From: Actinobacillus genomosp. 2 | GTDB lineage: Bacteria > Pseudomonadota > Gammaproteobacteria > Enterobacterales > Pasteurellaceae | DNA: 64,000 nt | Assembly: GCF_029773605.1 (NCBI RefSeq) | Contig: NZ_CP103807.1 | Span: forward strand, 1,364,001-1,428,000 | Reading direction: 5' to 3' | In this document: piece after piece, positions 1 through 64,000 of the stretch | Position numbering within the stretch: position 1 is the stretch's first letter | How the letters are laid out: the number at the start of each line of letters is the position of its first letter | Program-made: the position numbers and the translations under genes | Notes under the pieces: model-generated | What the model saw: only the letters and a program-made list of their open reading frames with translations | What the model was told of the DNA's origin: nothing | The model's database searches: none

Positions 1-57
1 TAATTTATCCTCAAATGTCCTTACTACTTAAAGCCAAAGCGCACCGCATACCTGAGG

Positions 58-585
58 TTAGAAACCAGCGTCCCAATCCACCATAATTGTTTTGGTGGCG
101 AGATCTACTCTTTTAACTACTTGTTCATATAAGAACGGAATTAATCGTTCTTGCTTACCGAAAGCATCTTTACTGTTAGCACGTACAACCAATACATCAT
201 TTGAACCTGTTTCCATTAATTCAGTCACAACGCCCATAGTATAGCCTTCGAGATTTACCACTTGGCAGCCGATTAAATCGTGCCAGTAATAATTCCCTTC
301 TTCCAATTCAGGAAACACAGATAAATCCACACCGATTTCGGCATTCGTTAGTAACTGCGCGCTTTCACGATCGTCGGTACCTTTTAATTTCACAATCAAA
401 TCATTGCTGTGGTAACGCCAACTTTCTAATTCGATTGGCTGCCATTGCCCCTTAATTTTTAAGAACCAAGGCTGATAATCGAAAATGCTTTCAGTTTCTT
501 CAGTTGATGAATAGAGGCGTAACCAGCCACGAATCCCATAGGTTGCCCCCAGTTTTCCGACAACTTCGATTTTTTGTTCGCTCAT
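58..585 (-). CDS. rimM: 16S rRNA processing protein RimM
   Basis: RimM binds ribosomal protein S19 and the 16S rRNA head domain and helps 30S maturation. The 175-residue product has the usual length. It has the N-terminal beta-barrel signature ([16 protein letters not shown]) and the C-terminal PRC-barrel ([27 protein letters not shown]). I chose the ATG at 585 ([10 protein letters not shown]), preceded by TAGGTGA, over a GTG three codons upstream. It follows rpsP by 33 bp, as in the conserved rpsP-rimM-trmD-rplS operon. trmD and rplS would lie off the left edge; an AGGA-type Shine-Dalgarno is visible on the minus strand in bases 1-30. Confidence 0.97.
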
Positions 586-618
586 GCTACTCACCTACTT
601 TGCAAAATTTTTAATAAA

Positions 619-867
619 TTAAGCCGCTTTACGAGCTTCTTTCACTAAAGATGCAACACGATCTGAAAGCTCAGCACCTTTAGCAACCCAAGCATCAACT
701 TTAGCCACATCTAAACGTAAACGTTCAGCTTGACCAGCCGCTAATGGATTGAAGAAACCGATACGCTCGATGAAACGACCGTCACGTGGTGAACGGCTGT
801 CAGCTACCACGATTTGATAGAATGGGCGTTTTTTAGCTCCGCCACGAGTTAAACGAATGGTTACCAT
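619..867 (-). CDS. rpsP: 30S ribosomal protein S16
   Basis: S16 is an 82-residue small-subunit protein that binds 16S rRNA early in assembly. The N-terminus [21 protein letters not shown] and the following [16 protein letters not shown] are diagnostic of the family. It is the first gene of the rpsP-rimM unit. A leader of about 95 nt lies between a good promoter and the start and contains a hairpin followed by a T-rich run, so read-through into rpsP may be regulated. Confidence 0.98.
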
Positions 868-889
868 AACCTTCCTCTAAAATGTTGAT

Positions 890-921
890 AGTAAAAATAA
901 AACCCTCGTTCGAGGTGAGGG
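890..921 (-). terminator. Hairpin plus U-run in rpsP leader (possible attenuator)
   Basis: On the minus strand a CCCTC...GAGGG stem (903-907 with 917-921; an inner CCTC/GAGG pairing is also possible) is followed by TTTTATTTTT. It lies between the predicted rpsP promoter and the rpsP start, so it would act as an attenuator rather than as the end of an upstream gene. The tail just after the T-run is shared exactly with the terminator near 12.2 kb. Function is inferred from position only. Confidence 0.5.
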
Positions 922-967
922 TACTGATATACTTTAACTATCTAAAAAAGATAGAAAAAGCGGATAG

Positions 968-995
968 ATTATACTGATTTTTAGCGAAATTACAA
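968..995 (-). promoter_or_regulatory. Predicted promoter of rpsP-rimM
   Basis: On the minus strand TTGTAA (990-995) and TATAAT (968-973) are separated by 16 bp. Transcription would start near 961, giving a leader of about 95 nt before rpsP. It is the only good sigma-70 match I found in the rplQ-rpsP gap. Confidence 0.6.
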
Positions 996-1063
996 GAAAA
1001 GATCTTCTCTGTAATCATTCAAATATAACAAAGAAACTACTCAGATTATTCTTGGTAAAAAAG

Positions 1064-1090
1064 AAAAGCCCGAGAAGTACTCGGGCTTTT
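1064..1090 (-). terminator. Terminator of the alpha operon after rplQ
   Basis: A near-perfect inverted repeat AAAAGCCCGAG / CTCGGGCTTTT with a 5-nt loop lies 17 bp past the rplQ stop codon. A T-run follows on the minus strand (TTTTC then TTTTTT). It separates the alpha operon from rpsP. Confidence 0.85.
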
Positions 1091-1107
1091 ACTAAGCTAT
1101 TTAGCTA

Positions 1108-1494
<387 letters not shown>

Positions 1495-1526
1495 CTATTC
1501 CTTCTTAGAAAATCTAATACCTAAAA

Positions 1527-2516
1527 TTAGTCTTCAGCAATACTTGCCGGAGGCCAATTCTCAAGGCGCATACCCAGTGATAAGCCACGAGAAGCAAGTA
1601 CATCCTTAATCTCAGTAAGTGATTTCTTACCAAGGTTAGGCGTTTTTAATAACTCAACTTCTGTACGTTGTACTAAATCACCGATATAGTGAATTGTCTC
1701 TGCTTTCAAACAGTTAGCAGAACGAACCGTCAACTCTAAATCATCTACTGGACGGAGTAAAATCGGATCAAATTCCGGTTTCTCTTCCTTAATCTCAGGT
1801 TGACGAACATCACGTAAATCAACGAATGCATCTAATTGTTCTGCTAAAATTGTAGCAGCACGACGAATGGCTTCTTCTGGATCGATTGTGCCATTTGTTT
1901 CCATCTCAATAATGAGTTTATCTAAGTCTGTACGCTGTTCAACACGCGCCGCTTCAACATTATAAGCAATGCGATCTACCGGACTGAAACGAGCATCGAC
2001 TAATAAACGACCAATCGGTCGATCTTCATCTTGAGAATGTACACGAGCAGACGCTGGTACATAACCACGACCACGTTGAATACGGATACGCATACTAATT
2101 GATGCGTCCTTATCTGTTAAATGACAGATAACATGGTGTGGATTTACAATTTCTACGTCACCATCATGCGTAATGTCGGCTGCAGTTACAGGGCCAATTC
2201 CAGACTTATTTAGTGTCAAAATAATATCATCTTTACCTGACACTTTTACCGCTAGACCTTTAAGGTTTAACAATACTTCAAGAATATCTTCTTGTACGCC
2301 TTCTTTGCTGCTGTATTCATGTAATACACCATCAATTTCAACTTCTGTAACGGCACAACCCGGCATAGACGAAAGTAAAATGCGACGAAGTGCGTTACCT
2401 AATGTATGGCCAAAACCACGTTCTAACGGTTCTAAGGTCACTTTTGCGTGAGTTGAACTAATTTGCTCAATATTCACTAAGTGCGGCTTTAAAAATTCTG
2501 TCACAGAACCCTGCAT
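1527..2516 (-). CDS. rpoA: DNA-directed RNA polymerase subunit alpha
   Basis: The alpha subunit (329 residues, same as E. coli) dimerises through its N-terminal domain to nucleate RNA polymerase assembly ([21 protein letters not shown] near residues 33-53). Its C-terminal domain (about 250-325) contacts UP elements and activators. The helix-hairpin-helix [32 protein letters not shown] is intact. It lies between rpsD and rplQ in the conserved order. The C-terminal domain is relevant here because CRP, which acts through it, has several candidate sites in this window. Confidence 0.99.
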
Positions 2517-2583
2517 TTTATCCTCTCTTTGTTTTTAAGCCTTATTTACTAATTTAATAATATAATTTTTAAAAAATTAACTA

Positions 2584-3210
2584 TTATTTAGAGTAAAGCT
2601 CAACGATCAGATGTTCGTTAATATCTGCTGATAAGTCAGAGCGTTCAGGAGTACGTTTAAATACACCTTCCATTTTAGTTACATCAACTTCTAACCAAGT
2701 CGGTTTTTCACGTTGAGTTGCTAATTCTAATGATGCTTTAATACGTGCTTGTTTTTTAGATTTCTCACGAACAGCAACTACATCATCAACAGAAACTTGA
2801 TAAGAAGGAATATTCACTACACGACCGTTTACTACGATAGATTTGTGGCTTACAAGTTGACGTGCTTCTGCACGAGTTGCAGCAAAACCCATACGGTAAA
2901 CTACGTTGTCTAAACGACCTTCTAATAATACTAATAAGTTCTCACCTGTATTACCTTTTAAGCGGTTTGCTTCTGCATAGTAATTACGGAATTGACGTTC
3001 TAAGATACCATAGATACGGCGAACTTTTTGTTTTTCACGTAACTGACTACCATAGTCAGATAAACGTGGCTTGCGTGCACCGTGTTGACCTGGTGCTACA
3101 TCAAGACGATTTCTACATTTTGATTCAATCGCACGAACGCCTGATTTAAGGAATAAATCAGTACCTTCACGACGGCTTAGCTTGAGCTTAGGACCCAAAT
3201 ATCTTGCCAT
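2584..3210 (-). CDS. rpsD: 30S ribosomal protein S4
   Basis: S4 is a primary 16S rRNA binder (208 residues, family about 206). [24 protein letters not shown] opens the protein, and an S4 RNA-binding fold ([32 protein letters not shown]) spans about residues 95-150. In E. coli S4 represses translation of its own operon by binding a pseudoknot around the rpsM start. The matching GTG start and upstream leader are present here. Confidence 0.98.
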
Positions 3211-3238
3211 TTTCTTTCTCCAATTATTCTAACGTCAA

Positions 3239-3631
<393 letters not shown>

Positions 3632-3644
3632 TTATCTACTCCGA

Positions 3645-4001
3645 TTATTTTTTGATCGGTTTGCGTGGACCCTTACGAGTACGCGCATTAGTCTTAGTAC
3701 GTTGACCACGTACCGGTAAACTACGACGATGACGTAAACCACGATAACAACCTAAGTCTAAAAGACGTTTGATGCTTAATGTTACTTCACGACGTAAATC
3801 ACCTTCGACAGTAAATTTACCAACTTCTTCACGCAGTTTTTCAATCTGCTCTTCAGACAATTCTCTGATCTTTACATCTTCAGCAATACCCGTTGCTGCA
3901 CAGATAGCTTTAGCACGAGTTTTACCGATACCGTAAATTGCAGTTAATGCGATTACAGTGTGTTTTTGATCAGGAATGTTAATGCCTGCAATACGGGCCA
4001 C
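3645..4001 (-). CDS. rpsM: 30S ribosomal protein S13 (GTG start)
   Basis: S13 (118 residues) sits in the 30S head and contacts the P-site tRNA. It reads [26 protein letters not shown], has the helix-two-turn-helix region, and ends in [21 protein letters not shown]. The initiation codon is GTG (3999-4001) with AGGAG seven bases upstream. A GTG start at rpsM is, from memory, also used in E. coli, where it is part of the S4-controlled initiation site. It is the first gene of the alpha operon. Confidence 0.97.
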
Positions 4002-4137
4002 TATGCACTCCTATTATTTAAGTTTATTGATATGCTGATCTTGAAAAGCCCGTTTCAGGATACTCAAACAGCATATCAGGACGAATGAGCTGAGCAGTAT
4101 AACTGCTCAGCGGGTTCTTTGCAAGAAAGAATACTAA
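4002..4137 (-). promoter_or_regulatory. rpmJ-rpsM spacer, presumed S4-responsive alpha leader
   Basis: This 136-nt gap is where the alpha-operon leader bound by S4 lies in enterics. It holds a 9-bp perfect stem CTGAGCAGT/ACTGCTCAG (about 4090-4110, 3-nt loop) without a T-run, so it looks like a structural or processing hairpin rather than a terminator. The strong AGGAG for the GTG start of rpsM is also here. Assignment rests on position and the conserved start context; I did not fold a pseudoknot. Confidence 0.45.
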
Positions 4138-4251
4138 TTAACCTTGACGTTGTTTGTGTTTAGGATCGCTACAAATTACGCGAACAACACCTTCACGTTT
4201 AACAACTTTACAGTTACGGCATAATTTCTTAACTGAAGCACGAACTTTCAT
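4138..4251 (-). CDS. rpmJ: 50S ribosomal protein L36
   Basis: A 37-codon gene translated by hand as [20 protein letters not shown] followed by [17 protein letters not shown]. The zinc-binding C-x2-C...C-x4-H pattern (Cys11, Cys14, Cys27, His32) is intact, so this is the zinc-containing (C+) form of L36. It follows secY by 25 bp and closes the spc operon, as in other gammaproteobacteria. Confidence 0.97.
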
Positions 4252-4276
4252 TGCTTATCCTTTTTGATCTAAGGGA

Positions 4277-5599
4277 CTATTGCCCTAAGCCTTTCAAATT
4301 GGCTTTCTTCAACACAGAATCATATTGTAATGACATTAAATGACTCTGAACCTGTGCGATGAAATCCATAATAACTACCACTACGATTAATAAAGAAGTT
4401 CCGCCTAATTGAAACGGTACTTTCCATAAAGATGTAATGATATAAGGAACCAAACAAACAAAAGCAATATACAACGCACCAATTAAGGTCAAACGTGTCA
4501 TTACTTTATCAATATAACGAGATGTTTGTTCGCCTGGTCGATAACCTGGTACAAACGCACCTGATTTCTTCAAATTATCCGCTGTATCACGTGGATTATA
4601 CTGCATTCCAGTATAAAAGAATGCAAAGAAAATTACTGCCATTGTGAATAACACAATATATAAAGGTTGTCCTGGCTGTAATAATTGGGATAAATCAAAT
4701 AACCACTCAAGCCCTTCGCTCTGACCAAACCACTGCGTAATACTTGCAGGGAATAAAATGATACTAGATGCAAAAATCGCAGGAATTACACCTGCCATAT
4801 TAACTTTCAAAGGTAAATGAGATGTTCTAGCAGGTGCCATCATTCTACCTTGTTGGCGACTTGCATAATTTACCACAATTCTTCTTTGTCCGCGTTCAAC
4901 AAAGACAACAAAATATGTTACTGCAAATGCGATTACAGCTACTAATAAAAGTACAAGTAGAGAAATTTCGCCTTGACGAGCTTGCTCAATTGTCTGCCCA
5001 ATTGTTGCTGGTAAATCAGCAACAATACCTGCAAAGATAATCAAAGAGATACCGTTACCGATACCACGCTCAGTGATTTGTTCACCTAACCACATTAGAA
5101 ACATTGTTCCAGTGACTAAGCTAATTACAGAAGTTACATAGAATAAGATACTTGGATTAGGAACTAATCCCTGTAACATATTCGGTAGGGCAATAGAAAT
5201 ACCAATAGACTGAATAAATGCTAATAACAATGTGCCATAGCGAGTATATTTACTAATTTTACGACGACCTGCTTCACCTTCTTTTTTCAATTCAGCTAAA
5301 GGAGGGTGAATTGCAGTCAATAATTGAACAATAATTGACGCCGAGATATAAGGCATAATACCTAGAGCAAATATAGATGCTCGGCTTAAAGCACCACCAG
5401 AGAACATATTAAACATATCAATGATGGTGCCTTGCTGTTGTCGAACTAATTCGGATAATACAGAAGCATCAATGCCAGGAACAGGTATAAAAGAACCGAT
5501 ACGGAAAACGATTAACGCACCTAAAACAAATAATAATCTTGATTTAAGCTCGCCAGTCCCTTTTTGTGTACTACCTTGGTACCCTGGTTGCTTTGCCAT
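4277..5599 (-). CDS. secY: Preprotein translocase subunit SecY
   Basis: SecY is the pore subunit of the SecYEG inner-membrane translocon (440 residues, ten membrane segments). Family marks include [13 protein letters not shown] at TM1, [25 protein letters not shown] (plug and TM2), the cytosolic loop [23 protein letters not shown], and a C-terminal [20 protein letters not shown]. It follows rplO by 3 bp in the spc operon and is followed by rpmJ. Confidence 0.99.
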
Positions 5600-5602
5600 C
5601 TA

Positions 5603-6037
5603 TTATTCCTCGATAGAACCGCCAGCAGCTTCGATAGCAGCTTTAGCACCTTTAGTTACACGTAAGCCTTTAACAACAACCGCTTTTTCAACTTTACCTG
5701 CTAAGATTACTTTAGCAGATAAAATATCTTTAGTGATTACGTTAGCCGCTTTAAGTGCTTCTAAAGTAACTTCGTTACCATCTACTTTAGCTAAGTCGTT
5801 TAAACGAATTTCAGCAACGTGGAACGATTTTAATGAAGTAAAACCAAATTTTGGTAAACGACGGTATAAAGGCATTTGACCACCCTCGAAACCACGACGA
5901 ACACCGCCGCCTGTACGAGATTTTTGACCTTTATGACCGCGACCACCAGTTTTACCTAAACCTGAACCGATACCACGACCTAAACGTTTAGCACTGTGCT
6001 TAGCACCTTCAGCTGGAGAAAGAGAATTTAAACGCAT
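5603..6037 (-). CDS. rplO: 50S ribosomal protein L15
   Basis: L15 (144 residues) binds 23S rRNA late in assembly. The Gly/Lys-rich N-terminal extension ([22 protein letters not shown], then [20 protein letters not shown]) is characteristic. It lies 4 bp after rpmD and 3 bp before secY, so it is tightly coupled to both. Confidence 0.98.
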
Positions 6038-6041
6038 TCTA

Positions 6042-6221
6042 TTATTCCTCCACTTTAACCATATATGACACTTGATTAATCATACCGCGAACTGCTGGAG
6101 TATCGATTAATTCAACTGTATGACGAATATGACGAAGACCTAAGCCTTTTAACGTTGCTTTATGTTTCGGTAAACGAGCGATAGAGCTACGAGTTTGAGT
6201 TACTTTAATTGTTTTTGCCAT
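6042..6221 (-). CDS. rpmD: 50S ribosomal protein L30
   Basis: L30 is a 59-residue protein. I start it at the ATG at 6221 ([20 protein letters not shown]), with GGGGTAA upstream. The longer frame would begin with a TTG and add only two residues. The motif [22 protein letters not shown] is typical. It lies 6 bp after rpsE in the spc operon. Confidence 0.96.
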
Positions 6222-6227
6222 ATTCAA

Positions 6228-7096
<869 letters not shown>

Positions 7097-7110
7097 AGTG
7101 TTACCTTACT

Positions 7111-7644
7111 TTACTTTTTCTTCGCTTCTTTTGTACGAACTACTTCATCAGAGTAACGTACACCTTTGCCTTTGTAAGGCTCTGGACGGCGATATGCACG
7201 AATATCAGCTGCTACTTGGCCAATTAACTGTTTGTCCGCACTCTTAAGAATGATTTCTGTTTGAGATGGACATTCACCAGTCACGCCAGCTGGCAACGCA
7301 TGTTCAATTGGGTGTGAATAGCCTAAACTTAAAGCAACTACGTTACCTTTCATTTGTGCTCTATAACCAACACCTACTAATTGCAATTTCTTAGTAAAGC
7401 CTTCAGTAACACCGATAACCATAGCATTAACAAGTGCACGAGCAGTACCTGCTTGAGCATCTGCATTTGCAACACCAGCACGTGGTGCGAAAGTTAATGC
7501 GTTAGCATCTTGATTTACTTCAACTGCATTATGAATTTCACGAGATAACTCGCCGTTTTTACCTTTAACTGTTAATAGCTGACCGTTGAGTTTTACTTCA
7601 ACACCGGCAGGAATATTAACAGGTGCTTTTGCAACACGAGACAT
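7111..7644 (-). CDS. rplF: 50S ribosomal protein L6
   Basis: L6 (177 residues) has two homologous domains and binds the sarcin-ricin region of 23S r[36 protein letters not shown] opens it. The C-terminal signature [26 protein letters not shown] is complete. Standard position between rpsH and rplR. Confidence 0.98.
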
Positions 7645-7660
7645 TCTTCCTACCTCTCTA

Positions 7661-8053
7661 TTATGCTACGTAACAGATAATTTCACCGCCGAGACCTGCT
7701 TGACGCGCTGCACGGTCGGTCATTACACCTTTAGATGTAGAAACAACTGCGATACCTAAACCACCCATAACTTTTGGTAATTCGTCTTTACGTTTGTAAA
7801 TACGAAGACCTGGACGGCTTACACGTTGGATACTTTCTACAACTGGTTTATTTTGGAAATATTTTAAAGTGATTTCCAATTCAGGTTTTGAACCTTCAAC
7901 AATTTTGAAGCTCTCAACATAACCTTCTTCAGCTAAAACGCTTGCAATAGCAACTTTTAACTTAGATGAAGGCATACTGATTGCAACTTTATTCGCAGCT
8001 TGACCGTTACGAATACGGGTCAGCATATCTGCGATTGGATCTTGCATGCTCAT
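7661..8053 (-). CDS. rpsH: 30S ribosomal protein S8
   Basis: S8 (130 residues) is a primary binder of the central 16S domain; in E. coli it also represses the spc operon by binding mRNA near rpl[23 protein letters not shown] and the C-terminal [33 protein letters not shown] are diagnostic. It lies between rpsN and rplF. Confidence 0.98.
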
Positions 8054-8089
8054 GTATTTACTCCCATGATTCCAAATTAAAAGAGGTTA

Positions 8090-8395
8090 TTACCAGCTTG
8101 CTTTCTTAAGGCCTGGAATTTCACCGCGCATTGCAGCTTCACGTACCTTAATACGGCTTAAACCAAACTTACGAAGTACACCGTGTGGACGACCAGTTTG
8201 GCGGCAACGGTTACGCTGACGGCTAGGACTTGAATCGCGTGGAAGTGTTTGTAATTTTAACACTGCTGCCCAACGATCTTCGTCTGAAGAATTTACATCA
8301 GAGATGATTTTCTTTAATTCTTCACGTTTAGCGTAGAATTTATCAGCTAATTTAGCACGTTTAACATCACGTGCAATCATTGATTGTTTTGCCAC
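8090..8395 (-). CDS. rpsN: 30S ribosomal protein S14
   Basis: S14 (101 residues) is the long, zinc-free gammaproteobacterial type. The C-terminus [43 protein letters not shown] has only one of the cysteines of the C+ form. [20 protein letters not shown] starts it. It lies 11 bp after rplE and 36 bp before rpsH. Confidence 0.98.
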
Positions 8396-8406
8396 GATAA
8401 CCTACC

Positions 8407-9275
<869 letters not shown>

Positions 9276-9285
9276 TACATTCCCC

Positions 9286-9669
<384 letters not shown>

Positions 9670-9675
9670 TTAAAT

Positions 9676-9726
9676 AAAAAAACACCCTTTCGGGACGAAA
9701 ACCTACCTACCCTATGTAAGTAGGTG
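9676..9726 (-). promoter_or_regulatory. spc leader hairpins with U7 run
   Basis: Between the predicted spc promoter and rplN the minus strand has an ACCTAC/GTAGGT stem (about 9702-9726), then CCC-GAAA-GGG (9685-9694) capped by a GNRA-type loop, followed by seven T residues (9676-9682). This resembles a leader with an intrinsic terminator and so possible attenuation of rplN. The terminator stem is short, so this is a candidate only. Confidence 0.4.
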
Positions 9727-9730
9727 GTGG

Positions 9731-9760
9731 ATTATACCCCAACAGCTCGTCATAAATCAA
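9731..9760 (-). promoter_or_regulatory. Predicted spc operon promoter
   Basis: On the minus strand TTGATT (9755-9760) and a perfect TATAAT (9731-9736) are 18 bp apart. Transcription would begin near 9724, 67 nt before rplN. Having its own promoter means the spc operon does not need read-through from S10 past the LRR gene. Confidence 0.65.
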
Positions 9761-9773
9761 ACAAAATTTACTA

Positions 9774-9863
9774 ACAAGCGGTAATATTTCGCCAAATTAT
9801 TGCAAATTAGCACAATGCCATATTGTGATAAATTTGCAAAATACAAGCAATTTTAGACTGCTT
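9774..9863. repeat. Uptake signal sequence and nested palindromes
   Basis: ACAAGCGGT (9774-9782) is an Apl-type uptake signal sequence, followed by the usual TTTCGCCAAATTATTGC arm. Next comes a nested inverted repeat: TTGCAAATT...AATTTGCAA enclosing CACAAT/ATTGTG (9811-9827). A degenerate pair ACAAGC/GCTTGT lies at 9843-9863. The block sits between the LRR terminator and the spc promoter. Confidence 0.6.
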
Positions 9864-9883
9864 GTTTGTTTTGTGCCTAAATG

Positions 9884-9918
9884 AAAAAACCGAACCAGTT
9901 TACTGATGCGGTTTGGGT
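9884..9918 (-). terminator. Terminator of the LRR gene
   Basis: On the minus strand AACCG...CGGTT flanks an inner CAGT/ACTG pairing, followed by TTTTTT. It begins about 5 bp past the LRR stop codon. It gives the LRR gene its own transcript end. Confidence 0.7.
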
Positions 9919-9922
9919 TATA

Positions 9923-11893
9923 CTAATATAAGCTTTTACCTTCTTCTGCAAATCGCTCTTTTAGTTTCTTAAATACCTCACTATCTCTCGAATACATCAA
10001 ATCTATTGAAATATCGCCTTCTCGATTAATAAAGCCTTCTAAAATCTCTAGTTGATCTTCAGAAATATTATTACCCTTAATATCCAAAAAATCTAAGTTA
10101 GGCGATTGTGTTAATAAAGCGAACTCATCCCAACTAATATTGATAGACGTTTTTTCCAAGTAAAGACCTTTTAAGTTTGGTAATGTCGCTATTTGAGCTA
10201 ACGCATCAGCTGTTACTTGTCTTTCATTAAGATCTAACCATTTCAGTTTAACCAGTTTCCCACAGTCAAATGCCTCAATCGCATTACAGTTATATTTCTC
10301 ATCAAAATAACTACCGCTTAAAGAAAGCTTTTCTAGATTTGAGAGTTGGCTAATTTCTGCCAATAAATGTGCAGACATATTGAGATCGTCTAACGTTAAA
10401 TTTTTGAGTTGCGTTAATTTGCTCAATGCAACATTTTTAAATGCTTTATCTTGCTTCACTGCTTCCCCATAAGAACCTCTAAAAAACAATTTTTCTAAAT
10501 TTGGAATCGTCACGATTGCCGATAACAATTCCGCACTTACAGATTTATAATCTAGATGAAGTGTTTTGAGTGAAGTCAGGTTACTTAAATCAATACCCGA
10601 TTCTTTTACTGCTACTTCATTGTGAGATAAATTCAGCTCTTCTAGGCTTGATAATGAAGAAAGTGCTTTCAACACCTCATCGGTAATCGTTACACAGCTA
10701 GTAAGATCTAATTCAATTAAGTTTGTTAGCTTACTTAATACTGAAAAATCGTGTCCATTAAAATCATTAGCGCTTAAATTAAGAGTATCTAAATTCGTTA
10801 GCTGGGCAATTTTTTCTAAAACCCCAACATCTTCTTTAGTAATCCTATTACAACTTAAGTTTAGAACTTCCAAACTAACCAATTTAGTTAATGGCTCAAA
10901 AGTATCCACCCCGCTTAGTAAATTGATTTCTAAATTAAGGCTACGCAAATTAGTCAGCGTTGATAATTCATTTAAACCACCTAAATCCTTAGAGATCTCA
11001 TTACGAGATAGATTTAACCCGTTGAGTTGGGTAAGCTTACCTATGCCTTTCGGAACCAGCTCAAGATAATTGTAATAGAATGATAAATTATCTAGCTGTT
11101 TTAGATAAGCCAATTTGTCAAGATCTTCTAAACCAAACAAATCGTCAGGTACCGTAATATATTCTAGCGATCCATCTGTAAAGTCACCTTCTTCATCGTA
11201 GTAGCCTGTGAAATTAATCGCAACGAAGTTACCCATTATTGCTCTATCGTTCAGATCGACTTCACATTCCAATTTGTCGTTGTCGTCCCAAGTAGGGAAT
11301 TTATCACAAATCTCATCTTCAAATTGCCACTCGCCATTACTTTTTAATAAAAGGAATTTTACAGAATCAGATAAGCTAACCCACCAATTCCAATCAGCGT
11401 CAGAAATAAGATTATCTTCATCGAAGGGTTTACTGGGCGTAATGGTTTGTTGAATATTTTGCACTTCATCGCCTTGCGAATCTTCATTCAAGAAATTGAT
11501 TAAACGGCTACCGAATTGTTGTGTCGTCCAGCCATTGTCATACGTCATTCCGATTTTCTCAGCAATTTGGCGTAGCCCCGCTTTGGTGTTATCGCAGGTA
11601 ATCGCAATGCTATTATCTTCCGCTTGCTCAATCACAAAGTTACCGTGCTTGGCAGACTTTTTCACACCGCTTTCATCTTCAACTCGCACGTTGCGTTCTA
11701 CGCCATTAAGATGATTAATCAATTTACTACCCAAAGATCGCGTATTTTCTTCATCATAAACCATTCCGACTTCATTAGCGATTTGACGTAACCCTTCTTT
11801 GGTGTTATCACAAGTGATAGAAATTGCGTTGTTTTTATCTTGTGCAATGACAAAATTGCCGTGTTTGGCAGATTTTTTAATATTTGTTGCCAT
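9923..11893 (-). CDS. Leucine-rich-repeat protein with duplicated N-terminal module
   Basis: A 656-residue cytoplasmic-looking protein of unknown function with no signal peptide or membrane segment. I start it at the ATG at 11893 (MATNIKKSAKHGNF), which has GGAG seven bases upstream; a further ATG four codons before overlaps that Shine-Dalgarno. Residues about 6-70 and 80-140 are tandem copies of one module (KKSAKHGNFVI...ITCDNT+xGLRQIA..xGM.YD...GS+LINxLN). A Trp- and acid-rich linker follows (DADWNWWVSLSDSVKFLLL). From about 250 to 630 there are at least twelve repeats of the LxxLxxLxLxxNxI type. Such repeats normally form curved protein-binding surfaces. The gene stands alone between the spc and S10 operons with its own terminator. 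It is not a ribosomal protein family that I recognise. Confidence 0.85.
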   Translation of the reverse strand: MATNIKKSAKHGNFVIAQDKNNAISITCDNTKEGLRQIANEVGMVYDEENTRSLGSKLINHLNGVERNVRVEDESGVKKSAKHGNFVIEQAEDNSIAITCDNTKAGLRQIAEKIGMTYDNGWTTQQFGSRLINFLNEDSQGDEVQNIQQTITPSKPFDEDNLISDADWNWWVSLSDSVKFLLLKSNGEWQFEDEICDKFPTWDDNDKLECEVDLNDRAIMGNFVAINFTGYYDEEGDFTDGSLEYITVPDDLFGLEDLDKLAYLKQLDNLSFYYNYLELVPKGIGKLTQLNGLNLSRNEISKDLGGLNELSTLTNLRSLNLEINLLSGVDTFEPLTKLVSLEVLNLSCNRITKEDVGVLEKIAQLTNLDTLNLSANDFNGHDFSVLSKLTNLIELDLTSCVTITDEVLKALSSLSSLEELNLSHNEVAVKESGIDLSNLTSLKTLHLDYKSVSAELLSAIVTIPNLEKLFFRGSYGEAVKQDKAFKNVALSKLTQLKNLTLDDLNMSAHLLAEISQLSNLEKLSLSGSYFDEKYNCNAIEAFDCGKLVKLKWLDLNERQVTADALAQIATLPNLKGLYLEKTSINISWDEFALLTQSPNLDFLDIKGNNISEDQLEILEGFINREGDISIDLMYSRDSEVFKKLKERFAEEGKSLY

Positions 11894-11988
11894 AATTTTC
11901 TCCATTGTTGGCTAATTAAATAAAAAGGTACGAATTAAATAACTTGATTAAATATGAAAAACTTTCGTAAAAAGAAATTTTGTGCTAT

Positions 11989-12116
11989 TTAAGCAAATAA
12001 TTCATCGGTGATGACCTCAACGCCTCTTTGTCTATTCATCAGCCTAGCAACAAAATCAAAAAACTCCTTGGAGGGATAATCAATGAAATGGATTTTACAG
12101 TTGTTGTTTTTTTGCA
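11989..12116 (-). pseudogene. Possible decayed coding remnant upstream of the LRR gene
   Basis: The 457-bp gap before the LRR gene holds no intact gene. On the minus strand two short frames read like protein (KIHFIDYPSKEF, then FDFVARLMNRQRGVEVITDE) if a single-base frameshift near 12057-12061 is allowed, ending at TAA 11989-11991. I cannot name the family, and random open frames of this size occur in AT-rich DNA. Confidence 0.2.
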
Positions 12117-12193
12117 CAATATTTTATCATAAAATCGCCAAACAACTGATTGAATGCCAAGCAATCGATTACTTTTGGCAATAATGTTGATAG

Positions 12194-12230
12194 TAAAAAT
12201 AAAGGCTAAGATTGAAAAATCTTAGCCTTT
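12194..12230 (-). terminator. Strong hairpin terminator upstream of the LRR gene
   Basis: A 13-bp perfect stem (AAAGGCTAAGATT, 12201-12213, with its complement at 12218-12230) has a 4-nt loop. On the minus strand it is followed by TTTATTTTT. It is the second terminator met by transcripts leaving the S10 operon. The 21 bases 12183-12203 match 881-901 exactly. Confidence 0.75.
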
Positions 12231-12251
12231 TCACGATTAAATCACAAAAAT

Positions 12252-12260
12252 ACAAGCGGT
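12252..12260 (+). repeat. Uptake signal sequence
   Basis: ACAAGCGGT followed by CTAATTTAGG. It matches the Apl-type uptake core and lies in the S10-LRR gap between two terminators. Confidence 0.7.
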
Positions 12261-12294
12261 CTAATTTAGGAAAAAATTGACAAATGAAAGGGAA

Positions 12295-12334
12295 TACAAA
12301 AACAAAACCCCCAGCATTGCTGCTGAGGGTTTTT
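12295..12334 (-). terminator. S10 operon terminator
   Basis: On the minus strand CCCTCAGCA/TGCTGGGGG with a 4-nt loop is followed by TTTTGTTTTT, 17 bp after the rpsQ stop codon. This is the end of the S10 operon. Confidence 0.85.
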
Positions 12335-12350
12335 TAATTAATTTTGTTGA

Positions 12351-12605
12351 TTAAGCTACTGCTTTTTCAACAACACGAACTAATTTATGTGATTTAGTTT
12401 TAGAAACAGGACGACATTCCTGAATTTCTACTACATCACCTAATTTAGCTTCGTTGTTTTCATCGTGTACGTGTAATTTAGTAGTACGACGAATGAATTT
12501 ACCGTATAAAGGGTGTTTCACTGTACGTTCGATAGCAACTACAAATGATTTGTCCATTTTGTCGCTAACTACTTTACCTTGTACTGTACGAATTTTATCA
12601 GTCAT
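12351..12605 (-). CDS. rpsQ: 30S ribosomal protein S17
   Basis: S17 (84 residues) is an OB-fold primary 16S rRNA binder. [49 protein letters not shown] is diagnostic. It is the last gene of the S10 operon. Its ATG shares one base with the rpmC stop codon (TAATG), so translation is coupled. Confidence 0.98.
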
Positions 12606-12795
12606 TACTCACCCGCCTTTTCGGTTAATACAGTTTTAACTTGTGCAATACTACGACGCACTTGTTTTAACTGATGGGTTTGTTGAAGCTGACCGGTGGC
12701 TGCTTGCATACGCAATTTGAATTGTTCACCTAAAAGGTTGATTAATTCAGCATTCAGCTCTTCAACATTTTTGTTACGTAGTTCTTGAGCTTTCA

Positions 12796-12796
<1 letters not shown>
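12605..12796 (-). CDS. rpmC: 50S ribosomal protein L29
   Basis: L29 (63 residues) is a helical protein at the tunnel exit where trigger factor and SRP dock. [55 protein letters not shown] is typical. One-base overlaps with both rplP and rpsQ indicate coupled translation. Confidence 0.98.
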
Positions 12797-13206
<410 letters not shown>

Positions 13207-13219
13207 TCAGTGATTCTCC

Positions 13220-13930
<711 letters not shown>

Positions 13931-13945
13931 TTATTCTCCTACCGA

Positions 13946-14281
<336 letters not shown>

Positions 14282-14288
14282 TTACCTC

Positions 14289-14573
<285 letters not shown>

Positions 14574-14591
14574 CTATATTATTGAATAAAA

Positions 14592-15413
14592 TTATTTGCC
14601 ACGACGACGTACGATGTATTTATCAGTACGTTTGTTGTGACGAGTTTTCTTACCTTTGGTTTGAACGCCCCAAGGTGTAACAGGGTGTTTACCGAAGTTA
14701 CGACCTTCACCACCACCGTGTGGGTGGTCTACCAGGTTCATCGCAGTACCACGAACTGTAGGGCGAACGCCTCTCCAGCGGTTAGCACCAGCTTTACCAA
14801 GAACGCGAAGCATATGCTCTGAGTTACCTACTTCACCGATGGTTGCAGTACACTCAGCTAATACTTTACGCATTTCGCCTGAACGAAGACGTAAAGTTAC
14901 ATAGTTACCTTCACGAGCGATAATTTGTACGTAAGCACCAGCAGAACGTGCAATTTGACCACCTTTACCAGGTTTTAATTCAACGTTATGAACTGTAGTA
15001 CCTACTGGGATATTACGCATTGGTAACGCATTACCTGCTTTAATCGGAGCTGAAGCACCTGCTTGAATCGTATCACCAACAGATAAACCTTTTGGTGCTA
15101 AGATATAACGGCGTTCACCATCTTTATAAAGCACTAATGCAATGTTCGCAGAACGGTTTGGATCGTATTCTAAACGCTCAACTACTGCTGGGATATCTAA
15201 CTTATTACGTTTGAAATCCACTAAACGGTAGTGTTGTTTGTGACCGCCACCAATGTGACGAGTTGTGATACGACCTAAATTGTTACGACCACCAGTTTTA
15301 GATTTGCTATCTAATAAAGGTGCATAAGGTTTACCCTTATGTAATTCTGCGTTAACAACTTTAACTACGTGACGACGACCAGCGGAGGTCGGCTTACATT
15401 TAACGATAGCCAT
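14592..15413 (-). CDS. rplB: 50S ribosomal protein L2
   Basis: L2 (273 residues) is needed for subunit association and peptidyl transferase activity. [42 protein letters not shown]-like sequence and the signature [19 protein letters not shown] are present. The conserved peptidyl-transferase-region histidine in VDHPHGGG is intact. It follows rplW by 20 bp. Confidence 0.99.
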
Positions 15414-15433
15414 TTATAAATTCTCCTCCGTAA

Positions 15434-15739
15434 TTACTCTGCCGCACCTTCAACGAAGTCAAGCGATTGACCTTCTTGAAGAGTAACATAAGCTTTTTTC
15501 CAGTCACTACGACGACCTGATTTAGCACCGTGACGTTTAGTTTTACCTTTAACAACAACAGTACGTACAGAATCCACTTTCACTTCAAATAGTTGTTCAA
15601 CTGCGTTAGCAATTTCAACTTTGTTAGCATCTAATGCCACTTTGAAAACGATAGTGTTGCCTTTTTCAGCATTATTCGTCGCTTTTTCAGAGATATGTGG
15701 TGCTTTAAGCACTCTTAGCAAACGTTCTTGTTGAATCAT
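15434..15739 (-). CDS. rplW: 50S ribosomal protein L23
   Basis: L23 (101 residues) forms the trigger factor and SRP docking site at the tunnel exit. [34 protein letters not shown] is the family start. It overlaps the rplD stop by 4 bases (ATGA), which is the arrangement seen in most gammaproteobacteria. Confidence 0.98.
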
Positions 15740-16338
15740 GCTAACATCTCCTCAATTTGTTTTACCGCATCAGCTGTGATAACCACTTTATCGAAAGCGA
15801 TTAAACTTACTGGATCGATACCTTGAACATCACGAACGTCTACTTTGTATAAGTTACGTGCTGCTAAGAATAGATTCTCATCTAAGTTTGCAGTAATGAT
15901 TAAAGCGTCGTTTAACGCTAAATCTTTTAATTTTTGTACTAATACTTTAGTTTTTGGTGCTTCGATTTCGAATTTCTCAACAACCACTAAACGTTCTTGA
16001 CGAACTAATTCAGAAAGGATGCTTTTGATTGCACCACGGTACATTTTTTTGTTCACTTTTTGGCTGTGATCTTGTGGTTTCGCAGCGAATGTGATACCAC
16101 CTGAACGCCAGATTGGTGATTTGATATCACCTGAACGTGCGCGACCTGTACCTTTTTGACGCCAAGGTTTTTTACCTGAACCAGACACTTCAGCACGAGT
16201 TTTTTGAGCACGTGAACCTTGACGAGCACCTGCTGCATACGCAACAACTACTTGGTGGATTAACGCTTCGTTAAACTCACGTCCGAAGGTAGTTTCAGAA
16301 ACAGTTAGTGCGTTTGCACCTACAACTTGTAATTCCAT
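15736..16338 (-). CDS. rplD: 50S ribosomal protein L4
   Basis: L4 (200 residues) has a globular domain and a long tunnel-lining loop ([43 protein letters not shown]). In E. coli L4 also represses the S10 operon by binding its leader, causing transcription termination and blocking translation. The leader upstream of rpsJ here is long and structured, consistent with such control. 15 bp after rplC. Confidence 0.98.
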
Positions 16339-16353
16339 CTCTATCTCCTAGAC

Positions 16354-16980
16354 TTATGCTTTAACTGCTGGTTTTACGATAACATCACTATTAGTTGCAC
16401 CTGGAACAGCACCTTTAACTAATAATAATTTACGCTCAGCATCTACACGAACAACTTCAAGTGATTGAACGGTTACACGCTCAGCACCTAAGTGTCCTGC
16501 CATTTTTTTACCTTTAAACACACGACCCGGAGTTTGGTTTTGACCAATAGAACCAAGTACACGATGTGATAAAGAGTTACCGTGGGTAGCATCTTGGGTA
16601 CGGAAGTTCCAACGTTTAACACCACCTTGGAAACCTTTACCTTTAGAAGTACCAGTAACATCTACTTTTTTAACATCTGTGAAGATGTCAACATTGATTT
16701 CTTGACCTAAAGTGAATTCTTCACCTTCAGTACGAAATTCCCATAAACCGCGACCAGCTTCAACACCTGCTTTCACGAAATGGCCTGCTTCCGGCTTAGT
16801 TACACGATTCGCTTTTTTCGAACCTGTAGTAACTTGAATTGCAGAATAGCCATCGTTTTCAAGGGTTTTAACTTGAGTAACACGGTTGGCTTCGATTTCG
16901 ATAACGGTAACTGGAATTGACACGCCGTCTTCAGTGAAAACGCGGGTCATACCAACTTTACGACCGACTAAACCAATCAT
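16354..16980 (-). CDS. rplC: 50S ribosomal protein L3
   Basis: L3 (208 residues) is one of two assembly initiators of 50[29 protein letters not shown] and the glutamine-containing loop [34 protein letters not shown] are diagnostic. The glutamine methylated by PrmB in E. coli (GQNQTP) is conserved. 25 bp after rpsJ. Confidence 0.98.
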
Positions 16981-17005
16981 TGTAATAACCTCTTAAAATT
17001 CCCAA

Positions 17006-17530
<525 letters not shown>

Positions 17531-17534
17531 GCGT

Positions 17535-17563
17535 ATTCTATGCGAATCTATTTTAAAAAGCAA
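17535..17563 (-). promoter_or_regulatory. Predicted S10 operon promoter
   Basis: On the minus strand TTGCTT (17558-17563) and TAGAAT (17535-17540) are 17 bp apart. Transcription would start near 17528, giving the long structured leader before rpsJ. Confidence 0.6.
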
Positions 17564-17624
17564 GCATTGATGTTGAATTTTTTAAATCAGAGGACTGACC
17601 TCGCGACCACACACATTTACAATA

Positions 17625-17654
17625 TTGACAATAATTGATTTTATTTGCAATAAT
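17625..17654 (+). promoter_or_regulatory. Predicted tfoX promoter
   Basis: A perfect TTGACA (17625-17630) is followed after 18 bp by AATAAT (17649-17654), within GCAATAATAC. It points to tfoX with a leader of about 75 nt. In Haemophilus the sxy leader forms a structure that limits translation; I did not resolve one here. Confidence 0.55.
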
Positions 17655-17733
17655 ACTCCACACAAGCTATCACTCATAACCTACTTATTCAATCAAGATA
17701 GCCGTTTTATTTTTGTGTATTAAGGAGATGATA

Positions 17734-18378
17734 ATGGCAATATCAACAAAAAAATTACAAAATTTAAAAGATCTGTTTTCTGCACTTGGACATATCAGTT
17801 TTAGAAACTATTTTTCCTATATCGGTATTTTTAAAGACAATACGATGTTTGCACTTTACGATCAGAAAAATGAGGCAATTTATATCCGAAAATCGATAAA
17901 ATATTATCCTGAAATTTCTCAGACGATTCCGGTTCATTTTTTAGTAGACCGCCGTATAGGTTCACAACAATCACGTATTTTCTACCTTCTTCCTAAAATC
18001 ATTATAAATGCTATTGATACATACTTACATTGGATTCAGTCGGCTATTGAAGAATATCAAGCAACAAAAACGAAATTAGAAGACCAAAATAAGAATAAAA
18101 TTCGGTTATTACCGAATATGAATATTAATATAGAGAGACTGCTCTCTCGTATTGAAATTTATACTGTTGATGATCTAAATAGTGTAGGTATTATCAACGT
18201 CTTCGTTAAGCTTATTTCGCAAGGTGTAGAAGTCGGTGAATTATTACTCTTTAAACTTTACGGAGCGATTAAGCATAAATATGTTTATATGATTTCTGAG
18301 CAAGAAAAACGCACATTGTTACTAGAAGCAGATTCAGCATTATATAGTGCTGGTTTACGTAAACGCTTTACTATCTAA
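17734..18378 (+). CDS. tfoX: Competence regulator TfoX/Sxy
   Basis: Sxy (TfoX) works with CRP at CRP-S sites to switch on DNA uptake genes. The 214-residue product starts at the ATG at 17734 (MAISTKKLQNL) with AAGGAG six bases upstream; upstream TTG and ATG codons in frame lack spacing. The N-terminal TfoX domain (about residues 5-110) is divergent. The C-terminal domain has the pattern LPNMNINIERLLSRIEIYTV...LNSVG...A/FVKL...LLLFKLYGAI...ISEQEKRTLLLEA. This matches the LPNL-IKHERAL-KVGI...LREIGAENAL-EL...KLVCAL...LSQAEKERLL layout of H. influenzae Sxy as I remember it. It stands alone and divergent from the S10 operon. The comM CRP-S site and the many uptake sequences in this window fit the role. 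Confidence 0.85.
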   Translation: MAISTKKLQNLKDLFSALGHISFRNYFSYIGIFKDNTMFALYDQKNEAIYIRKSIKYYPEISQTIPVHFLVDRRIGSQQSRIFYLLPKIIINAIDTYLHWIQSAIEEYQATKTKLEDQNKNKIRLLPNMNINIERLLSRIEIYTVDDLNSVGIINVFVKLISQGVEVGELLLFKLYGAIKHKYVYMISEQEKRTLLLEADSALYSAGLRKRFTI

Positions 18379-18401
18379 ATTCCCTCTAACTTTTATCAAT
18401 T

Positions 18402-18417
18402 TATGATCCATATCACA
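18402..18417 (+). promoter_or_regulatory. Candidate CRP (or FNR-like) site before fumC
   Basis: TATGA-tccata-TCACA matches the CRP consensus TGTGA-N6-TCACA at nine of ten positions, 126 bp before the fumC start. It is in the only space where a fumC promoter can lie. Binding is inferred. Confidence 0.4.
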
Positions 18418-18542
18418 AAACCAATAAAAAACCAGAAAGGAATGTTTTAAGTCTGTTCCTTTCTTCCGATCTCAATGCTACCATCCTACCTATAAATCAT
18501 TAGTTTTTTAATTAAATCTATTTTTATCCATAGGAGAACACA

Positions 18543-19937
18543 ATGGAATTCCGTATTGAAAAAGATACCATGGGCGAAGTTCAAGTACCGGCTAATCGTT
18601 ATTGGGCAGCACAAACCGAACGTTCACGCAATAACTTTAAAATTGGCCCTGAAGCGTCAATGCCAAAAGAAATTATTGAAGCATTCGGATACTTGAAAAA
18701 AGCCGCCGCATTTGCAAATACAGATTTAGGTGTTTTGCCTGCAGAAAAACGTGATTTAATTGCTCAGGCTTGTGATGAAATCCTTGCCGGTAAATTAGAT
18801 GACGAATTTCCACTCGTAATTTGGCAAACTGGTTCAGGTACACAATCTAATATGAACCTAAACGAAGTGATTGCAAATCGAGCACATGTTATTCACGGTG
18901 GTAAATTAGGTGAGAAATCAGTTATTCACCCAAATGATGACGTAAATAAATCACAATCATCAAATGATACTTATCCAACAGCGATGCATATTGCGGCTTA
19001 TAAAAAAGTTGTTGAACAAACGATTCCTGCAGTAGAACGCTTACAAAAAACTTTTGCAGCAAAATCAGAAGCCTTCAAAGATGTCGTAAAAATTGGTCGT
19101 ACTCACTTAATGGATGCGACACCGTTAACTTTAGGTCAAGAATTTTCTGCTTATGCAGCCCAATTACATTTCGGTTTAATCGCATTAAAAAATACCTTAC
19201 CGCATTTACGTCAAATGGCATTAGGCGGTACAGCAGTAGGTACTGGCTTAAATACTCCGAAAGGTTATGACGTAAAAGTTGCGGAATATATTGCCAAATT
19301 TACCGGTTTACCATTTATTACTGCAGAAAATAAATTTGAAGCATTAGCAACACACGATGCTATTGTTGAAACACATGGTGCGTTAAAACAGATTGCAATG
19401 TCTTTATTCAAAATTGCAAACGACATTCGTTTATTGGCTTCAGGTCCTCGTTCTGGTATCGGTGAAATCTTAATTCCTGAAAATGAACCAGGTTCATCAA
19501 TTATGCCAGGTAAAGTAAACCCAACCCAATGTGAAGCTATGACAATGGTAGCAGCACAAGTATTAGGTAACGATACCACTATTTCATTTGCAGGTAGCCA
19601 AGGTCACTTCCAATTAAATGTGTTTAAACCGGTGATGGCAGCTAACTTCTTACAATCCGCTCAACTTTTAGCAGATGTTTGTATTTCATTTGATGAACAT
19701 TGCGCGACTGGTATCGAACCGAACTATCAACGTATTAAACAACAACTTGATCAATCATTAATGTTAGTGACTGCATTAAATACGCATATCGGTTATGAAA
19801 ATGCAGCTAAAATTGCAAAAACTGCACATAAAAATGGTACAACCTTAAAAGAGGAAGCAATTAACTTAGGTTTAGTGACTGCTGAACAATTCGATGAGTG
19901 GGTTCGTCCTGAAGATATGGTGGGTAGCTTAAAATAA
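18543..19937 (+). CDS. fumC: Class II fumarate hydratase
   Basis: FumC interconverts fumarate and L-malate in the TCA cycle without an iron-sulphur cluster. The 464-residue length is normal for the family. Substrate-site motifs are intact: [19 protein letters not shown] (about residues 97-115), the catalytic-site segments [21 protein letters not shown] and [17 protein letters not shown], and the superfamily signature [15 protein letters not shown] (about 317-331). It is monocistronic, with GGAG eight bases before the ATG and a strong terminator behind it. Confidence 0.98.
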
Positions 19938-19957
19938 GCGATACATTTTTAAAGATA

Positions 19958-19987
19958 TTAAGGGCTATCAAATGATAGCCCTTTTTT
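19958..19987 (+). terminator. fumC terminator
   Basis: AGGGCTATC/GATAGCCCT with a 4-nt loop is followed by TTTTTT, about 20 bp after the fumC stop. Confidence 0.9.
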
Positions 19988-19994
19988 ACGTCTT

Positions 19995-20051
19995 ACAAGC
20001 GGTCTAATTTCGCCAAAATTTTGCAAATTTTTACCTAAAACGACCGCTTGT
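19995..20051. repeat. Inverted pair of uptake signal sequences
   Basis: ACAAGCGGT (19995-20003) and its complement ACCGCTTGT (20043-20051) face each other with TTTCGCC..TTTTGCAAA between them. The pair can form a hairpin and lies between the convergent fumC and MFS genes, a common place for such dual uptake sequences to act as terminators. It touches the last codon of the MFS gene. Confidence 0.75.
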
Positions 20052-21118
20052 TACACGAGGAATATATAAGGCAATATATTCATTACCCTGGCAGTCGTAA
20101 TTGCCAAAATGAGCTTAGATAAACCGAACATTAATCCTTGGTTTTCACCTTTATCCAGTTTAACCAACATATTCGCTAATGCGGTATTGGCGAATAAACT
20201 GACCAATGCAAAGATAATCAGATATAAGAAAGCAGTCACTTCTGAAATATATTCCAGCGCATAAAACCACGGCACAATCAGTAATGCGATAAGTATCGGT
20301 GCAATATAATTTAGTTTGACCACACCGAAATTTACCTTGCGAGAGAACTGTGCTTGTAGCAGTACCGCAATCAGATTATTAATAAAAAATGCGATCGGTA
20401 CCAATTCTTGCTGATCCAAAAGCTCGGTAAAAATGTAAGGGAAAATCACATAAAATGCCGAACCCATGCCTAATGGAATAAATAGCAATAAATGTACAAA
20501 AATAAACCGCTTGTTAATCACTTCGCTAAACTGAGCAAAGCGGAAAGGAGTAAATCGGAAATTGCACTTTCTTCTCGGCATAGTTTGCCACATAAAAAGT
20601 AACATCGTCACTTCAATTGCACAGCTACACCAAATCAACCATTCCGCTTTTTGATAATGAATAAACGGGATAGAAACTAATGGTGCAACCATTGATGCCA
20701 TACTGGAAATTTTGAGAAATTTACCTTGTGCTTTGGTTTTAGACGCATAGCTATCCTCAGCAGAAGAAAGTAAAAATGCTCTGGCATTGGTACTAAATAG
20801 TGTGCTACCTAAACCGAAACAGAATGTCGCAAGTAGCAGTAACGCATAATGATCGGTCGTCAGTAATAAAATATAGGCTAATGAATCAAGTAAACATCCG
20901 AACAGCATAATCGGCATTCGCCCGAAACGATCGCCCCACGAGCCGGCAAATAAAGAAAAGGCTTGGCTGGCAAATACCAATAATGAGAATGCACTGGCAA
21001 TCTGTGTTGTATCAAACCCTTTATACTTTGTGAGATAAATAAAAAATACGCTCTGCATTGCGGTATAGGCGAGTCCGGAAAAGAACCTACGCCATAAAAT
21101 AATATTTTGCATATTCAT
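20051..21118 (-). CDS. MFS transporter, substrate unknown
   Basis: An inner-membrane carrier of the major facilitator superfamily (355 residues, about 12 hydrophobic helices). The motif A variant GSWGDRFGRMPIML lies between helices 2 and 3, with the usual SLLVFASQAFSLFAG before it. I chose the ATG at 21118 (MNMQNIILWRR), which has GAAGG at proper spacing; the longer frame would overlap murJ by 59 bp and lacks a ribosome site. It follows murJ by 19 bp and may be co-transcribed. Drug efflux or a metabolite exporter are equally possible. Confidence 0.85.
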   Translation of the reverse strand: MNMQNIILWRRFFSGLAYTAMQSVFFIYLTKYKGFDTTQIASAFSLLVFASQAFSLFAGSWGDRFGRMPIMLFGCLLDSLAYILLLTTDHYALLLLATFCFGLGSTLFSTNARAFLLSSAEDSYASKTKAQGKFLKISSMASMVAPLVSIPFIHYQKAEWLIWCSCAIEVTMLLFMWQTMPRRKCNFRFTPFRFAQFSEVINKRFIFVHLLLFIPLGMGSAFYVIFPYIFTELLDQQELVPIAFFINNLIAVLLQAQFSRKVNFGVVKLNYIAPILIALLIVPWFYALEYISEVTAFLYLIIFALVSLFANTALANMLVKLDKGENQGLMFGLSKLILAITTARVMNILPYIFLV

Positions 21119-21137
21119 ATTATTTACCTTCTGTTTT

Positions 21138-22706
21138 TTATGCTCTGAAATCTCGCTTACGAACCCCAAGCACAAATAATGAACTAAAATAAACAATCGC
21201 TGCTAGTACGATTAGCCAAACTAGCCAGTATACTTTTACCCAAGTTGTCATCGCATGCCACCCTTCTAAACTTGGTGAGAAATAAGCAACTAATGCCCCC
21301 ATTAAGCAAGCCGAAATAGCGACTTTTAATACAAAGAGCGCAGTTTTTACGGTAATACGATAAGCTCCTTCTTTAGCAAGACCAAGATAAAGTAACGAAG
21401 CATTTACCGCTGCCGAAAGTGCTGATGCCATTGCCAGGCCTAGATAGCCAAACGGAATGGCTAACACACCAAAGCAAATATTACAAATGGTGGCAATAAT
21501 GCCGATTTTCACTGGTGTTTTGGTATTTTGGCGAGCATAGAAGCCATTTGCCAAAATACTGATTAACATATAACTGTTTAAACCTAGGCACATAATCCAT
21601 AATGCGTGAGAGGTAGCAACCACATCTGATAAACCGAATTTGCCTCGCATAAAGATAGTCATCATTAACGGCTGTGCTAATACCGCGATACCAATCATCG
21701 CAGGAATACCGAGTAATAACACCATTCTCACGCCCCAATCCATTGTGCCTTGGAATTCTACCGCACGTTGTGCTTCGTCAATTTCTTTCTTCTTCGCAAT
21801 ACGGGATAAACTCGGTAACACCACCGTAGAAATTGCAATACCGAATAGCCCAAGTGGAAACTCAATTAAACGGTCAGAATAATATAACCAGGTAATCGAA
21901 CCTGTCACTAAAAAGCTAGCGATCACTTGATTGATTAATAGGTTGAGTTGGGTAACGGAAACTCCGAACAATGCCGGAAGCATTAAGTTACGAACTTTAG
22001 TGACCCCTTCATCTTTCCATGCCCATTTCGGTTTAACCAGTAAACCTTCTTTTTTCATAAAGGGAATTTGGAATAGGAATTGCAACAAACCACCGAGGAA
22101 GATCCCCCAAGCTAAAGCAACATCAGGTTGTTCAAAGTAATCTGCACCGAATAACGCCATACTGATCATCGCAATATTCAGTAATACCGGCGAAAATGCC
22201 ATTACCCCAAACTTACCAATCGTATTTAATACTGCCCCCGAAAGTGCAACAAAGGTAATAAACCACAAGTAAGGAAAAGTGATTTTCAGCAGTAATGAAG
22301 CTTGAGTGAATTTCTGTGTGTCTGGACCGTCATTGACCCAATCCATAAACCAACCAGTACCGAATAAAGCGGCAACTACCGGTGAGCCAATCATTGCTAC
22401 TAAGGTAACAATTGTGACCAAACCACCTAATGTGCCAGATACTTTGGCTACAAATTCACGGGTTTTATCCAAATCGTTATCGGCATTATATTCGGCAAGT
22501 ACCGGCACAAATGCCTTTGAAAAAGCCCCTTCTGCAAATAAACGGCGTAAAAAGTTCGGGATACGATTGGCAAAGAGAAAGACATCCGACATTGCACCGG
22601 CACCAAGTAAGCCGGCAATAACCACATCACGCACTAATCCGAGAATACGAGAAATCAGCGTCATTGAACTGACGATCATTCCTGACTTTAAAAGTTTTTT
22701 GCTCAT
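21138..22706 (-). CDS. murJ: Lipid II flippase MurJ
   Basis: MurJ moves the peptidoglycan precursor lipid II across the inner membrane. The 522-residue protein has about 14 membrane helices and the MviN signatures KSGMIVSSMTLISRILGLVRDVVIAGLLGAGAMSDVFLFANRIPNFLRRLFAEGAFSKAFVPVL in its first 70 residues. The essential arginines of this region (RDVV, RIPNFLRRLFAEG) are present. It is divergent from rpsT and followed by an MFS gene. Confidence 0.98.
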   Translation of the reverse strand: MSKKLLKSGMIVSSMTLISRILGLVRDVVIAGLLGAGAMSDVFLFANRIPNFLRRLFAEGAFSKAFVPVLAEYNADNDLDKTREFVAKVSGTLGGLVTIVTLVAMIGSPVVAALFGTGWFMDWVNDGPDTQKFTQASLLLKITFPYLWFITFVALSGAVLNTIGKFGVMAFSPVLLNIAMISMALFGADYFEQPDVALAWGIFLGGLLQFLFQIPFMKKEGLLVKPKWAWKDEGVTKVRNLMLPALFGVSVTQLNLLINQVIASFLVTGSITWLYYSDRLIEFPLGLFGIAISTVVLPSLSRIAKKKEIDEAQRAVEFQGTMDWGVRMVLLLGIPAMIGIAVLAQPLMMTIFMRGKFGLSDVVATSHALWIMCLGLNSYMLISILANGFYARQNTKTPVKIGIIATICNICFGVLAIPFGYLGLAMASALSAAVNASLLYLGLAKEGAYRITVKTALFVLKVAISACLMGALVAYFSPSLEGWHAMTTWVKVYWLVWLIVLAAIVYFSSLFVLGVRKRDFRA

Positions 22707-23078
22707 AGCGTTAAATTAAAATAAATTAAAGAGTGACAGTTTAACAAAACCGTTTGGATAACAGGAAATAAGTTAAACTTTTTTGATCTTTATCGGATTT
22801 AATACAAGAGATTTACTTTAATAACTTTTTGCAAAATTCTTCGTAGATCCGACCGCTTATATTAAGATCCTTATATAAATTGCATAGAATTTTATCAGTT
22901 TGTTATAGGAAAATCAGAAAAAAACTGTTAAAATCTCCGCCTATCGTTTTCTTACTAGCAAAACGGTGTTATTTTCAAGCACGTGTCTCGTTGAAAATGA
23001 ATTTAAACTATCGATAGCTAAACATAAACCAAAGTTTATGTTTTTTAATTTTTACACAGATATTTTAGGAGTTTGACC
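22707..23078. other. murJ-rpsT divergent intergenic region
   Basis: This 372-bp gap has no gene. It contains one reversed uptake-type motif (GACCGCTTA near 22850) preceded by a TTTGCAAAATTCTTCG arm. Several AT-rich sigma-70-like pairs point to rpsT, for example TTGCAT (22880) with TTATAG 17 bp on. It presumably carries both promoters; I could not choose one with confidence. Confidence 0.4.
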
Positions 23079-23342
23079 TTGGCTAATATCAAGTCAGCAA
23101 AAAAACGTGCGGTTCAATCTGAAAAACGCCGCCAACACAACGCAAGCCAACGCTCAATGATGCGTACATTCATCAAGAAAGTATACGCAGCAGTAGCAGC
23201 AGGCGATAAAGCAGCTTCACAAGCAGCTTTCGTTGAAATGCAAAAAGTAGTGGACCGTATGGCATCTAAAGGCTTAATCCACGCTAACAAAGCAGCTAAC
23301 CACAAAGCAAAATTAGCAGCTCAAATCAAAAAATTAGCGTAA
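23079..23342 (+). CDS. rpsT: 30S ribosomal protein S20 (TTG start)
   Basis: S20 (87 residues, same as E. coli) is a primary 16S rRNA binder. The start is TTG at 23079 ([21 protein letters not shown]), with TAGGAG nine bases upstream; an upstream TTG would add two foreign residues. A UUG start is also used in E. coli rpsT, where S20 represses its own translation, so the weak start is probably regulatory. C-terminus [24 protein letters not shown]. Confidence 0.97.
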
Positions 23343-23356
23343 TTGCTTTTTGTATA

Positions 23357-23387
23357 AAAGAACCGACCAAATGGTCGGTTTTTTTAT
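23357..23387. terminator. Bidirectional terminator between rpsT and trkA
   Basis: AACCGACCA/TGGTCGGTT with a short loop and TTTTTTT on the plus strand; the minus strand has TTCTTTT. It serves the convergent rpsT and trkA. Confidence 0.85.
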
Positions 23388-23399
23388 CTCTGTTTTCCG

Positions 23400-24776
23400 C
23401 TACAGGAAGAACGTACCTAATTGGAATAATTTCTCAATTTCCCCAACTTGTTTTTTATCGTTCACAAAAATAATCACGCTATCATTTTCCTCAATTTCCG
23501 TAGATTTATGTGCAATCAGCACCTCATCACGGCGTACTATCGCTCCAACTACCGCACCTTGCGGCAATTTTAACTCTCTTACTAATCTGCCGACTACTTT
23601 TGACGATTCCTTATCGCCGTGCGCTATCACTTCGATACATTCCGCTTGTCCCTGTTTGAGCGAAGCGACTTGTATAATATCACCTTTACGGACATGACTA
23701 GATAAGGCGGAAATCGTCGCTTGTTTCGGAGAAAGCGCAATATCAATCGTGCCACCTTGGATCAGATGAAGATATGCATTACGCTGTACTAATACAATCG
23801 CTTTCTTTGCCCCCAAGCGTTTTGCCAATAGTGCCGACATAATATTCGCTTCATCATCACCGCTTAATGCAAGGAATAAATCAATATTTTCAATATGCTC
23901 TTCAAACAATAGTTCTTGATCGGAAGCATCACCACATAGGACTAAGGTTTTTTCTAACTTCTCAGCTAACTTCTCAGCTCGTTTCGGATCTCGTTCGATC
24001 ATTTTCACACTATATTGTTCTTCAAGATCCTTCGCTAGCCCCATACCGATACTACCGCCACCGACAATCATGACTCGCTTATGCGGTTTATCCAAACGTT
24101 GCAATTCGCTCATCACCGCTTTTATATTATGGGTCGCACAGATAAAGAACACTTCATCACCGGCTTCAATAATCGTTGAACCTTGTGGCAAAATCGCACG
24201 TTCTTGACGGAAAATCGCAACAACACGTGCTTCGATATAAGGTAAATGATCACGTAATGCCGAAATCGGATAACCGACCAATGGTCCGCCATAATAGGCT
24301 TTTACACTAACCAAACTCACTAATTCATTAGCAAAGTGTGCAACCTGCAATGCACCAGGATAGTTAATCAGACGCAAGATCTCTTTTTTAACCAAGACTT
24401 CCGGAGCAATAATATGATCAATAGGTAATGCCGCATCATTAAACAGCTGTTCCTTCTCACGCACATAATCCGAATTACGAATACGGGCAATTTTAGTTGG
24501 GACATGAAACAATGTATGTGCGATTTGGCAAGCAATCATATTTGTTTCATCACTTTCAGTTACTGCCACTAATAAATCCGCATCACTTGCCCCCGCATCA
24601 CGTAAAATGCTCGGCGATGCGCCATTTCCTTTTAGAACCTGTAAATCGTGCTTATCTTGCAGCGTGTTCAAACGACTTTGATCGTCATCGATCAACGTAA
24701 TATCGTTATCTTCACTCACTAAATTTTCCGCAAGCGTTGAACCAACCTGGCCTGCACCTAAAATAATAATTTTCAT
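23400..24776 (-). CDS. trkA: Trk potassium transport system protein TrkA
   Basis: TrkA is the peripheral NAD(H)-binding subunit that gates TrkH/TrkG potassium channels. The 458 residues (start [20 protein letters not shown] at 24776) equal the E. coli length. It is a tandem of two RCK modules: Rossmann [13 protein letters not shown] (7-20) and [14 protein letters not shown] (about 237-250), each followed by a TrkA-C domain. It follows rsmB, as in the enteric fmt-rsmB-trkA order. def and fmt are replaced upstream by selAB. Confidence 0.97.
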
Positions 24777-24824
24777 CTTAAAATCCAATCACCCCAAATA
24801 GCTTAATCCGCTACTTCCCGTGAT

Positions 24825-26123
24825 TTATCGTTTAATTAATTTGGCATAAAAGAAGCCGTCACCACCCTGCTCTTGAGGGAAAAATTGCTTCATTGAAGTT
24901 TTTTCACCATTGAAATCCATCTCCGCTAACACAGCATCCGTATGACTTTCAATAAAGCGGTTAATTTGCTCACTATTTTCTTCCGGCAAAACCGAACAAG
25001 TCGCATAAACTAATACGCCATTCGTTTTCAACCTGTCCCATAACGCCTCAAGAATTTTTGCCTGCAAGGCGACTAATTCAGCGATATCGTTTTCTTTACG
25101 TAGCCATTTGATATCCGGATGACGGCGAATAACGCCGGTCGCAGAACAAGGTGCATCCAGCAAAATACGATCAAACATCACACCATCCTCCAACCATTCT
25201 GTCGGTTTGGAAGCATCGCCACAAATTACTTTTGCCGTTTGCCCAAGACGAGCTAAATTCTCACGCACACGTTTTAGGCGGCTTTCCTCAATATCCAATG
25301 CAATCACATTTGCCTGCGGAGCGACTTCTAGAATATGTGTGGTTTTACCGCCCGGTGCGGCACAGGCATCCAAAATTAATTCACCATTTTGGGCTTCCAA
25401 TAAGGTTGCCGACCACTGAGCGTGTGCATCTTGTACCGTTGTCCAACCCTGTTCAAAATTCATCAATTTATGCACCGCTACCGGCTCTGCTAATAAGATT
25501 GCTGATTCAGGCACGCAAGCGGTCGTATTTTCTGGATTTTTTGCCACTAAATCACCTAATAACACGCGGTAATCTTGTGGTTTAATCTGCTGAATATTGC
25601 TACGAATCCACATTGGTGGACGCTGATTATTTGCTTCAATAATCTCTCGCCAATTCGGATAAGCTTTTTTTAGTTTATTCACAAACCATTCCGGATGAAG
25701 CGTTTGCCAATTTTTATCAAATTTAGCTAACAGAGCCTCTTTTTCACGTAAAAAACGGCGTAATACCCCATTGATAAGTGCTTTAAAATTATCCAATTTA
25801 AGCGATTTTGCCGCATTAACCACTTCATCAACCGCCGCAAATTCCGGCACGCGCATATAAAGTAACTGATAAAGCCCTACTAATAATAGGCAATGCACCA
25901 AACGTATTTTACCTTTTAACGGTTTTTCCACCGCTTGTGCAATGACCGCCTCAAGGCGTGGTAATGTTCGGCACACACCAAAGCTAATCTCTTGCACTAA
26001 CGGTAAATCTTTCGCTTCTAATTTCGCCTGTGCTTCGGGAATTAAGGTGGCAAGTGATTTCCCTTGATCGAGAACTTGTAAAATAATTTGTGCGGCAACC
26101 GCACGAGCATTTTGTTTTTTCAT
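24825..26123 (-). CDS. rsmB: 16S rRNA m5C967 methyltransferase RsmB
   Basis: RsmB (Sun/Fmu) methylates C967 of 16S rRNA using SAM. The 432-residue protein, starting [21 protein letters not shown], has an N-terminal NusB-like RNA-binding domain (to about 140). The Rossmann methyltransferase follows: [15 protein letters not shown] for [21 protein letters not shown] with the conserved PC motif, and the catalytic [14 protein letters not shown] use the ATG at 26123 because earlier starts run into selB, whose stop is 14 bp away. Confidence 0.96.
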
Positions 26124-26136
26124 TAATATATTCTTG

Positions 26137-27972
26137 TTAGAAAGTGTCTTGATCACGTAATAAATGAATATTACCTTTTCGTCTTAAAAAGCCCGAACGG
26201 TCAAAATATTCAATCAGCTGAACGGTTAGCTTACGTCCCCACTGAATCTCATCACGAAGCTGATTTACTGAAACAGAGCCGTTTCGTTCTACAATCCCTT
26301 TTACTAATTGAGCCAATTCAGTCATTCTCTCACTGAGTAAGAAACGATCTTTTACAATCGGAATTAAATAACCTAATTTACCGGCTTTATATAGCAAGTT
26401 TCGCATTTCGGTTTCATCACAACATAATTCCGTGGCAATATCTCGGACCCAAAGTGCTTCGCTTTTGTTTTCAAATAGCGGTCGAATTTGTTGCCAAAGT
26501 TGCAATTCCTCTGCAGAAAATTCAATACGATGACTCGGTAAATGGATCCAGCCTCGAGTTTGTGCCAGTTGTTTGCTTTCGATTAAATCATCAATAAATT
26601 GGTAAGCTAACTGCTCCGGCTGATCTAATACGGCAATGCGATACAATCTCGCTTTAGTCACGCCTAATTGATCATTGTGATTCTGATGATATTCAGACAG
26701 TTTTTCGATAATATTTTGTTGAATTTGTTGCTTAAATTCAGCGGTAAAAATCCATTTCGACTGCACGTCGAAACCCTGTTCAGCTAATTCTTGTACGAAA
26801 CATTGCTCACGCCATAATAACGAATCAAGCTGTTCCGCACGATTTTTTAAGTAAAGCGAAATACGTTGCGAACAAGCGGTCGTTTTTGCCAAATTTTTTA
26901 CCAAAGCAAGGCGTTTCTCCGTTCGCTTATGGCGTTTCGGCGAATCAATTTCTAAAACTTCCGCTCCAGCTAAGGTTTGGCTGTCATCGCCGCTACGAAT
27001 AATCAGTTTATCCGTGACCGCCATTGCTAACGGCTCATCTAAAATCATTTCTGCAAACGTTTCGCTGTTTTTGACCGCTTGTTTTTCGGTTAAGAGATTC
27101 AGCTTACCGGTCACGTGTGAAGCAAAATGATATAAATGCACAATATGATTTTCTTTTAGATTTTGTGCCGTATGAATTTTAACCGTAATTCTATCGGTGA
27201 AGTACGGCTTCAGTTCGGTAATCCAATCACCACGCTGAATATGCTCTTTTTCCGCATTGGCAAGATTCAAAGCTAAACGTTGCCCTACCGTACCGATTTC
27301 CGCCGACTGATTTTGTGCGTGAATTTGCTTAATTCTAACTTTTTGACCGTTGGATAAATAAAACTCATCGCCGATTTTAACTGTTCCTGCTACCGCTGTT
27401 CCGGTCACAACCAAACCTGCACCTTTAATACTAAATACTCGATCAATCGCATATCGAAACGGTTTTTCCAGATACGACTGTTGTCGGCTTAACTGAATTA
27501 ATTGATTTCTTAATGCTTCTATACCTTGCCCGGTAACTGCGGAAGTAAGGAAGAACGGTGCATCAGCTAAAAACGGATATGTGTTCTTCATTATCGTGAT
27601 AAGCTGTTCCGCTTGACTTGCCTCCACACGATCCACTTTAGTTAATACCACTAAAATATTAGTAAAATTCAATAAACGCAGGATCTCTAAATGTTCCGCC
27701 GTTTGCGGTTTAATTCCTTCTTCAGCCGACACAATTAATAAGGCATTTTGTACACCGCCCAGTCCGGCAAGCATATTCGACAAGAATTTCTGATGCCCTG
27801 GCACATCAATAAAACCTAACACATCATCTTTAATCGGCAAGTAAGCATAGCCCAAATCAATCGTTAAACCGCGTTTTTTCTCTTCCGGTAAATGAGCGGT
27901 ATTTGTACCGGTTAAGGCTTGTAACAAGGTTGTTTTTCCGTGGTCAACGTGTCCGCTTGTAACAAAAATCAT
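26137..27972 (-). CDS. selB: Selenocysteine-specific elongation factor SelB
   Basis: SelB delivers selenocysteinyl-tRNA to UGA codons marked by a SECIS hairpin. The 611-residue protein has an EF-Tu-like GTPase ([10 protein letters not shown]-loop at 7-15, DVPGH G3, TKVD G4), two beta-barrel domains, and four winged-helix domains at the C-terminus that bind SECIS RNA (for example [38 protein letters not shown]). It overlaps the selA stop by 4 bases, so the two are co-translated. Confidence 0.98.
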
Positions 27973-29354
27973 GCTTCCTCCAACATATTCAGCAACGTCT
28001 CAAACTGTGCGACCGAACGCACATCCAGCCAAAATTTTTGCTGAGCAAATCGTCCGATTATCGGGCTTGGCAAGACTTTAAATTTTTTCTCTAACTCAAG
28101 TAAATCACTCTGCTTATCCGCAAAAATCGTAACCGCAACCGAAGCTAAAGTTTCCGTCGGCAATGCTCCGCTGCCGATTTGTGCAAGGCTCGGTTCCACT
28201 TGCAAAATATAACGAGAATCCAACCGCTTACTCAGCACCGCTTTTAGACGTTCCGCTTTAGTTTGCAAGGTCGCAAGCGATTGGGTTAAGAAATTAAACG
28301 TCGGTAATTCATCGGTTAATTTTTCCGGAAACAGATAATTGCGAAGTGTCGCTTCCAATGCTGATAAAATCACTTTATCGCAACGTAATACACGCTTGAG
28401 CGGATGAGATTGAAGTTCATCAATCAAAGATTTTTTCCCGACAATAATACCGGCTTGCGGTCCACCTAATAATTTATCGCCGGAAAATGACACCAAATCA
28501 ACCCCTGCAGCAACCTTCTGCTGTACCATAGGCTCCGGCGGTAAGCCAAGTGCAGTCATATCCGTCAGCGAACCGCTGCCTAAATCACTCATCACCGGCA
28601 AATTAAATTCTTTCGCTAATTCAACCAATTCCTCTTCAGATACCGATTTAGTAAAACCTTGAATATGGAAATTACTGGTATGCACTTTCATTAAAAAAGC
28701 AGTATTTTCATTAATCGCATTGCGATAATCACGTAAATGAGTGCGATTGGTCGTGCCGACTTCAACTAATTTACAACCTGCTTGAGCCATAATATCCGGA
28801 ATGCGAAACGCACCGCCGATTTCTACCAATTCGCCACGAGAAACAATCACTTCTTTACCCTGTGCAAACGTCGCTAACATCAGCAATACTGCCGCAGCAT
28901 TATTATTCACAACGCAAGCGGCTTCCGCTCCGGTAAGTTGCTGAATCAATTGAGAAATATAAATATCTCGATGACTACGCTTCCCTTCATCAATATCAAA
29001 CTCCAACGCAACATTATTTCGCATCGCATTAGTCGCTGCTTGAACCGCATTTTCTGACCACAAACCACGTCCTAAATTGGTATGTAACACCGTACCGGTC
29101 AAATTAAAGACAGTTTTGCTGGATACCATACGTTTTTTTTGTAAGTTTTGCTCAATTACACTAAAAATCGAAGACTGCTCAGTAATAAAATCCGGTAAAC
29201 ATTGTTGTTTAACAATCTGATCACGCACGTGTTCTATTAGCTGTCTTGCCTCTTGAACAAAGGCCTGATGACCGAATTGTTCAATTAAATCAATACCTTG
29301 AGTACTTTTGACCAATTTATCTATAGAAGGGATAACTCGAAATAATGTTTGCAT
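27969..29354 (-). CDS. selA: L-seryl-tRNA(Sec) selenium transferase SelA
   Basis: SelA converts seryl-tRNA(Sec) to selenocysteinyl-tRNA(Sec) with selenophosphate. The 461 residues match the family. The pyridoxal phosphate lysine lies in [20 protein letters not shown] (about residue 294). [14 protein letters not shown] and [16 protein letters not shown] are family marks. It forms an operon with selB and lies head to head with selC 66 bp away, so the whole decoding set except selD is together. Confidence 0.98.
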
Positions 29355-29420
29355 AGTAAAAAGCGTTAAGAAATTTTGAACAATTTTAATAAATAAAGTA
29401 GAATATCGCCACTCTTTAAA

Positions 29421-29515
29421 GGAAGCGAGTCATCTCCGGTGAGGTGGCAGGACTTCAAATCCTGTTGAGGACGCCAGCGTTCTTGGGTGGGTTCGACTCC
29501 CATTCGCTTCCGCCA
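29421..29515 (+). tRNA. selC: tRNA-Sec (anticodon TCA)
   Basis: A 95-nt RNA gene. The acceptor GGAAGCG pairs with CGCTTCC (29505-29511), followed by discriminator G and an encoded CCA at 29513-29515. The anticodon loop CTTCAAA has TCA at 29455-29457 inside the stem GGCAGGA/TCCTG. The extended acceptor, long extra arm (GAGGACGCCAGCGTTCTTGG) and T-arm GGGTTCGACTCCC are those of bacterial tRNA-Sec. It sits divergent from selA. Confidence 0.97.
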
Positions 29516-29530
29516 ATTATTTCCAATTCT

Positions 29531-29974
29531 ATGACAAAATCTATTTGTATCATCACAGGCAGTACCCTCGGTGGAGCGGAATACGTTGCCGATCATCTTG
29601 AAAGTTGTTTAAAAACACAAGGTTTTGCTGTCGAACTCTTTAATCAAGCAACCTTAGCAAATATTCAACATCAAACCCATTTAATTGTCGTCACTTCAAC
29701 TCACGGAGCAGGCGAGTTACCGGATAACATCAAACCGTTATTTGACGAACTGGCGGCAAGCGATTTAGATCTTAGCGGTATGAAATTCGGTGTGGTCGGT
29801 TTAGGCAGCACTGATTACGATACTTTCTGCCATTCGGTTGATATTGTTGAAAACGGACTAACCGCCAAAGGTGCGAAACAGATATGTGAATCAGTTCGCA
29901 TTGATGTGGCAAACAATTTTGACCACGACAGTACGGCGGAAGAATGGTTGCCAAGTTTTGTTGAGCAGTTATAA
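29531..29974 (+). CDS. mioC: Flavodoxin-like protein MioC
   Basis: MioC is an FMN-binding flavodoxin-type electron carrier, implicated in E. coli in biotin synthase activity. The 147-residue length equals E. coli MioC. FMN-binding segments are visible: [14 protein letters not shown] (phosphate loop, about 7-20), [11 protein letters not shown] (about 57-67) and [11 protein letters not shown] (about 91-101). The ATG is only 15 bases past the CCA end of selC and lacks a Shine-Dalgarno. It may therefore be made from a message whose 5' end is created by release of the tRNA. There is no oriC beside it, unlike in E. coli. Confidence 0.93.
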
Positions 29975-29991
29975 CGAACAGTTCGAAATAA

Positions 29992-30041
29992 CAAGCGGTC
30001 GGAATTTGCAAAAAATTTGCAGATTTCGACCGCTTTTTTAT
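29992..30041. terminator. Dual uptake-sequence terminator between mioC and lyxK
   Basis: ACAAGCGGTCG (29991 on) and CGACCGCTT (to 30034) form a 9-bp stem around a TTTGCAAAAAATTTGC arm, followed by TTTTTT. It serves as a terminator between the convergent mioC and lyxK. Confidence 0.75.
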
Positions 30042-30043
30042 AT

Positions 30044-31501
30044 TTAAAGCATCGCTTTTAACGCTTCGGTGAGTTGTTGATAACGCTGATATTTTTGTTG
30101 GTAAACAGCGAAATTTGCCTGATTTGGTTGCACTTTCAACATTTCTGTTTTCAATGCTTGTACTTGTGAAAGTTCTGCACCGGTGCCCTGCATAGCCATT
30201 AATGCCGCACCTAAACAACCGGTTTCTTCCACTTGCGGAATTTCCAATTGCATACCGGTTAAATCGGCGAGCATTTGTAGCCAAATCGGTGATTTAGTTG
30301 GTCCACCAGTTACACGTAATACATTTGCATTTGGAAAACGTTGCTTCATACGGTTGAGGTGGTGCATAAGACTAAACAGCACGCCTTCATAAATTGCCTG
30401 CAATAAATGTGCTTGGCTATGGTGCGCTTGCAAGCCGTAGAAGCCCGCTTGCATACCTAAGCCGGCATTCGAGCCATATAAAAACGGCACAAATAACACG
30501 GAACTGGCCGCCGGCGGTAAACTCGCCACTTGTTGATTAATTTCCGCATAGTCTAATTTCCATTGCTTCACAAACCATTCCAAATTACCGGCGGAAGTCG
30601 GGCTGGCCTCATGAATGATAAATTTGCCTTCGTCCGTATAACGACCATAGACAAATGGTAAGGTTTGAGTCAAGTCGATATTATCAGTGATACCGCTGAC
30701 AACTGACCACGTACCTAATACCGCATTCAGTTTACTTTCGTCATCTAAATTGGCACAACGTGCAGTGGAAACTACATCAAATAAACCGCCGACCACCGGC
30801 GTTCCTACCGCTAAGCCGGTTAGTTTGGCTGCTGCTTCGGTAACATAGCCGGCAATTTGATTCGGTTTAATCACAGGCGGTAGCTTTTCTAAAATATTTT
30901 GCAAACCGAGCAGATCGGCAAGCGCTTGGTCATATTCGCCGGTTGCCATATTGTAGAGATTGCTTTCAGAAATATTGGTTTCTTCGGCAAATAATTCACC
31001 AGTTAAACAGAATCGTAAATAGTCGTGTGACATCAGTATCGAGCCGATTTGCGCATAACGTTCCGGCTCGTTGTCTTGTACCCAACGCAAAATCGAAACA
31101 GGGTGTCCGGTCCATAACGTCTGGCGGGTAATCGGATAAAGTTTTTCCGGAATACCGTTCGCCTGCCACTGTTTCACAATCGATAGAGAACGTTGGTCAG
31201 AAGACAAAATCGCTCTGCCAAGCGGTTGGTTTTGCTGATCAAGTAAAAATGCACCTTTGCCTTGTGCCGAAATGCCCACCCCTTTGATAGCGGTCGGATT
31301 TATCCCACTTTTTGCAATAGTTTGAAGTACTACCTCGGCACACACTTGCCAGAGTTGTTGCATATCTCGCTCGGCATAACCCGCCTGTTCGCTGATAACC
31401 GCCACATTCTCACGATGAATACCGTGTAACTCACCGGTTTGGTCAAAAAGTGCGGCTTTGACAAAAGTACCGCCACAGTCTATGCCTAGGTAGTAGTTCA
31501 T
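30044..31501 (-). CDS. lyxK: L-xylulose/3-keto-L-gulonate kinase (FGGY family)
   Basis: A 485-residue FGGY carbohydrate kinase. The start at 31501 (MNYYLGIDCGGTFVKAALFD) has GGAG seven bases upstream; a TTG four codons earlier overlaps that site. The phosphate-1 motif GIDCGGTFVKA and the C-terminal FGGY-like region LLQAIYEGVLFSLMHHLNRM and RVTGGPTKSPIWLQMLADL are present. It is last in yiaK-L-M-N-O-lyxK, the E. coli and H. influenzae order. In those, the kinase phosphorylates L-xylulose or 3-keto-L-gulonate. Exact substrate is inferred from context. Confidence 0.85.
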   Translation of the reverse strand: MNYYLGIDCGGTFVKAALFDQTGELHGIHRENVAVISEQAGYAERDMQQLWQVCAEVVLQTIAKSGINPTAIKGVGISAQGKGAFLLDQQNQPLGRAILSSDQRSLSIVKQWQANGIPEKLYPITRQTLWTGHPVSILRWVQDNEPERYAQIGSILMSHDYLRFCLTGELFAEETNISESNLYNMATGEYDQALADLLGLQNILEKLPPVIKPNQIAGYVTEAAAKLTGLAVGTPVVGGLFDVVSTARCANLDDESKLNAVLGTWSVVSGITDNIDLTQTLPFVYGRYTDEGKFIIHEASPTSAGNLEWFVKQWKLDYAEINQQVASLPPAASSVLFVPFLYGSNAGLGMQAGFYGLQAHHSQAHLLQAIYEGVLFSLMHHLNRMKQRFPNANVLRVTGGPTKSPIWLQMLADLTGMQLEIPQVEETGCLGAALMAMQGTGAELSQVQALKTEMLKVQPNQANFAVYQQKYQRYQQLTEALKAML

Positions 31502-31528
31502 TTTTTGCTCCAATTATTCAAATAACAT

Positions 31529-31575
31529 AGGGGACGATCAATGTTGAATATAATGGACGAACACCGTTCGCCCCT
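31529..31575. repeat. REP-like palindromic intergenic element
   Basis: Outer arms AGGGG/CCCCT enclose an inner pairing GGACGAAC-ACC-GTTCGCC. The element lies between yiaO and lyxK. It looks like a dispersed palindrome rather than a terminator, because T-runs are weak. A second copy was not found in this window. Confidence 0.45.
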
Positions 31576-31644
31576 AAAAAGAACTTTTTATGCAGTTTGT
31601 TACATAATACAGAAAATGCTACGAATCAAACCGCTTGTTATTGT

Positions 31645-32631
31645 TTATTTCGCTAAAGCATCTACTTTTTCGATTAATTCTTTACCGTGTTTTTCGATAA
31701 AGTCTTTGCGAACTTCAGCTTCAATTACCGCTTTAAATGGTGCGTTATCCACTTGTTCAATCACTTCTACACCAGCTTTGCGAAGTTTTTCAATAATCTC
31801 TTTTTCGTTTTTCACGTTGAGATCACGTTGGAATTGACCCGCTTCTTTCGCTGCATCTAACACCGCTTTTTGCAGTTCTGGGGTTAAGCCGTCAAATTTG
31901 GCTTTGTTCATTACTACAATTAATGGTGTGTAACCGTGGTTGGTTAAGCTTAAGTGTTTTTGTACTTCATATAATTTTGCTGACCAGAAAATACCGATTG
32001 GATGTTCTTGTGCATCTACCGCACGGGTTTCAAGTGCAGTATAAAGCTCAGAAAGCGGCATCGGCACTGGGTTACCACCTAAAATACTAAATGCTTTTAT
32101 ATACATTGGGTTTTGGTTAGTACGAACTTTTAAGCCTTTGATGTCTTCCGGTTTATTAACAGCGTGTTTTGAGTTAGAGAAGGCACGGAAGCCAACATCC
32201 CAGAATGCCAAGCCTTTTAAGCCTTGTTTTTCAAGATCTTGTAATAAACCTTGACCGATTTCACCGTCTAATACTTTGTAAACGTGTTCACGATCTTTAA
32301 AGATAAACGGGATATCAATCACGTTTAATTTAGGTTCTAAACCAGTGAAGTTTGGTGAACCTGACATTTCAATATCAATCGTACCGCCACGCACACCACT
32401 GATCATGGTTTGTGCATTACCTAATGTACTATCAGGGAACAATTTGAGTTTAATTTCCCCTTTGGTTTTGTCTTTCAATAATTCATCAAATTTTTTCGCC
32501 GCAACGTGCTGGCTGTCGGAACGAGGTGCCTCATAACCGAAGCGAAGCGAAATTTCCGCATTTGCTACACCTGAAAATGCTACTGCACTAGCAACGAAAG
32601 CTGATAAAGTTTTTAGATTAAAAAATTTCAT
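31645..32631 (-). CDS. yiaO: TRAP transporter solute-binding protein YiaO
   Basis: A periplasmic DctP-family receptor (328 residues). The signal peptide MKFFNLKTLSAFVASAVAFSGVANA ends near residue 25. The mature start EISLRFGYEAPRSDSQHVAAKKF, then NVIDIPFIFKDREHVYKVLDGEIG and the substrate arginine region KGLKVRTNQNPMYIKAFSILGGNPVPMPLSELYTALETRAVDAQEHP, agree closely with YiaO and H. influenzae HI1028 as I remember them. It probably binds 2,3-diketo-L-gulonate. It is not SiaP; see the rejected list. Confidence 0.9.
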   Translation of the reverse strand: MKFFNLKTLSAFVASAVAFSGVANAEISLRFGYEAPRSDSQHVAAKKFDELLKDKTKGEIKLKLFPDSTLGNAQTMISGVRGGTIDIEMSGSPNFTGLEPKLNVIDIPFIFKDREHVYKVLDGEIGQGLLQDLEKQGLKGLAFWDVGFRAFSNSKHAVNKPEDIKGLKVRTNQNPMYIKAFSILGGNPVPMPLSELYTALETRAVDAQEHPIGIFWSAKLYEVQKHLSLTNHGYTPLIVVMNKAKFDGLTPELQKAVLDAAKEAGQFQRDLNVKNEKEIIEKLRKAGVEVIEQVDNAPFKAVIEAEVRKDFIEKHGKELIEKVDALAK

Positions 32632-32670
32632 AGGGGTCTCCTAAGTAGGTTGGGAATTTGTTGTCTAGTT

Positions 32671-32691
32671 CCCCTCTTTAGTAAAGAGGGG
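32671..32691. repeat. Palindromic intergenic repeat (copy 1)
   Basis: CCCCTCTTTA-G-TAAAGAGGGG is a perfect inverted repeat in the yiaN-yiaO gap. A copy differing by one base occurs at 59856-59876. This looks like a dispersed repeat, possibly stabilising or ending transcripts. Confidence 0.55.
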
Positions 32692-32702
32692 GAGCTAATT
32701 TT

Positions 32703-33980
32703 TTACTGCATCCAGCTTAACGGCACTAAAATTAAATCCGGTACGAATACGAAGAGCAGTAATAAACCAATCATCATCATAAGGTAAGGGAATACCCCTT
32801 TTGCTGCTTGGTCAAACGGTAGTTTTGACACACCGGTAATTACGTTTAATACATTACCGACCGGTGGAGTAATTAAGCCAATTGAGGTGTTAAGAATAAA
32901 TAACACACCGAAGTAAACCGGGTCAATTCCCGCTTCTTCAATTAACGGCATTAACACCAGGGTTAAGATTAAAACGGTCGGAGTTAAGTCCATCACCATA
33001 CCGATCACGAATACCGCTAACATCACCACTAATAATAACGTTGTCGGGCTTTCGATTAACGGCTCAAGCAATTCGGTTAACATGGTCGGTAATTCCGCCA
33101 CGGTAATTAACCAGCCGGTGACGTTTGCCGCTGCCACTAAGAACATCACTACCGCAGTGGTTTTTGCCGCCGCTAAAATCACTTTGTAGAGGTCTTTGAA
33201 TTTCAATTCACGATAAACGAACAGTGAAACCACTAACGCATAGAAAGTTGCTACCGCACCGGCTTCTGTTGGGGTGAACATACCTGAACGGAAACCACCG
33301 ATAATAATCACTGGCAACATTAACGCCCAAATACTGTTTTTAAATGAAATACAAAGTTCTTGTTTAGTCGCTTTTGAGAAGGTCATTAAATCAAGGCGTT
33401 TGGCTTGCCACCACCAGAGTGCGGCTAAACAGATACCCATCATAACGCCTGGGAAAATCCCTGCTAAGAATAATTTAGTGATAGATACTCCACTCGCTAC
33501 CCCAAATACGATAAACGGAATGCTTGGCGGAATAATCGGTGCGATAATACCCGCAGTACCGATTAAACCTGCTGAACGGTCAATCGGGTAACCGGTAGTT
33601 TTCATCATTGGTAATAGCATTGCTGCTACTGCTGCAGTGTCCGCTACTGCCGAACCGGAAAGGCTCGCCATAATCATCGCAGCAAGAATCGCTACAAAAC
33701 CTAAACCACCGCGTTTATGACCGACTAATTTCATCGGTAAGTCGATAATACGTTTAGAAAGTCCGCCTTCATTCATTATTTCACCAGCGAGAATAAAGAA
33801 CGGAATCGCCATGAGCGAAAAGCTATCTGCACCGCTAACAATTTGTTGGGCAAGAATTTGTGCATCAAATAAATCTAAGTGAAGCATTAATGCTACGCCA
33901 CAAATCAATAAAGCAAACGCAACCGGAATCCCTAAAATAATTGCACCAAGTAATACCGAAAGGAAAATTACGACAGTCAT
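32703..33980 (-). CDS. yiaN: TRAP transporter large permease YiaN
   Basis: The DctM-type membrane subunit (425 residues, about 12 hydrophobic helices) that carries the substrate with sodium. Signatures: PVAFALLICGVALML, IPFFILAGEIMNEGG, LSGSAVADTAAVAAMLLPMMK, GIIAPIIPPSIPFIVFGVASGVSI and NTSIGLITPPVGNVLNV. The ATG overlaps the yiaM stop by 4 bases. Confidence 0.95.
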   Translation of the reverse strand: MTVVIFLSVLLGAIILGIPVAFALLICGVALMLHLDLFDAQILAQQIVSGADSFSLMAIPFFILAGEIMNEGGLSKRIIDLPMKLVGHKRGGLGFVAILAAMIMASLSGSAVADTAAVAAMLLPMMKTTGYPIDRSAGLIGTAGIIAPIIPPSIPFIVFGVASGVSITKLFLAGIFPGVMMGICLAALWWWQAKRLDLMTFSKATKQELCISFKNSIWALMLPVIIIGGFRSGMFTPTEAGAVATFYALVVSLFVYRELKFKDLYKVILAAAKTTAVVMFLVAAANVTGWLITVAELPTMLTELLEPLIESPTTLLLVVMLAVFVIGMVMDLTPTVLILTLVLMPLIEEAGIDPVYFGVLFILNTSIGLITPPVGNVLNVITGVSKLPFDQAAKGVFPYLMMMIGLLLLFVFVPDLILVPLSWMQ

Positions 33981-34459
33981 TGTGCTTCTCCTTTAACTAA
34001 AGCGGTCACATTTGTCACCATTCTTGCAATAATCAAAATACCGATTAACACACCTGAAACCACACTTGCAAGGAAAGTAATACCTTGTGGTAAACCTGAG
34101 ATAGGTGCAAGATTTTCAAGATTGAGTTGGAATTGAATCCAACTACCATCAACGATGAGGTAGCAACAGAATAACATTGCCGCATCGGTAAACAATTTTA
34201 AAACATTACGTGCAATGGGAGAGAGTTTCTCAGTTAACACGGTAACACTAACGTGTTGATTTTCACTAAATGCCAATACTGCCCCTAAAAAGGCAAGCCA
34301 TACAAACATATAGCGAGAAACTTCTTCTGTTACATTAATACTGCTGTTAAAGCCATAACGCAGTACCACATTAAGGAAAACTAAAATTGACATTGCCGAT
34401 AAAATAATCACGGCAAAGGCTTCAATCGCTTTTCCAACGAATTGAGCGATGGGTTTCAT
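33977..34459 (-). CDS. yiaM: TRAP transporter small permease YiaM
   Basis: The DctQ-type subunit (160 residues, four hydrophobic helices). The signature RYMFVWLAFLGAVLAFSENQHVSV lies near residues 47-70. It pairs with YiaN, with which it overlaps by 4 bp. GAGCAAC before the ATG gives a usable ribosome site. Confidence 0.92.
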   Translation of the reverse strand: MKPIAQFVGKAIEAFAVIILSAMSILVFLNVVLRYGFNSSINVTEEVSRYMFVWLAFLGAVLAFSENQHVSVTVLTEKLSPIARNVLKLFTDAAMLFCCYLIVDGSWIQFQLNLENLAPISGLPQGITFLASVVSGVLIGILIIARMVTNVTALVKGEAQ

Positions 34460-34529
34460 CTGTTGCTCCTTGTCTTATCCTAGGACTTACACCCTAGGTT
34501 ACGCATATTTGAGCTGCTCTGTAGCTCGT

Positions 34530-34991
34530 CTAGATTTCTGTCATTGCAATTTTAACGACCACTTTTCTAATCGTCTCAGTACCGTTAAAAATTGCAGTTC
34601 TATGGCAATCTTCTGGGAAAAACACGGCAAAATTACCAACTTCACAGGTAAAAATTTGCTCATTTTCGACCGTTTGATAATACTGAATATCTCGTTCCGG
34701 TAGATAAGCAGTGTGAATCGGATTCTTACCACTATCTACTGCAAATGCCATTTTCTCTTTACCTTTGTGAAGATATTGCACATCTAAGTAATTACGGTGG
34801 ACTTCAGGTTGAAATGCTGAAATATCTTTGGTTTCCAAATCTAATACTTGGACGTAAATATCTCTGCCTTTCAGCTCGTAAACCCCGGCTTCCATCGCAT
34901 CAAAATCAGTGTTTTTTAAATAATGCAATGCATATTGAATCGCTTCAGGATATTGTTTTGGATTGTAGTTTGAAATGTGTCCGAAAAACAT
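34530..34991 (-). CDS. yiaL: YhcH/YjgK/YiaL family protein
   Basis: A 153-residue DUF386 beta-sandwich protein. Motifs MDAMEAGVYELKGRDIYVQVLDLET, HRNYLDVQYLHKGKEKMAF and FAVFFPEDCHRTAIFNG give the conserved metal-site residues (His/Glu/His). Members accompany sugar acid and sialic acid catabolic genes (YhcH with nan, YiaL with yia) and are thought to isomerise or process a sugar. Here the yia neighbours favour YiaL. Exact reaction unknown. Confidence 0.88.
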   Translation of the reverse strand: MFFGHISNYNPKQYPEAIQYALHYLKNTDFDAMEAGVYELKGRDIYVQVLDLETKDISAFQPEVHRNYLDVQYLHKGKEKMAFAVDSGKNPIHTAYLPERDIQYYQTVENEQIFTCEVGNFAVFFPEDCHRTAIFNGTETIRKVVVKIAMTEI

Positions 34992-35040
34992 CGTTTGTTC
35001 CTCGTAAAAAATTAAATAATTTGACCGATTGTATTAGTTC

Positions 35041-35063
35041 CTCTCTCCCTCAAGGGGAGAGAG
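35041..35063. repeat. Short palindrome between yiaK and yiaL
   Basis: CTCTCTCCC/GGGGAGAGAG forms a near-perfect stem in the 81-bp gap. It lies inside the presumed operon, so it may modulate or stabilise the message rather than end it. Confidence 0.4.
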
Positions 35064-35072
35064 TTATGCCAT

Positions 35073-36071
35073 TTACAATGATTGCAATTTTGCCCATACA
35101 GTTTCATCAACCGGAATACCGTTGGCAATGTTATCAGCAAGAATAGTAGTGAACTCGTGACCTGGTAAACGTACAGGTACATTCGGATCTGCTGGTTCTG
35201 CCGTTCTTACATAATCCATAATACGGTTCAATTTTTCGTCTTTGGTTTTACCGTCGATTAAACGATCCACTTCAATCGCAATGAATACTTGTGAAACACA
35301 ATATTCGTCATCTTTATCTTCGGTTACCGCCGCAGTAGATTCACCGTTAGAAAGTAAGGTTGCAATCATATCTAACACGATTGATAGGCCAGAACCTTTC
35401 CAGAAGCCCATCGGCATTAAACGGCGGTTTTTCTCAACGGTTGCTGGATCACGGGTCGGATTACCATCATCATCAAAACCAGCATCAACAAAAGTCTGAC
35501 GGCCTTGTAAGCGATGAACTTCCAACATACCGTAGGAATACATTGAGCAAGACATATCCACCATAGTGATTGGCGTGGTCGGTACGGCAACGATTAACGG
35601 GTTGGTTCCAACACGGCATTCTTTTGCCCCCCAAGGTGGCATTACTGCTAACGCATTGGTCCAACAAATACCAATATAGCCTTTCTCCGCCGCTTGCCAG
35701 CCGTAAGAACCACCTCTCATCCAGTGGTTCGCATTACGCAACGCCACCACACCGATACCGTTTTGTGAAGCGAGTTCCATCGCTCTATCCATCATTTTTT
35801 TCGCAGTTAAGTTACCAATAGCTTGATGAGCATCCCATTGTTCGATAGCCCCCAATGAAAGTACCTTAGTCGGAACGGCTTCCGGTACAATATCTCCGTT
35901 TTCTAACTGCTGAATAAAACGTGGAAAACGGTTTACCCCGTGTGAATATGCACCCGCTTGAGTGGTATCAGCAAATACGGTTGCACACTCTTCTGCAATT
36001 TCTTCACGTACATTACGTGCTAATAACACACGTTTAAATTCAGCTTTTAAATCTTGATAAGAAACTCTCAT
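35073..36071 (-). CDS. yiaK: 2,3-diketo-L-gulonate reductase YiaK
   Basis: A 332-residue malate/L-lactate dehydrogenase-like NAD(P)H reductase (Ldh2 family). YiaK reduces 2,3-diketo-L-gulonate to 3-keto-L-gulonate. Family marks: [58 protein letters not shown] with the active-site histidine of NANHW, and [13 protein letters not shown]-type [19 protein letters not shown]. First gene of the yia set, with a candidate CRP site upstream. Confidence 0.93.
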
Positions 36072-36208
36072 TGGACACCCCTAATTTATTAGCGTTTCAA
36101 ATAGTAAAATGATATTTCATAAATTACGCTTAGTAACCGCTGAAGTCAACCAAACCTTAAAAATAAAAATCATTTAAAATCAATAAGTTAAAAACTTTTT
36201 TGCCAATT

Positions 36209-36224
36209 TGTGACAGAGATCTCA
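36209..36224. promoter_or_regulatory. Candidate CRP site between yiaK and the hydrolase gene
   Basis: TGTGA-cagaga-TCTCA matches CRP (TGTGA-N6-TCACA) at nine of ten positions. It lies 137 bp before yiaK and 77 bp before the divergent alpha/beta hydrolase gene. Sugar-use genes of this type are typically CRP-activated. No local regulator (YiaJ-like) is seen. Confidence 0.5.
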
Positions 36225-36300
36225 CTTTTCAAAGTAAATTTTTTTGGCTAAATTAGGCCCAAAGCAAACGTTTTCTAATAAAAAATAAGAAGGATAAGTA

Positions 36301-36852
36301 ATGCAAAAAATATACATAACCCACGGTTATACTGCGAATCCGGGGAGGAATTGGTTTCCGTGGTTAAAACAAGAATTGGAAAAATTAGGGGTAGCGTGTG
36401 AGTGTTTAGCAATGCCGGACTCCGATAATCCGAATCCGCGAGTGTGGTTAGAACATCATAAAAATACACTTACCTTAGACGAAAATACGATTTTAATCGG
36501 GCACAGTTTAGGTTGTATTGCGTTACTGAATTATCTTGCGGTGACACAACAAAAAGTGGATACGGCGATTTTTGTATCCGGCTTTTATGAAAAACTGTCA
36601 ACTTTGCCAGAATTAGATAGTTTTGCGGAATTTTATTCAAATAAGACCGCTTGTTTGCCGACAAAATCTTATGTAATTTCTGCCTTAGATGATGAGATTG
36701 TGCCGCATTTATTTAGCGATAGATTGGCACAATATTTACAGGCGGACTATATTCGTTTGGCACAAGGTGGGCATTTTATTGACCGACAAGGTGTAACCGA
36801 GCTACCGGTTTTATTGGATTTACTCAAAAAGGTGTTAATCCTTGAAGCGTAA
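36301..36852 (+). CDS. RBBP9/YdeN-type alpha/beta hydrolase
   Basis: A 183-residue serine hydrolase. Start region MQKIYITHGYTANPGRNWFPWLKQELE has the oxyanion THG segment. The nucleophile elbow is GHSLGC (Ser about residue 69), the acid is in SALDDEIVP, and the histidine is in LAQGGHFIDRQG, completing a triad. YdeN/RBBP9 proteins are small cytoplasmic esterases of uncertain substrate. Divergent from yiaK; ends before a shared terminator with nagA. Confidence 0.88.
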   Translation: MQKIYITHGYTANPGRNWFPWLKQELEKLGVACECLAMPDSDNPNPRVWLEHHKNTLTLDENTILIGHSLGCIALLNYLAVTQQKVDTAIFVSGFYEKLSTLPELDSFAEFYSNKTACLPTKSYVISALDDEIVPHLFSDRLAQYLQADYIRLAQGGHFIDRQGVTELPVLLDLLKKVLILEA

Positions 36853-36888
36853 GCGGTCAAATTTCTCTTATTATTTACCAGCTAAAAA

Positions 36889-36912
36889 TGACCTTCTCAA
36901 TTGAGAAGGTCA
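36889..36912. terminator. Bidirectional terminator at nagA end
   Basis: TGACCTTCTCAATTGAGAAGGTCA is a perfect 24-bp palindrome with TTTTT on the minus strand. It lies 6 bp past nagA and closes the nan/nag operon. Confidence 0.8.
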
Positions 36913-36917
36913 CTCAT

Positions 36918-38063
36918 TTAATTAAAGGCTTGCCATTCGCCATTTACCGCACAACCAATTACCTCAAAACGGTTGGTAAAAACGGTCAGATTCGCAATTT
37001 TGCCCACTTCAATCGAACCTAAACGATCATCAACACCAATCGCTTTCGCCGGATAATAATTACACATTCTCAGCGTTTCATCTAACGGAATCCCAACTTC
37101 CTGCACCGCATTTTTAACCGATTCGATCATCGTAATGGATGCACCGCCTAAAGTGCCGTTAGCGTCATAGCATTTGCCGTCACGCACATAAACCGTAGTG
37201 CCGACAAAATCAAATTGTTCGATATTCGCACCTGCCGCTGCAGTGGCATCGGTGACGATACAAAGTTTGTCACCTTTAGCTCGTTTAGCGATTTTGACAT
37301 TACCAAATTCGACGTGTAAACCGTCCACAATAATACCGGTATAAACCTCATCGCTGTCTAACACAGCGCCGACAACGCCCATTGCACGTCCGGAACTGAT
37401 AGGCGACATAGCATTGTGTAAATGGGTAGCAAAGGTTGCACCATTGGCAAACGCTTGTTTTGCCACTTCATAAGTGGCGTTCGAGTGTCCGACCGACACA
37501 ATAATGCCACTTTTCACAAATTCAGGAATTGCTTTTGCGGTCGGGTTCTCCGCCGCTAAAGTAATTTTGGTGATCACATCAGCGTTATCACATAGAAACT
37601 GTTGCATTTCAGGGCTGATTTCACGCACATATTCGGCACGATGTACACCTTTTTTCTCAAGGCTGAGATAAGGGCCTTCCAAGTGCAAACCGAGTGCTTG
37701 GTTTTGATATTTCTGCAAATAATCACGCATCGCTGCGACTACTTGTTTCATACCCTCATCAGGTGCAGTAATAAAGGTCGGTAAATAACTTGTTGTGCCT
37801 GAACGTAAATTGGTTTGCTGCATAATTTCAAAAGTGTGAACTGTCGGTTCACTGTTTACCATGACACCACCGCAACCATTTAGCTGTAAATCAATAAAAC
37901 CAGCGGTAAGATTATGTCCTTGTAAATCAATACATTGGATATCATCCGCTAATTGTTCTTCACGTACAATCGCTTGAATTTTGTCATTCTCAATAACTAC
38001 AGCGTATCCGTATAACACCTCTTTGGCGGTATAAATTACACTGTTTGTGAAAGCATATTTCAT
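36918..38063 (-). CDS. nagA: N-acetylglucosamine-6-phosphate deacetylase
   Basis: NagA removes acetate from GlcNAc-6-P to give glucosamine-6-P. The 381-residue enzyme (start 38063, GGAG six bases upstream) is an amidohydrolase barrel. Metal and catalytic motifs are LHLEGPYLSLEKKGVH (Glu), SVGHSNATYE (His), TFATHLHNAMSPISSR-like ATHLHNAMSP (His) and LCIVTDATAAAG (catalytic Asp). It is last in the nan/nag operon, separated from nagB by a hairpin that could lower its expression. Confidence 0.97.
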   Translation of the reverse strand: MKYAFTNSVIYTAKEVLYGYAVVIENDKIQAIVREEQLADDIQCIDLQGHNLTAGFIDLQLNGCGGVMVNSEPTVHTFEIMQQTNLRSGTTSYLPTFITAPDEGMKQVVAAMRDYLQKYQNQALGLHLEGPYLSLEKKGVHRAEYVREISPEMQQFLCDNADVITKITLAAENPTAKAIPEFVKSGIIVSVGHSNATYEVAKQAFANGATFATHLHNAMSPISSGRAMGVVGAVLDSDEVYTGIIVDGLHVEFGNVKIAKRAKGDKLCIVTDATAAAGANIEQFDFVGTTVYVRDGKCYDANGTLGGASITMIESVKNAVQEVGIPLDETLRMCNYYPAKAIGVDDRLGSIEVGKIANLTVFTNRFEVIGCAVNGEWQAFN

Positions 38064-38078
38064 CATTTTCTCCAAATA

Positions 38079-38110
38079 AAAAGGTCTGTTAATAGTGTAA
38101 CAGACCTTAA
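38079..38110 (-). terminator. Hairpin between nagB and nagA
   Basis: AAGGTCTGTTA/TAACAGACCTT with TTTTT on the minus strand, 4 bp after the nagB stop. It may partly terminate before nagA or protect the nagB message. Confidence 0.7.
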
Positions 38111-38113
38111 AAC

Positions 38114-38917
38114 TTACAACACGCTTTGAATTGCATTAGCTTCTAATTGGGTGAAATATTTCACGGTTTTCACTTTGAGTTCTTGGGTTGCTGATTCGTC
38201 ACACACCACAACTCCTCGCTCATGCAGTTGCAAAGCACTAACCGTCCACATATGGTTTACTGCCCCTTCCACACAAGCCTGTAATGCCAACGCTTTATTG
38301 TAGCCGGTAATCAGTAACATCACTTCTTCCGCATCAAGTAATGTTGCCACACCGATGGTTAACGCATATTTTGGCACTTTGGTAACATCATTCTCAAAAA
38401 AGCGGGAATTTGCGATCAAAGTATCTTCGGTTAAGGTTTTAATCCGAGTACGTGAACGCAAAGAAGAAGCCGGTTCGTTAAACGCAATATGACCGTCCAC
38501 ACCGACACCACCCATAAACAGGTGAATTTTGCCGTATGACTGAATTTTCTGTTCATAACGGCGACATTCAGCATCGTGATCCTCGGTATTACCATTCAAA
38601 ATATTGATATTTTGTGGCTGAATATCAATATGATCAAAGAAGTTACAGTGCATAAAGGTATGGTAACTCTGCGGATGTTCCTTAGGTAAGCCGACATATT
38701 CATCCATATTAAACGTAACTACATATTTAAAGCTCACTTCACCGGCTTGGTATAAACGAATCAATTCCTGATAGGTTTGTAGTGGCGTACTGCCGGTCGG
38801 CAAACCTAACACAAAAGGGCGATCAGCCGTCGGCTGAAATTGATTGATACGTTCAACAATATGACGAGCAGCCCAGCGACTTACTTGCTCACTCGTTTGT
38901 AAAGGGATAAGACGCAT
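38114..38917 (-). CDS. nagB: Glucosamine-6-phosphate deaminase
   Basis: NagB converts glucosamine-6-P to fructose-6-P and ammonia, joining amino sugars to glycolysis. The 267 residues (E. coli 266) include [39 protein letters not shown] with the catalytic Asp, and [23 protein letters not shown] with the active-site His. 49 bp after nanA. Confidence 0.98.
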
Positions 38918-38966
38918 AATATTTCCTCATTATTATTGTTATATGTGTACAACAAGCTGTCAAATT

Positions 38967-39845
38967 TTATAAAAATTTTGCATAAAGTGCTTTTGCCACT
39001 TCAAGTTGTTTGTCGGTTGCTTTAGCGGTCATCGGTTCACGGCAATAACCGGCTTCTACACCTTGTAATTTAAGTAATTCTTTAATAGTGAGATATAAAC
39101 CGTTCGCTAAAATGCCTTCAATCAAATCATTGGTCACGTGTTGTACCGCTAACGCTTCCGCCAATTTACCTTGTTTGGTCAATTCAAAAATTTGACGAGC
39201 GCGCGGTGCGTTCACGTTGAAGGTCGAACCGATTGCACCGTCCACACCTAGTGCCACCGCCGGTAACATCATTTCATCAAAGCCCGCCCAAATTAAATGG
39301 TTCGGATAGGCTTTTTTCAAGCGTTCCAATAAATAGAAATCGCCGGCGGTAAATTTCACCCCTAAGATTTTCGGATTTTTATACAATTCGCCGAACTGCT
39401 CTACACCGATATTCACACCGGTTAAGAACGGAATCGAATAGACGATCATATTGTTGCCGGTTTCGGCAATAATGGTGTCGTAATAATGTTTGATTTCGGC
39501 AAAGCTGAATTTGTAATAGAACGGTGTCACCGCTGATAAACAATCATAACCTAATTCGGTGGCATATTTACCTAATTCGACCGCTTCTTGTAAATTCACG
39601 CTACCCACTTGAGCAATCAGTGCAATTTGATCTTTCGCTTCGTCTTTTGCGATACGGAAAATTTCTTTTTTCTCTGCGGTGGAAAGCATAAAGTTTTCTC
39701 CGGTTGAACCGCCGACATATAAACCGTCCACTTTCATTTTGTCGATATTATGACGAATAATTTGGCGTAAGCCCTTTTCATTAATTGAGCCGTCTTCATT
39801 AAATGCTACGAGTAACGCACTAAAAATACCGGTTAAATTTTTCAT
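38967..39845 (-). CDS. nanA: N-acetylneuraminate lyase
   Basis: NanA splits Neu5Ac to ManNAc and pyruvate. I start it at 39845 (MKNLTGIFSALLVAFNEDGS), which has AAGGA eight bases upstream and gives 292 residues, the Haemophilus length. Motifs of the DHDPS/NAL family are intact: GGSTGENFMLS (pyruvate carboxylate), YSIPFLTGVNI (catalytic Tyr) and ILGVKFTAGD (Schiff-base Lys). It opposes the neu biosynthetic locus ten kilobases away. Confidence 0.98.
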   Translation of the reverse strand: MKNLTGIFSALLVAFNEDGSINEKGLRQIIRHNIDKMKVDGLYVGGSTGENFMLSTAEKKEIFRIAKDEAKDQIALIAQVGSVNLQEAVELGKYATELGYDCLSAVTPFYYKFSFAEIKHYYDTIIAETGNNMIVYSIPFLTGVNIGVEQFGELYKNPKILGVKFTAGDFYLLERLKKAYPNHLIWAGFDEMMLPAVALGVDGAIGSTFNVNAPRARQIFELTKQGKLAEALAVQHVTNDLIEGILANGLYLTIKELLKLQGVEAGYCREPMTAKATDKQLEVAKALYAKFL

Positions 39846-39865
39846 ATTATGTTCCTTAAATTTAA

Positions 39866-40738
39866 TTAAAAATGTTGTTCCGCCCATGCTGCCGCACCGA
39901 TTAAACCGGCATCGCCGCCATATTTCGCCGCTTCCAATTCACAATGATAGAAATGCGGCATTTCGGCTAAATATTGTCGTACAAGCGGTAAATAGCCTTC
40001 CGCCAAGCCGATACTACCGCCGATCACCACTTTTTGCGTATCTAAACCAATGGTTAAATCCGCCACTAAATTGGCGATCACTTTTGCAGATTTTTCGACT
40101 AATTCGACCGCTTGTACGTTGCCCGCTCGGAATTGCTCAAATACTTGTTTCGGGGTACAAGGTTCTGCCCATTGGCTTGAAACTGCTTCGATAGCTCGCC
40201 CTGAAGCAATCGCTTCCACACAACCTCGGCGACCACAACCACAGACTGGCCCGTTCGGATCCGCTAAAGTATGTCCAATATGCCCTGCTACGCCATTTGG
40301 TTGGGTTAGCAATTTGCCGTTTTGGATAATGCCGCCGCCAACGCCGGTTGAAACGGTAATAAATACAAAATTTTCGATCGCTTGTTTATCTTGATGTTGA
40401 TATTCGGCACAAGCTGCCGCTTGCACGTCATTGAGTAAGAAAATCGGTTTGTCAGTATGATGTGCAATACTTTCTTGCAATGGAAAGAAAGCTAATCCGC
40501 CTAAATTTTTTGGGTTTAATGCGGTTAAAATGCCGTTATTGATAATACCGGTCGAAGCTACTGAAACTGCATCAAACTGCCCTTGGTACTGTCGAAAAAT
40601 GTCCGCTAAAGTGTGGTGCATCGCTTCCGCCGCATCTTGTTGTGGCGTGCTGATTTGTCGGCGTTGGGAAATTACACCGTTTTCGACTAATGCCGAGGCA
40701 ATCTTAGTACCGCCAATATCTAATGCTAAACAACGCAT
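39866..40738 (-). CDS. nanK: N-acetylmannosamine kinase
   Basis: NanK phosphorylates ManNAc at C6. A 290-residue ROK-family kinase with the ATP motif LALDIGGTKIASALV, the catalytic Asp in FLLNDVQAAACAEY, and the zinc-binding cluster GHIGHTLADPNGPVCGCGRRGCVEAIASGRA (His and three Cys). 9 bp after nanE and 20 bp before nanA. Confidence 0.97.
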   Translation of the reverse strand: MRCLALDIGGTKIASALVENGVISQRRQISTPQQDAAEAMHHTLADIFRQYQGQFDAVSVASTGIINNGILTALNPKNLGGLAFFPLQESIAHHTDKPIFLLNDVQAAACAEYQHQDKQAIENFVFITVSTGVGGGIIQNGKLLTQPNGVAGHIGHTLADPNGPVCGCGRRGCVEAIASGRAIEAVSSQWAEPCTPKQVFEQFRAGNVQAVELVEKSAKVIANLVADLTIGLDTQKVVIGGSIGLAEGYLPLVRQYLAEMPHFYHCELEAAKYGGDAGLIGAAAWAEQHF

Positions 40739-40747
40739 ACATTCCCC

Positions 40748-41437
40748 TTAGACTTTTGCAGCTTTTATCTCATCAGCAAACCAGCTGACAATATGCTCCA
40801 AACGCGTTAATGCCGAACCAACCGTAACACAATCCGCACCGATCTCAATCGCGGTTTTAGCCAGTTGAGGGGAGTTATAACGCCCTTCCGCCATCACAAA
40901 ACAACCTGCCGCTTTTAAGTCTTTAACTAACTGATAATCCGGTTCATTTGGTACTTCTCCACCGGTATAACCCGACATCGTACTACCGACAATATCAAAA
41001 CCGAGTTGCTGGCAATATAAGCCTTCTACCAATGTCGAACAGTCCGCCATTGCCAAACAACCTAATTCGTGAATACGTTTCAACGCCGCTTCAATCGTGA
41101 CCGGTCGTACCCGATCCGTACCGTCAACTGCAATAATATCCGCACCGGCTGCCGCTAAATCTTCAATATCTTGTAAAAATGGGGTGATGCGTATCGGGCT
41201 ATCCGGTAAATCACGTTTGACAATCGCAATGATCGGTGCTTTTACTGTCGGACGCGTTGCTTTTAAATTATCTACTCCTTCAATACGTAATCCTGCCGCC
41301 CCACCGATAATTGAGGCTTGTGCCATTGCTGCCACAATCTCCGGCTTGTCCATCGGACCGTCATCAACCGGCTGACACGAAGCAATCAAACCATTTTGAA
41401 TCGTATTCAATACTTCTGTATGAGATAATTTTGACAT
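40748..41437 (-). CDS. nanE: ManNAc-6-phosphate 2-epimerase
   Basis: NanE converts ManNAc-6-P to GlcNAc-6-P. A 229-residue TIM barrel with [39 protein letters not shown], the catalytic lysine in [20 protein letters not shown] and [18 protein letters not shown]. It follows the SGNH gene by 37 bp and begins the tightly packed nanE-nanK-nanA set. No SiaR-type regulator or sialic acid transporter adjoins it. Confidence 0.97.
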
Positions 41438-41474
41438 ATAAACTCCTTGAGTCTGTTATGCTTTCCGACACATA

Positions 41475-42068
41475 TTACACATACGCCTCTAATAAGCGAC
41501 GCAAAATCGCATAACCCTGTAAATTGAAGTGCAAACCGTCCGTTGTAAATGCCGCATTGAGATTTCCCTCTGAATCCGCAAATGCCTCAAAGGTTTTAAC
41601 AAAAGTCAGATTTGCCGGACAATGTTCGCTGAAATAGGCATTAAGCTGCTGAATTTGGCTGTTCGTAACCGTATTTATATGACGAACTGGCGTAGCTTCT
41701 AGTAAGAAATAATGGGTATTTGGCATTGCAAGCGGTTGAATTTGTTCAATTATTTGCAATAACCAATGCAAGACTTGGGCAGGAGAATAGTCAGGCTCTT
41801 TCACAATATCGTTTACGCCTAAGAACAAGAAAACCTTTTGTCCTAATGAAGTAATACGCTGCGGTTTCGCTATCACATCTAAATATTGACGAGTACTCAC
41901 GCCAGAAATGCCTAAATTTGCTACTGATTTACCGTTAAAGGTAATTTCATTTTGCCAATCATTCCACATATCGAACAAAGAATGTCCTAACAAACTCACT
42001 TCCGTAACACGTTGAAATTCTTGGCTTTTAGCTTGATAACGTAGGAAAATATCCTCATCTGACAACAT
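41475..42068 (-). CDS. SGNH/GDSL hydrolase, likely sialate O-acetylesterase
   Basis: A stand-alone SGNH-fold esterase (197 residues if started at ATG 42068; a TTG one codon on has better Shine-Dalgarno spacing). Blocks in order: GHSLFDMWNDW (nucleophile Ser), NLGISGVSTRQYL (Gly), FLGVNDIV (Asn) and TDGLHFNLQGY (Asp-x-x-His). The same variant blocks (GHS in place of GDS, LGISGxTxxQYL, DGLHFNxxGY) occur in the C-terminal half of NeuA at 50.8 kb, so the two are paralogous. At the head of the nan operon it probably removes O-acetyl groups from scavenged sialic acids so NanA can act. Signal peptide not seen; activity inferred. Confidence 0.8.
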   Translation of the reverse strand: MLSDEDIFLRYQAKSQEFQRVTEVSLLGHSLFDMWNDWQNEITFNGKSVANLGISGVSTRQYLDVIAKPQRITSLGQKVFLFLGVNDIVKEPDYSPAQVLHWLLQIIEQIQPLAMPNTHYFLLEATPVRHINTVTNSQIQQLNAYFSEHCPANLTFVKTFEAFADSEGNLNAAFTTDGLHFNLQGYAILRRLLEAYV

Positions 42069-42154
42069 TTCTCCAAACCTCACACCAGTTATGAATAAAT
42101 ACGCCATTTATTATAAACTTAATGGAGTAATTTTCATTTATAATGTTTAAAATA

Positions 42155-42170
42155 TGTGAAGTACTTCTCA
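42155..42170 (-). promoter_or_regulatory. Candidate CRP site upstream of the nan operon
   Basis: TGTGA-agtact-TCTCA matches the CRP consensus at nine of ten positions, in the divergent SGNH-menD gap, about 87 bp before the SGNH start. Catabolic nan genes of Haemophilus are CRP-controlled, which fits. Confidence 0.5.
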
Positions 42171-42319
42171 TTAATTTTGTTATCAAGCCAAAAAACAATT
42201 TAATAAAAATGAAATAAAATGGCTAGCAAATGGTAATTTTCCAACTATTTTTCGTAGATTTTGCTACAATTCTTTTATTTAATGATAATTAAACCCGTTA
42301 TAAAGCACAGAGAAGAGAT

Positions 42320-44026
42320 ATGACAGTAAGCACCTTTAACCGTTCTTGGGCAAAAGTGATTGTGAACGCCTTATTACGTTATGGCGTAAAACATTTTTGT
42401 ATTGCACCGGGATCACGTTCCACCCCATTGACACTTGAAGCAATCCAACTACAGCAAAGCCAATTAGCTCAATGTCATAGCCACTTTGACGAACGCGGAT
42501 TAGGCTTCTTTGCCTTAGGGATTGCCAAGTCAACTAATGATCCTGTGGCTATTATCGTGACATCAGGAACGGCAGTTGCTAATCTTTATCCGGCAGTTAT
42601 TGAGGCAAGTCTTACTCACCATAAACTTATTGTTCTATCTGCAGACCGACCGCCGGAATTAATCGGTTGCGGTGCAAATCAAGCAATTCCGCAACAGGGT
42701 ATTTTTGCGAATTATCCGGTAGCAAGCGTTAACTTACCAAAACCAGCAGAGCATTATAATGCAGCTTGGCTAGCCGCAACGATTGAACAGGCTTGCGTAA
42801 CCCAAAACCAACAAGGTGGTGTGGTACATATCAACGCACCTTTCGCAGAACCGTTATATGAAGCGGATGAAAATGCAATTAGCACTCACCCGTGGTTAAA
42901 ACCGATTCAAAGTTGGTTAATCAATCCACACACCAAATGGATTAACAGCCAAACGATTCAAAGTGAAGTATCTATGCACGAGAATTGGGATTACTGGCGT
43001 ACCAAACGTGGCGTAATTGTGGTGGGTAAATTACCGGTTGAACAAGGTATCGGCATTAAAGCATGGGCGGAAACGCTCGGTTGGTGCTTACTTACTGATG
43101 TGCAATCTTGTGTAGATGCGAGTTTACCATACGCAGATATTTGGCTGTCGAACAATACTGTTCACCAACGCTTATTACAAGCAGATATCGTGATTCAATT
43201 CGGTAGCCAAATTGTCAGCAAACGTGTCAATAAATTCCTTGAAGCCTTCAAAGGTGAATTTTGGCAAGTAGATGAATATAGCGATTATTTAAATCCGTTC
43301 GCACATCATCAAACACGCTTTATCGCAAAAGCACATCATTTCTTACGTGTGCATCCGCCACTTCGCCAAAAACCATGGCTATTAGAACCATTAGCACTTT
43401 CACAATTCTGTGCCGGTTTTATTGAACAACAGGTAGGCGGTAGCTTAAATGAAGCATCATTAGCACATCATATCGAAGAAGTTTTAGCGACTAACGGTAA
43501 TTTATTTATCGGTAACAGTTTATTTGTACGTTTAGTTGATGCACTATGCAAATTGCCAGAGGGTTATCCGGTTTATACCAATCGTGGTGCTAGTGGTATT
43601 GACGGTTTAATTGCAACCATGGCAGGTGTCGCACAAGGTAGTGGTCAACCGACCGTAGGTGTCATTGGCGATATTTCCGCTCTACACGATTTGAACTCTG
43701 TCGCATTGCTTAACAAAATTAATCACCCTTGTATTTTATTCGTGATTAATAATAGTGGTGGTGCAATTTTCGATATGTTACCGGTGGAAGCAAAAGCGAA
43801 AGAGCAATTCTATCGTTTAGCACATAACTATGAATTTGCACCGATTGCAACAATGTTCGGCATTGAATATATCCGTCCATTTACTTGGGCTGATTTAAAA
43901 GCCAAACTAAAACTTGCTTACGGACGTAAAGGCGTGACTATCGTTGAAATTAAGGTAAATGATCAGGACGGTAGTAACCTGTATAAATCATTAATCAAAC
44001 AAATCTCTCAAGCGGAAATTGCCTAA
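42320..44026 (+). CDS. menD: SEPHCHC synthase MenD
   Basis: MenD is the thiamine-diphosphate enzyme that joins 2-oxoglutarate to isochorismate in menaquinone synthesis. The 568 residues show the CIAPGSRSTPLTLEA active site with the conserved Glu in HFDERGLGFFALG, the PP-domain NRGASGIDGLIATMAGVAQG, and the ThDP-binding segment GVIGDISALHDLNSVALL...INNSGGAIFDMLP. AGAGAAG lies before the ATG. Overlaps menH by one base (TAATG). Confidence 0.97.
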   Translation: MTVSTFNRSWAKVIVNALLRYGVKHFCIAPGSRSTPLTLEAIQLQQSQLAQCHSHFDERGLGFFALGIAKSTNDPVAIIVTSGTAVANLYPAVIEASLTHHKLIVLSADRPPELIGCGANQAIPQQGIFANYPVASVNLPKPAEHYNAAWLAATIEQACVTQNQQGGVVHINAPFAEPLYEADENAISTHPWLKPIQSWLINPHTKWINSQTIQSEVSMHENWDYWRTKRGVIVVGKLPVEQGIGIKAWAETLGWCLLTDVQSCVDASLPYADIWLSNNTVHQRLLQADIVIQFGSQIVSKRVNKFLEAFKGEFWQVDEYSDYLNPFAHHQTRFIAKAHHFLRVHPPLRQKPWLLEPLALSQFCAGFIEQQVGGSLNEASLAHHIEEVLATNGNLFIGNSLFVRLVDALCKLPEGYPVYTNRGASGIDGLIATMAGVAQGSGQPTVGVIGDISALHDLNSVALLNKINHPCILFVINNSGGAIFDMLPVEAKAKEQFYRLAHNYEFAPIATMFGIEYIRPFTWADLKAKLKLAYGRKGVTIVEIKVNDQDGSNLYKSLIKQISQAEIA

Positions 44027-44799
44027 TGCTCCATGCAACATGGCACAGTGAAACGGGTACACCGGTGGTTTTTCTGCACGGTTTACTCGGTTCACAGCAG
44101 GATTGGCAAGCGGTATTAGACCGCTTGCAAAATTTTCCGGAAATTCGACCGCTTACCATAGATCTTCCCTTACATGGTGCAAGCGAACATATCGCCTGCC
44201 ATGGTTTTACTCACGCTAGAGAGCTCATTCATCAAACTATCCTACATTATATTGGCAATCAGCCTTTTTATTTGATCGGCTATTCGTTAGGTGGACGTTT
44301 AGCTTTAGACTATACACTCAATTCCCATAATCCTCATCTCAAACATACCATTCTTGAAGGAGCAAATATCGGTTTAGCAACAGATACGGAACGCCAAGCT
44401 CGTTGGCAAACCGATCATCAATGGGCGGAACGTTTTCGCCACGAGCCTATGACAACCGTGTTAAATGATTGGTATCAACAAGCGGTTTTTGCCAATTTAG
44501 ACCTACACCAGCGGTCAAATTTGATCCAAAAACGGCAAAATAACCATGGGATAGCCATTGCAACGATGCTTGAAGCAACAAGTCTTGCAAAGCAAACATA
44601 TTACCAACCCTTATTAATAGAAAAAAATTGGAATATTACCTTTTTAATCGGTGAGAAAGATCAGAAATTCCGAAAAATGGTCTGCGATAATAAACTAAGT
44701 CACCACATTATTCCTAATGCAGGACATAATGCACATAACGAAAACCCACAGGGTTTTATACAATGTCTCATTAAATTAATAGAAAAAGAAAAGGACTAA
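44026..44799 (+). CDS. menH: SHCHC synthase MenH
   Basis: MenH eliminates pyruvate from SEPHCHC in the menaquinone pathway. A 257-residue alpha/beta hydrolase with LHGLLGSQQDWQAVL (oxyanion), nucleophile elbow GYSLGGRLAL (Ser about residue 86) and the C-terminal histidine of NAGHNAHNENP. Its message carries two facing uptake-type motifs (44107-44160) inside the coding region, which is unusual given their coding constraint. Coupled to menD; a terminator overlaps its stop codon. Confidence 0.95.
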   Translation: MLHATWHSETGTPVVFLHGLLGSQQDWQAVLDRLQNFPEIRPLTIDLPLHGASEHIACHGFTHARELIHQTILHYIGNQPFYLIGYSLGGRLALDYTLNSHNPHLKHTILEGANIGLATDTERQARWQTDHQWAERFRHEPMTTVLNDWYQQAVFANLDLHQRSNLIQKRQNNHGIAIATMLEATSLAKQTYYQPLLIEKNWNITFLIGEKDQKFRKMVCDNKLSHHIIPNAGHNAHNENPQGFIQCLIKLIEKEKD

Positions 44800-44824
44800 G
44801 CTCATAAAACTTAGTCCTTTAATT
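44789..44824 (+). terminator. menDH terminator overlapping the stop codon
   Basis: AAAGGACTAAG/CTTAGTCCTTT has a 9-nt loop. The TAA of menH lies in the left arm. The T-run on the plus strand is short (TTT then AATT). Confidence 0.7.
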
Positions 44825-44860
44825 ATGCTAACTCTTAAAAAATTCGTTAGTTAATATATT

Positions 44861-45973
44861 TTATTTTCCCTCACTATTTTGTACTTGTGTCGCACCGATT
44901 ACCCCTTTCCATAAGCCTTCTCTTTGGCTCACTGAACCGCTTAATACATCACCATTACTACCATAAATACCCCCACTAAAATTAGCATCATGCTTCTTAT
45001 CATTAATTAGATGACCAGCTACTGAACCATCAGAATTAACTTGTCCACGAAATGTCCATTGTGGCACATTGTTATAAGAAGTATCTTTGTCCCCGTCTAT
45101 TTTCATACTTAACATTTTATTTGAACCGTTATATGTTGCGTTAACGATCGCATCGAATTTTGCATTATCACCGCCCTTATCATAGGAATAAATCATTTTC
45201 CCTTTATAAGATAAAGAACCGGTTGTATCAGGCAATTTCTTCATCCCTTCATCCATTGCTAAGAGAGGATAACTTTGAAAAGGTAAGTTATGTTCTTCTT
45301 TGCTTACATATCTATCTTCATTTCTGATAGATTGATGCACCTGATTTAGTCGAGCATGCCCGTAATATCCTAATAACTTGCCTTGGGAATCTTTTAGAAT
45401 ATGTGTTTCATATGGTTTTAATGTATTCGTAAATTTTTCTGTTGTATGTTGAGTTTTATAAGCGTAATCCTCCACATTTAAAATCACTTTCTGATTATCT
45501 TCCAATACAATTTGGATAGGGAAATGATTAGGTAAATGTTCTTGGACCCCTGCTTCTTTAACTAACCCAATACCTAATTCTCGTATTTTTTCTTTATTAT
45601 AATCCTCTACCGATCGCTTTATTATCTCCTGAACTATATCCTCAGGATGAGAATTTTCTTGTTGCTTGTTATGCTCTTCAGTTTGTAATAAATTATGTTT
45701 ATTTAACGAGACAATCTGATCTTTCTTAATCGGATCGATACCATGAGCTACATTATTTTGAATTGTTTTAGTTGGTACATCTTCTTTTACTGTAGAACTT
45801 AAGGAATCGTTATCTTTTACTTTCTTCCTTTGAATATGCTCTACTTTTTCCGCCTTACTTTTTACGTTTTTTAAATCTGATCGAATATTCGGAGATTTAC
45901 CATTACTACCTCCACAACCAGATAGAATCGCTCCTATAAGCAACATTAAATTAAATTTAATTATAAATTTCAT
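44861..45973 (-). CDS. Surface lipoprotein with TbpB/fHbp-like barrel
   Basis: A 370-residue predicted lipoprotein. I start it at 45973 (MKFIIKFNLMLLIGAILSGCG), which has AAGGAG upstream; the lipobox LSGC gives Cys20. A hydrophilic, charged low-complexity linker follows (to about 110). The C-terminal half has the pattern GSLSYKGKMIYSYD...FDAIVNATYNGSNKMLSMKI and WTFRGQVNSDGSVAGHLIN...ANFSGGIYGSNGDVLSGSV. This resembles the barrel domain of transferrin-binding protein B and factor H-binding lipoproteins that need Slam for surface display. No tbpA, lbpA or slam gene is nearby, so the ligand is unknown. Preceded by a 120-bp AT-rich gap. Confidence 0.7.
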   Translation of the reverse strand: MKFIIKFNLMLLIGAILSGCGGSNGKSPNIRSDLKNVKSKAEKVEHIQRKKVKDNDSLSSTVKEDVPTKTIQNNVAHGIDPIKKDQIVSLNKHNLLQTEEHNKQQENSHPEDIVQEIIKRSVEDYNKEKIRELGIGLVKEAGVQEHLPNHFPIQIVLEDNQKVILNVEDYAYKTQHTTEKFTNTLKPYETHILKDSQGKLLGYYGHARLNQVHQSIRNEDRYVSKEEHNLPFQSYPLLAMDEGMKKLPDTTGSLSYKGKMIYSYDKGGDNAKFDAIVNATYNGSNKMLSMKIDGDKDTSYNNVPQWTFRGQVNSDGSVAGHLINDKKHDANFSGGIYGSNGDVLSGSVSQREGLWKGVIGATQVQNSEGK

Positions 45974-46093
45974 AATAACTCCTTTTTGATAAATAAAAAT
46001 AAGCATTAAAACCCCATACAATGCTTACGAAATTTCAGAAACTTAATTATATTACACTTATTTACAAAGATCACAAAATATAAAATTATTTAC

Positions 46094-47623
46094 TTAATGT
46101 TCACCTTGTAATCTCTGCAACAGTCTATCCATAGCCCGATAGCCAAGTGCTTCAGCAAGATGAATTTGCTGAATATTCGGCTCATTAGCGAGATCAGCAA
46201 TTGTTCGGGAAACCTTTAAAATACGATGATAAGCACGTACCGAAAGCCCTAATTTGGTCAAAGCATTTTCTAAAAACAGAGCATCTTTTTCTGCCAAACG
46301 GCAATCCCGTTCAATTTCTTTGGTAGTTAATTTAGCATTAATTTTTCCGGCTCTCGCAAGTTGTAATTCTCTTGCTAAAAGTACTCGCTTACGTACTTGT
46401 TCTGTAGTTTCACCTCGATTATCACTACTTTGTAATGCACCTTTCGGCAATAACGGCACTTCGATAGACAAATCAAAACGATCTAAAAATGGACCAGATA
46501 AACGATTTAGATAACGCATTACTTGTTGCGGAGAAGTACGATTGTGCGTGCCTTGATAATGCCCTGTTGGACTAGGATTCATTGCTGCAATTAATTGAAA
46601 ACTAGCAGGGAATTGCACCTTAGCATTCGCTCTGGAAATAATAATCTCACCGGCTTCCAGCGGCTGACGTAATGCGTCCAATACTTTTCGTTCAAACTCA
46701 GGCAATTCGTCTAAAAAAAGCACACCATTGTGCGCCAAACTGATTTCGCCCGGTTTAGGAATAGAACCGCCACCGACTAACGCCACCATTGAAGCACTAT
46801 GATGCGGTGCTCGAAACGGGCGCTCTTTCCAGTTGTGAAAATTCAATTCGTTTTGTACCAAACTGGTCACCGAAGCGGTTTCAATCGCTTCATCATCACT
46901 CATTGCCGGTAACAAATCCGCTAAACGGCTGGCAAGCATCGTTTTGCCTGTACCAGGAGGACCAAGGAAAAGTAAATTATGTTGTCCAGCAGCCGCAATC
47001 ATTAACGCTCGTTTAGCGTGTTGTTGCCCGATAATATCAGTCAAATCACGTTTTACAAGCGGTTGAATTTCTTGTGTTTTTTGCGAAATCTGCTGAGCAA
47101 CCGGCAGACTATCTCGCTTATTCATAAAATTAACCACTTGCAATAAGGAACTGGCAAAATAGGTTTCTGCATTCGACACTAACGAAGCCTCATTCACATT
47201 CGGACGAGAAATAATCATCTGTCGCTTGGCTTTTTCAGCGGAAATTACCGCCGGAATCACGCCGTGAACGCCTCGTAACGATCCTGTTAAAGCCAGTTCT
47301 CCTAAAAACTCAAACTGTTTTAAGCGATCCGAATCCATCTGCCCTGAAGCGGCTAAGATCCCAATTGCAATCGGTAGATCAAAACGCCCTCCTTCTTTAG
47401 GTAGATCCGCCGGTGCAAGGTTAATCGTGATCCGTTGCGGAGGATACATAAAGTTGGCATTCATTAACGCGCTACGCACCCGATCTCCCGCCTCTTTTAC
47501 CGTGGTTTCCGGTAAGCCAACAATCGTTAGCCCCGGTTTTCCGTTACTCAAATGCACTTCAATCGTTACCAACGGTGCTTCCACACCAATTGATGCACGG
47601 CTATAAACAATGGCTAAAGACAT
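46094..47623 (-). CDS. comM: Competence protein ComM (YifB family AAA+ ATPase)
   Basis: ComM is a hexameric branch-migration helicase that extends recombination tracts during natural transformation. The 509 residues comprise an N-terminal Lon-protease-like fold (SRASIGVEAPLVTIEVHLSNGKPGLTIVGLPETTVKEAGDRVRSAL), a Mg-chelatase AAA+ domain with Walker A GPPGTGKTMLASRL (about 218-231) and Walker B GVLFLDELPEF, and the C-terminal YifB domain (LSVRAYHRILKVSRTIADL). It is preceded by a CRP-S site and by a hairpin that covers its ribosome binding site. It belongs with tfoX in the competence regulon. Confidence 0.97.
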   Translation of the reverse strand: MSLAIVYSRASIGVEAPLVTIEVHLSNGKPGLTIVGLPETTVKEAGDRVRSALMNANFMYPPQRITINLAPADLPKEGGRFDLPIAIGILAASGQMDSDRLKQFEFLGELALTGSLRGVHGVIPAVISAEKAKRQMIISRPNVNEASLVSNAETYFASSLLQVVNFMNKRDSLPVAQQISQKTQEIQPLVKRDLTDIIGQQHAKRALMIAAAGQHNLLFLGPPGTGKTMLASRLADLLPAMSDDEAIETASVTSLVQNELNFHNWKERPFRAPHHSASMVALVGGGSIPKPGEISLAHNGVLFLDELPEFERKVLDALRQPLEAGEIIISRANAKVQFPASFQLIAAMNPSPTGHYQGTHNRTSPQQVMRYLNRLSGPFLDRFDLSIEVPLLPKGALQSSDNRGETTEQVRKRVLLARELQLARAGKINAKLTTKEIERDCRLAEKDALFLENALTKLGLSVRAYHRILKVSRTIADLANEPNIQQIHLAEALGYRAMDRLLQRLQGEH

Positions 47624-47626
47624 CTT

Positions 47627-47650
47627 CCCTCCTACAAATTGCTAGGAGGG
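47627..47650 (-). promoter_or_regulatory. Hairpin sequestering the comM ribosome binding site
   Basis: CCCTCCTA (47627-47634) and TAGGAGGG (47643-47650) are perfect complements with an 8-nt loop. On the minus strand the right arm TAGGAGGG is the comM Shine-Dalgarno, three bases before the ATG. In the folded message the ribosome site would be closed. Effect on translation is inferred. Confidence 0.55.
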
Positions 47651-47689
47651 TAAAAGATAAAGTCACATAAGCACAGTAACAAAATCACT

Positions 47690-47711
47690 TTTCTCGATCA
47701 GGATCGCAAAA
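47690..47711 (-). promoter_or_regulatory. CRP-S (competence) site upstream of comM
   Basis: The 22-bp site has half-sites TTTCTCGATC and GATCGCAAAA around a short centre. It matches the CRP-S consensus TTTTGCGATC...GATCGCAAAA, including the diagnostic C6/G17-type core bases (TCGATC/GATCGC) that distinguish it from ordinary CRP sites. CRP-S sites need Sxy. Distance to the comM start is about 77 bp, suitable for activation. Confidence 0.75.
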
Positions 47712-47828
47712 ATAGGTTTCCTCTCTATCAAATCCAAGCTAAAAATCCTAAAAGCACTAAATATTGAGTTAGTTCCGGTAATTAAAACGTTATAATAGGG
47801 CATCAACATTCAGTAAATGAGGGGCAAA

Positions 47829-48995
47829 ATGAAAACACAAGATATTATCATTATCGGTGGCGGTATGGTCGGAGCTGCGGTAGCACTCGGCTTGGCAAAA
47901 CAAGGGTTAAATATCGCATTAATCGAAAAAAATCCGCTTCCTTCATTTGATGCGAATGCTGCTTATGATTTACGTATTTCCGCCATCAGTATTACCTCGG
48001 TCAAACTACTTGAAGAACTGGGTGCTTGGCAAGCAATCAGCCAAATGCGAATTTGCCCGTATGACGGTTTGGAAACTTGGGAAATCGAAGGATTTAATAC
48101 CGCCTTTCATGCAGAGGAAATCGGCTTGGATAAACTCGGTTTTATGGTGGAAAATAATGCAATTCAGCTCGGTTTATGGCAAGCCTTAAAGCAGTATCCA
48201 AACTGCCAACAAGCGGTAGGATTTTCGCAAATTTCTGCAAATTATCACGAACAATTATGGACAGTAACCGTTGATGAGCAAACATTTACCGCCCCACTAC
48301 TGATCGCTGCGGACGGCGCAAACTCACAAGTGCGTAGCTGGGCGAGTATTGGGCTAACCAGCTGGCAATATCGCCAACATTGTTTACTTGCCACGGTGAA
48401 AACCGAATTACCGCAACAATCGGTTACCTGGCAACAATTCTTCCCGAGCGGCCCTCGTGCATTTTTACCTCTATCAGATCACAACGGTTGTGTCGTGTGG
48501 TATGACGTACCGCAACGCATTGCTCAGCTAAAACAACTGTCTTCAGAAAAACTCACCGCCGAAATTCAACAACATTTCCCTGCCCGTTTAGGCAAAGTGG
48601 AAGTAGTCAATGCCGCCAGTTTTCCACTGACTCGCCAACACGCTCAACATTATGTCAAAAACGGCGTGGTATTGATTGGCGATGCGGCGCACACTATTAA
48701 TCCGCTTGCCGGACAAGGGGTTAATCTCGGTTTTAAAGATGTGCAAGTGTTATTGGAAGTGATTGAACAAGCGGTCAAAAAAGGCGAAAACTTTGCAAAT
48801 GAAGCGGTGCTTAAACGTTATGAACATAAACGTAAACCCGATAATTTATTGATGCAAACCGGTATGGATGTTTTTTATAAAGCCTTCAAAACCGAGTTAT
48901 TGCCAGTAAAAATTACCCGAAATTTAGGCTTGGTACTAGCGAAAAAAATTATGCCTCTTAAGAAAAAAGCATTACGCTATGCGATAGGTCTGTAA
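47829..48995 (+). CDS. ubiF: 2-polyprenyl-3-methyl-6-methoxy-1,4-benzoquinol hydroxylase (UbiF-type)
   Basis: A FAD monooxygenase of the UbiH/UbiF/VisC group that hydroxylates a ubiquinone precursor. The 388-residue protein (start 47829, GAGGGGC upstream) has the dinucleotide fold IIIGGGMVGAAVALGLAKQG, the second FAD motif GDAAHTINPLAGQGVNLGFKDV and the DG motif LLIAADGANSQVRSWASIG. Segments such as MRICPYDGLETWEIE, LGFMVENNAIQLGLWQAL and PSGPRAFLPL agree with E. coli UbiF better than UbiH or UbiI, from memory. Confidence 0.88.
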   Translation: MKTQDIIIIGGGMVGAAVALGLAKQGLNIALIEKNPLPSFDANAAYDLRISAISITSVKLLEELGAWQAISQMRICPYDGLETWEIEGFNTAFHAEEIGLDKLGFMVENNAIQLGLWQALKQYPNCQQAVGFSQISANYHEQLWTVTVDEQTFTAPLLIAADGANSQVRSWASIGLTSWQYRQHCLLATVKTELPQQSVTWQQFFPSGPRAFLPLSDHNGCVVWYDVPQRIAQLKQLSSEKLTAEIQQHFPARLGKVEVVNAASFPLTRQHAQHYVKNGVVLIGDAAHTINPLAGQGVNLGFKDVQVLLEVIEQAVKKGENFANEAVLKRYEHKRKPDNLLMQTGMDVFYKAFKTELLPVKITRNLGLVLAKKIMPLKKKALRYAIGL

Positions 48996-49015
48996 TCTAG
49001 GGGATAATGATCGAA

Positions 49016-49059
49016 TAAAAAGGATGGAATTTAACCTTATATCAAATTCCACCCTTTAT
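49016..49059. terminator. Bidirectional terminator between ubiF and the lipoprotein gene
   Basis: AAAGGATGGAATTT / AAATTCCACCCTTT can pair with one interruption. On the minus strand it is followed by TTTTTATT. Serves convergent transcription. Confidence 0.65.
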
Positions 49060-49099
49060 GACTCAGTTATCGCCGGTAGCGAATACTGTTTTAAAGCAA

Positions 49100-49657
49100 T
49101 TACAATAAGAGTGCTGAACCCCACTTGATAATATCAAAAAAGAATTTATTTTGATTAGTCGCCACACCATCGCCATTTTTAGCATCTGATTTGGTTTCCT
49201 CAACCATACCACTTTTATACTGACCTTTTACAACGGCTAAATCGGCTTTAGCTTTTTCTCTTAAGATTTGACATTGTTTCTTATCTAATGGCTCAAATTC
49301 TTGAGTATTTTTAAACTTTTTAAATTGATATTGAGCATAGCCCATCGCTTTCTCATCATCTTGAATAATTTTTACATATTGCTCGCCAATAAGCTCTTCT
49401 AAGGGATAGAAAAATACATATTGTGAGTGAATATATGAATCTTCTTTACTAAAAGCCTGTTGTTGAATCTTTGTTAAATTCGGATAAATACACTGCTCAG
49501 CCTGCTGACTGGCAATAACCCAACGCCGAGCATCTGAATCCGAAAGTATATAATCTGCATTCGCAAACTCTCCGGGGAAATTTTCTTGTTGAGAACTAGA
49601 AGATGAACAAGCTGTCACTAACCCAACAAAGGCTAATATTAACCACTTATTTCGCAT
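49100..49657 (-). CDS. Small lipoprotein, DUF5358-like
   Basis: A 185-residue lipoprotein with lipobox [11 protein letters not shown] (Cys17). The body has [26 protein letters not shown] and [36 protein letters not shown], a pattern I associate with the Pasteurellaceae DUF5358 family. Function unknown. It starts 22 bp after the neuC stop in the same direction and has its own ATG site (AAGGTATTTT upstream), so it may be read as the last gene of the neu transcript, or be an old resident at the insertion border. Confidence 0.75.
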
Positions 49658-49679
49658 AAAATACCTTTTTTAATTTTTA

Positions 49680-50834
49680 CTATAAATCGTAAAATGTTTT
49701 CGGCTGCGAAATCAGTTCCTCTGCCAAAAACGTTTTGATGATTCGATAAGCGTTTTCCATCGCATTATCTTGATAATATGGGTTTATCATTCGTGGTAAA
49801 CACTGTTGAAAATCAAGTGAAATTAATCGTTCAATCCCTACTTTAATCGCTTCTTTGGTCGTTTCCACATCAATCACACTTTCTCCGCGAACTCGACCTT
49901 GCTGACGATTGCCAATATTTACTGTGCCAACACCACAGCTTGGTGCTTCTAATAAACCGGACGAACTGTTACCGATTAAACCTGCGGAATATTTAATTAA
50001 GGCTAAATACTCTTCCGGCTTTACCGAAGTAAAAAACTTATAATGATGTTTCGTAGCATAATCTTGCAGACGTTTAAAAATTTGATCAGCATTTGTATCC
50101 GAATTTGAGCCGATAAAAACAAATTGATAGTCCGATTTAAATGTCTCTAAGGCAGCTAAAAGCTGCTTTATTTGCTCCGATACCGGCTGTTCGCTTAGTG
50201 TTTCTGGGTGAAATACTACCATAAAATAAGATGTATTCGGTATCTCTAGACTTATGATTAATTCTTCTTTAGTCGGTAACGCCAGTAATAAACTATTTTC
50301 CGCACCTAATGAACCGATATTATGTACATATTGAGGATCTTCACCTAATTGAATCACCCGTTTTCTATATGTTTCAGTTGCAGTTAAATGTAATTTCGAC
50401 ATTTTCGTAATACAATGACGAATAAATTCATCATAATTACCGAGCGTCTGTTCTCCGCCGTGTAAATGAATCAAAGGAATATTATGTATTGCAGCTGCGG
50501 TTGCAACCGCAAGCATCTCATAGCGATCCCCTAATATCATAACCGCATCATATTTATGCTGTTGAAAATGCCTACCAAAATCATCTAAACATTCCGCCAT
50601 AGAATGAATAATCGTTTGATTATTTTCAGCATTCAAGGTTAATGGTATACGAGCCGCAATATCAAAACCGTCTTTTTCAATGAGTTCTACTGTTTTTCCA
50701 TATTGTGCGTCCAAATGCATAGCGGTAACTACTAAAGAAAAATCTAGTTCAGTATCTTCATTTAATTTTTTCAGTAAGCGTTTAACAATACCATACTCAG
50801 CTCTTGATCCAGTAATATATGCAATTCGTTTCAT
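49680..50834 (-). CDS. neuC: UDP-GlcNAc 2-epimerase (hydrolysing) NeuC
   Basis: NeuC converts UDP-GlcNAc to ManNAc and UDP, the first step to Neu5Ac. The 384 residues show RIAYITGSRAEYGIVKRLLKKL, the catalytic-site RYEMLAVATAAAIHNIPLIHLHGGEQTLGNYDEFIRH, VVFHPETLS and GNSSSGLLEAPSCGVGTVNIGNRQQGR. Adjacent to neuA (one-base overlap). In direction of transcription the order neuD-neuB-neuA-neuC is that of E. coli K1. Confidence 0.97.
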   Translation of the reverse strand: MKRIAYITGSRAEYGIVKRLLKKLNEDTELDFSLVVTAMHLDAQYGKTVELIEKDGFDIAARIPLTLNAENNQTIIHSMAECLDDFGRHFQQHKYDAVMILGDRYEMLAVATAAAIHNIPLIHLHGGEQTLGNYDEFIRHCITKMSKLHLTATETYRKRVIQLGEDPQYVHNIGSLGAENSLLLALPTKEELIISLEIPNTSYFMVVFHPETLSEQPVSEQIKQLLAALETFKSDYQFVFIGSNSDTNADQIFKRLQDYATKHHYKFFTSVKPEEYLALIKYSAGLIGNSSSGLLEAPSCGVGTVNIGNRQQGRVRGESVIDVETTKEAIKVGIERLISLDFQQCLPRMINPYYQDNAMENAYRIIKTFLAEELISQPKTFYDL

Positions 50835-52096
50835 TATTTGATCTCTTGTTCCAAAATAGCGGTCAATTTTTCATAGCCTTTTGCATTAAAATGTAAACCG
50901 TCATGACTATATTCCAAGTTAAGTTTTTGGTATTTATCACTGAAATGCTCAGCTAAATCCACCCAAATCACATCCTTCAAATATTGCTTCAAATACATAT
51001 TTAATGACTTAATTTCCGTATTATCACGATCTACCCGTAAGGCTGTCGGTATAATCTCAAGGAAATAAACTTCAACCTCCGGATTAATTTGCTTTAAATT
51101 TTGAATGATTTCCTGAATATTAGACACGACTTGCTCTTTACTCCAATCAGGATAAACAATGTCATTCGTACCGAGCATTAAAATCACTTTTTTACCCAGT
51201 TTTTGAATAAGTTGTTGATTCAGAATAAGAGATAAATACTGCTGTGCAGTAATACCTGAAATTCCTAAATTATTTACTTCCAATCCTCTTAAAGTTCGAA
51301 TATCCCACTGATCTAAAATAGAATGGCCAATCAAAGTGATTGGTTTAGTCTGATGGAACAATTCAGTTTTGGAAGTAATTTGTTGCTTAATACGATTTAA
51401 TAAAAGTTCAAAACGTTTTTGTTGCTGAGTAAGAAAATAGAAGTATTCAAAATCCTGTCGATCATCAATATCTACTGCTTTTTCTCGTTCCATAAAATAA
51501 GCTAAAGATTTAGTACCAAAGAAGTGTTTTTGTTCTAAATAAGCGGTTGGTTTTGCGATAAAAATCGCACCATTCGGAGAATATTCTTGTCGATATTGTT
51601 GACGAGTATAATTGGTATAATCTAACTGTAAATGCTTGAGACTCCCATCTTCATCAATCGGAAAAGTTAATGAAGTTGGTTTATGTACGTCCGATACTGA
51701 AACACAAAAATCAAATTGCTCAAAATGACGTTCAAATTTTTTACAGGCTTCTTTGATATGTTTTGCCGTCCGTAACGGAGAGGTCGGCTGTAATAAGACA
51801 AAATAATCAAATTTGATTGCATGATACTGTTTTAGTACATCTTCAATCACCACAAATGAACTGGCATTATCACTCGCTAAATGTGCCGCTCGTTTTAGAA
51901 ATTCAATCGGATAATGAGACAATAAATCAATATATTCTTGCGAATCAGTACTCACAATAATTTTTTCAAACTCACCTGACTGTATTGCCGCCTCAATCGA
52001 ATAGGCGATTAACGGTTTCCCGTTTACCAATAAAACATTTTTATTCGGCAAGCCTTTTGAGCCTGCACGTGCTGTAATAATGGCTATTTTTTTCAT
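50834..52096 (-). CDS. neuA: CMP-Neu5Ac synthetase fused to SGNH O-acetylesterase (NeuA)
   Basis: Residues 1-225 form the CMP-sialic acid synthetase: IITARAGSKGLPNKNVLLVNGKPLIAYSIEAA with the CTP loop, FVLLQPTSPLRTAKHI and DIDDRQDFEY metal and substrate motifs. Residues about 240-420 form an SGNH esterase (LIGHSILDQWDIR, NLGISGITAQQYLSLIL, MLGTNDIVYPDW, HDGLHFNAKGY). This two-domain length (420) matches E. coli K1 NeuA (about 418), whose C-terminal half removes O-acetyl groups from sialic acid. Meningococcal synthetase lacks it. 51 bp after neuB. Confidence 0.96.
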   Translation of the reverse strand: MKKIAIITARAGSKGLPNKNVLLVNGKPLIAYSIEAAIQSGEFEKIIVSTDSQEYIDLLSHYPIEFLKRAAHLASDNASSFVVIEDVLKQYHAIKFDYFVLLQPTSPLRTAKHIKEACKKFERHFEQFDFCVSVSDVHKPTSLTFPIDEDGSLKHLQLDYTNYTRQQYRQEYSPNGAIFIAKPTAYLEQKHFFGTKSLAYFMEREKAVDIDDRQDFEYFYFLTQQQKRFELLLNRIKQQITSKTELFHQTKPITLIGHSILDQWDIRTLRGLEVNNLGISGITAQQYLSLILNQQLIQKLGKKVILMLGTNDIVYPDWSKEQVVSNIQEIIQNLKQINPEVEVYFLEIIPTALRVDRDNTEIKSLNMYLKQYLKDVIWVDLAEHFSDKYQKLNLEYSHDGLHFNAKGYEKLTAILEQEIK

Positions 52097-52147
52097 AAAT
52101 TTTACCGCTTATCTGTTAAATATGCCCCCCAATAGGAGGGTAAAATA

Positions 52148-53185
52148 TTACATTTGATTTTCGAAACGACTGTCAGCAATTAACTGATCTTCTTCAAAAT
52201 CCTGTTCTGCTGTTTTACCCAATACCTCATACCAAAACATTGGACTAATGCCATTACCCGGACGTTTAGTGGTAAGATTCTCAACGGTAAACACTTCGCC
52301 TTTTTTAATCGCTCGAGCGGCAATAATGGATTTACGTGCCACAATTTTATTTTTCATTTCGGAACGTGTTACGACTTTTTTCGAACAACCTAACGACTTC
52401 TCAACTGCCCGAATCCCTTCACATAATAATTTTAATTCTTCTGGAGTGACCGAAGCTTTATGGTCAGGTCCCTCAAAATTTTTATCTAAGGTAAAATGTT
52501 TTTCAATAAACGTAATACCGTAAGGCACCGCTGCGAGTCCTGCAAAATAACCAGCAGAATGGTCAGAAAAACCTAAGCGATATTCACTAAATTCTTGTTT
52601 CAACTGATGAAAAGCATTTAAGTTCACATCCTCATAAGGCGTTGGATATTCGGTATTACAATGTAGTATAGTAATATCTTTTTTTGCCATACCATTCTCT
52701 TCCAGCACTTTAAGTGCACATTGAGTTTCTTCAATCGTTGCCATTCCAGTTGAAATGATGACTGTTTTTCCTTCAATCGGTAAACGGGCAATTTTTTCCA
52801 AATAGGGTAAGTTAGTTAATTCACCGGACGGAATTTTCCATATTTTTTGTCGCTGACTTGCCAAGAAATCAATTGATTCAAAATCAAATGGCGTAGAAAA
52901 TACTTCTAAGTCCAATGAACGTGCATAACTGTCTAGTTTGATAAATTCCTCATAAGGTAATTCCAGTTTACGCGTCATCTCCAATTGAGAATCTGTTGTA
53001 CCGGTCGTGATTTTTTGATATTCCGCTTTCGGTGCATATTTTGAAATTAATTTATCAGCCTTAAAGGTTTGAAATTTTACGGCATCTACACCACATGTTT
53101 TGGCTACATCAACCATTTTCTTCGCTAATGCAGGATCGCCGTTATGATTACAGCCAATCTCCGCAACAATAAATACTTTACTCAT
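52148..53185 (-). CDS. neuB: N-acetylneuraminate synthase NeuB
   Basis: NeuB condenses ManNAc with phosphoenolpyruvate to give Neu5Ac. The 345-residue protein has the TIM-barrel domain (FIVAEIGCNHNGDPALAKKMVDVAK, AVKFQTFKADKLISKYAPKAEYQ, YRLGFSDHSAGYFAGLAAVPYGITFIEKHFTLDK) and a C-terminal antifreeze-like SAF domain (RKSIIAARAIKKGEVFTVENLTTKRPGNGISP). It overlaps neuD by 8 bp, so the pair is co-translated. Confidence 0.97.
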   Translation of the reverse strand: MSKVFIVAEIGCNHNGDPALAKKMVDVAKTCGVDAVKFQTFKADKLISKYAPKAEYQKITTGTTDSQLEMTRKLELPYEEFIKLDSYARSLDLEVFSTPFDFESIDFLASQRQKIWKIPSGELTNLPYLEKIARLPIEGKTVIISTGMATIEETQCALKVLEENGMAKKDITILHCNTEYPTPYEDVNLNAFHQLKQEFSEYRLGFSDHSAGYFAGLAAVPYGITFIEKHFTLDKNFEGPDHKASVTPEELKLLCEGIRAVEKSLGCSKKVVTRSEMKNKIVARKSIIAARAIKKGEVFTVENLTTKRPGNGISPMFWYEVLGKTAEQDFEEDQLIADSRFENQM

Positions 53186-53810
53186 TTATATTCCTGATGA
53201 TTCTTGCCGGGACTCCGGCGACCACGGTTTCCGATATGACATTTTTAGTCACTACTGCTCCGGAACCTACTACAGCTCTTTTACCAATATGAAGTTGCCC
53301 GTTAATAATCGAAGAACTACCTATAAATGAATATTCGGAAACAAATACATCACCATTTAATGTTGTATTAGTTGAAATATTGCAATGATCTTCAATACAG
53401 CAACCATGTTCAATTAATGACTTAGTATTAATAATGACATTATTACCAATCTTAGTTCCCGCATTGACAATAGATAATTTTCCGATAAAAACTCCAATAC
53501 CTAATTCACTTCTTTCTGAAACAATCGCTGATTTATCTATTACACTAATAATTTTACAATTAAGTTCTTGAAGAGAAATAAATTTTCTTGATCGATTTTC
53601 ATTTCCTCCAATACTGACAAAATAACAATAATTATCTCTATCGTTAAACTCTCTTATTGTTTTTGCTACTATAGGATATCCTAAATGTGAGCTACCGATA
53701 GGCTTTGAGTTATCAATAAATCCATAAAATTCATACTTTTCCTGATCTAACGAATCTAATGCAGATTTAGCGTAACCTCCAGCACCAATAAAAATAACTT
53801 TTTGTTTCAT
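53178..53810 (-). CDS. neuD: NeuD-type sialic acid acetyltransferase
   Basis: A 210-residue left-handed beta-helix acyltransferase with an N-terminal Rossmann-like PglD domain (KVIFIGAGGYAKSALDSLDQEKYEFYGFIDN) and imperfect hexapeptide repeats from about 95 (IGVFIGKLSIVNAGTKIGNNVIINTKSLIEHGCCIEDHCNISTNTTLNGDV). The catalytic His is in IEHGC. NeuD of E. coli K1 is needed for polysialic acid and acetylates sialic acid monomer or stabilises NeuB. Clearly more AT-rich than neuB-neuA-neuC. Confidence 0.9.
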   Translation of the reverse strand: MKQKVIFIGAGGYAKSALDSLDQEKYEFYGFIDNSKPIGSSHLGYPIVAKTIREFNDRDNYCYFVSIGGNENRSRKFISLQELNCKIISVIDKSAIVSERSELGIGVFIGKLSIVNAGTKIGNNVIINTKSLIEHGCCIEDHCNISTNTTLNGDVFVSEYSFIGSSSIINGQLHIGKRAVVGSGAVVTKNVISETVVAGVPARIIRNINE

Positions 53811-53920
53811 TTTTTCTTCCTAAGATAAATTTAGAAATACTTTGATAATATTCATTACTATATTCTAGATATAACACAGATATAAACTAGAAAATTCTTA
53901 TAGATATGATTGAGTGACAA

Positions 53921-55267
53921 CTATAAAAATTTATATAAGCGCATTTCAGGATTAGTATAAATTGCATAGATTTCATCTAAGATATCTACAATATTTCCAT
54001 CTAACTCTTGACTATCATTATCTACAACTAATCTCTCATATTTTCCTCTTAACTCTTCCTTAGTTTTATTTTCTGGAATTGTTAGTGGAATACCTGTAGC
54101 GTGACCAGAGAAATTTAATTTGATAATATCAACATTCTCACAATCTGATATTTTATTGATCTCATTCACATCCATCAGAAACTTATTTCCGTAAAATATA
54201 GATAATAAATTCCCATCTTTAATCTTAAATTTGATATATTCGTTTGATTTCAAAATTAATTTTTCTAAGATAGGATTGCAAGCGATCTTCTCTGCCAAAC
54301 TTCTATAACTCAAAACTGAAAGATTTTGATTAAATGGCCAAAGTGCTATTTGAGGTGAACAAGCAACTGCCTTAATCACGACTTCTGGAAGATGTTCTTG
54401 TAAAAGATTAATCAGCATAATGGCAGCAGTACCACCTTTTGACAGTCCAACAATAGATATTTTTTCATATTGTTTAATCTTTTGTAACTCTATGATTTTC
54501 TTAGCAATACTCTCGATAGATAACATATAATAACTCTCTGAGAGATCAACTACATTTAATCTATCGCCTGTAAATGGATACTTAGTTAGAATAAAATCCA
54601 TATTAGATGATAAAGTGACAAATAAATTATTTTCCTTGTTATCAATAAAATCAGACTTAAATAAGCTGTGATAAAAATATTGTTTATATCGATGAGATGA
54701 AGTGAAATTTCCAGCGTTTTTATGTAACTCTGCTAAAACAAGATAGTCTGAAGCAGTATTCTTATCGGAAAGTTCAATAGCATAGGACATATCTTTTAAA
54801 AGAGAAGTATTGATACCTTCTTTAAATTTAATACAACATAAAATTTTAAGTAGATCTGCTTTACCATTTTTCTTTGCAATCTCCTCTACTTCTCTGAGTT
54901 CAAAAATATCTAATGATTTTCCTAATCTATACTTTAAGATAAAATTTTTATATTTTGCACTTAATAGTTTAGGATTCAGTTCTAATGCTTTCTCAAAATA
55001 GAATTGTGAACATTCAAGATCATTTCTCAACCAGTAGCACTCAGCTAACATCTCATAAATAAAATAATCCATTAGATTGGTATGGTTTTCTAAAACCTTA
55101 CAAACTTTAATACATAATGATAATTTTTTAGTTTTAAATAAACTAATTGATAAATATCTAAGTGACTCAGAGTCTAGCTTTTCTATTTCTACTTTTATTA
55201 AGTTATTAATAACTTCTTGATACTTCTGCTCATTAAACAGCCTTTTCATATAATTCTTACGTTTCAT
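53921..55267 (-). CDS. OatC-like polysialic acid O-acetyltransferase with TPR region
   Basis: A 448-residue protein. The N-terminal 200 residues are helical TPR-like repeats (LRYLSISLFKTKKLSLCIKVC, YEMLAECYWLRNDLECSQFYFEKALELNP). The C-terminal part is an alpha/beta hydrolase fold with elbow VGLSKGGTAAI. The candidate triad is Ser276, Asp366 (FLMDVNE) and His389 (FSGHATG). The spacing Ser-90-Asp-23-His is exactly that of meningococcal OatC (Ser286, Asp376, His399, recalled from the literature), the serogroup C polysialate O-acetyltransferase of about 460 residues. Context between a polysialyltransferase and neuD supports the call. Very AT-rich. A plain esterase is the alternative. Confidence 0.7.
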   Translation of the reverse strand: MKRKNYMKRLFNEQKYQEVINNLIKVEIEKLDSESLRYLSISLFKTKKLSLCIKVCKVLENHTNLMDYFIYEMLAECYWLRNDLECSQFYFEKALELNPKLLSAKYKNFILKYRLGKSLDIFELREVEEIAKKNGKADLLKILCCIKFKEGINTSLLKDMSYAIELSDKNTASDYLVLAELHKNAGNFTSSHRYKQYFYHSLFKSDFIDNKENNLFVTLSSNMDFILTKYPFTGDRLNVVDLSESYYMLSIESIAKKIIELQKIKQYEKISIVGLSKGGTAAIMLINLLQEHLPEVVIKAVACSPQIALWPFNQNLSVLSYRSLAEKIACNPILEKLILKSNEYIKFKIKDGNLLSIFYGNKFLMDVNEINKISDCENVDIIKLNFSGHATGIPLTIPENKTKEELRGKYERLVVDNDSQELDGNIVDILDEIYAIYTNPEMRLYKFL

Positions 55268-55272
55268 ATTTA

Positions 55273-56448
55273 TTACCTCCCAAATAAATACTTATTAAAT
55301 TTAGAATCTATAAAAAAATCTTTAGGTGATCTAACTAATTTCTTTAATTTTTGATACTTGTTAGATTTATTCATATATTGTCTCCCTTTAAAAAATAGAA
55401 ATCTTTTATGTAATTTTGATGGATGATTTAGAATATTCTCAATAGCTTTTTTCAAGATATCATCTCTATTATTATCAAAATATAAGTTTTTTTCTAACCA
55501 TAATACTGAAGGTATAGAACGAAGGCCTTTCTCTATTTCATTAAAACTAAGAAAAAGATCACTTCCTAAAAAGTTATCTAAGGCATAATTATCATTAATA
55601 CCCAAATCAGAAATTATCGCAATAGGGATACCGTAATATAATGCTTCTAACAATACTGTGGATGAAAAAGAAAGACATAAATCCATCTTATGATAAAGAT
55701 CAGCAATAGGTTCATTTGATATTTGAAAATTAGTCGGTAATTCTTTTTTATTTAGAATATCTATATAACTAATCTTATCCTCATGGACCGTTACTTCACG
55801 CTCAATAATTCTTCTTTTAAAGATAACTTCCTTTTCTGGATAATTTTTCGCCAAATTAATTAGCCTATCTACCACAAATTCTTTTTCTTCCTTAGTTTCA
55901 GGTATTCTAATTTGCTCAATAAAAACTATTGTTTTTTCAGAATTCCTTTTTGAAAAACTATTTTTCTTATTTATATCAATATTGATTAAACCATAATGTA
56001 TAACCTCGGTAGTTGAACGATAAACCTTAAGGATTTCATTCACTTTTTCTTTATCTAATAGGCTATTCACTAAGATAATATCTGTATCTATTCTAGATAA
56101 AATACTTTCTGTATGTCCAAATATTAACCCTGGAAAAATCGAAATAATAATAGGACGTTTACAAGATAGAGAATGTTTCTCGTAAAAATGAGCAATGAAT
56201 TTTTTTGTTGCCGTATTACCAACAGACAGAATAATAATATCGTATTGTAAGTAATCTAAATCATAGCTAAATAATATCTGGTGATATTTAATTGCATTAC
56301 TTTCTAATAATTGTCTGAGAGATATTTGATTCCGTTTTACTGGAAAAATCATTATTTCTATATTTTCATCCCTTGAAATTCTCTCTGCCACCTTAATCCC
56401 AGAATTAAGAAAAGAATCATAGGTAGCAACTACTAGTACTTTATACAT
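55273..56448 (-). CDS. GT-B-like capsule biosynthesis protein, possible NeuE counterpart
   Basis: A 391-residue cytoplasmic protein of unassigned family. The N-terminal half starts KVLVVATYDSFLNSGIKVAERI. The C-terminal half has a GT-B-like donor region (IADLYHKMDLCLSFSSTVLLEALYYGIPIAIISDLGIND). The C-terminus carries KKLVRSPKDFFIDSKFNKYLF, a P-x-x-F-x-x-D-S motif also found at the N-terminus of the neighbouring polysialyltransferase. It could be an initiating or accessory enzyme equivalent to NeuE of E. coli K1. It lies 5 bp before the OatC-like gene and 2 bp after the polysialyltransferase. Confidence 0.55.
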   Translation of the reverse strand: MYKVLVVATYDSFLNSGIKVAERISRDENIEIMIFPVKRNQISLRQLLESNAIKYHQILFSYDLDYLQYDIIILSVGNTATKKFIAHFYEKHSLSCKRPIIISIFPGLIFGHTESILSRIDTDIILVNSLLDKEKVNEILKVYRSTTEVIHYGLINIDINKKNSFSKRNSEKTIVFIEQIRIPETKEEKEFVVDRLINLAKNYPEKEVIFKRRIIEREVTVHEDKISYIDILNKKELPTNFQISNEPIADLYHKMDLCLSFSSTVLLEALYYGIPIAIISDLGINDNYALDNFLGSDLFLSFNEIEKGLRSIPSVLWLEKNLYFDNNRDDILKKAIENILNHPSKLHKRFLFFKGRQYMNKSNKYQKLKKLVRSPKDFFIDSKFNKYLFGR

Positions 56449-56450
56449 AA

Positions 56451-57662
56451 TTAAATTTGGCTTATATCACTGATAAAATCTACATTTTTAAATTTATTCA
56501 AAATAGTAAAATGGTCCTCTACTTCATAAAAGATCTTATGCTCATAAGCTATACTTTCTAGCATTTTCTCTTTTATTAATAAATAAATGGATTCCGCATT
56601 GATATCATCAACCAACAATTTTGAATAAATGAGGCTAGTTGAAGTTAATGCTAAAACTTTCTTTGGTTTTACAGTTTTAATTAAAGATTCAACTAGAAAA
56701 CCATATTCATCAATTAATATAATGTTTGATGACATTGATAAATTTGCTATTTCCTGTCTTAAAACCTCTTTAAGTTCTTCCGGATCTTTAGGGTGAAGTT
56801 TTATAAATACTTTACAATCGTATTTCTCTGCATATGTGGATAATATTTCAACTAAACATTGAGCATATACCTCTTGCGGAAACGGATATCTTTGATTTAA
56901 AAAAAGAATATCATCGGTAGATATCTCATATCTATTCTTAATATTTAAAGCTGTTTTACCAATCTCAATATTTTTATAGAGAAAAAATTCCTTACCCTCT
57001 TTAAAATTAAATGTATCTTTAAGCAATTCAGGAAAAACTGCATAAACCTTATTAAACCCATTAAAAACTGATAATACCGGTCTTAATTCTCTGAACATAG
57101 GTAGCATATTGATGACAAAAGCAGTCTTTTTCTCTTTTATGGATAAACTTGATTTGACTAAAGTATTAGCTTCATTCAAATTTGTATACTTATAGGTTGC
57201 AGTACCTTCCTCAATTAAATTAACTTCTATATTTCTTTCACTAGCTCTTTGTGCAAGTAAACAATAATGTTTTTCAAAACTAAACATAAATAGTCTATGC
57301 GGTTTAATTTTTGCCAATAAACTTCTATAAGAATTATTAATATAAATGAGATTCTTAATCTGTACTTTATTTGGGAAAGAGGGAATTTTTAATTGCTGAA
57401 CACGATTAAATAAACTTGGATTTGATGCTTTTTTGACCATTACCGGCATCATTGTATTCTTTTTTGTGTATAAAATAATTAAAACACAATTCAACAATTT
57501 TTCTTGTTTAATTAATGCTTCCGCTTGAGATAATTGACCAAGATGAGTAAGAACAAATAAATTTTTCGTCTTTTTAAAATCTTCCAAATGCGCATATTTG
57601 CAAACCCAAGAGTCTGCCATAAATCTTAAAGGATTAACTAGAAATTTTCTTATCTTCTTCAT
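56451..57662 (-). CDS. neuS: NeuS-like polysialyltransferase (GT38 family)
   Basis: A 403-residue glycosyltransferase that by homology adds sialic acid from CMP-Neu5Ac to a growing polymer. Landmarks shared with E. coli NeuS as I recall it: VNPLRFMADSWV (9-20), FVLTHLGQL (36-44), YTKKNTMMP (65-73), SFEKHYCLL (128-136), LIEEGTATYK (149-158), TDDILFLNQRY (249-259), VFIKLHPK (285-292) and LALTSTSLIYSKLL (337-350). The D/E-D/E-G (EEG 151-153) and HP (290-291) motifs known to be essential in bacterial sialyltransferases are present. Linkage type cannot be read from sequence. First gene of the locus; very AT-rich. Confidence 0.8.
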   Translation of the reverse strand: MKKIRKFLVNPLRFMADSWVCKYAHLEDFKKTKNLFVLTHLGQLSQAEALIKQEKLLNCVLIILYTKKNTMMPVMVKKASNPSLFNRVQQLKIPSFPNKVQIKNLIYINNSYRSLLAKIKPHRLFMFSFEKHYCLLAQRASERNIEVNLIEEGTATYKYTNLNEANTLVKSSLSIKEKKTAFVINMLPMFRELRPVLSVFNGFNKVYAVFPELLKDTFNFKEGKEFFLYKNIEIGKTALNIKNRYEISTDDILFLNQRYPFPQEVYAQCLVEILSTYAEKYDCKVFIKLHPKDPEELKEVLRQEIANLSMSSNIILIDEYGFLVESLIKTVKPKKVLALTSTSLIYSKLLVDDINAESIYLLIKEKMLESIAYEHKIFYEVEDHFTILNKFKNVDFISDISQI

Positions 57663-58041
57663 AGCCTATATTCTTAATTTTAGTATAAACAAAAATCTTT
57701 AATAACTTTACATTAATTAACTAAATTTAATTTTTGATCAAAATAAAAAGAAAAAGCAAATGAATTAGCTATTTATTTTTTATGTAATAACATAAAAATA
57801 CAACATAAAAGATTATAAAGAATAAAATTCCTACTGATTTATAGTATATAACACTAGTTATAAAGAAAGATTATTCCAAATATCATATTTTAAATTCTCT
57901 TTGATAAACCGTTAACCATCATCAGAATTTTACAAAATTGGCTCACATTACAAATAAAAATGTTAGTAATCAGTACAATCTGCAATCAACCTAAGTTAAA
58001 ATAGAACAAGCTATTCCTACTTATCCTATAAGGAGATCTTT
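57663..58041. promoter_or_regulatory. Divergent promoter region, neu locus and 5'-nucleotidase
   Basis: This 379-bp AT-rich gap has no gene. It should hold the start of the neu transcript (minus) and of the nucleotidase gene (plus; a TAAAAT lies near 57998). I see no JUMPstart/ops element (GGCGGTAG), which often precedes capsule operons, and no capsule export gene. Confidence 0.4.
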
Positions 58042-59706
58042 ATGAAAAAAGTACTCGGTACTTTATTTGTGCTTTCTGCGGTAAGTGTTGCCGTCGCGAA
58101 AGAAGTTAATATTAAATTTTTAGGTACATCAGATGTTCACGGGCGTATAGTACCTTGGAACTATGGCGCGGATATTGAGGACAAATCCGGTTCTTACGCG
58201 CAAATTTCCACCTATGTAAAAGAGGTACGCCAAAATAATAAAAATGTAGTGTTAGTCGATATCGGTGATGCGATTCAAGACAACCAAGTGGAAGTTTTTG
58301 CTAAAACGAAAAAATACTACAAAGACAACCCGGTTCCTAAAGTATTAAACGAAATGAAATACGACTATTTTATTTTAGGTAACCACGAATTTAACTTCGG
58401 TATGACCGCTTTAGATGAAATCATTAAAGACATTAATGCCAAAGTATTAACTGCCAACTTCTACTACAAAAAAGATGGTAAACGTTACGTTACTGCCACC
58501 GATATTATTGAAAAAGGCGGTGTAAAACTCGGTTTAATCGGTTTAACTACACCAATGTCGGCAACCTTCGAAAAAGATACCCATCACCTTGATGAGATGA
58601 AATTCAGCTCACCAAGCGAAGAAGCGAAGGCACAAATTGCCGAGTTAAAAGCGAAAGGAGTTGATGCGATTATCGTGTTAGCACATATGGGGATTGAAAA
58701 CGAAAATAATATCCCTGATACCGGCGTGGCGGATTTAGTTAATAATGTGGAAGGCATTGATGTGATTATCGCCGGTCATATGCACAAAAACGTCTCAGCG
58801 GAAACGATTAAAAATACTCTGATTACCGAACCACACCGCTACGGTACTGTGGTTTCAGAAGTGGATTTAGCCTTTGATGTCGCGGATGACGGCAAAGTGA
58901 AATTACTTTCAAAAAATGCAAAAACCGTACCGGTTAAAGCATTGGCTTCAGATCCTGCAATCGAAAAAATTTATCAACCATATCATGACGAATTACGCCG
59001 TTTGAACAATGTGAAAATCGGCGAAACCGTACAAACCATGATTCCGCAAGGTAAAAATCACGGCGTAGCGATTGCCTTCACGCAAGATACCGGTTTATCT
59101 TCATTGATTAATGACGTGCAACAACATTACAGTAAAGCGGACGTGGTGTCTTTTGCCTTCGACCACCAAACCGTACGTTTAGACAAAGGCGATATTAAGA
59201 AAAAAGATATTATCTATAACTATCGCTATGCGGGTGGTGATGTAAGCGTTTATGAAGTAACAGGCAAACAGCTCAAGGCATATATGAACTGGTCGGCAGA
59301 TTACTTCGATACAATTCAACCGCAAGATAAAGACTACCGTATAAATGAAAAACGCGGCAAATCGAAATATGTCACCTTTGATATTTTCGGTGGCGTAAAA
59401 TTCAACATTGATTTACGCAAACCAAGCGGCGAGAAAATTGTTGATCTTAGCCTTGCCAATGGCACAGCAATTACTGATGACAGCAAAATCAAACTCGGTA
59501 TGAATTCATATCGCTATGAACAACTCATCAAAAAAGGCGGCGTATGGGAAGGACAACAAATCCTGGTATTATGGGAATCTAAAGTCGCAATGGGCAGCGA
59601 AGCCGGCACCATTCAAAATATGATGATCGATTACATCTCTAACGTGAAAAAAGGCAAAGTAGAAGGCGTGTCTCACAACCGCTGGAAAATTGTCGGTTTA
59701 GAGTAA
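58042..59706 (+). CDS. Periplasmic 5'-nucleotidase / metallophosphoesterase
   Basis: A 554-residue UshA-family enzyme that would dephosphorylate nucleotides in the periplasm. The signal peptide MKKVLGTLFVLSAVSVAVA is cut near residue 19. The metallophosphatase domain has IKFLGTSDVHGRIVPW, VLVDIGDAIQDNQ, ILGNHEFNFGM, VLAHMGIE and IIAGHMHKN, giving the two-metal site. The C-terminal 5'-nucleotidase domain (about 320-554) includes FAFDHQTVRLDKGDI and YEVTGKQLKAYMNWSADYF. AAGGAG lies eight bases before the ATG. Substrate range not readable; it differs from NadN by lacking the usual NAD-specific context. Confidence 0.9.
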   Translation: MKKVLGTLFVLSAVSVAVAKEVNIKFLGTSDVHGRIVPWNYGADIEDKSGSYAQISTYVKEVRQNNKNVVLVDIGDAIQDNQVEVFAKTKKYYKDNPVPKVLNEMKYDYFILGNHEFNFGMTALDEIIKDINAKVLTANFYYKKDGKRYVTATDIIEKGGVKLGLIGLTTPMSATFEKDTHHLDEMKFSSPSEEAKAQIAELKAKGVDAIIVLAHMGIENENNIPDTGVADLVNNVEGIDVIIAGHMHKNVSAETIKNTLITEPHRYGTVVSEVDLAFDVADDGKVKLLSKNAKTVPVKALASDPAIEKIYQPYHDELRRLNNVKIGETVQTMIPQGKNHGVAIAFTQDTGLSSLINDVQQHYSKADVVSFAFDHQTVRLDKGDIKKKDIIYNYRYAGGDVSVYEVTGKQLKAYMNWSADYFDTIQPQDKDYRINEKRGKSKYVTFDIFGGVKFNIDLRKPSGEKIVDLSLANGTAITDDSKIKLGMNSYRYEQLIKKGGVWEGQQILVLWESKVAMGSEAGTIQNMMIDYISNVKKGKVEGVSHNRWKIVGLE

Positions 59707-59716
59707 TCAATGCAAT

Positions 59717-59779
59717 ACAAGCGGTTAAATTCCTCAAGATTTTTGCAAAAAGTTAGGGGAATTTGACCGCTTGTTTTAT
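59717..59779 (+). terminator. Inverted uptake-sequence pair after the nucleotidase gene
   Basis: ACAAGCGGTTAAATTCC (59717 on) pairs with GGAATTTGACCGCTTGT (to 59774) and is followed by TTTATT. It begins 11 bp after the stop codon and likely ends the transcript. Confidence 0.75.
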
Positions 59780-59855
59780 TCTCTACACTCTATTCGTTCG
59801 CTTCTGACAACAGATGTTTTACACCATAATCTACTAATATTTAAAGAATGTTATT

Positions 59856-59876
59856 CCCCTCTTTAGCAAAGAGGGG
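59856..59876. repeat. Palindromic intergenic repeat (copy 2)
   Basis: CCCCTCTTTA-G-CAAAGAGGGG differs by one base from the element at 32671-32691 and is followed by TTAGGGAGATTTG. Dispersed palindrome. Confidence 0.55.
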
Positions 59877-59907
59877 TTAGGGAGATTTGTTCTTTCATTA
59901 TGATTAA

Positions 59908-59965
59908 GTAAGTTTATAAAACATAAGCGGTTAAATTTCCCGAATTTTTTACAAAATTATAGGGG
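59908..59965. repeat. 58-bp direct repeat flanking vapBC (left copy)
   Basis: Fifty-seven of 58 bases equal 60927-60984 (one A/G change). The copy includes GTAAGTTTATAAAACAT and the uptake-like arm AAGCGGTTAAATTTCCC. The extension to 59986 makes a 17-bp stem (AAGCGGTTAAATTTCCC with GGGAATTTAACCGCTT) followed by TTTTTT, so this copy is also a terminator. Confidence 0.8.
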
Positions 59966-60061
59966 AATTTAACCGCTTGATTTTTTCACTTAGATTAGAA
60001 ATATTTGTTAGGATATAAAAAACGTCCCTCGAGAAACTGGCATTATCGAACGCAACAAAAG

Positions 60062-60460
60062 CTATACCCAATTAGCTAATCGTAATCCTTCCACACGTTC
60101 AAATTCACGCAAGTTATTGGTTACTAATACGAGTCCTTCACTTCTTGCATGTGCGGCAATATGAATATCGTTCTCGCCGATGATCTCACCTTGCTTAGAT
60201 AAATGTGCTTTGATATTACCAAAGTGAGTAGCCGCCTTATGCGTATAATCAAGAATCGTTAAACGAGAAAGAAAATCCTCAATGACTGCCATATTTCGTT
60301 CCGGAAACTGGCTTTTCTCTGCACCATAATATAACTCAGCCGCTGTAATACTACTCACGCAAAGACGAGTGGAATTTAAATTAAACTTATCCAGCACTTC
60401 AATAGGTCTGCGTTTAATCACATAAATCGCAATGTTAGTATCAAGCATATAAGTCAGCAT
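60062..60460 (-). CDS. vapC: VapC-type PIN-domain toxin
   Basis: A 132-residue PIN ribonuclease, usually cutting initiator or other tRNA. Acidic active-site residues are Asp7 (YMLDTNI), Glu42 (TAAELYYG) and Asp98 (GENDIHIAA), with the C-terminal VTNNLREFERVEGL. Full length, so likely functional. It starts in the last base of the vapB stop codon (TAATG). Confidence 0.95.
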   Translation of the reverse strand: MLTYMLDTNIAIYVIKRRPIEVLDKFNLNSTRLCVSSITAAELYYGAEKSQFPERNMAVIEDFLSRLTILDYTHKAATHFGNIKAHLSKQGEIIGENDIHIAAHARSEGLVLVTNNLREFERVEGLRLANWV

Positions 60461-60690
60461 TAGAGTTCCTCACGTTCGGCTTGAGTGCTACTTTCACGCT
60501 CTGTCATAAAATCATCGCTTACCGTTGCCGAACTCAGAAAGAAGCTATCCCAACTTTGGTTAATCGGTGCCAAAATACGCTCATTACCGACTACTCTTAT
60601 AGAAAGTTTTTTTACATCACTTGCAAAACGTACTTCTGCCGGCAATCGTACCGCTTGACTGCGATTTGTCATAAATACTGATGCTTCCAT
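60460..60690 (-). CDS. vapB: VapB-type antitoxin
   Basis: A 76-residue antitoxin with an AbrB/MazE-like swapped-hairpin DNA-binding region ([39 protein letters not shown]) and an acidic C-terminal tail ([18 protein letters not shown]) that should bind VapC. AAAGGAG lies before the ATG. The pair would repress its own promoter at the repeats just upstream. Confidence 0.93.
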
Positions 60691-60715
60691 TTTGATCTCC
60701 TTTAAAACTGATATT

Positions 60716-60738
60716 GGTATGTACCAAAAGTATATACC
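60716..60738 (-). promoter_or_regulatory. Candidate vapBC operator
   Basis: Two near-identical 9-mers, GTATGTACC and GTATATACC, lie 13 bp apart, each nearly palindromic (TGGTATGTACCA at 60715-60726). They are 25-48 bp upstream of vapB, where VapBC complexes typically bind. Confidence 0.55.
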
Positions 60739-60836
60739 ATAAAGAAAGGGAACAGAAGTGTTGTTTACTTAATAAAAAGTCAGAAATCAGCACAGAAATG
60801 CCAATCAATTTGTACACTTAGTTAGGCGAAAACAGC

Positions 60837-60940
60837 CCAAGCCCGGAAAGCTGGCTCCACCAACAAGCCAATTATGATTTATGGCAAGCCCAACAAAAAC
60901 CTATGCCCTTTATTCGGCAAATATCTGTAAGTTTATAAAA
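60837..60940 (+). pseudogene. Possible C-terminal coding relic
   Basis: A plus-strand frame reads GENSPSPESWLHQQANYDLW then QAQQKPMPFIRQISVSL and a stop, with protein-like composition, but it has no start codon or promoter. Its last codons lie in the right copy of the direct repeat. It may be the tail of a gene disrupted when vapBC arrived. Family not recognised. Confidence 0.25.
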
Positions 60941-60984
60941 CATAAGCGGTTAAATTTCCCGAATTTTTTGCAAAATTATAGGGG
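60927..60984. repeat. 58-bp direct repeat flanking vapBC (right copy)
   Basis: Right partner of 59908-59965 in the same orientation, about 1.02 kb apart. Its own right arm (GGGGTTTAGCCGCTTGG) is altered compared with the left copy, so the hairpin is weaker here. Confidence 0.8.
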
Positions 60985-61003
60985 TTTAGCCGCTTGGCTC
61001 TAC

Positions 61004-62692
61004 TTATGCATCTTTAACAAATACACCTATTAATATGAAAATAGCAATTATTGATACTATTCCCCATATCCATCCTAGAAAATAGATTAATATAGATAAT
61101 ATAAACAGTATAAATAAAATTATACCCGTTATTTTAGGCCTCACAGCTAAACCAATTATTGTAAAAAATACCCCTAGCCACACCCAAATTGGAATGTTTA
61201 CAATAGTTTTTATGCCTTGTTCTATCACTGGAAATGAAAGATATACTGTCAGTCCCAAAAGTAAAATGATACCCAATCTACCTATAAACTTACTTATTTC
61301 TTCTTTCCTTAATCTTTTTTCATTTTCCTATCTTAATTTTTTTTCATTTTCTTCTTGTTCTTTTCTTAATTTTTCTAGCTCAAGCTTCCGTTTTTCAGCT
61401 TGAATTTTGTTTTCAAATTCTCGTCTTTCTAATTCAATTTTTTGTTTTTTAGCAATTTCCTCATTCTCAAGTCTTTGTTTCTCTGCTTCTGCTTGCCATT
61501 TTTCTTGTTGTAACCGCCTCTCTTCCAGTTCTAATTTCGTATAATATCCACTTATTTTCCTCAAAAGTAGTTCTACTTCTGCCCGATATTCTGCTAAATA
61601 ATCAGGAGATTTCAATATATTTTTAATTGTTTGATACTCTTTACTTTGTTTGATTTTATCAATATCTACTTCTACTTCCTCAATCTTTTCCACTAATACA
61701 ACTTTGGTATATTCAATATATCCGTATTTTTCTATATTAAAGTCTGGATATTGATAAATAGGCAATTTATACTGAAATAACTTATGAATATTAAAAATAT
61801 TCTCAAGTTTATCTTTAGGACAAAACTCTTGACGAATCACTAAATCTAAATCTGATAATAAACCTAGAATCCCAGATTCTAAATCACTATTATTTTCTTT
61901 AAAATTTTCTATTTCTATGAGAACTTCTTCTAAATATACCTGTTTAGCTCTATATAGTTTTAGTAATTCTTCAATTTCGCTTCTTATTGATGTATCAGCA
62001 ATATCTTTTTGAGTATTATTTTCTTGATTTTCAGATTTATATATACTATCTGTATCTCTGCCTGGATAATTCGTAAATTCTTGTATTGTAGGAGATAATA
62101 ATTCCAAAAAATTTAAAATTTCTTTATCTAAAAAGCCTGATGTCCTAGCTATATGATCTAATTCATAAACTGAATTTTCATCTAAAATCTGGAACCAATC
62201 TTTCATTTTAGGAGATAATTCATCATAAATATTATTTAAATTAGTAATACTTTTAAATAAAACAACACCACTAATCTTATTCTTAATATCTTTCTCTTTA
62301 TTAACAATATGAAAGTCTGTCAAATAGTTAATAAGACCATATCTATGTCTACTCATCTGAGAATAAGGATTGGTATAGCGGGTATTTCCCATTATCTTTA
62401 CGGTTTGAGATTTACCTTTAGGTAAAATATACCAGTTCTCATTTGCATCTAATGGTGTTGTTAAATGACCGCTATATTCTTTAAAATCAATAATTGTAAT
62501 TTCACCATTCTTAATAAATAATGCATCAATTTCATATTGTTGATTTTCTTTAGTTATAAAAGATATATTTCCTAATAAATAAACCTTATCATCACTATTC
62601 TTATATAAATTATTTAACTTCTCACATAAATATGAAAACACCTTATTTTCTTTTGTATATGATGATCTATTTTTATATGCTTTAAATCCCAT
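61004..62692 (-). pseudogene. NERD-nuclease/coiled-coil/membrane protein gene split by in-frame TAG
   Basis: From 62692 to 61331 an open frame of 454 codons begins with a NERD domain: YEIDALFIKNGEITIIDFKEYSG, with Asp56, Asp69 and Lys71 as a PD-(D/E)xK-like site. A helical middle and a long Lys/Glu coiled coil (LELEERRLQQEKWQAEAEKQ...KKLR) follow. The frame stops at an amber codon (61328-61330). It then continues in the same frame, without a gap, through ENEKKRLRKEEISKFIGRLG into three hydrophobic segments (LGIILLLGLTVYLSF, IPIWVWLGVFFTIIGLAV, ILFILFILSILIYFLGWIWG) to 61004. A separate start for the downstream part would be a TTG without ribosome site. I read this as one 562-codon gene interrupted by a point mutation, a read-through stop, or a sequencing error. 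Confidence 0.75.
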
Positions 62693-62731
62693 AATTCAAC
62701 CCATGGATTAATATTAATTATTATTAAATAG

Positions 62732-62764
62732 AAAAAAGGCTAATACAACTTTAGCCTTTTAAAA
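62732..62764 (-). terminator. Terminator after the zinc-ribbon gene
   Basis: AAAGGCTAA/TTTAGCCTTT with a 6-nt loop and TTTTTTC on the minus strand, a few bases past the zinc-ribbon stop codon. It separates this operon from the NERD gene. Confidence 0.8.
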
Positions 62765-62767
62765 CAA

Positions 62768-63046
62768 TTATTTTTTCTTATTTGCTAAAGCTGTTAATGT
62801 AAGTACAGCTCCACCAATCATTGTAACCTTATTAGGAAAATCATTAGTACAGCTAGGACATAATTCATCATCCCATACATCCCCACCTTTAGCATAATTA
62901 TTACAACCCGGAGATCGGCAAATATAAATAACTTTATTACAACTAGGACAAATACACTTATCTCTACGAATATAATTTTCCTCAATAACTTTTGCTATTA
63001 TAGAATCACTACAATATGGACATATACCTTTCGCTTTAATAGACAT
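62768..63046 (-). CDS. Zinc-ribbon protein with hydrophobic tail
   Basis: A 92-residue protein with four cysteine pairs: CPYC (9-12), CICPSC (32-37), CRSPGC (43-48) and CPSC (63-66), forming two zinc-ribbon knuckles. A C-terminal hydrophobic stretch (VTMIGGAVLTLTALA) and a KKK tail follow. I do not recognise a named family. It follows the 74-residue gene by 14 bp and ends at a terminator, so it belongs to the ATP-grasp operon. Confidence 0.75.
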   Translation of the reverse strand: MSIKAKGICPYCSDSIIAKVIEENYIRRDKCICPSCNKVIYICRSPGCNNYAKGGDVWDDELCPSCTNDFPNKVTMIGGAVLTLTALANKKK

Positions 63047-63060
63047 TGGACTTTTCTCAA

Positions 63061-63285
63061 CTATAATTCCGATATTTCAACTATCTGAACAACTTTAAAA
63101 AATGGCATATTATTTTTACCTAAATTATTGTTAATAAAGTTTTCTACAAATTCATGATTTATAATATCTTGGCTTTCAGCATATAAAAGAAATGCATTTT
63201 CTTCATCTATAAAAGTCTTACCAAAATCCTTGCTATACATAAAATTACAAAAAACTCTATAATTAGGATCTATATTATTTTTCAT
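63061..63285 (-). CDS. Small protein (74 aa) in the ATP-grasp operon
   Basis: MKNNIDPNYRVFCNFMYSKD begins it, with GGGAG ten bases upstream. It is acidic and hydrophilic, with no signal or membrane segment (FIDEENAFLLYAESQDIINHEFVENFINNN in the middle). It overlaps the ATP-grasp stop by 11 bp, so it is co-translated with it. No family recognised. A peptide substrate or an accessory factor of the ligase are possibilities; I see no clear leader/core division. Confidence 0.6.
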   Translation of the reverse strand: MKNNIDPNYRVFCNFMYSKDFGKTFIDEENAFLLYAESQDIINHEFVENFINNNLGKNNMPFFKVVQIVEISEL

Positions 63286-64000
63286 TTACTTTTCTCCCGA
63301 GGAAATTGGCAATAGATTTACTAATATTTAACCCAACAGCTAACTCTATCCACATATACTTTCCAAATGGATTTACATCTAAAAGCCAAATATTATCGTT
63401 ATCATCAACACAAAGATCTAAGCAAGCATAATCTAATCCAAATAGCTTAATTACATTTACTAATTTTAATTGAAACTCCTTAGTAAATTCATATTTTGAG
63501 TGTTTTGTATTTGGTAAATCATATACTCGCCAATCCAAATTACCTATACTAGATTTGCTAGCATCGATCTTACAACCAATCACCTCACTACCAATAATTA
63601 TTGCTCTAATATCAAATTTCTTATCTATTTTTTCTTGTAAAAATACGGGACATTCATTTTTAGTTTCGAATTGTTCAAATTGATACTTACTCACACTATT
63701 AACTAATAACATCGCTTGCTTTCCACTATATTCTAAATAAATTTGATGCATAGTTTTTAATACAATATCTGGATGCTTAATAAAAAATGAATTAATCTCA
63801 TCTTTATTATTACTAATTAATGAATCAGGTGTATTTAATCCAGATTTTCTAGCTTTTGCAAAGAAAGATATTTTACTTTGAGCTGAAAGTGCAGTACGTA
63901 AATTACTATTGGTCCAAAATACCCTTTCAGATAGAAAATCATAAAATCCAAATAATGATTCTCTCCAAGTGAAGTGCCAAAAATCTTTTTCATTAGAACT
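63275..64000 (-). CDS. Graspetide-type ATP-grasp ligase (MvdD-like), 5' end off window
   Basis: The frame is open to the window edge, giving 241 visible C-terminal residues. Landmarks typical of ATP-grasp peptide ligases of the microviridin/graspetide group: FTWRESLFGFYDFLSERVFWTNS with an early WRES, AQSKISFFAKARKSGLNTPDSLISNN, CPVFLQEKIDKKFDIRAIIIGSEVIGCKID, DWRVYDLP, and the metal/ATP end LFGLDYACLDLCVDDNDNIWLLDVNPFGKYMWIELAVGLNISKSIANFL. Such enzymes form ester or amide cross-links between side chains of a precursor peptide. No precursor is visible, and it may lie upstream beyond the edge. Followed in operon by a 74-residue protein and a zinc ribbon. Confidence 0.8.
   Translation of the reverse strand, partial: SSNEKDFWHFTWRESLFGFYDFLSERVFWTNSNLRTALSAQSKISFFAKARKSGLNTPDSLISNNKDEINSFFIKHPDIVLKTMHQIYLEYSGKQAMLLVNSVSKYQFEQFETKNECPVFLQEKIDKKFDIRAIIIGSEVIGCKIDASKSSIGNLDWRVYDLPNTKHSKYEFTKEFQLKLVNVIKLFGLDYACLDLCVDDNDNIWLLDVNPFGKYMWIELAVGLNISKSIANFLGRKVNEK

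Follow-up and report, generated by a model that had tools for sequence, protein, structure and literature searches.

The window analysed here is a stretch of 64,000 nucleotides from the genome of Actinobacillus genomosp. 2, a single contig of 1,883,708 bases with an estimated completeness of 81.9%. Seven genes lie in one run on the minus strand at window positions 49680-57662 (contig 1413680-1421662), and the window ends 6.3 kb past them. The operon encodes a polysialyltransferase, a NeuE homologue, an OatC-like alpha/beta-hydrolase and the products of neuD, neuB, neuA and neuC, which is the Escherichia coli K1 set neuDBACES together with a candidate O-acetyltransferase. The genes and their neighbors are as follows.

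56451..57662, minus strand: polysialyltransferase (NeuS-like, GT38), 403 aa; PF07388 at 237 bits
55273..56448, minus strand: NeuE homologue (DUF6716 putative glycosyltransferase), 391 aa; PF20471 at 152.6 bits
53921..55267, minus strand: OatC-like alpha/beta-hydrolase, candidate polysialate O-acetyltransferase, 448 aa; N-terminal TPR-like helices
53178..53810, minus strand: neuD, sialic acid acetyltransferase-type protein, 210 aa; NeuD_NnaD; 47% identical to K1 NeuD
52148..53185, minus strand: neuB, N-acetylneuraminate synthase, 345 aa; NeuB_NnaB; 67% identical to K1 NeuB
50834..52096, minus strand: neuA, CMP-sialic acid synthetase with a C-terminal GDSL esterase domain, 420 aa; 44% identical to K1 NeuA
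49680..50834, minus strand: neuC, UDP-GlcNAc 2-epimerase, 384 aa; NeuC_NnaA; 55% identical to K1 NeuC
49100-49657, minus strand: flanking DUF5358 gene, outside the pathway; PF17311 at 245.8 bits; lipoprotein-like start
58042-59706, plus strand: flanking divergent 5'-nucleotidase gene, outside the pathway; PF00149 and PF02872

An earlier, sequence-only reading of this DNA had described a seven-gene synthesis run bordered by a lipoprotein gene and a divergent nucleotidase gene. Both descriptions hold: all seven genes are in place on one strand with family matches, and the two borders are the DUF5358 and 5'-nucleotidase genes listed above. NeuD, NeuB and NeuC exceed the NCBIfam cut-offs (NeuD_NnaD, 195.7 against 160.8; NeuB_NnaB, 466.5 against 399.65; NeuC_NnaA, 444.8 against 235.9). 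NeuB also matches the NeuB and SAF domains of Pfam and NeuC matches Epimerase_2, and NeuA joins CTP_transf_3 (PF02348) to GDSL (PF13472). None of the seven genes has an internal stop. All seven are intact in two species at dN/dS values of 0.06-0.23, demonstrating purifying selection; two sequence words that we take to be uptake signals were counted alongside this check. No single-base runs of at least eight and no short repeats of at least five units occur between window positions 48901 and 58200, so the signature of a simple phase switch is absent there.

The match of the first gene product to the polysialyltransferase family (A-2_8-polyST, PF07388) spans profile positions 1-315 of 316, making it full-length. 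The protein is homologous to Mannheimia haemolytica SiaD (5WCN) over 381 residues (E 1e-76), and it is 33% identical to K1 NeuS over 406 positions with the catalytic residues retained. Which residues matter in that enzyme has been described (PMC5517516), and its Q44, E152, E153, R259, H291, K293, S339 and T340 are all retained here. The likeness to the M. haemolytica A2 polysialyltransferase (PDB 5WCN, 5WC6) includes the catalytic base and the HP motif; the difference is Q41, which is His in our protein and Asn in K1. The protein is predicted to polymerise sialic acid, and the linkage that it would form may be 2,8 or 2,9. A class-wide search with PF07388 found matches in 14 of 369 genomes, of which this genome scored 237.5 bits and the second-best 74.6. 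Scanning the genome contigs with the single polysialyltransferase sequence confirmed no relative, and scanning them with a six-sequence alignment gave three loci, one of them in Microbulbifer okhotskensis (30% identity).

The product of the adjoining gene had been read as a GT-B-like protein. The gene is present, and we correct this reading: its product is homologous to NeuE of E. coli K1 (27% identical over 266 positions, E 1e-15). Its setting agrees, as the gene adjoining neuS in UTI89 is annotated DUF6716 and the NeuE homologue likewise adjoins the polysialyltransferase gene. A solved-structure search with this protein gave no match. A priming role on the Kdo-linked glycolipid of the capsule has been proposed for K1 NeuE (PMC5517516). 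That role is disputed: K1 required NeuE for export and not strictly for synthesis, and binding between NeuE and NeuS was not detected (PMC2408645).

The OatC-like protein passed none of the curated cut-offs of Pfam and NCBIfam, and its TPR and hydrolase matches were weak and below threshold. Ser276 lies in a GLSKGG elbow, and Asp366 and His389 are retained in the alignment; the corresponding elbow in the Bisgaardia hudsonensis homologue is GSSKAG. OatC itself is described with a GXSXGG elbow pattern (PMC7387560). Compared by pattern, the protein resembles OatC (CssE) of Neisseria meningitidis serogroup C in this elbow, in the Ser-Asp-His set and in its place within a polysialic acid gene set. 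OatC-like homologues adjoin a polysialyltransferase gene in four other genomes (G002, G028, G023 and G096). In solved structures the protein found TPR-repeat proteins and weak esterase-type matches. Two structure models made in this analysis, one from a two-sequence and one from a three-sequence alignment, reached mean pLDDT values of 61.5 and 54.4 and were too poor for a fold search. A 2009 paper on OatC reportedly gave its catalytic residues; we give this no weight here. The pattern suggests that this candidate may O-acetylate polysialic acid.

The sequence-only reading had noted that no export gene adjoins the operon, inferred a distant exporter and proposed a search of the remaining genome. 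We saw no export gene beside the operon, and that search bore out the inference: across the whole genome there is a single Poly_export match (contig 1557795-1558049), Capsule_synth (KpsC/KpsS) matches are confined to one cluster at contig 1571650-1574792, both are distant, and the BexC_CtrB_KpsE profile is over its cut-off. An intact BexABCD/HexABCD set begins 132.8 kb from the polysialyltransferase gene, with KpsS/KpsC 13 kb past it, which places the whole export machinery about 133-153 kb from the operon. Homologues of KpsC, KpsS, KpsM, KpsT, KpsE and KpsD are all present. Of the features that define a group 2 capsule, the genome therefore has the KpsMTED-type exporter with KpsC/KpsS, and its synthesis genes, rather than lying between or adjoining the export genes, are 132.8 kb away. 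The export locus has polymer genes of its own, encoding a Stealth protein and a 1244-aa GT2/TagF-like polymerase in which the GT2 domain precedes PF04464. The putative product of these genes is a TagF-like, phosphate-containing polymer.

The two sets of polymer genes share one further feature. A common terminal tag occurs in the polysialyltransferase, the NeuE homologue and the 1244-aa polymerase of this genome, N-terminal in the polysialyltransferase; in the NeuE homologue it is C-terminal and stands in place of the hydrophobic end of K1 NeuE, the site of the K1 protein's membrane anchor. A profile comparison of the NeuE homologue with the polysialyltransferase aligned 28 columns only, at the tag, with a probability of 7.5%, and we do not claim that the two proteins are homologous. 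The tag regular expression and the E limit of 0.02 were set after the sequences had been viewed. All eight seeds were pieces of polysialyltransferases or NeuE proteins, which makes matches within these families unsurprising, and the independent matches number two: the 1244-aa polymerase of this genome and the Stealth protein of a genus mate (G008). No match arose in 20 shuffled sets that preserved residue make-up alone. Below E 0.02 the tag was not seen in the polysialyltransferase and NeuE of G028, the broken polysialyltransferase of G096, K1 NeuE, the Stealth protein of this genome (E 3.1), a 696-aa protein of G002 or an 888-aa protein of G008. Work on K1 expected a common interactive domain in the polymerases of groups 2 and 3 (PMC2408645), for which the tag described here is a candidate.

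In a sister species the operon is at the same place, with 90-96% protein identity and under purifying selection, and the export locus there holds a third, Kdo-type gene set. Outside the genus, five relatives bear a polysialyltransferase gene. The set adjoins HexABCD in G027, G028, G069 and G023, and it adjoins KpsC/KpsS in G096, whose polysialyltransferase is broken; the distant PF07388 matches of the class-wide search were left out of this statement. The DUF5358 gene is present in all nine genomes of the genus and serves as a landmark for the operon site. Two genus mates (G006 and G008) lack the operon, and in them the HexABCD locus with its region 2 adjoins DUF5358, that is, it occupies the site of the operon. 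Region 2 of G006 runs on the minus strand between DUF5358 and HexD, the layout of the neu genes here, and KpsC/KpsS lie 111-126 kb from HexABCD in both genomes. No leftover homology was found between the polysialyltransferase leader and the DNA upstream of HexD, so the split of one ancestral capsule locus remains a suggestion.

Taken together, we think it probable that the operon works as a group 2 module for polysialic acid, stands apart from its export genes and has its product exported in trans by a shared exporter. NeuC, NeuB, NeuD and NeuA would supply CMP-Neu5Ac; KpsS and KpsC, encoded far from the operon, would make a poly-Kdo glycolipid on which NeuE would help to start or couple chains; the polysialyltransferase would lengthen the chains and the OatC-like enzyme would attach O-acetyl groups; and BexABCD/HexABCD, starting 133 kb away, would export the polymer in trans. 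The complete neuDBACES set, the retained catalytic residues, the intact genes with low dN/dS, the intact exporter and Kdo transferases, the linkage in five relatives, the shared tag and the failure to find GT52 and GT80 all argue for this reading, as does the belief, stated in the literature cited here, that the ABC transporter recognises a common glycolipid and not the polymer (PMC11666461). Against it stand the disputed priming role of NeuE (PMC2408645), the gaps in the distribution of the tag, the poor structure models and the GT42 search of this genome, which had no working control. Given that the export locus also has TagF-like polymer genes, two polymers, polysialic acid and the TagF-like one, may be built on one glycolipid anchor and leave by one exporter. 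It is a tentative extension, which we hold as possible and short of probable, that both are made at once, an O-acetylated polysialic acid, as a fixed trait with genes apart from the serotype locus, and a 'serotype' polymer that can be swapped, with the tag docking both enzyme sets at one assembly complex.

Co-expression of this kind has a rival in which the cell makes just one of the polymers at any time, or one of the two synthesis sets is inactive, and regulation or silencing decides whether polysialic acid or the TagF-like polymer is produced. The two sets would have to share a Kdo primer and an exporter, the genome has a single Poly_export match and a single Capsule_synth cluster, and we found no earlier report, in open-licence literature, of a natural strain with two group 2 polymers. 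Still, the genes of both sets are intact and a simple phase-switch signature is absent from window positions 48901-58200, and we regard this rival as rather unlikely. That the operon is a disused region 2, left behind when the export genes moved off and acquired new polymer genes, would suit the arrangement at DUF5358 in G006 and G008, the matching layout of region 2 in G006 and the distance of KpsC/KpsS from HexABCD in both. Seven intact genes under purifying selection in two species speak against disuse, however, and the split itself is unproven, making this account improbable. The sequence-only reading had left a choice between a polymer with a distant exporter, which fits our results, and sialic or oligosialic acid loaded on another carrier, which fares less well. 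Lipooligosaccharide is a frequent site of bacterial sialic acids, and the operon is distant from the exporter; both points favour a carrier of this kind in place of a capsule. But the polymerase is full-length and GT38-like and has its own NeuE adjoining, as in K1. Furthermore, GT52 was not found in this genome by a search that found it in 31 of 100 genomes, including 5 of 9 in the genus, nor was GT80 by one that found it in 15 of 61, including the same 5 of 9. We give another carrier little credence.

Animal cells, too, are coated with the sugar chain polysialic acid. Capsules are usually typed from the genes adjoining the exporter, and here such typing would miss this host-like polymer in a cell that may be able to use one exporter for two sugar coats on its surface. 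If both polymers are surface-exposed, a natural strain has two unrelated polymers served by a single exporter, and the Kdo glycolipid as sole export signal and the competition of polymerases for primer would become directly testable.

The components of this system are already known; it is the arrangement that is new, with partial precedents. All six neu genes of the E. coli K1 group 2 capsule are present, 27-67% identical in the aligned parts. Unlike K1, where synthesis and export genes form one cluster, the two are 133 kb apart here, an OatC-like gene interrupts the neu set and the genes of another polymer are found at the export locus. The GT-A/TagF-like architecture described for capsule polymerases of Actinobacillus pleuropneumoniae and others (PMC5974469) resembles that of the 1244-aa protein, which here belongs to the second polymer, outside the neu operon. 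Among the scattered capsule regions of Neisseria, N. weaveri likewise has sialic acid synthesis genes apart from its capsule locus, but the account cited mentions cssABC alone, with no polysialyltransferase (PMC6202450), whereas here the whole set is apart. Finally, Moraxella bovis Epp63 makes alpha-2,8 polysialic acid from genes that are not all contiguous; in the account cited, other isolates carry a chondroitin-like set instead, and no second polymer set beside the exporter is described (PMC12797221).

The synthesis locus put forward by the sequence-only reading proved real, and comprises seven intact genes in a single run; judged from gene coordinates, overlaps between its members reach 8 bases at most, and gaps do not exceed 110.

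Window 49680-57662, minus strand: polysialic acid synthesis operon; in order of transcription, polysialyltransferase, DUF6716 protein, alpha/beta-hydrolase-like protein (weak TPR matches), neuD, neuB, neuA (C-terminal GDSL domain) and neuC

The G+C content of the operon is 0.31 vs 0.38 for the window, and that of its first three genes is 0.26-0.28. The polysialyltransferase matches PF07388 along its length and aligns with the structurally solved Mannheimia haemolytica enzyme (E 1e-76). Mutation effects have been measured in that enzyme at Q41, Q44, E152, E153, R259, H291 and K293 (PMC5517516), and six of these seven residues are kept; the position of Q41 is His here and Asn in Escherichia coli K1. 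S339 and T340, proposed as assisting residues, are likewise kept. The second protein had been called GT-B-like; it is a NeuE homologue, as the gene adjoining neuS in E. coli UTI89 is annotated DUF6716 and the two proteins share 27% identity over 266 positions (E 1e-15). With NeuE so recognized, the operon contains all of K1 neuDBACES and one further gene. The additional protein carries GLSKGG around Ser276, with Asp366 and His389 conserved in alignment. This is the pattern reported in capsule O-acetyltransferases of the alpha/beta-hydrolase kind, OatC among them (PMC7387560), making this gene a candidate, not a proven, O-acetyltransferase.

The window occupies 1364001-1428000 on the genome's one contig (1,883,708 bases). 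Whole-genome profile searches returned one Poly_export match (contig 1557795-1558049) and Capsule_synth matches at 1571650-1574792 only, around which the following genes were found.

Contig 1554502-1558313: intact KpsT, KpsM, KpsE and KpsD homologues, around the Poly_export match
Contig 1571611-1574909: intact KpsS and KpsC homologues, around the Capsule_synth matches
Adjoining the exporter: Stealth protein, CR1 and CR2 above cut-off
Adjoining the exporter (own-genome stretch L082, 2649-6383): 1244-aa protein, N-terminal GT2 domain and PF04464 domain
Adjoining the exporter: further protein, weak hydrolase matches only
Adjoining the exporter: hexapeptide-repeat protein

The KpsE homologue exceeds the BexC_CtrB_KpsE cut-off, and the first export gene lies 132.8 kb from the polysialyltransferase, in keeping with the earlier proposal of a distant exporter. 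A GT-A domain with a TagF-like domain is the reported architecture of phosphate-containing capsule polymerases in A. pleuropneumoniae and others (PMC5974469). Taken with the neu operon, the GT2/PF04464 polymerase set beside the exporter indicates that two predicted polymers are encoded in a genome where the searches made revealed a single exporter.

The same reading had allowed that oligosialic acid might instead be attached to another carrier. GT52 gave no match in this genome and was found in 31 of 100 genomes, including five of nine within the genus; GT80 was also without a match here and occurs in 15 of 61 genomes, in the same five of nine. Their absence here and presence in relatives make lipooligosaccharide the less likely carrier. 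GT42 had no match in this genome, in a search that yielded no positive control. Approximately 8 kb from neuC lies a minus-strand sialic acid breakdown operon (nanE, nanK, nanA, nagB, nagA; window 36918-42107), and with it a GDSL esterase gene (41475-42107, minus). In the sister species G002, the protein from this GDSL gene shares 37% identity with a portion of neuA. Both synthesis and breakdown of sialic acid are probably within the cell's ability.

The polysialyltransferase occurs in 7 of 199 genomes searched, this one included. In G002 the operon has the same two flanking genes, with protein identities of 90-96%. The G002 export locus has a gene set unlike that of our genome: a GT2/Capsule_synth protein and a hexapeptide acetyltransferase-like protein, together with three that score above NCBIfam cut-offs, namely Kdo-8-phosphate synthase, CMP-Kdo synthetase and a KpsF-type isomerase. 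All seven operon genes are whole in G002, and between the two species they show purifying selection (dN/dS 0.06-0.23). Their dS of 0.21-0.41 is mostly somewhat above that of the neighbours menD, ubiF and DUF5358 (0.10-0.25), and HexB, HexD and KpsS stand at 0.65-0.79; the operon is therefore nearer in dS to its chromosomal neighbours than to those export genes that look exchanged. HexA (0.25) and KpsC (0.36) gave lower values, and HexC was left out, its G002 copy being spread over two frames. The G002 stretches L018 and L083 contain several split genes (nucleotidase, HexC, mutS-like and others), and such frequent split frames may be sequencing errors.

Outside the genus, polysialyltransferase and NeuE genes adjoin HexABCD in G027, G028, Pasteurella testudinis (G069) and Bisgaardia hudsonensis (G023). 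In G096 they adjoin KpsC/KpsS close to where the contig ends, and the polysialyltransferase frame is interrupted by stops. Among these relatives, full neuDBAC is found in the polysialyltransferase neighbourhood in P. testudinis only; G027, G028 and G023 have only a neuA-like gene there. G006 and G008, which belong to the genus but lack the operon, have their export locus with region 2 next to DUF5358, the site of the operon in our genome. Five others (G001, G003, G004, G005 and G007) had no match to our export genes within a 20-kb stretch around DUF5358. As KpsC/KpsS lie 111 kb from HexABCD in G008 and 126 kb in G006, capsule genes are commonly scattered in these bacteria. The polysialic acid region 2 may have been left at DUF5358 when the exporter relocated; comparison of the polysialyltransferase leader with DNA upstream of HexD found no sequence scar of such a move.

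Other features of the window include a putative 386-aa lipoprotein gene adjoining menH (44861-46021, minus; without a Pfam hit at an E limit of 1e-5) and a VapC-type endonuclease gene (60062-60460, minus; above NCBIfam cut-offs). Short intergenic pieces at 59714-59785, 59907-59992 and 60927-60996 resemble one another's surroundings in G002 and G007, in both orientations, and the word ACAAGCGGT is found twice here, at 59717 and 59766. Across both strands of the window ACAAGCGGT occurs 19 times and AAGTGCGGT never; these words represent the two kinds of uptake signal in Pasteurellaceae, which would assign the genome to the A. pleuropneumoniae type.

The polysialyltransferase N-terminus (KKIRKFLVNPLRFMADS) resembles the NeuE C-terminus (QKLKKLVRSPKDFFIDS), both bearing a basic tag of the pattern KKLxxxPxxFFxDS that is present in enzymes of two different polymers.

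Window 56451-57662, minus: tag at the N-terminus (polysialyltransferase)
Window 55273-56448, minus: tag at the C-terminus (NeuE homologue)
L082, 2649-6383: tag at the N-terminus (1244-aa polymerase)

A profile built from eight pieces was searched against 677 ORFs (minimum length 100 aa) taken from selected stretches. At E below 0.02 it matched 14 proteins, comprising its eight seeds, four more polysialyltransferase or NeuE proteins, and two others, namely the 1244-aa polymerase and a G008 Stealth protein. No match below this limit arose in twenty shuffled sets (best E 0.04). The first 20 residues of the M. haemolytica polysialyltransferase are described as a putative membrane anchor (PMC5517516), and in K1 a fusion protein is taken to the membrane by the C-terminal region of NeuE, while a two-hybrid assay shows NeuS binding to KpsC and KpsE (PMC2408645). 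The tag may serve these enzymes as a common anchor or docking element.

The genes, conserved residues and selection are observed; by analogy with K1 and other group 2 systems, NeuC, NeuB, NeuD and NeuA would most likely make CMP-Neu5Ac, a chain would start on the KpsS/KpsC glycolipid with the help of NeuE and be extended by the polysialyltransferase, and the OatC-like enzyme would acetylate the polymer, whose way out would be the distant exporter. Since K1 NeuE is reported as required for export and not strictly for synthesis (PMC2408645), its priming role is uncertain.

Every component belongs to a known family. Searches of the open-licence literature turned up no case in which a complete polysialic acid module is located away from an exporter with genes for a different polymer. 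Separation as such has precedents: capsule regions apart from one another are already described in Neisseria, with cssABC of N. weaveri distant from its other capsule genes (PMC6202450), and Moraxella bovis Epp63 is reported to make polysialic acid with a gene set that is not wholly contiguous (PMC12797221).
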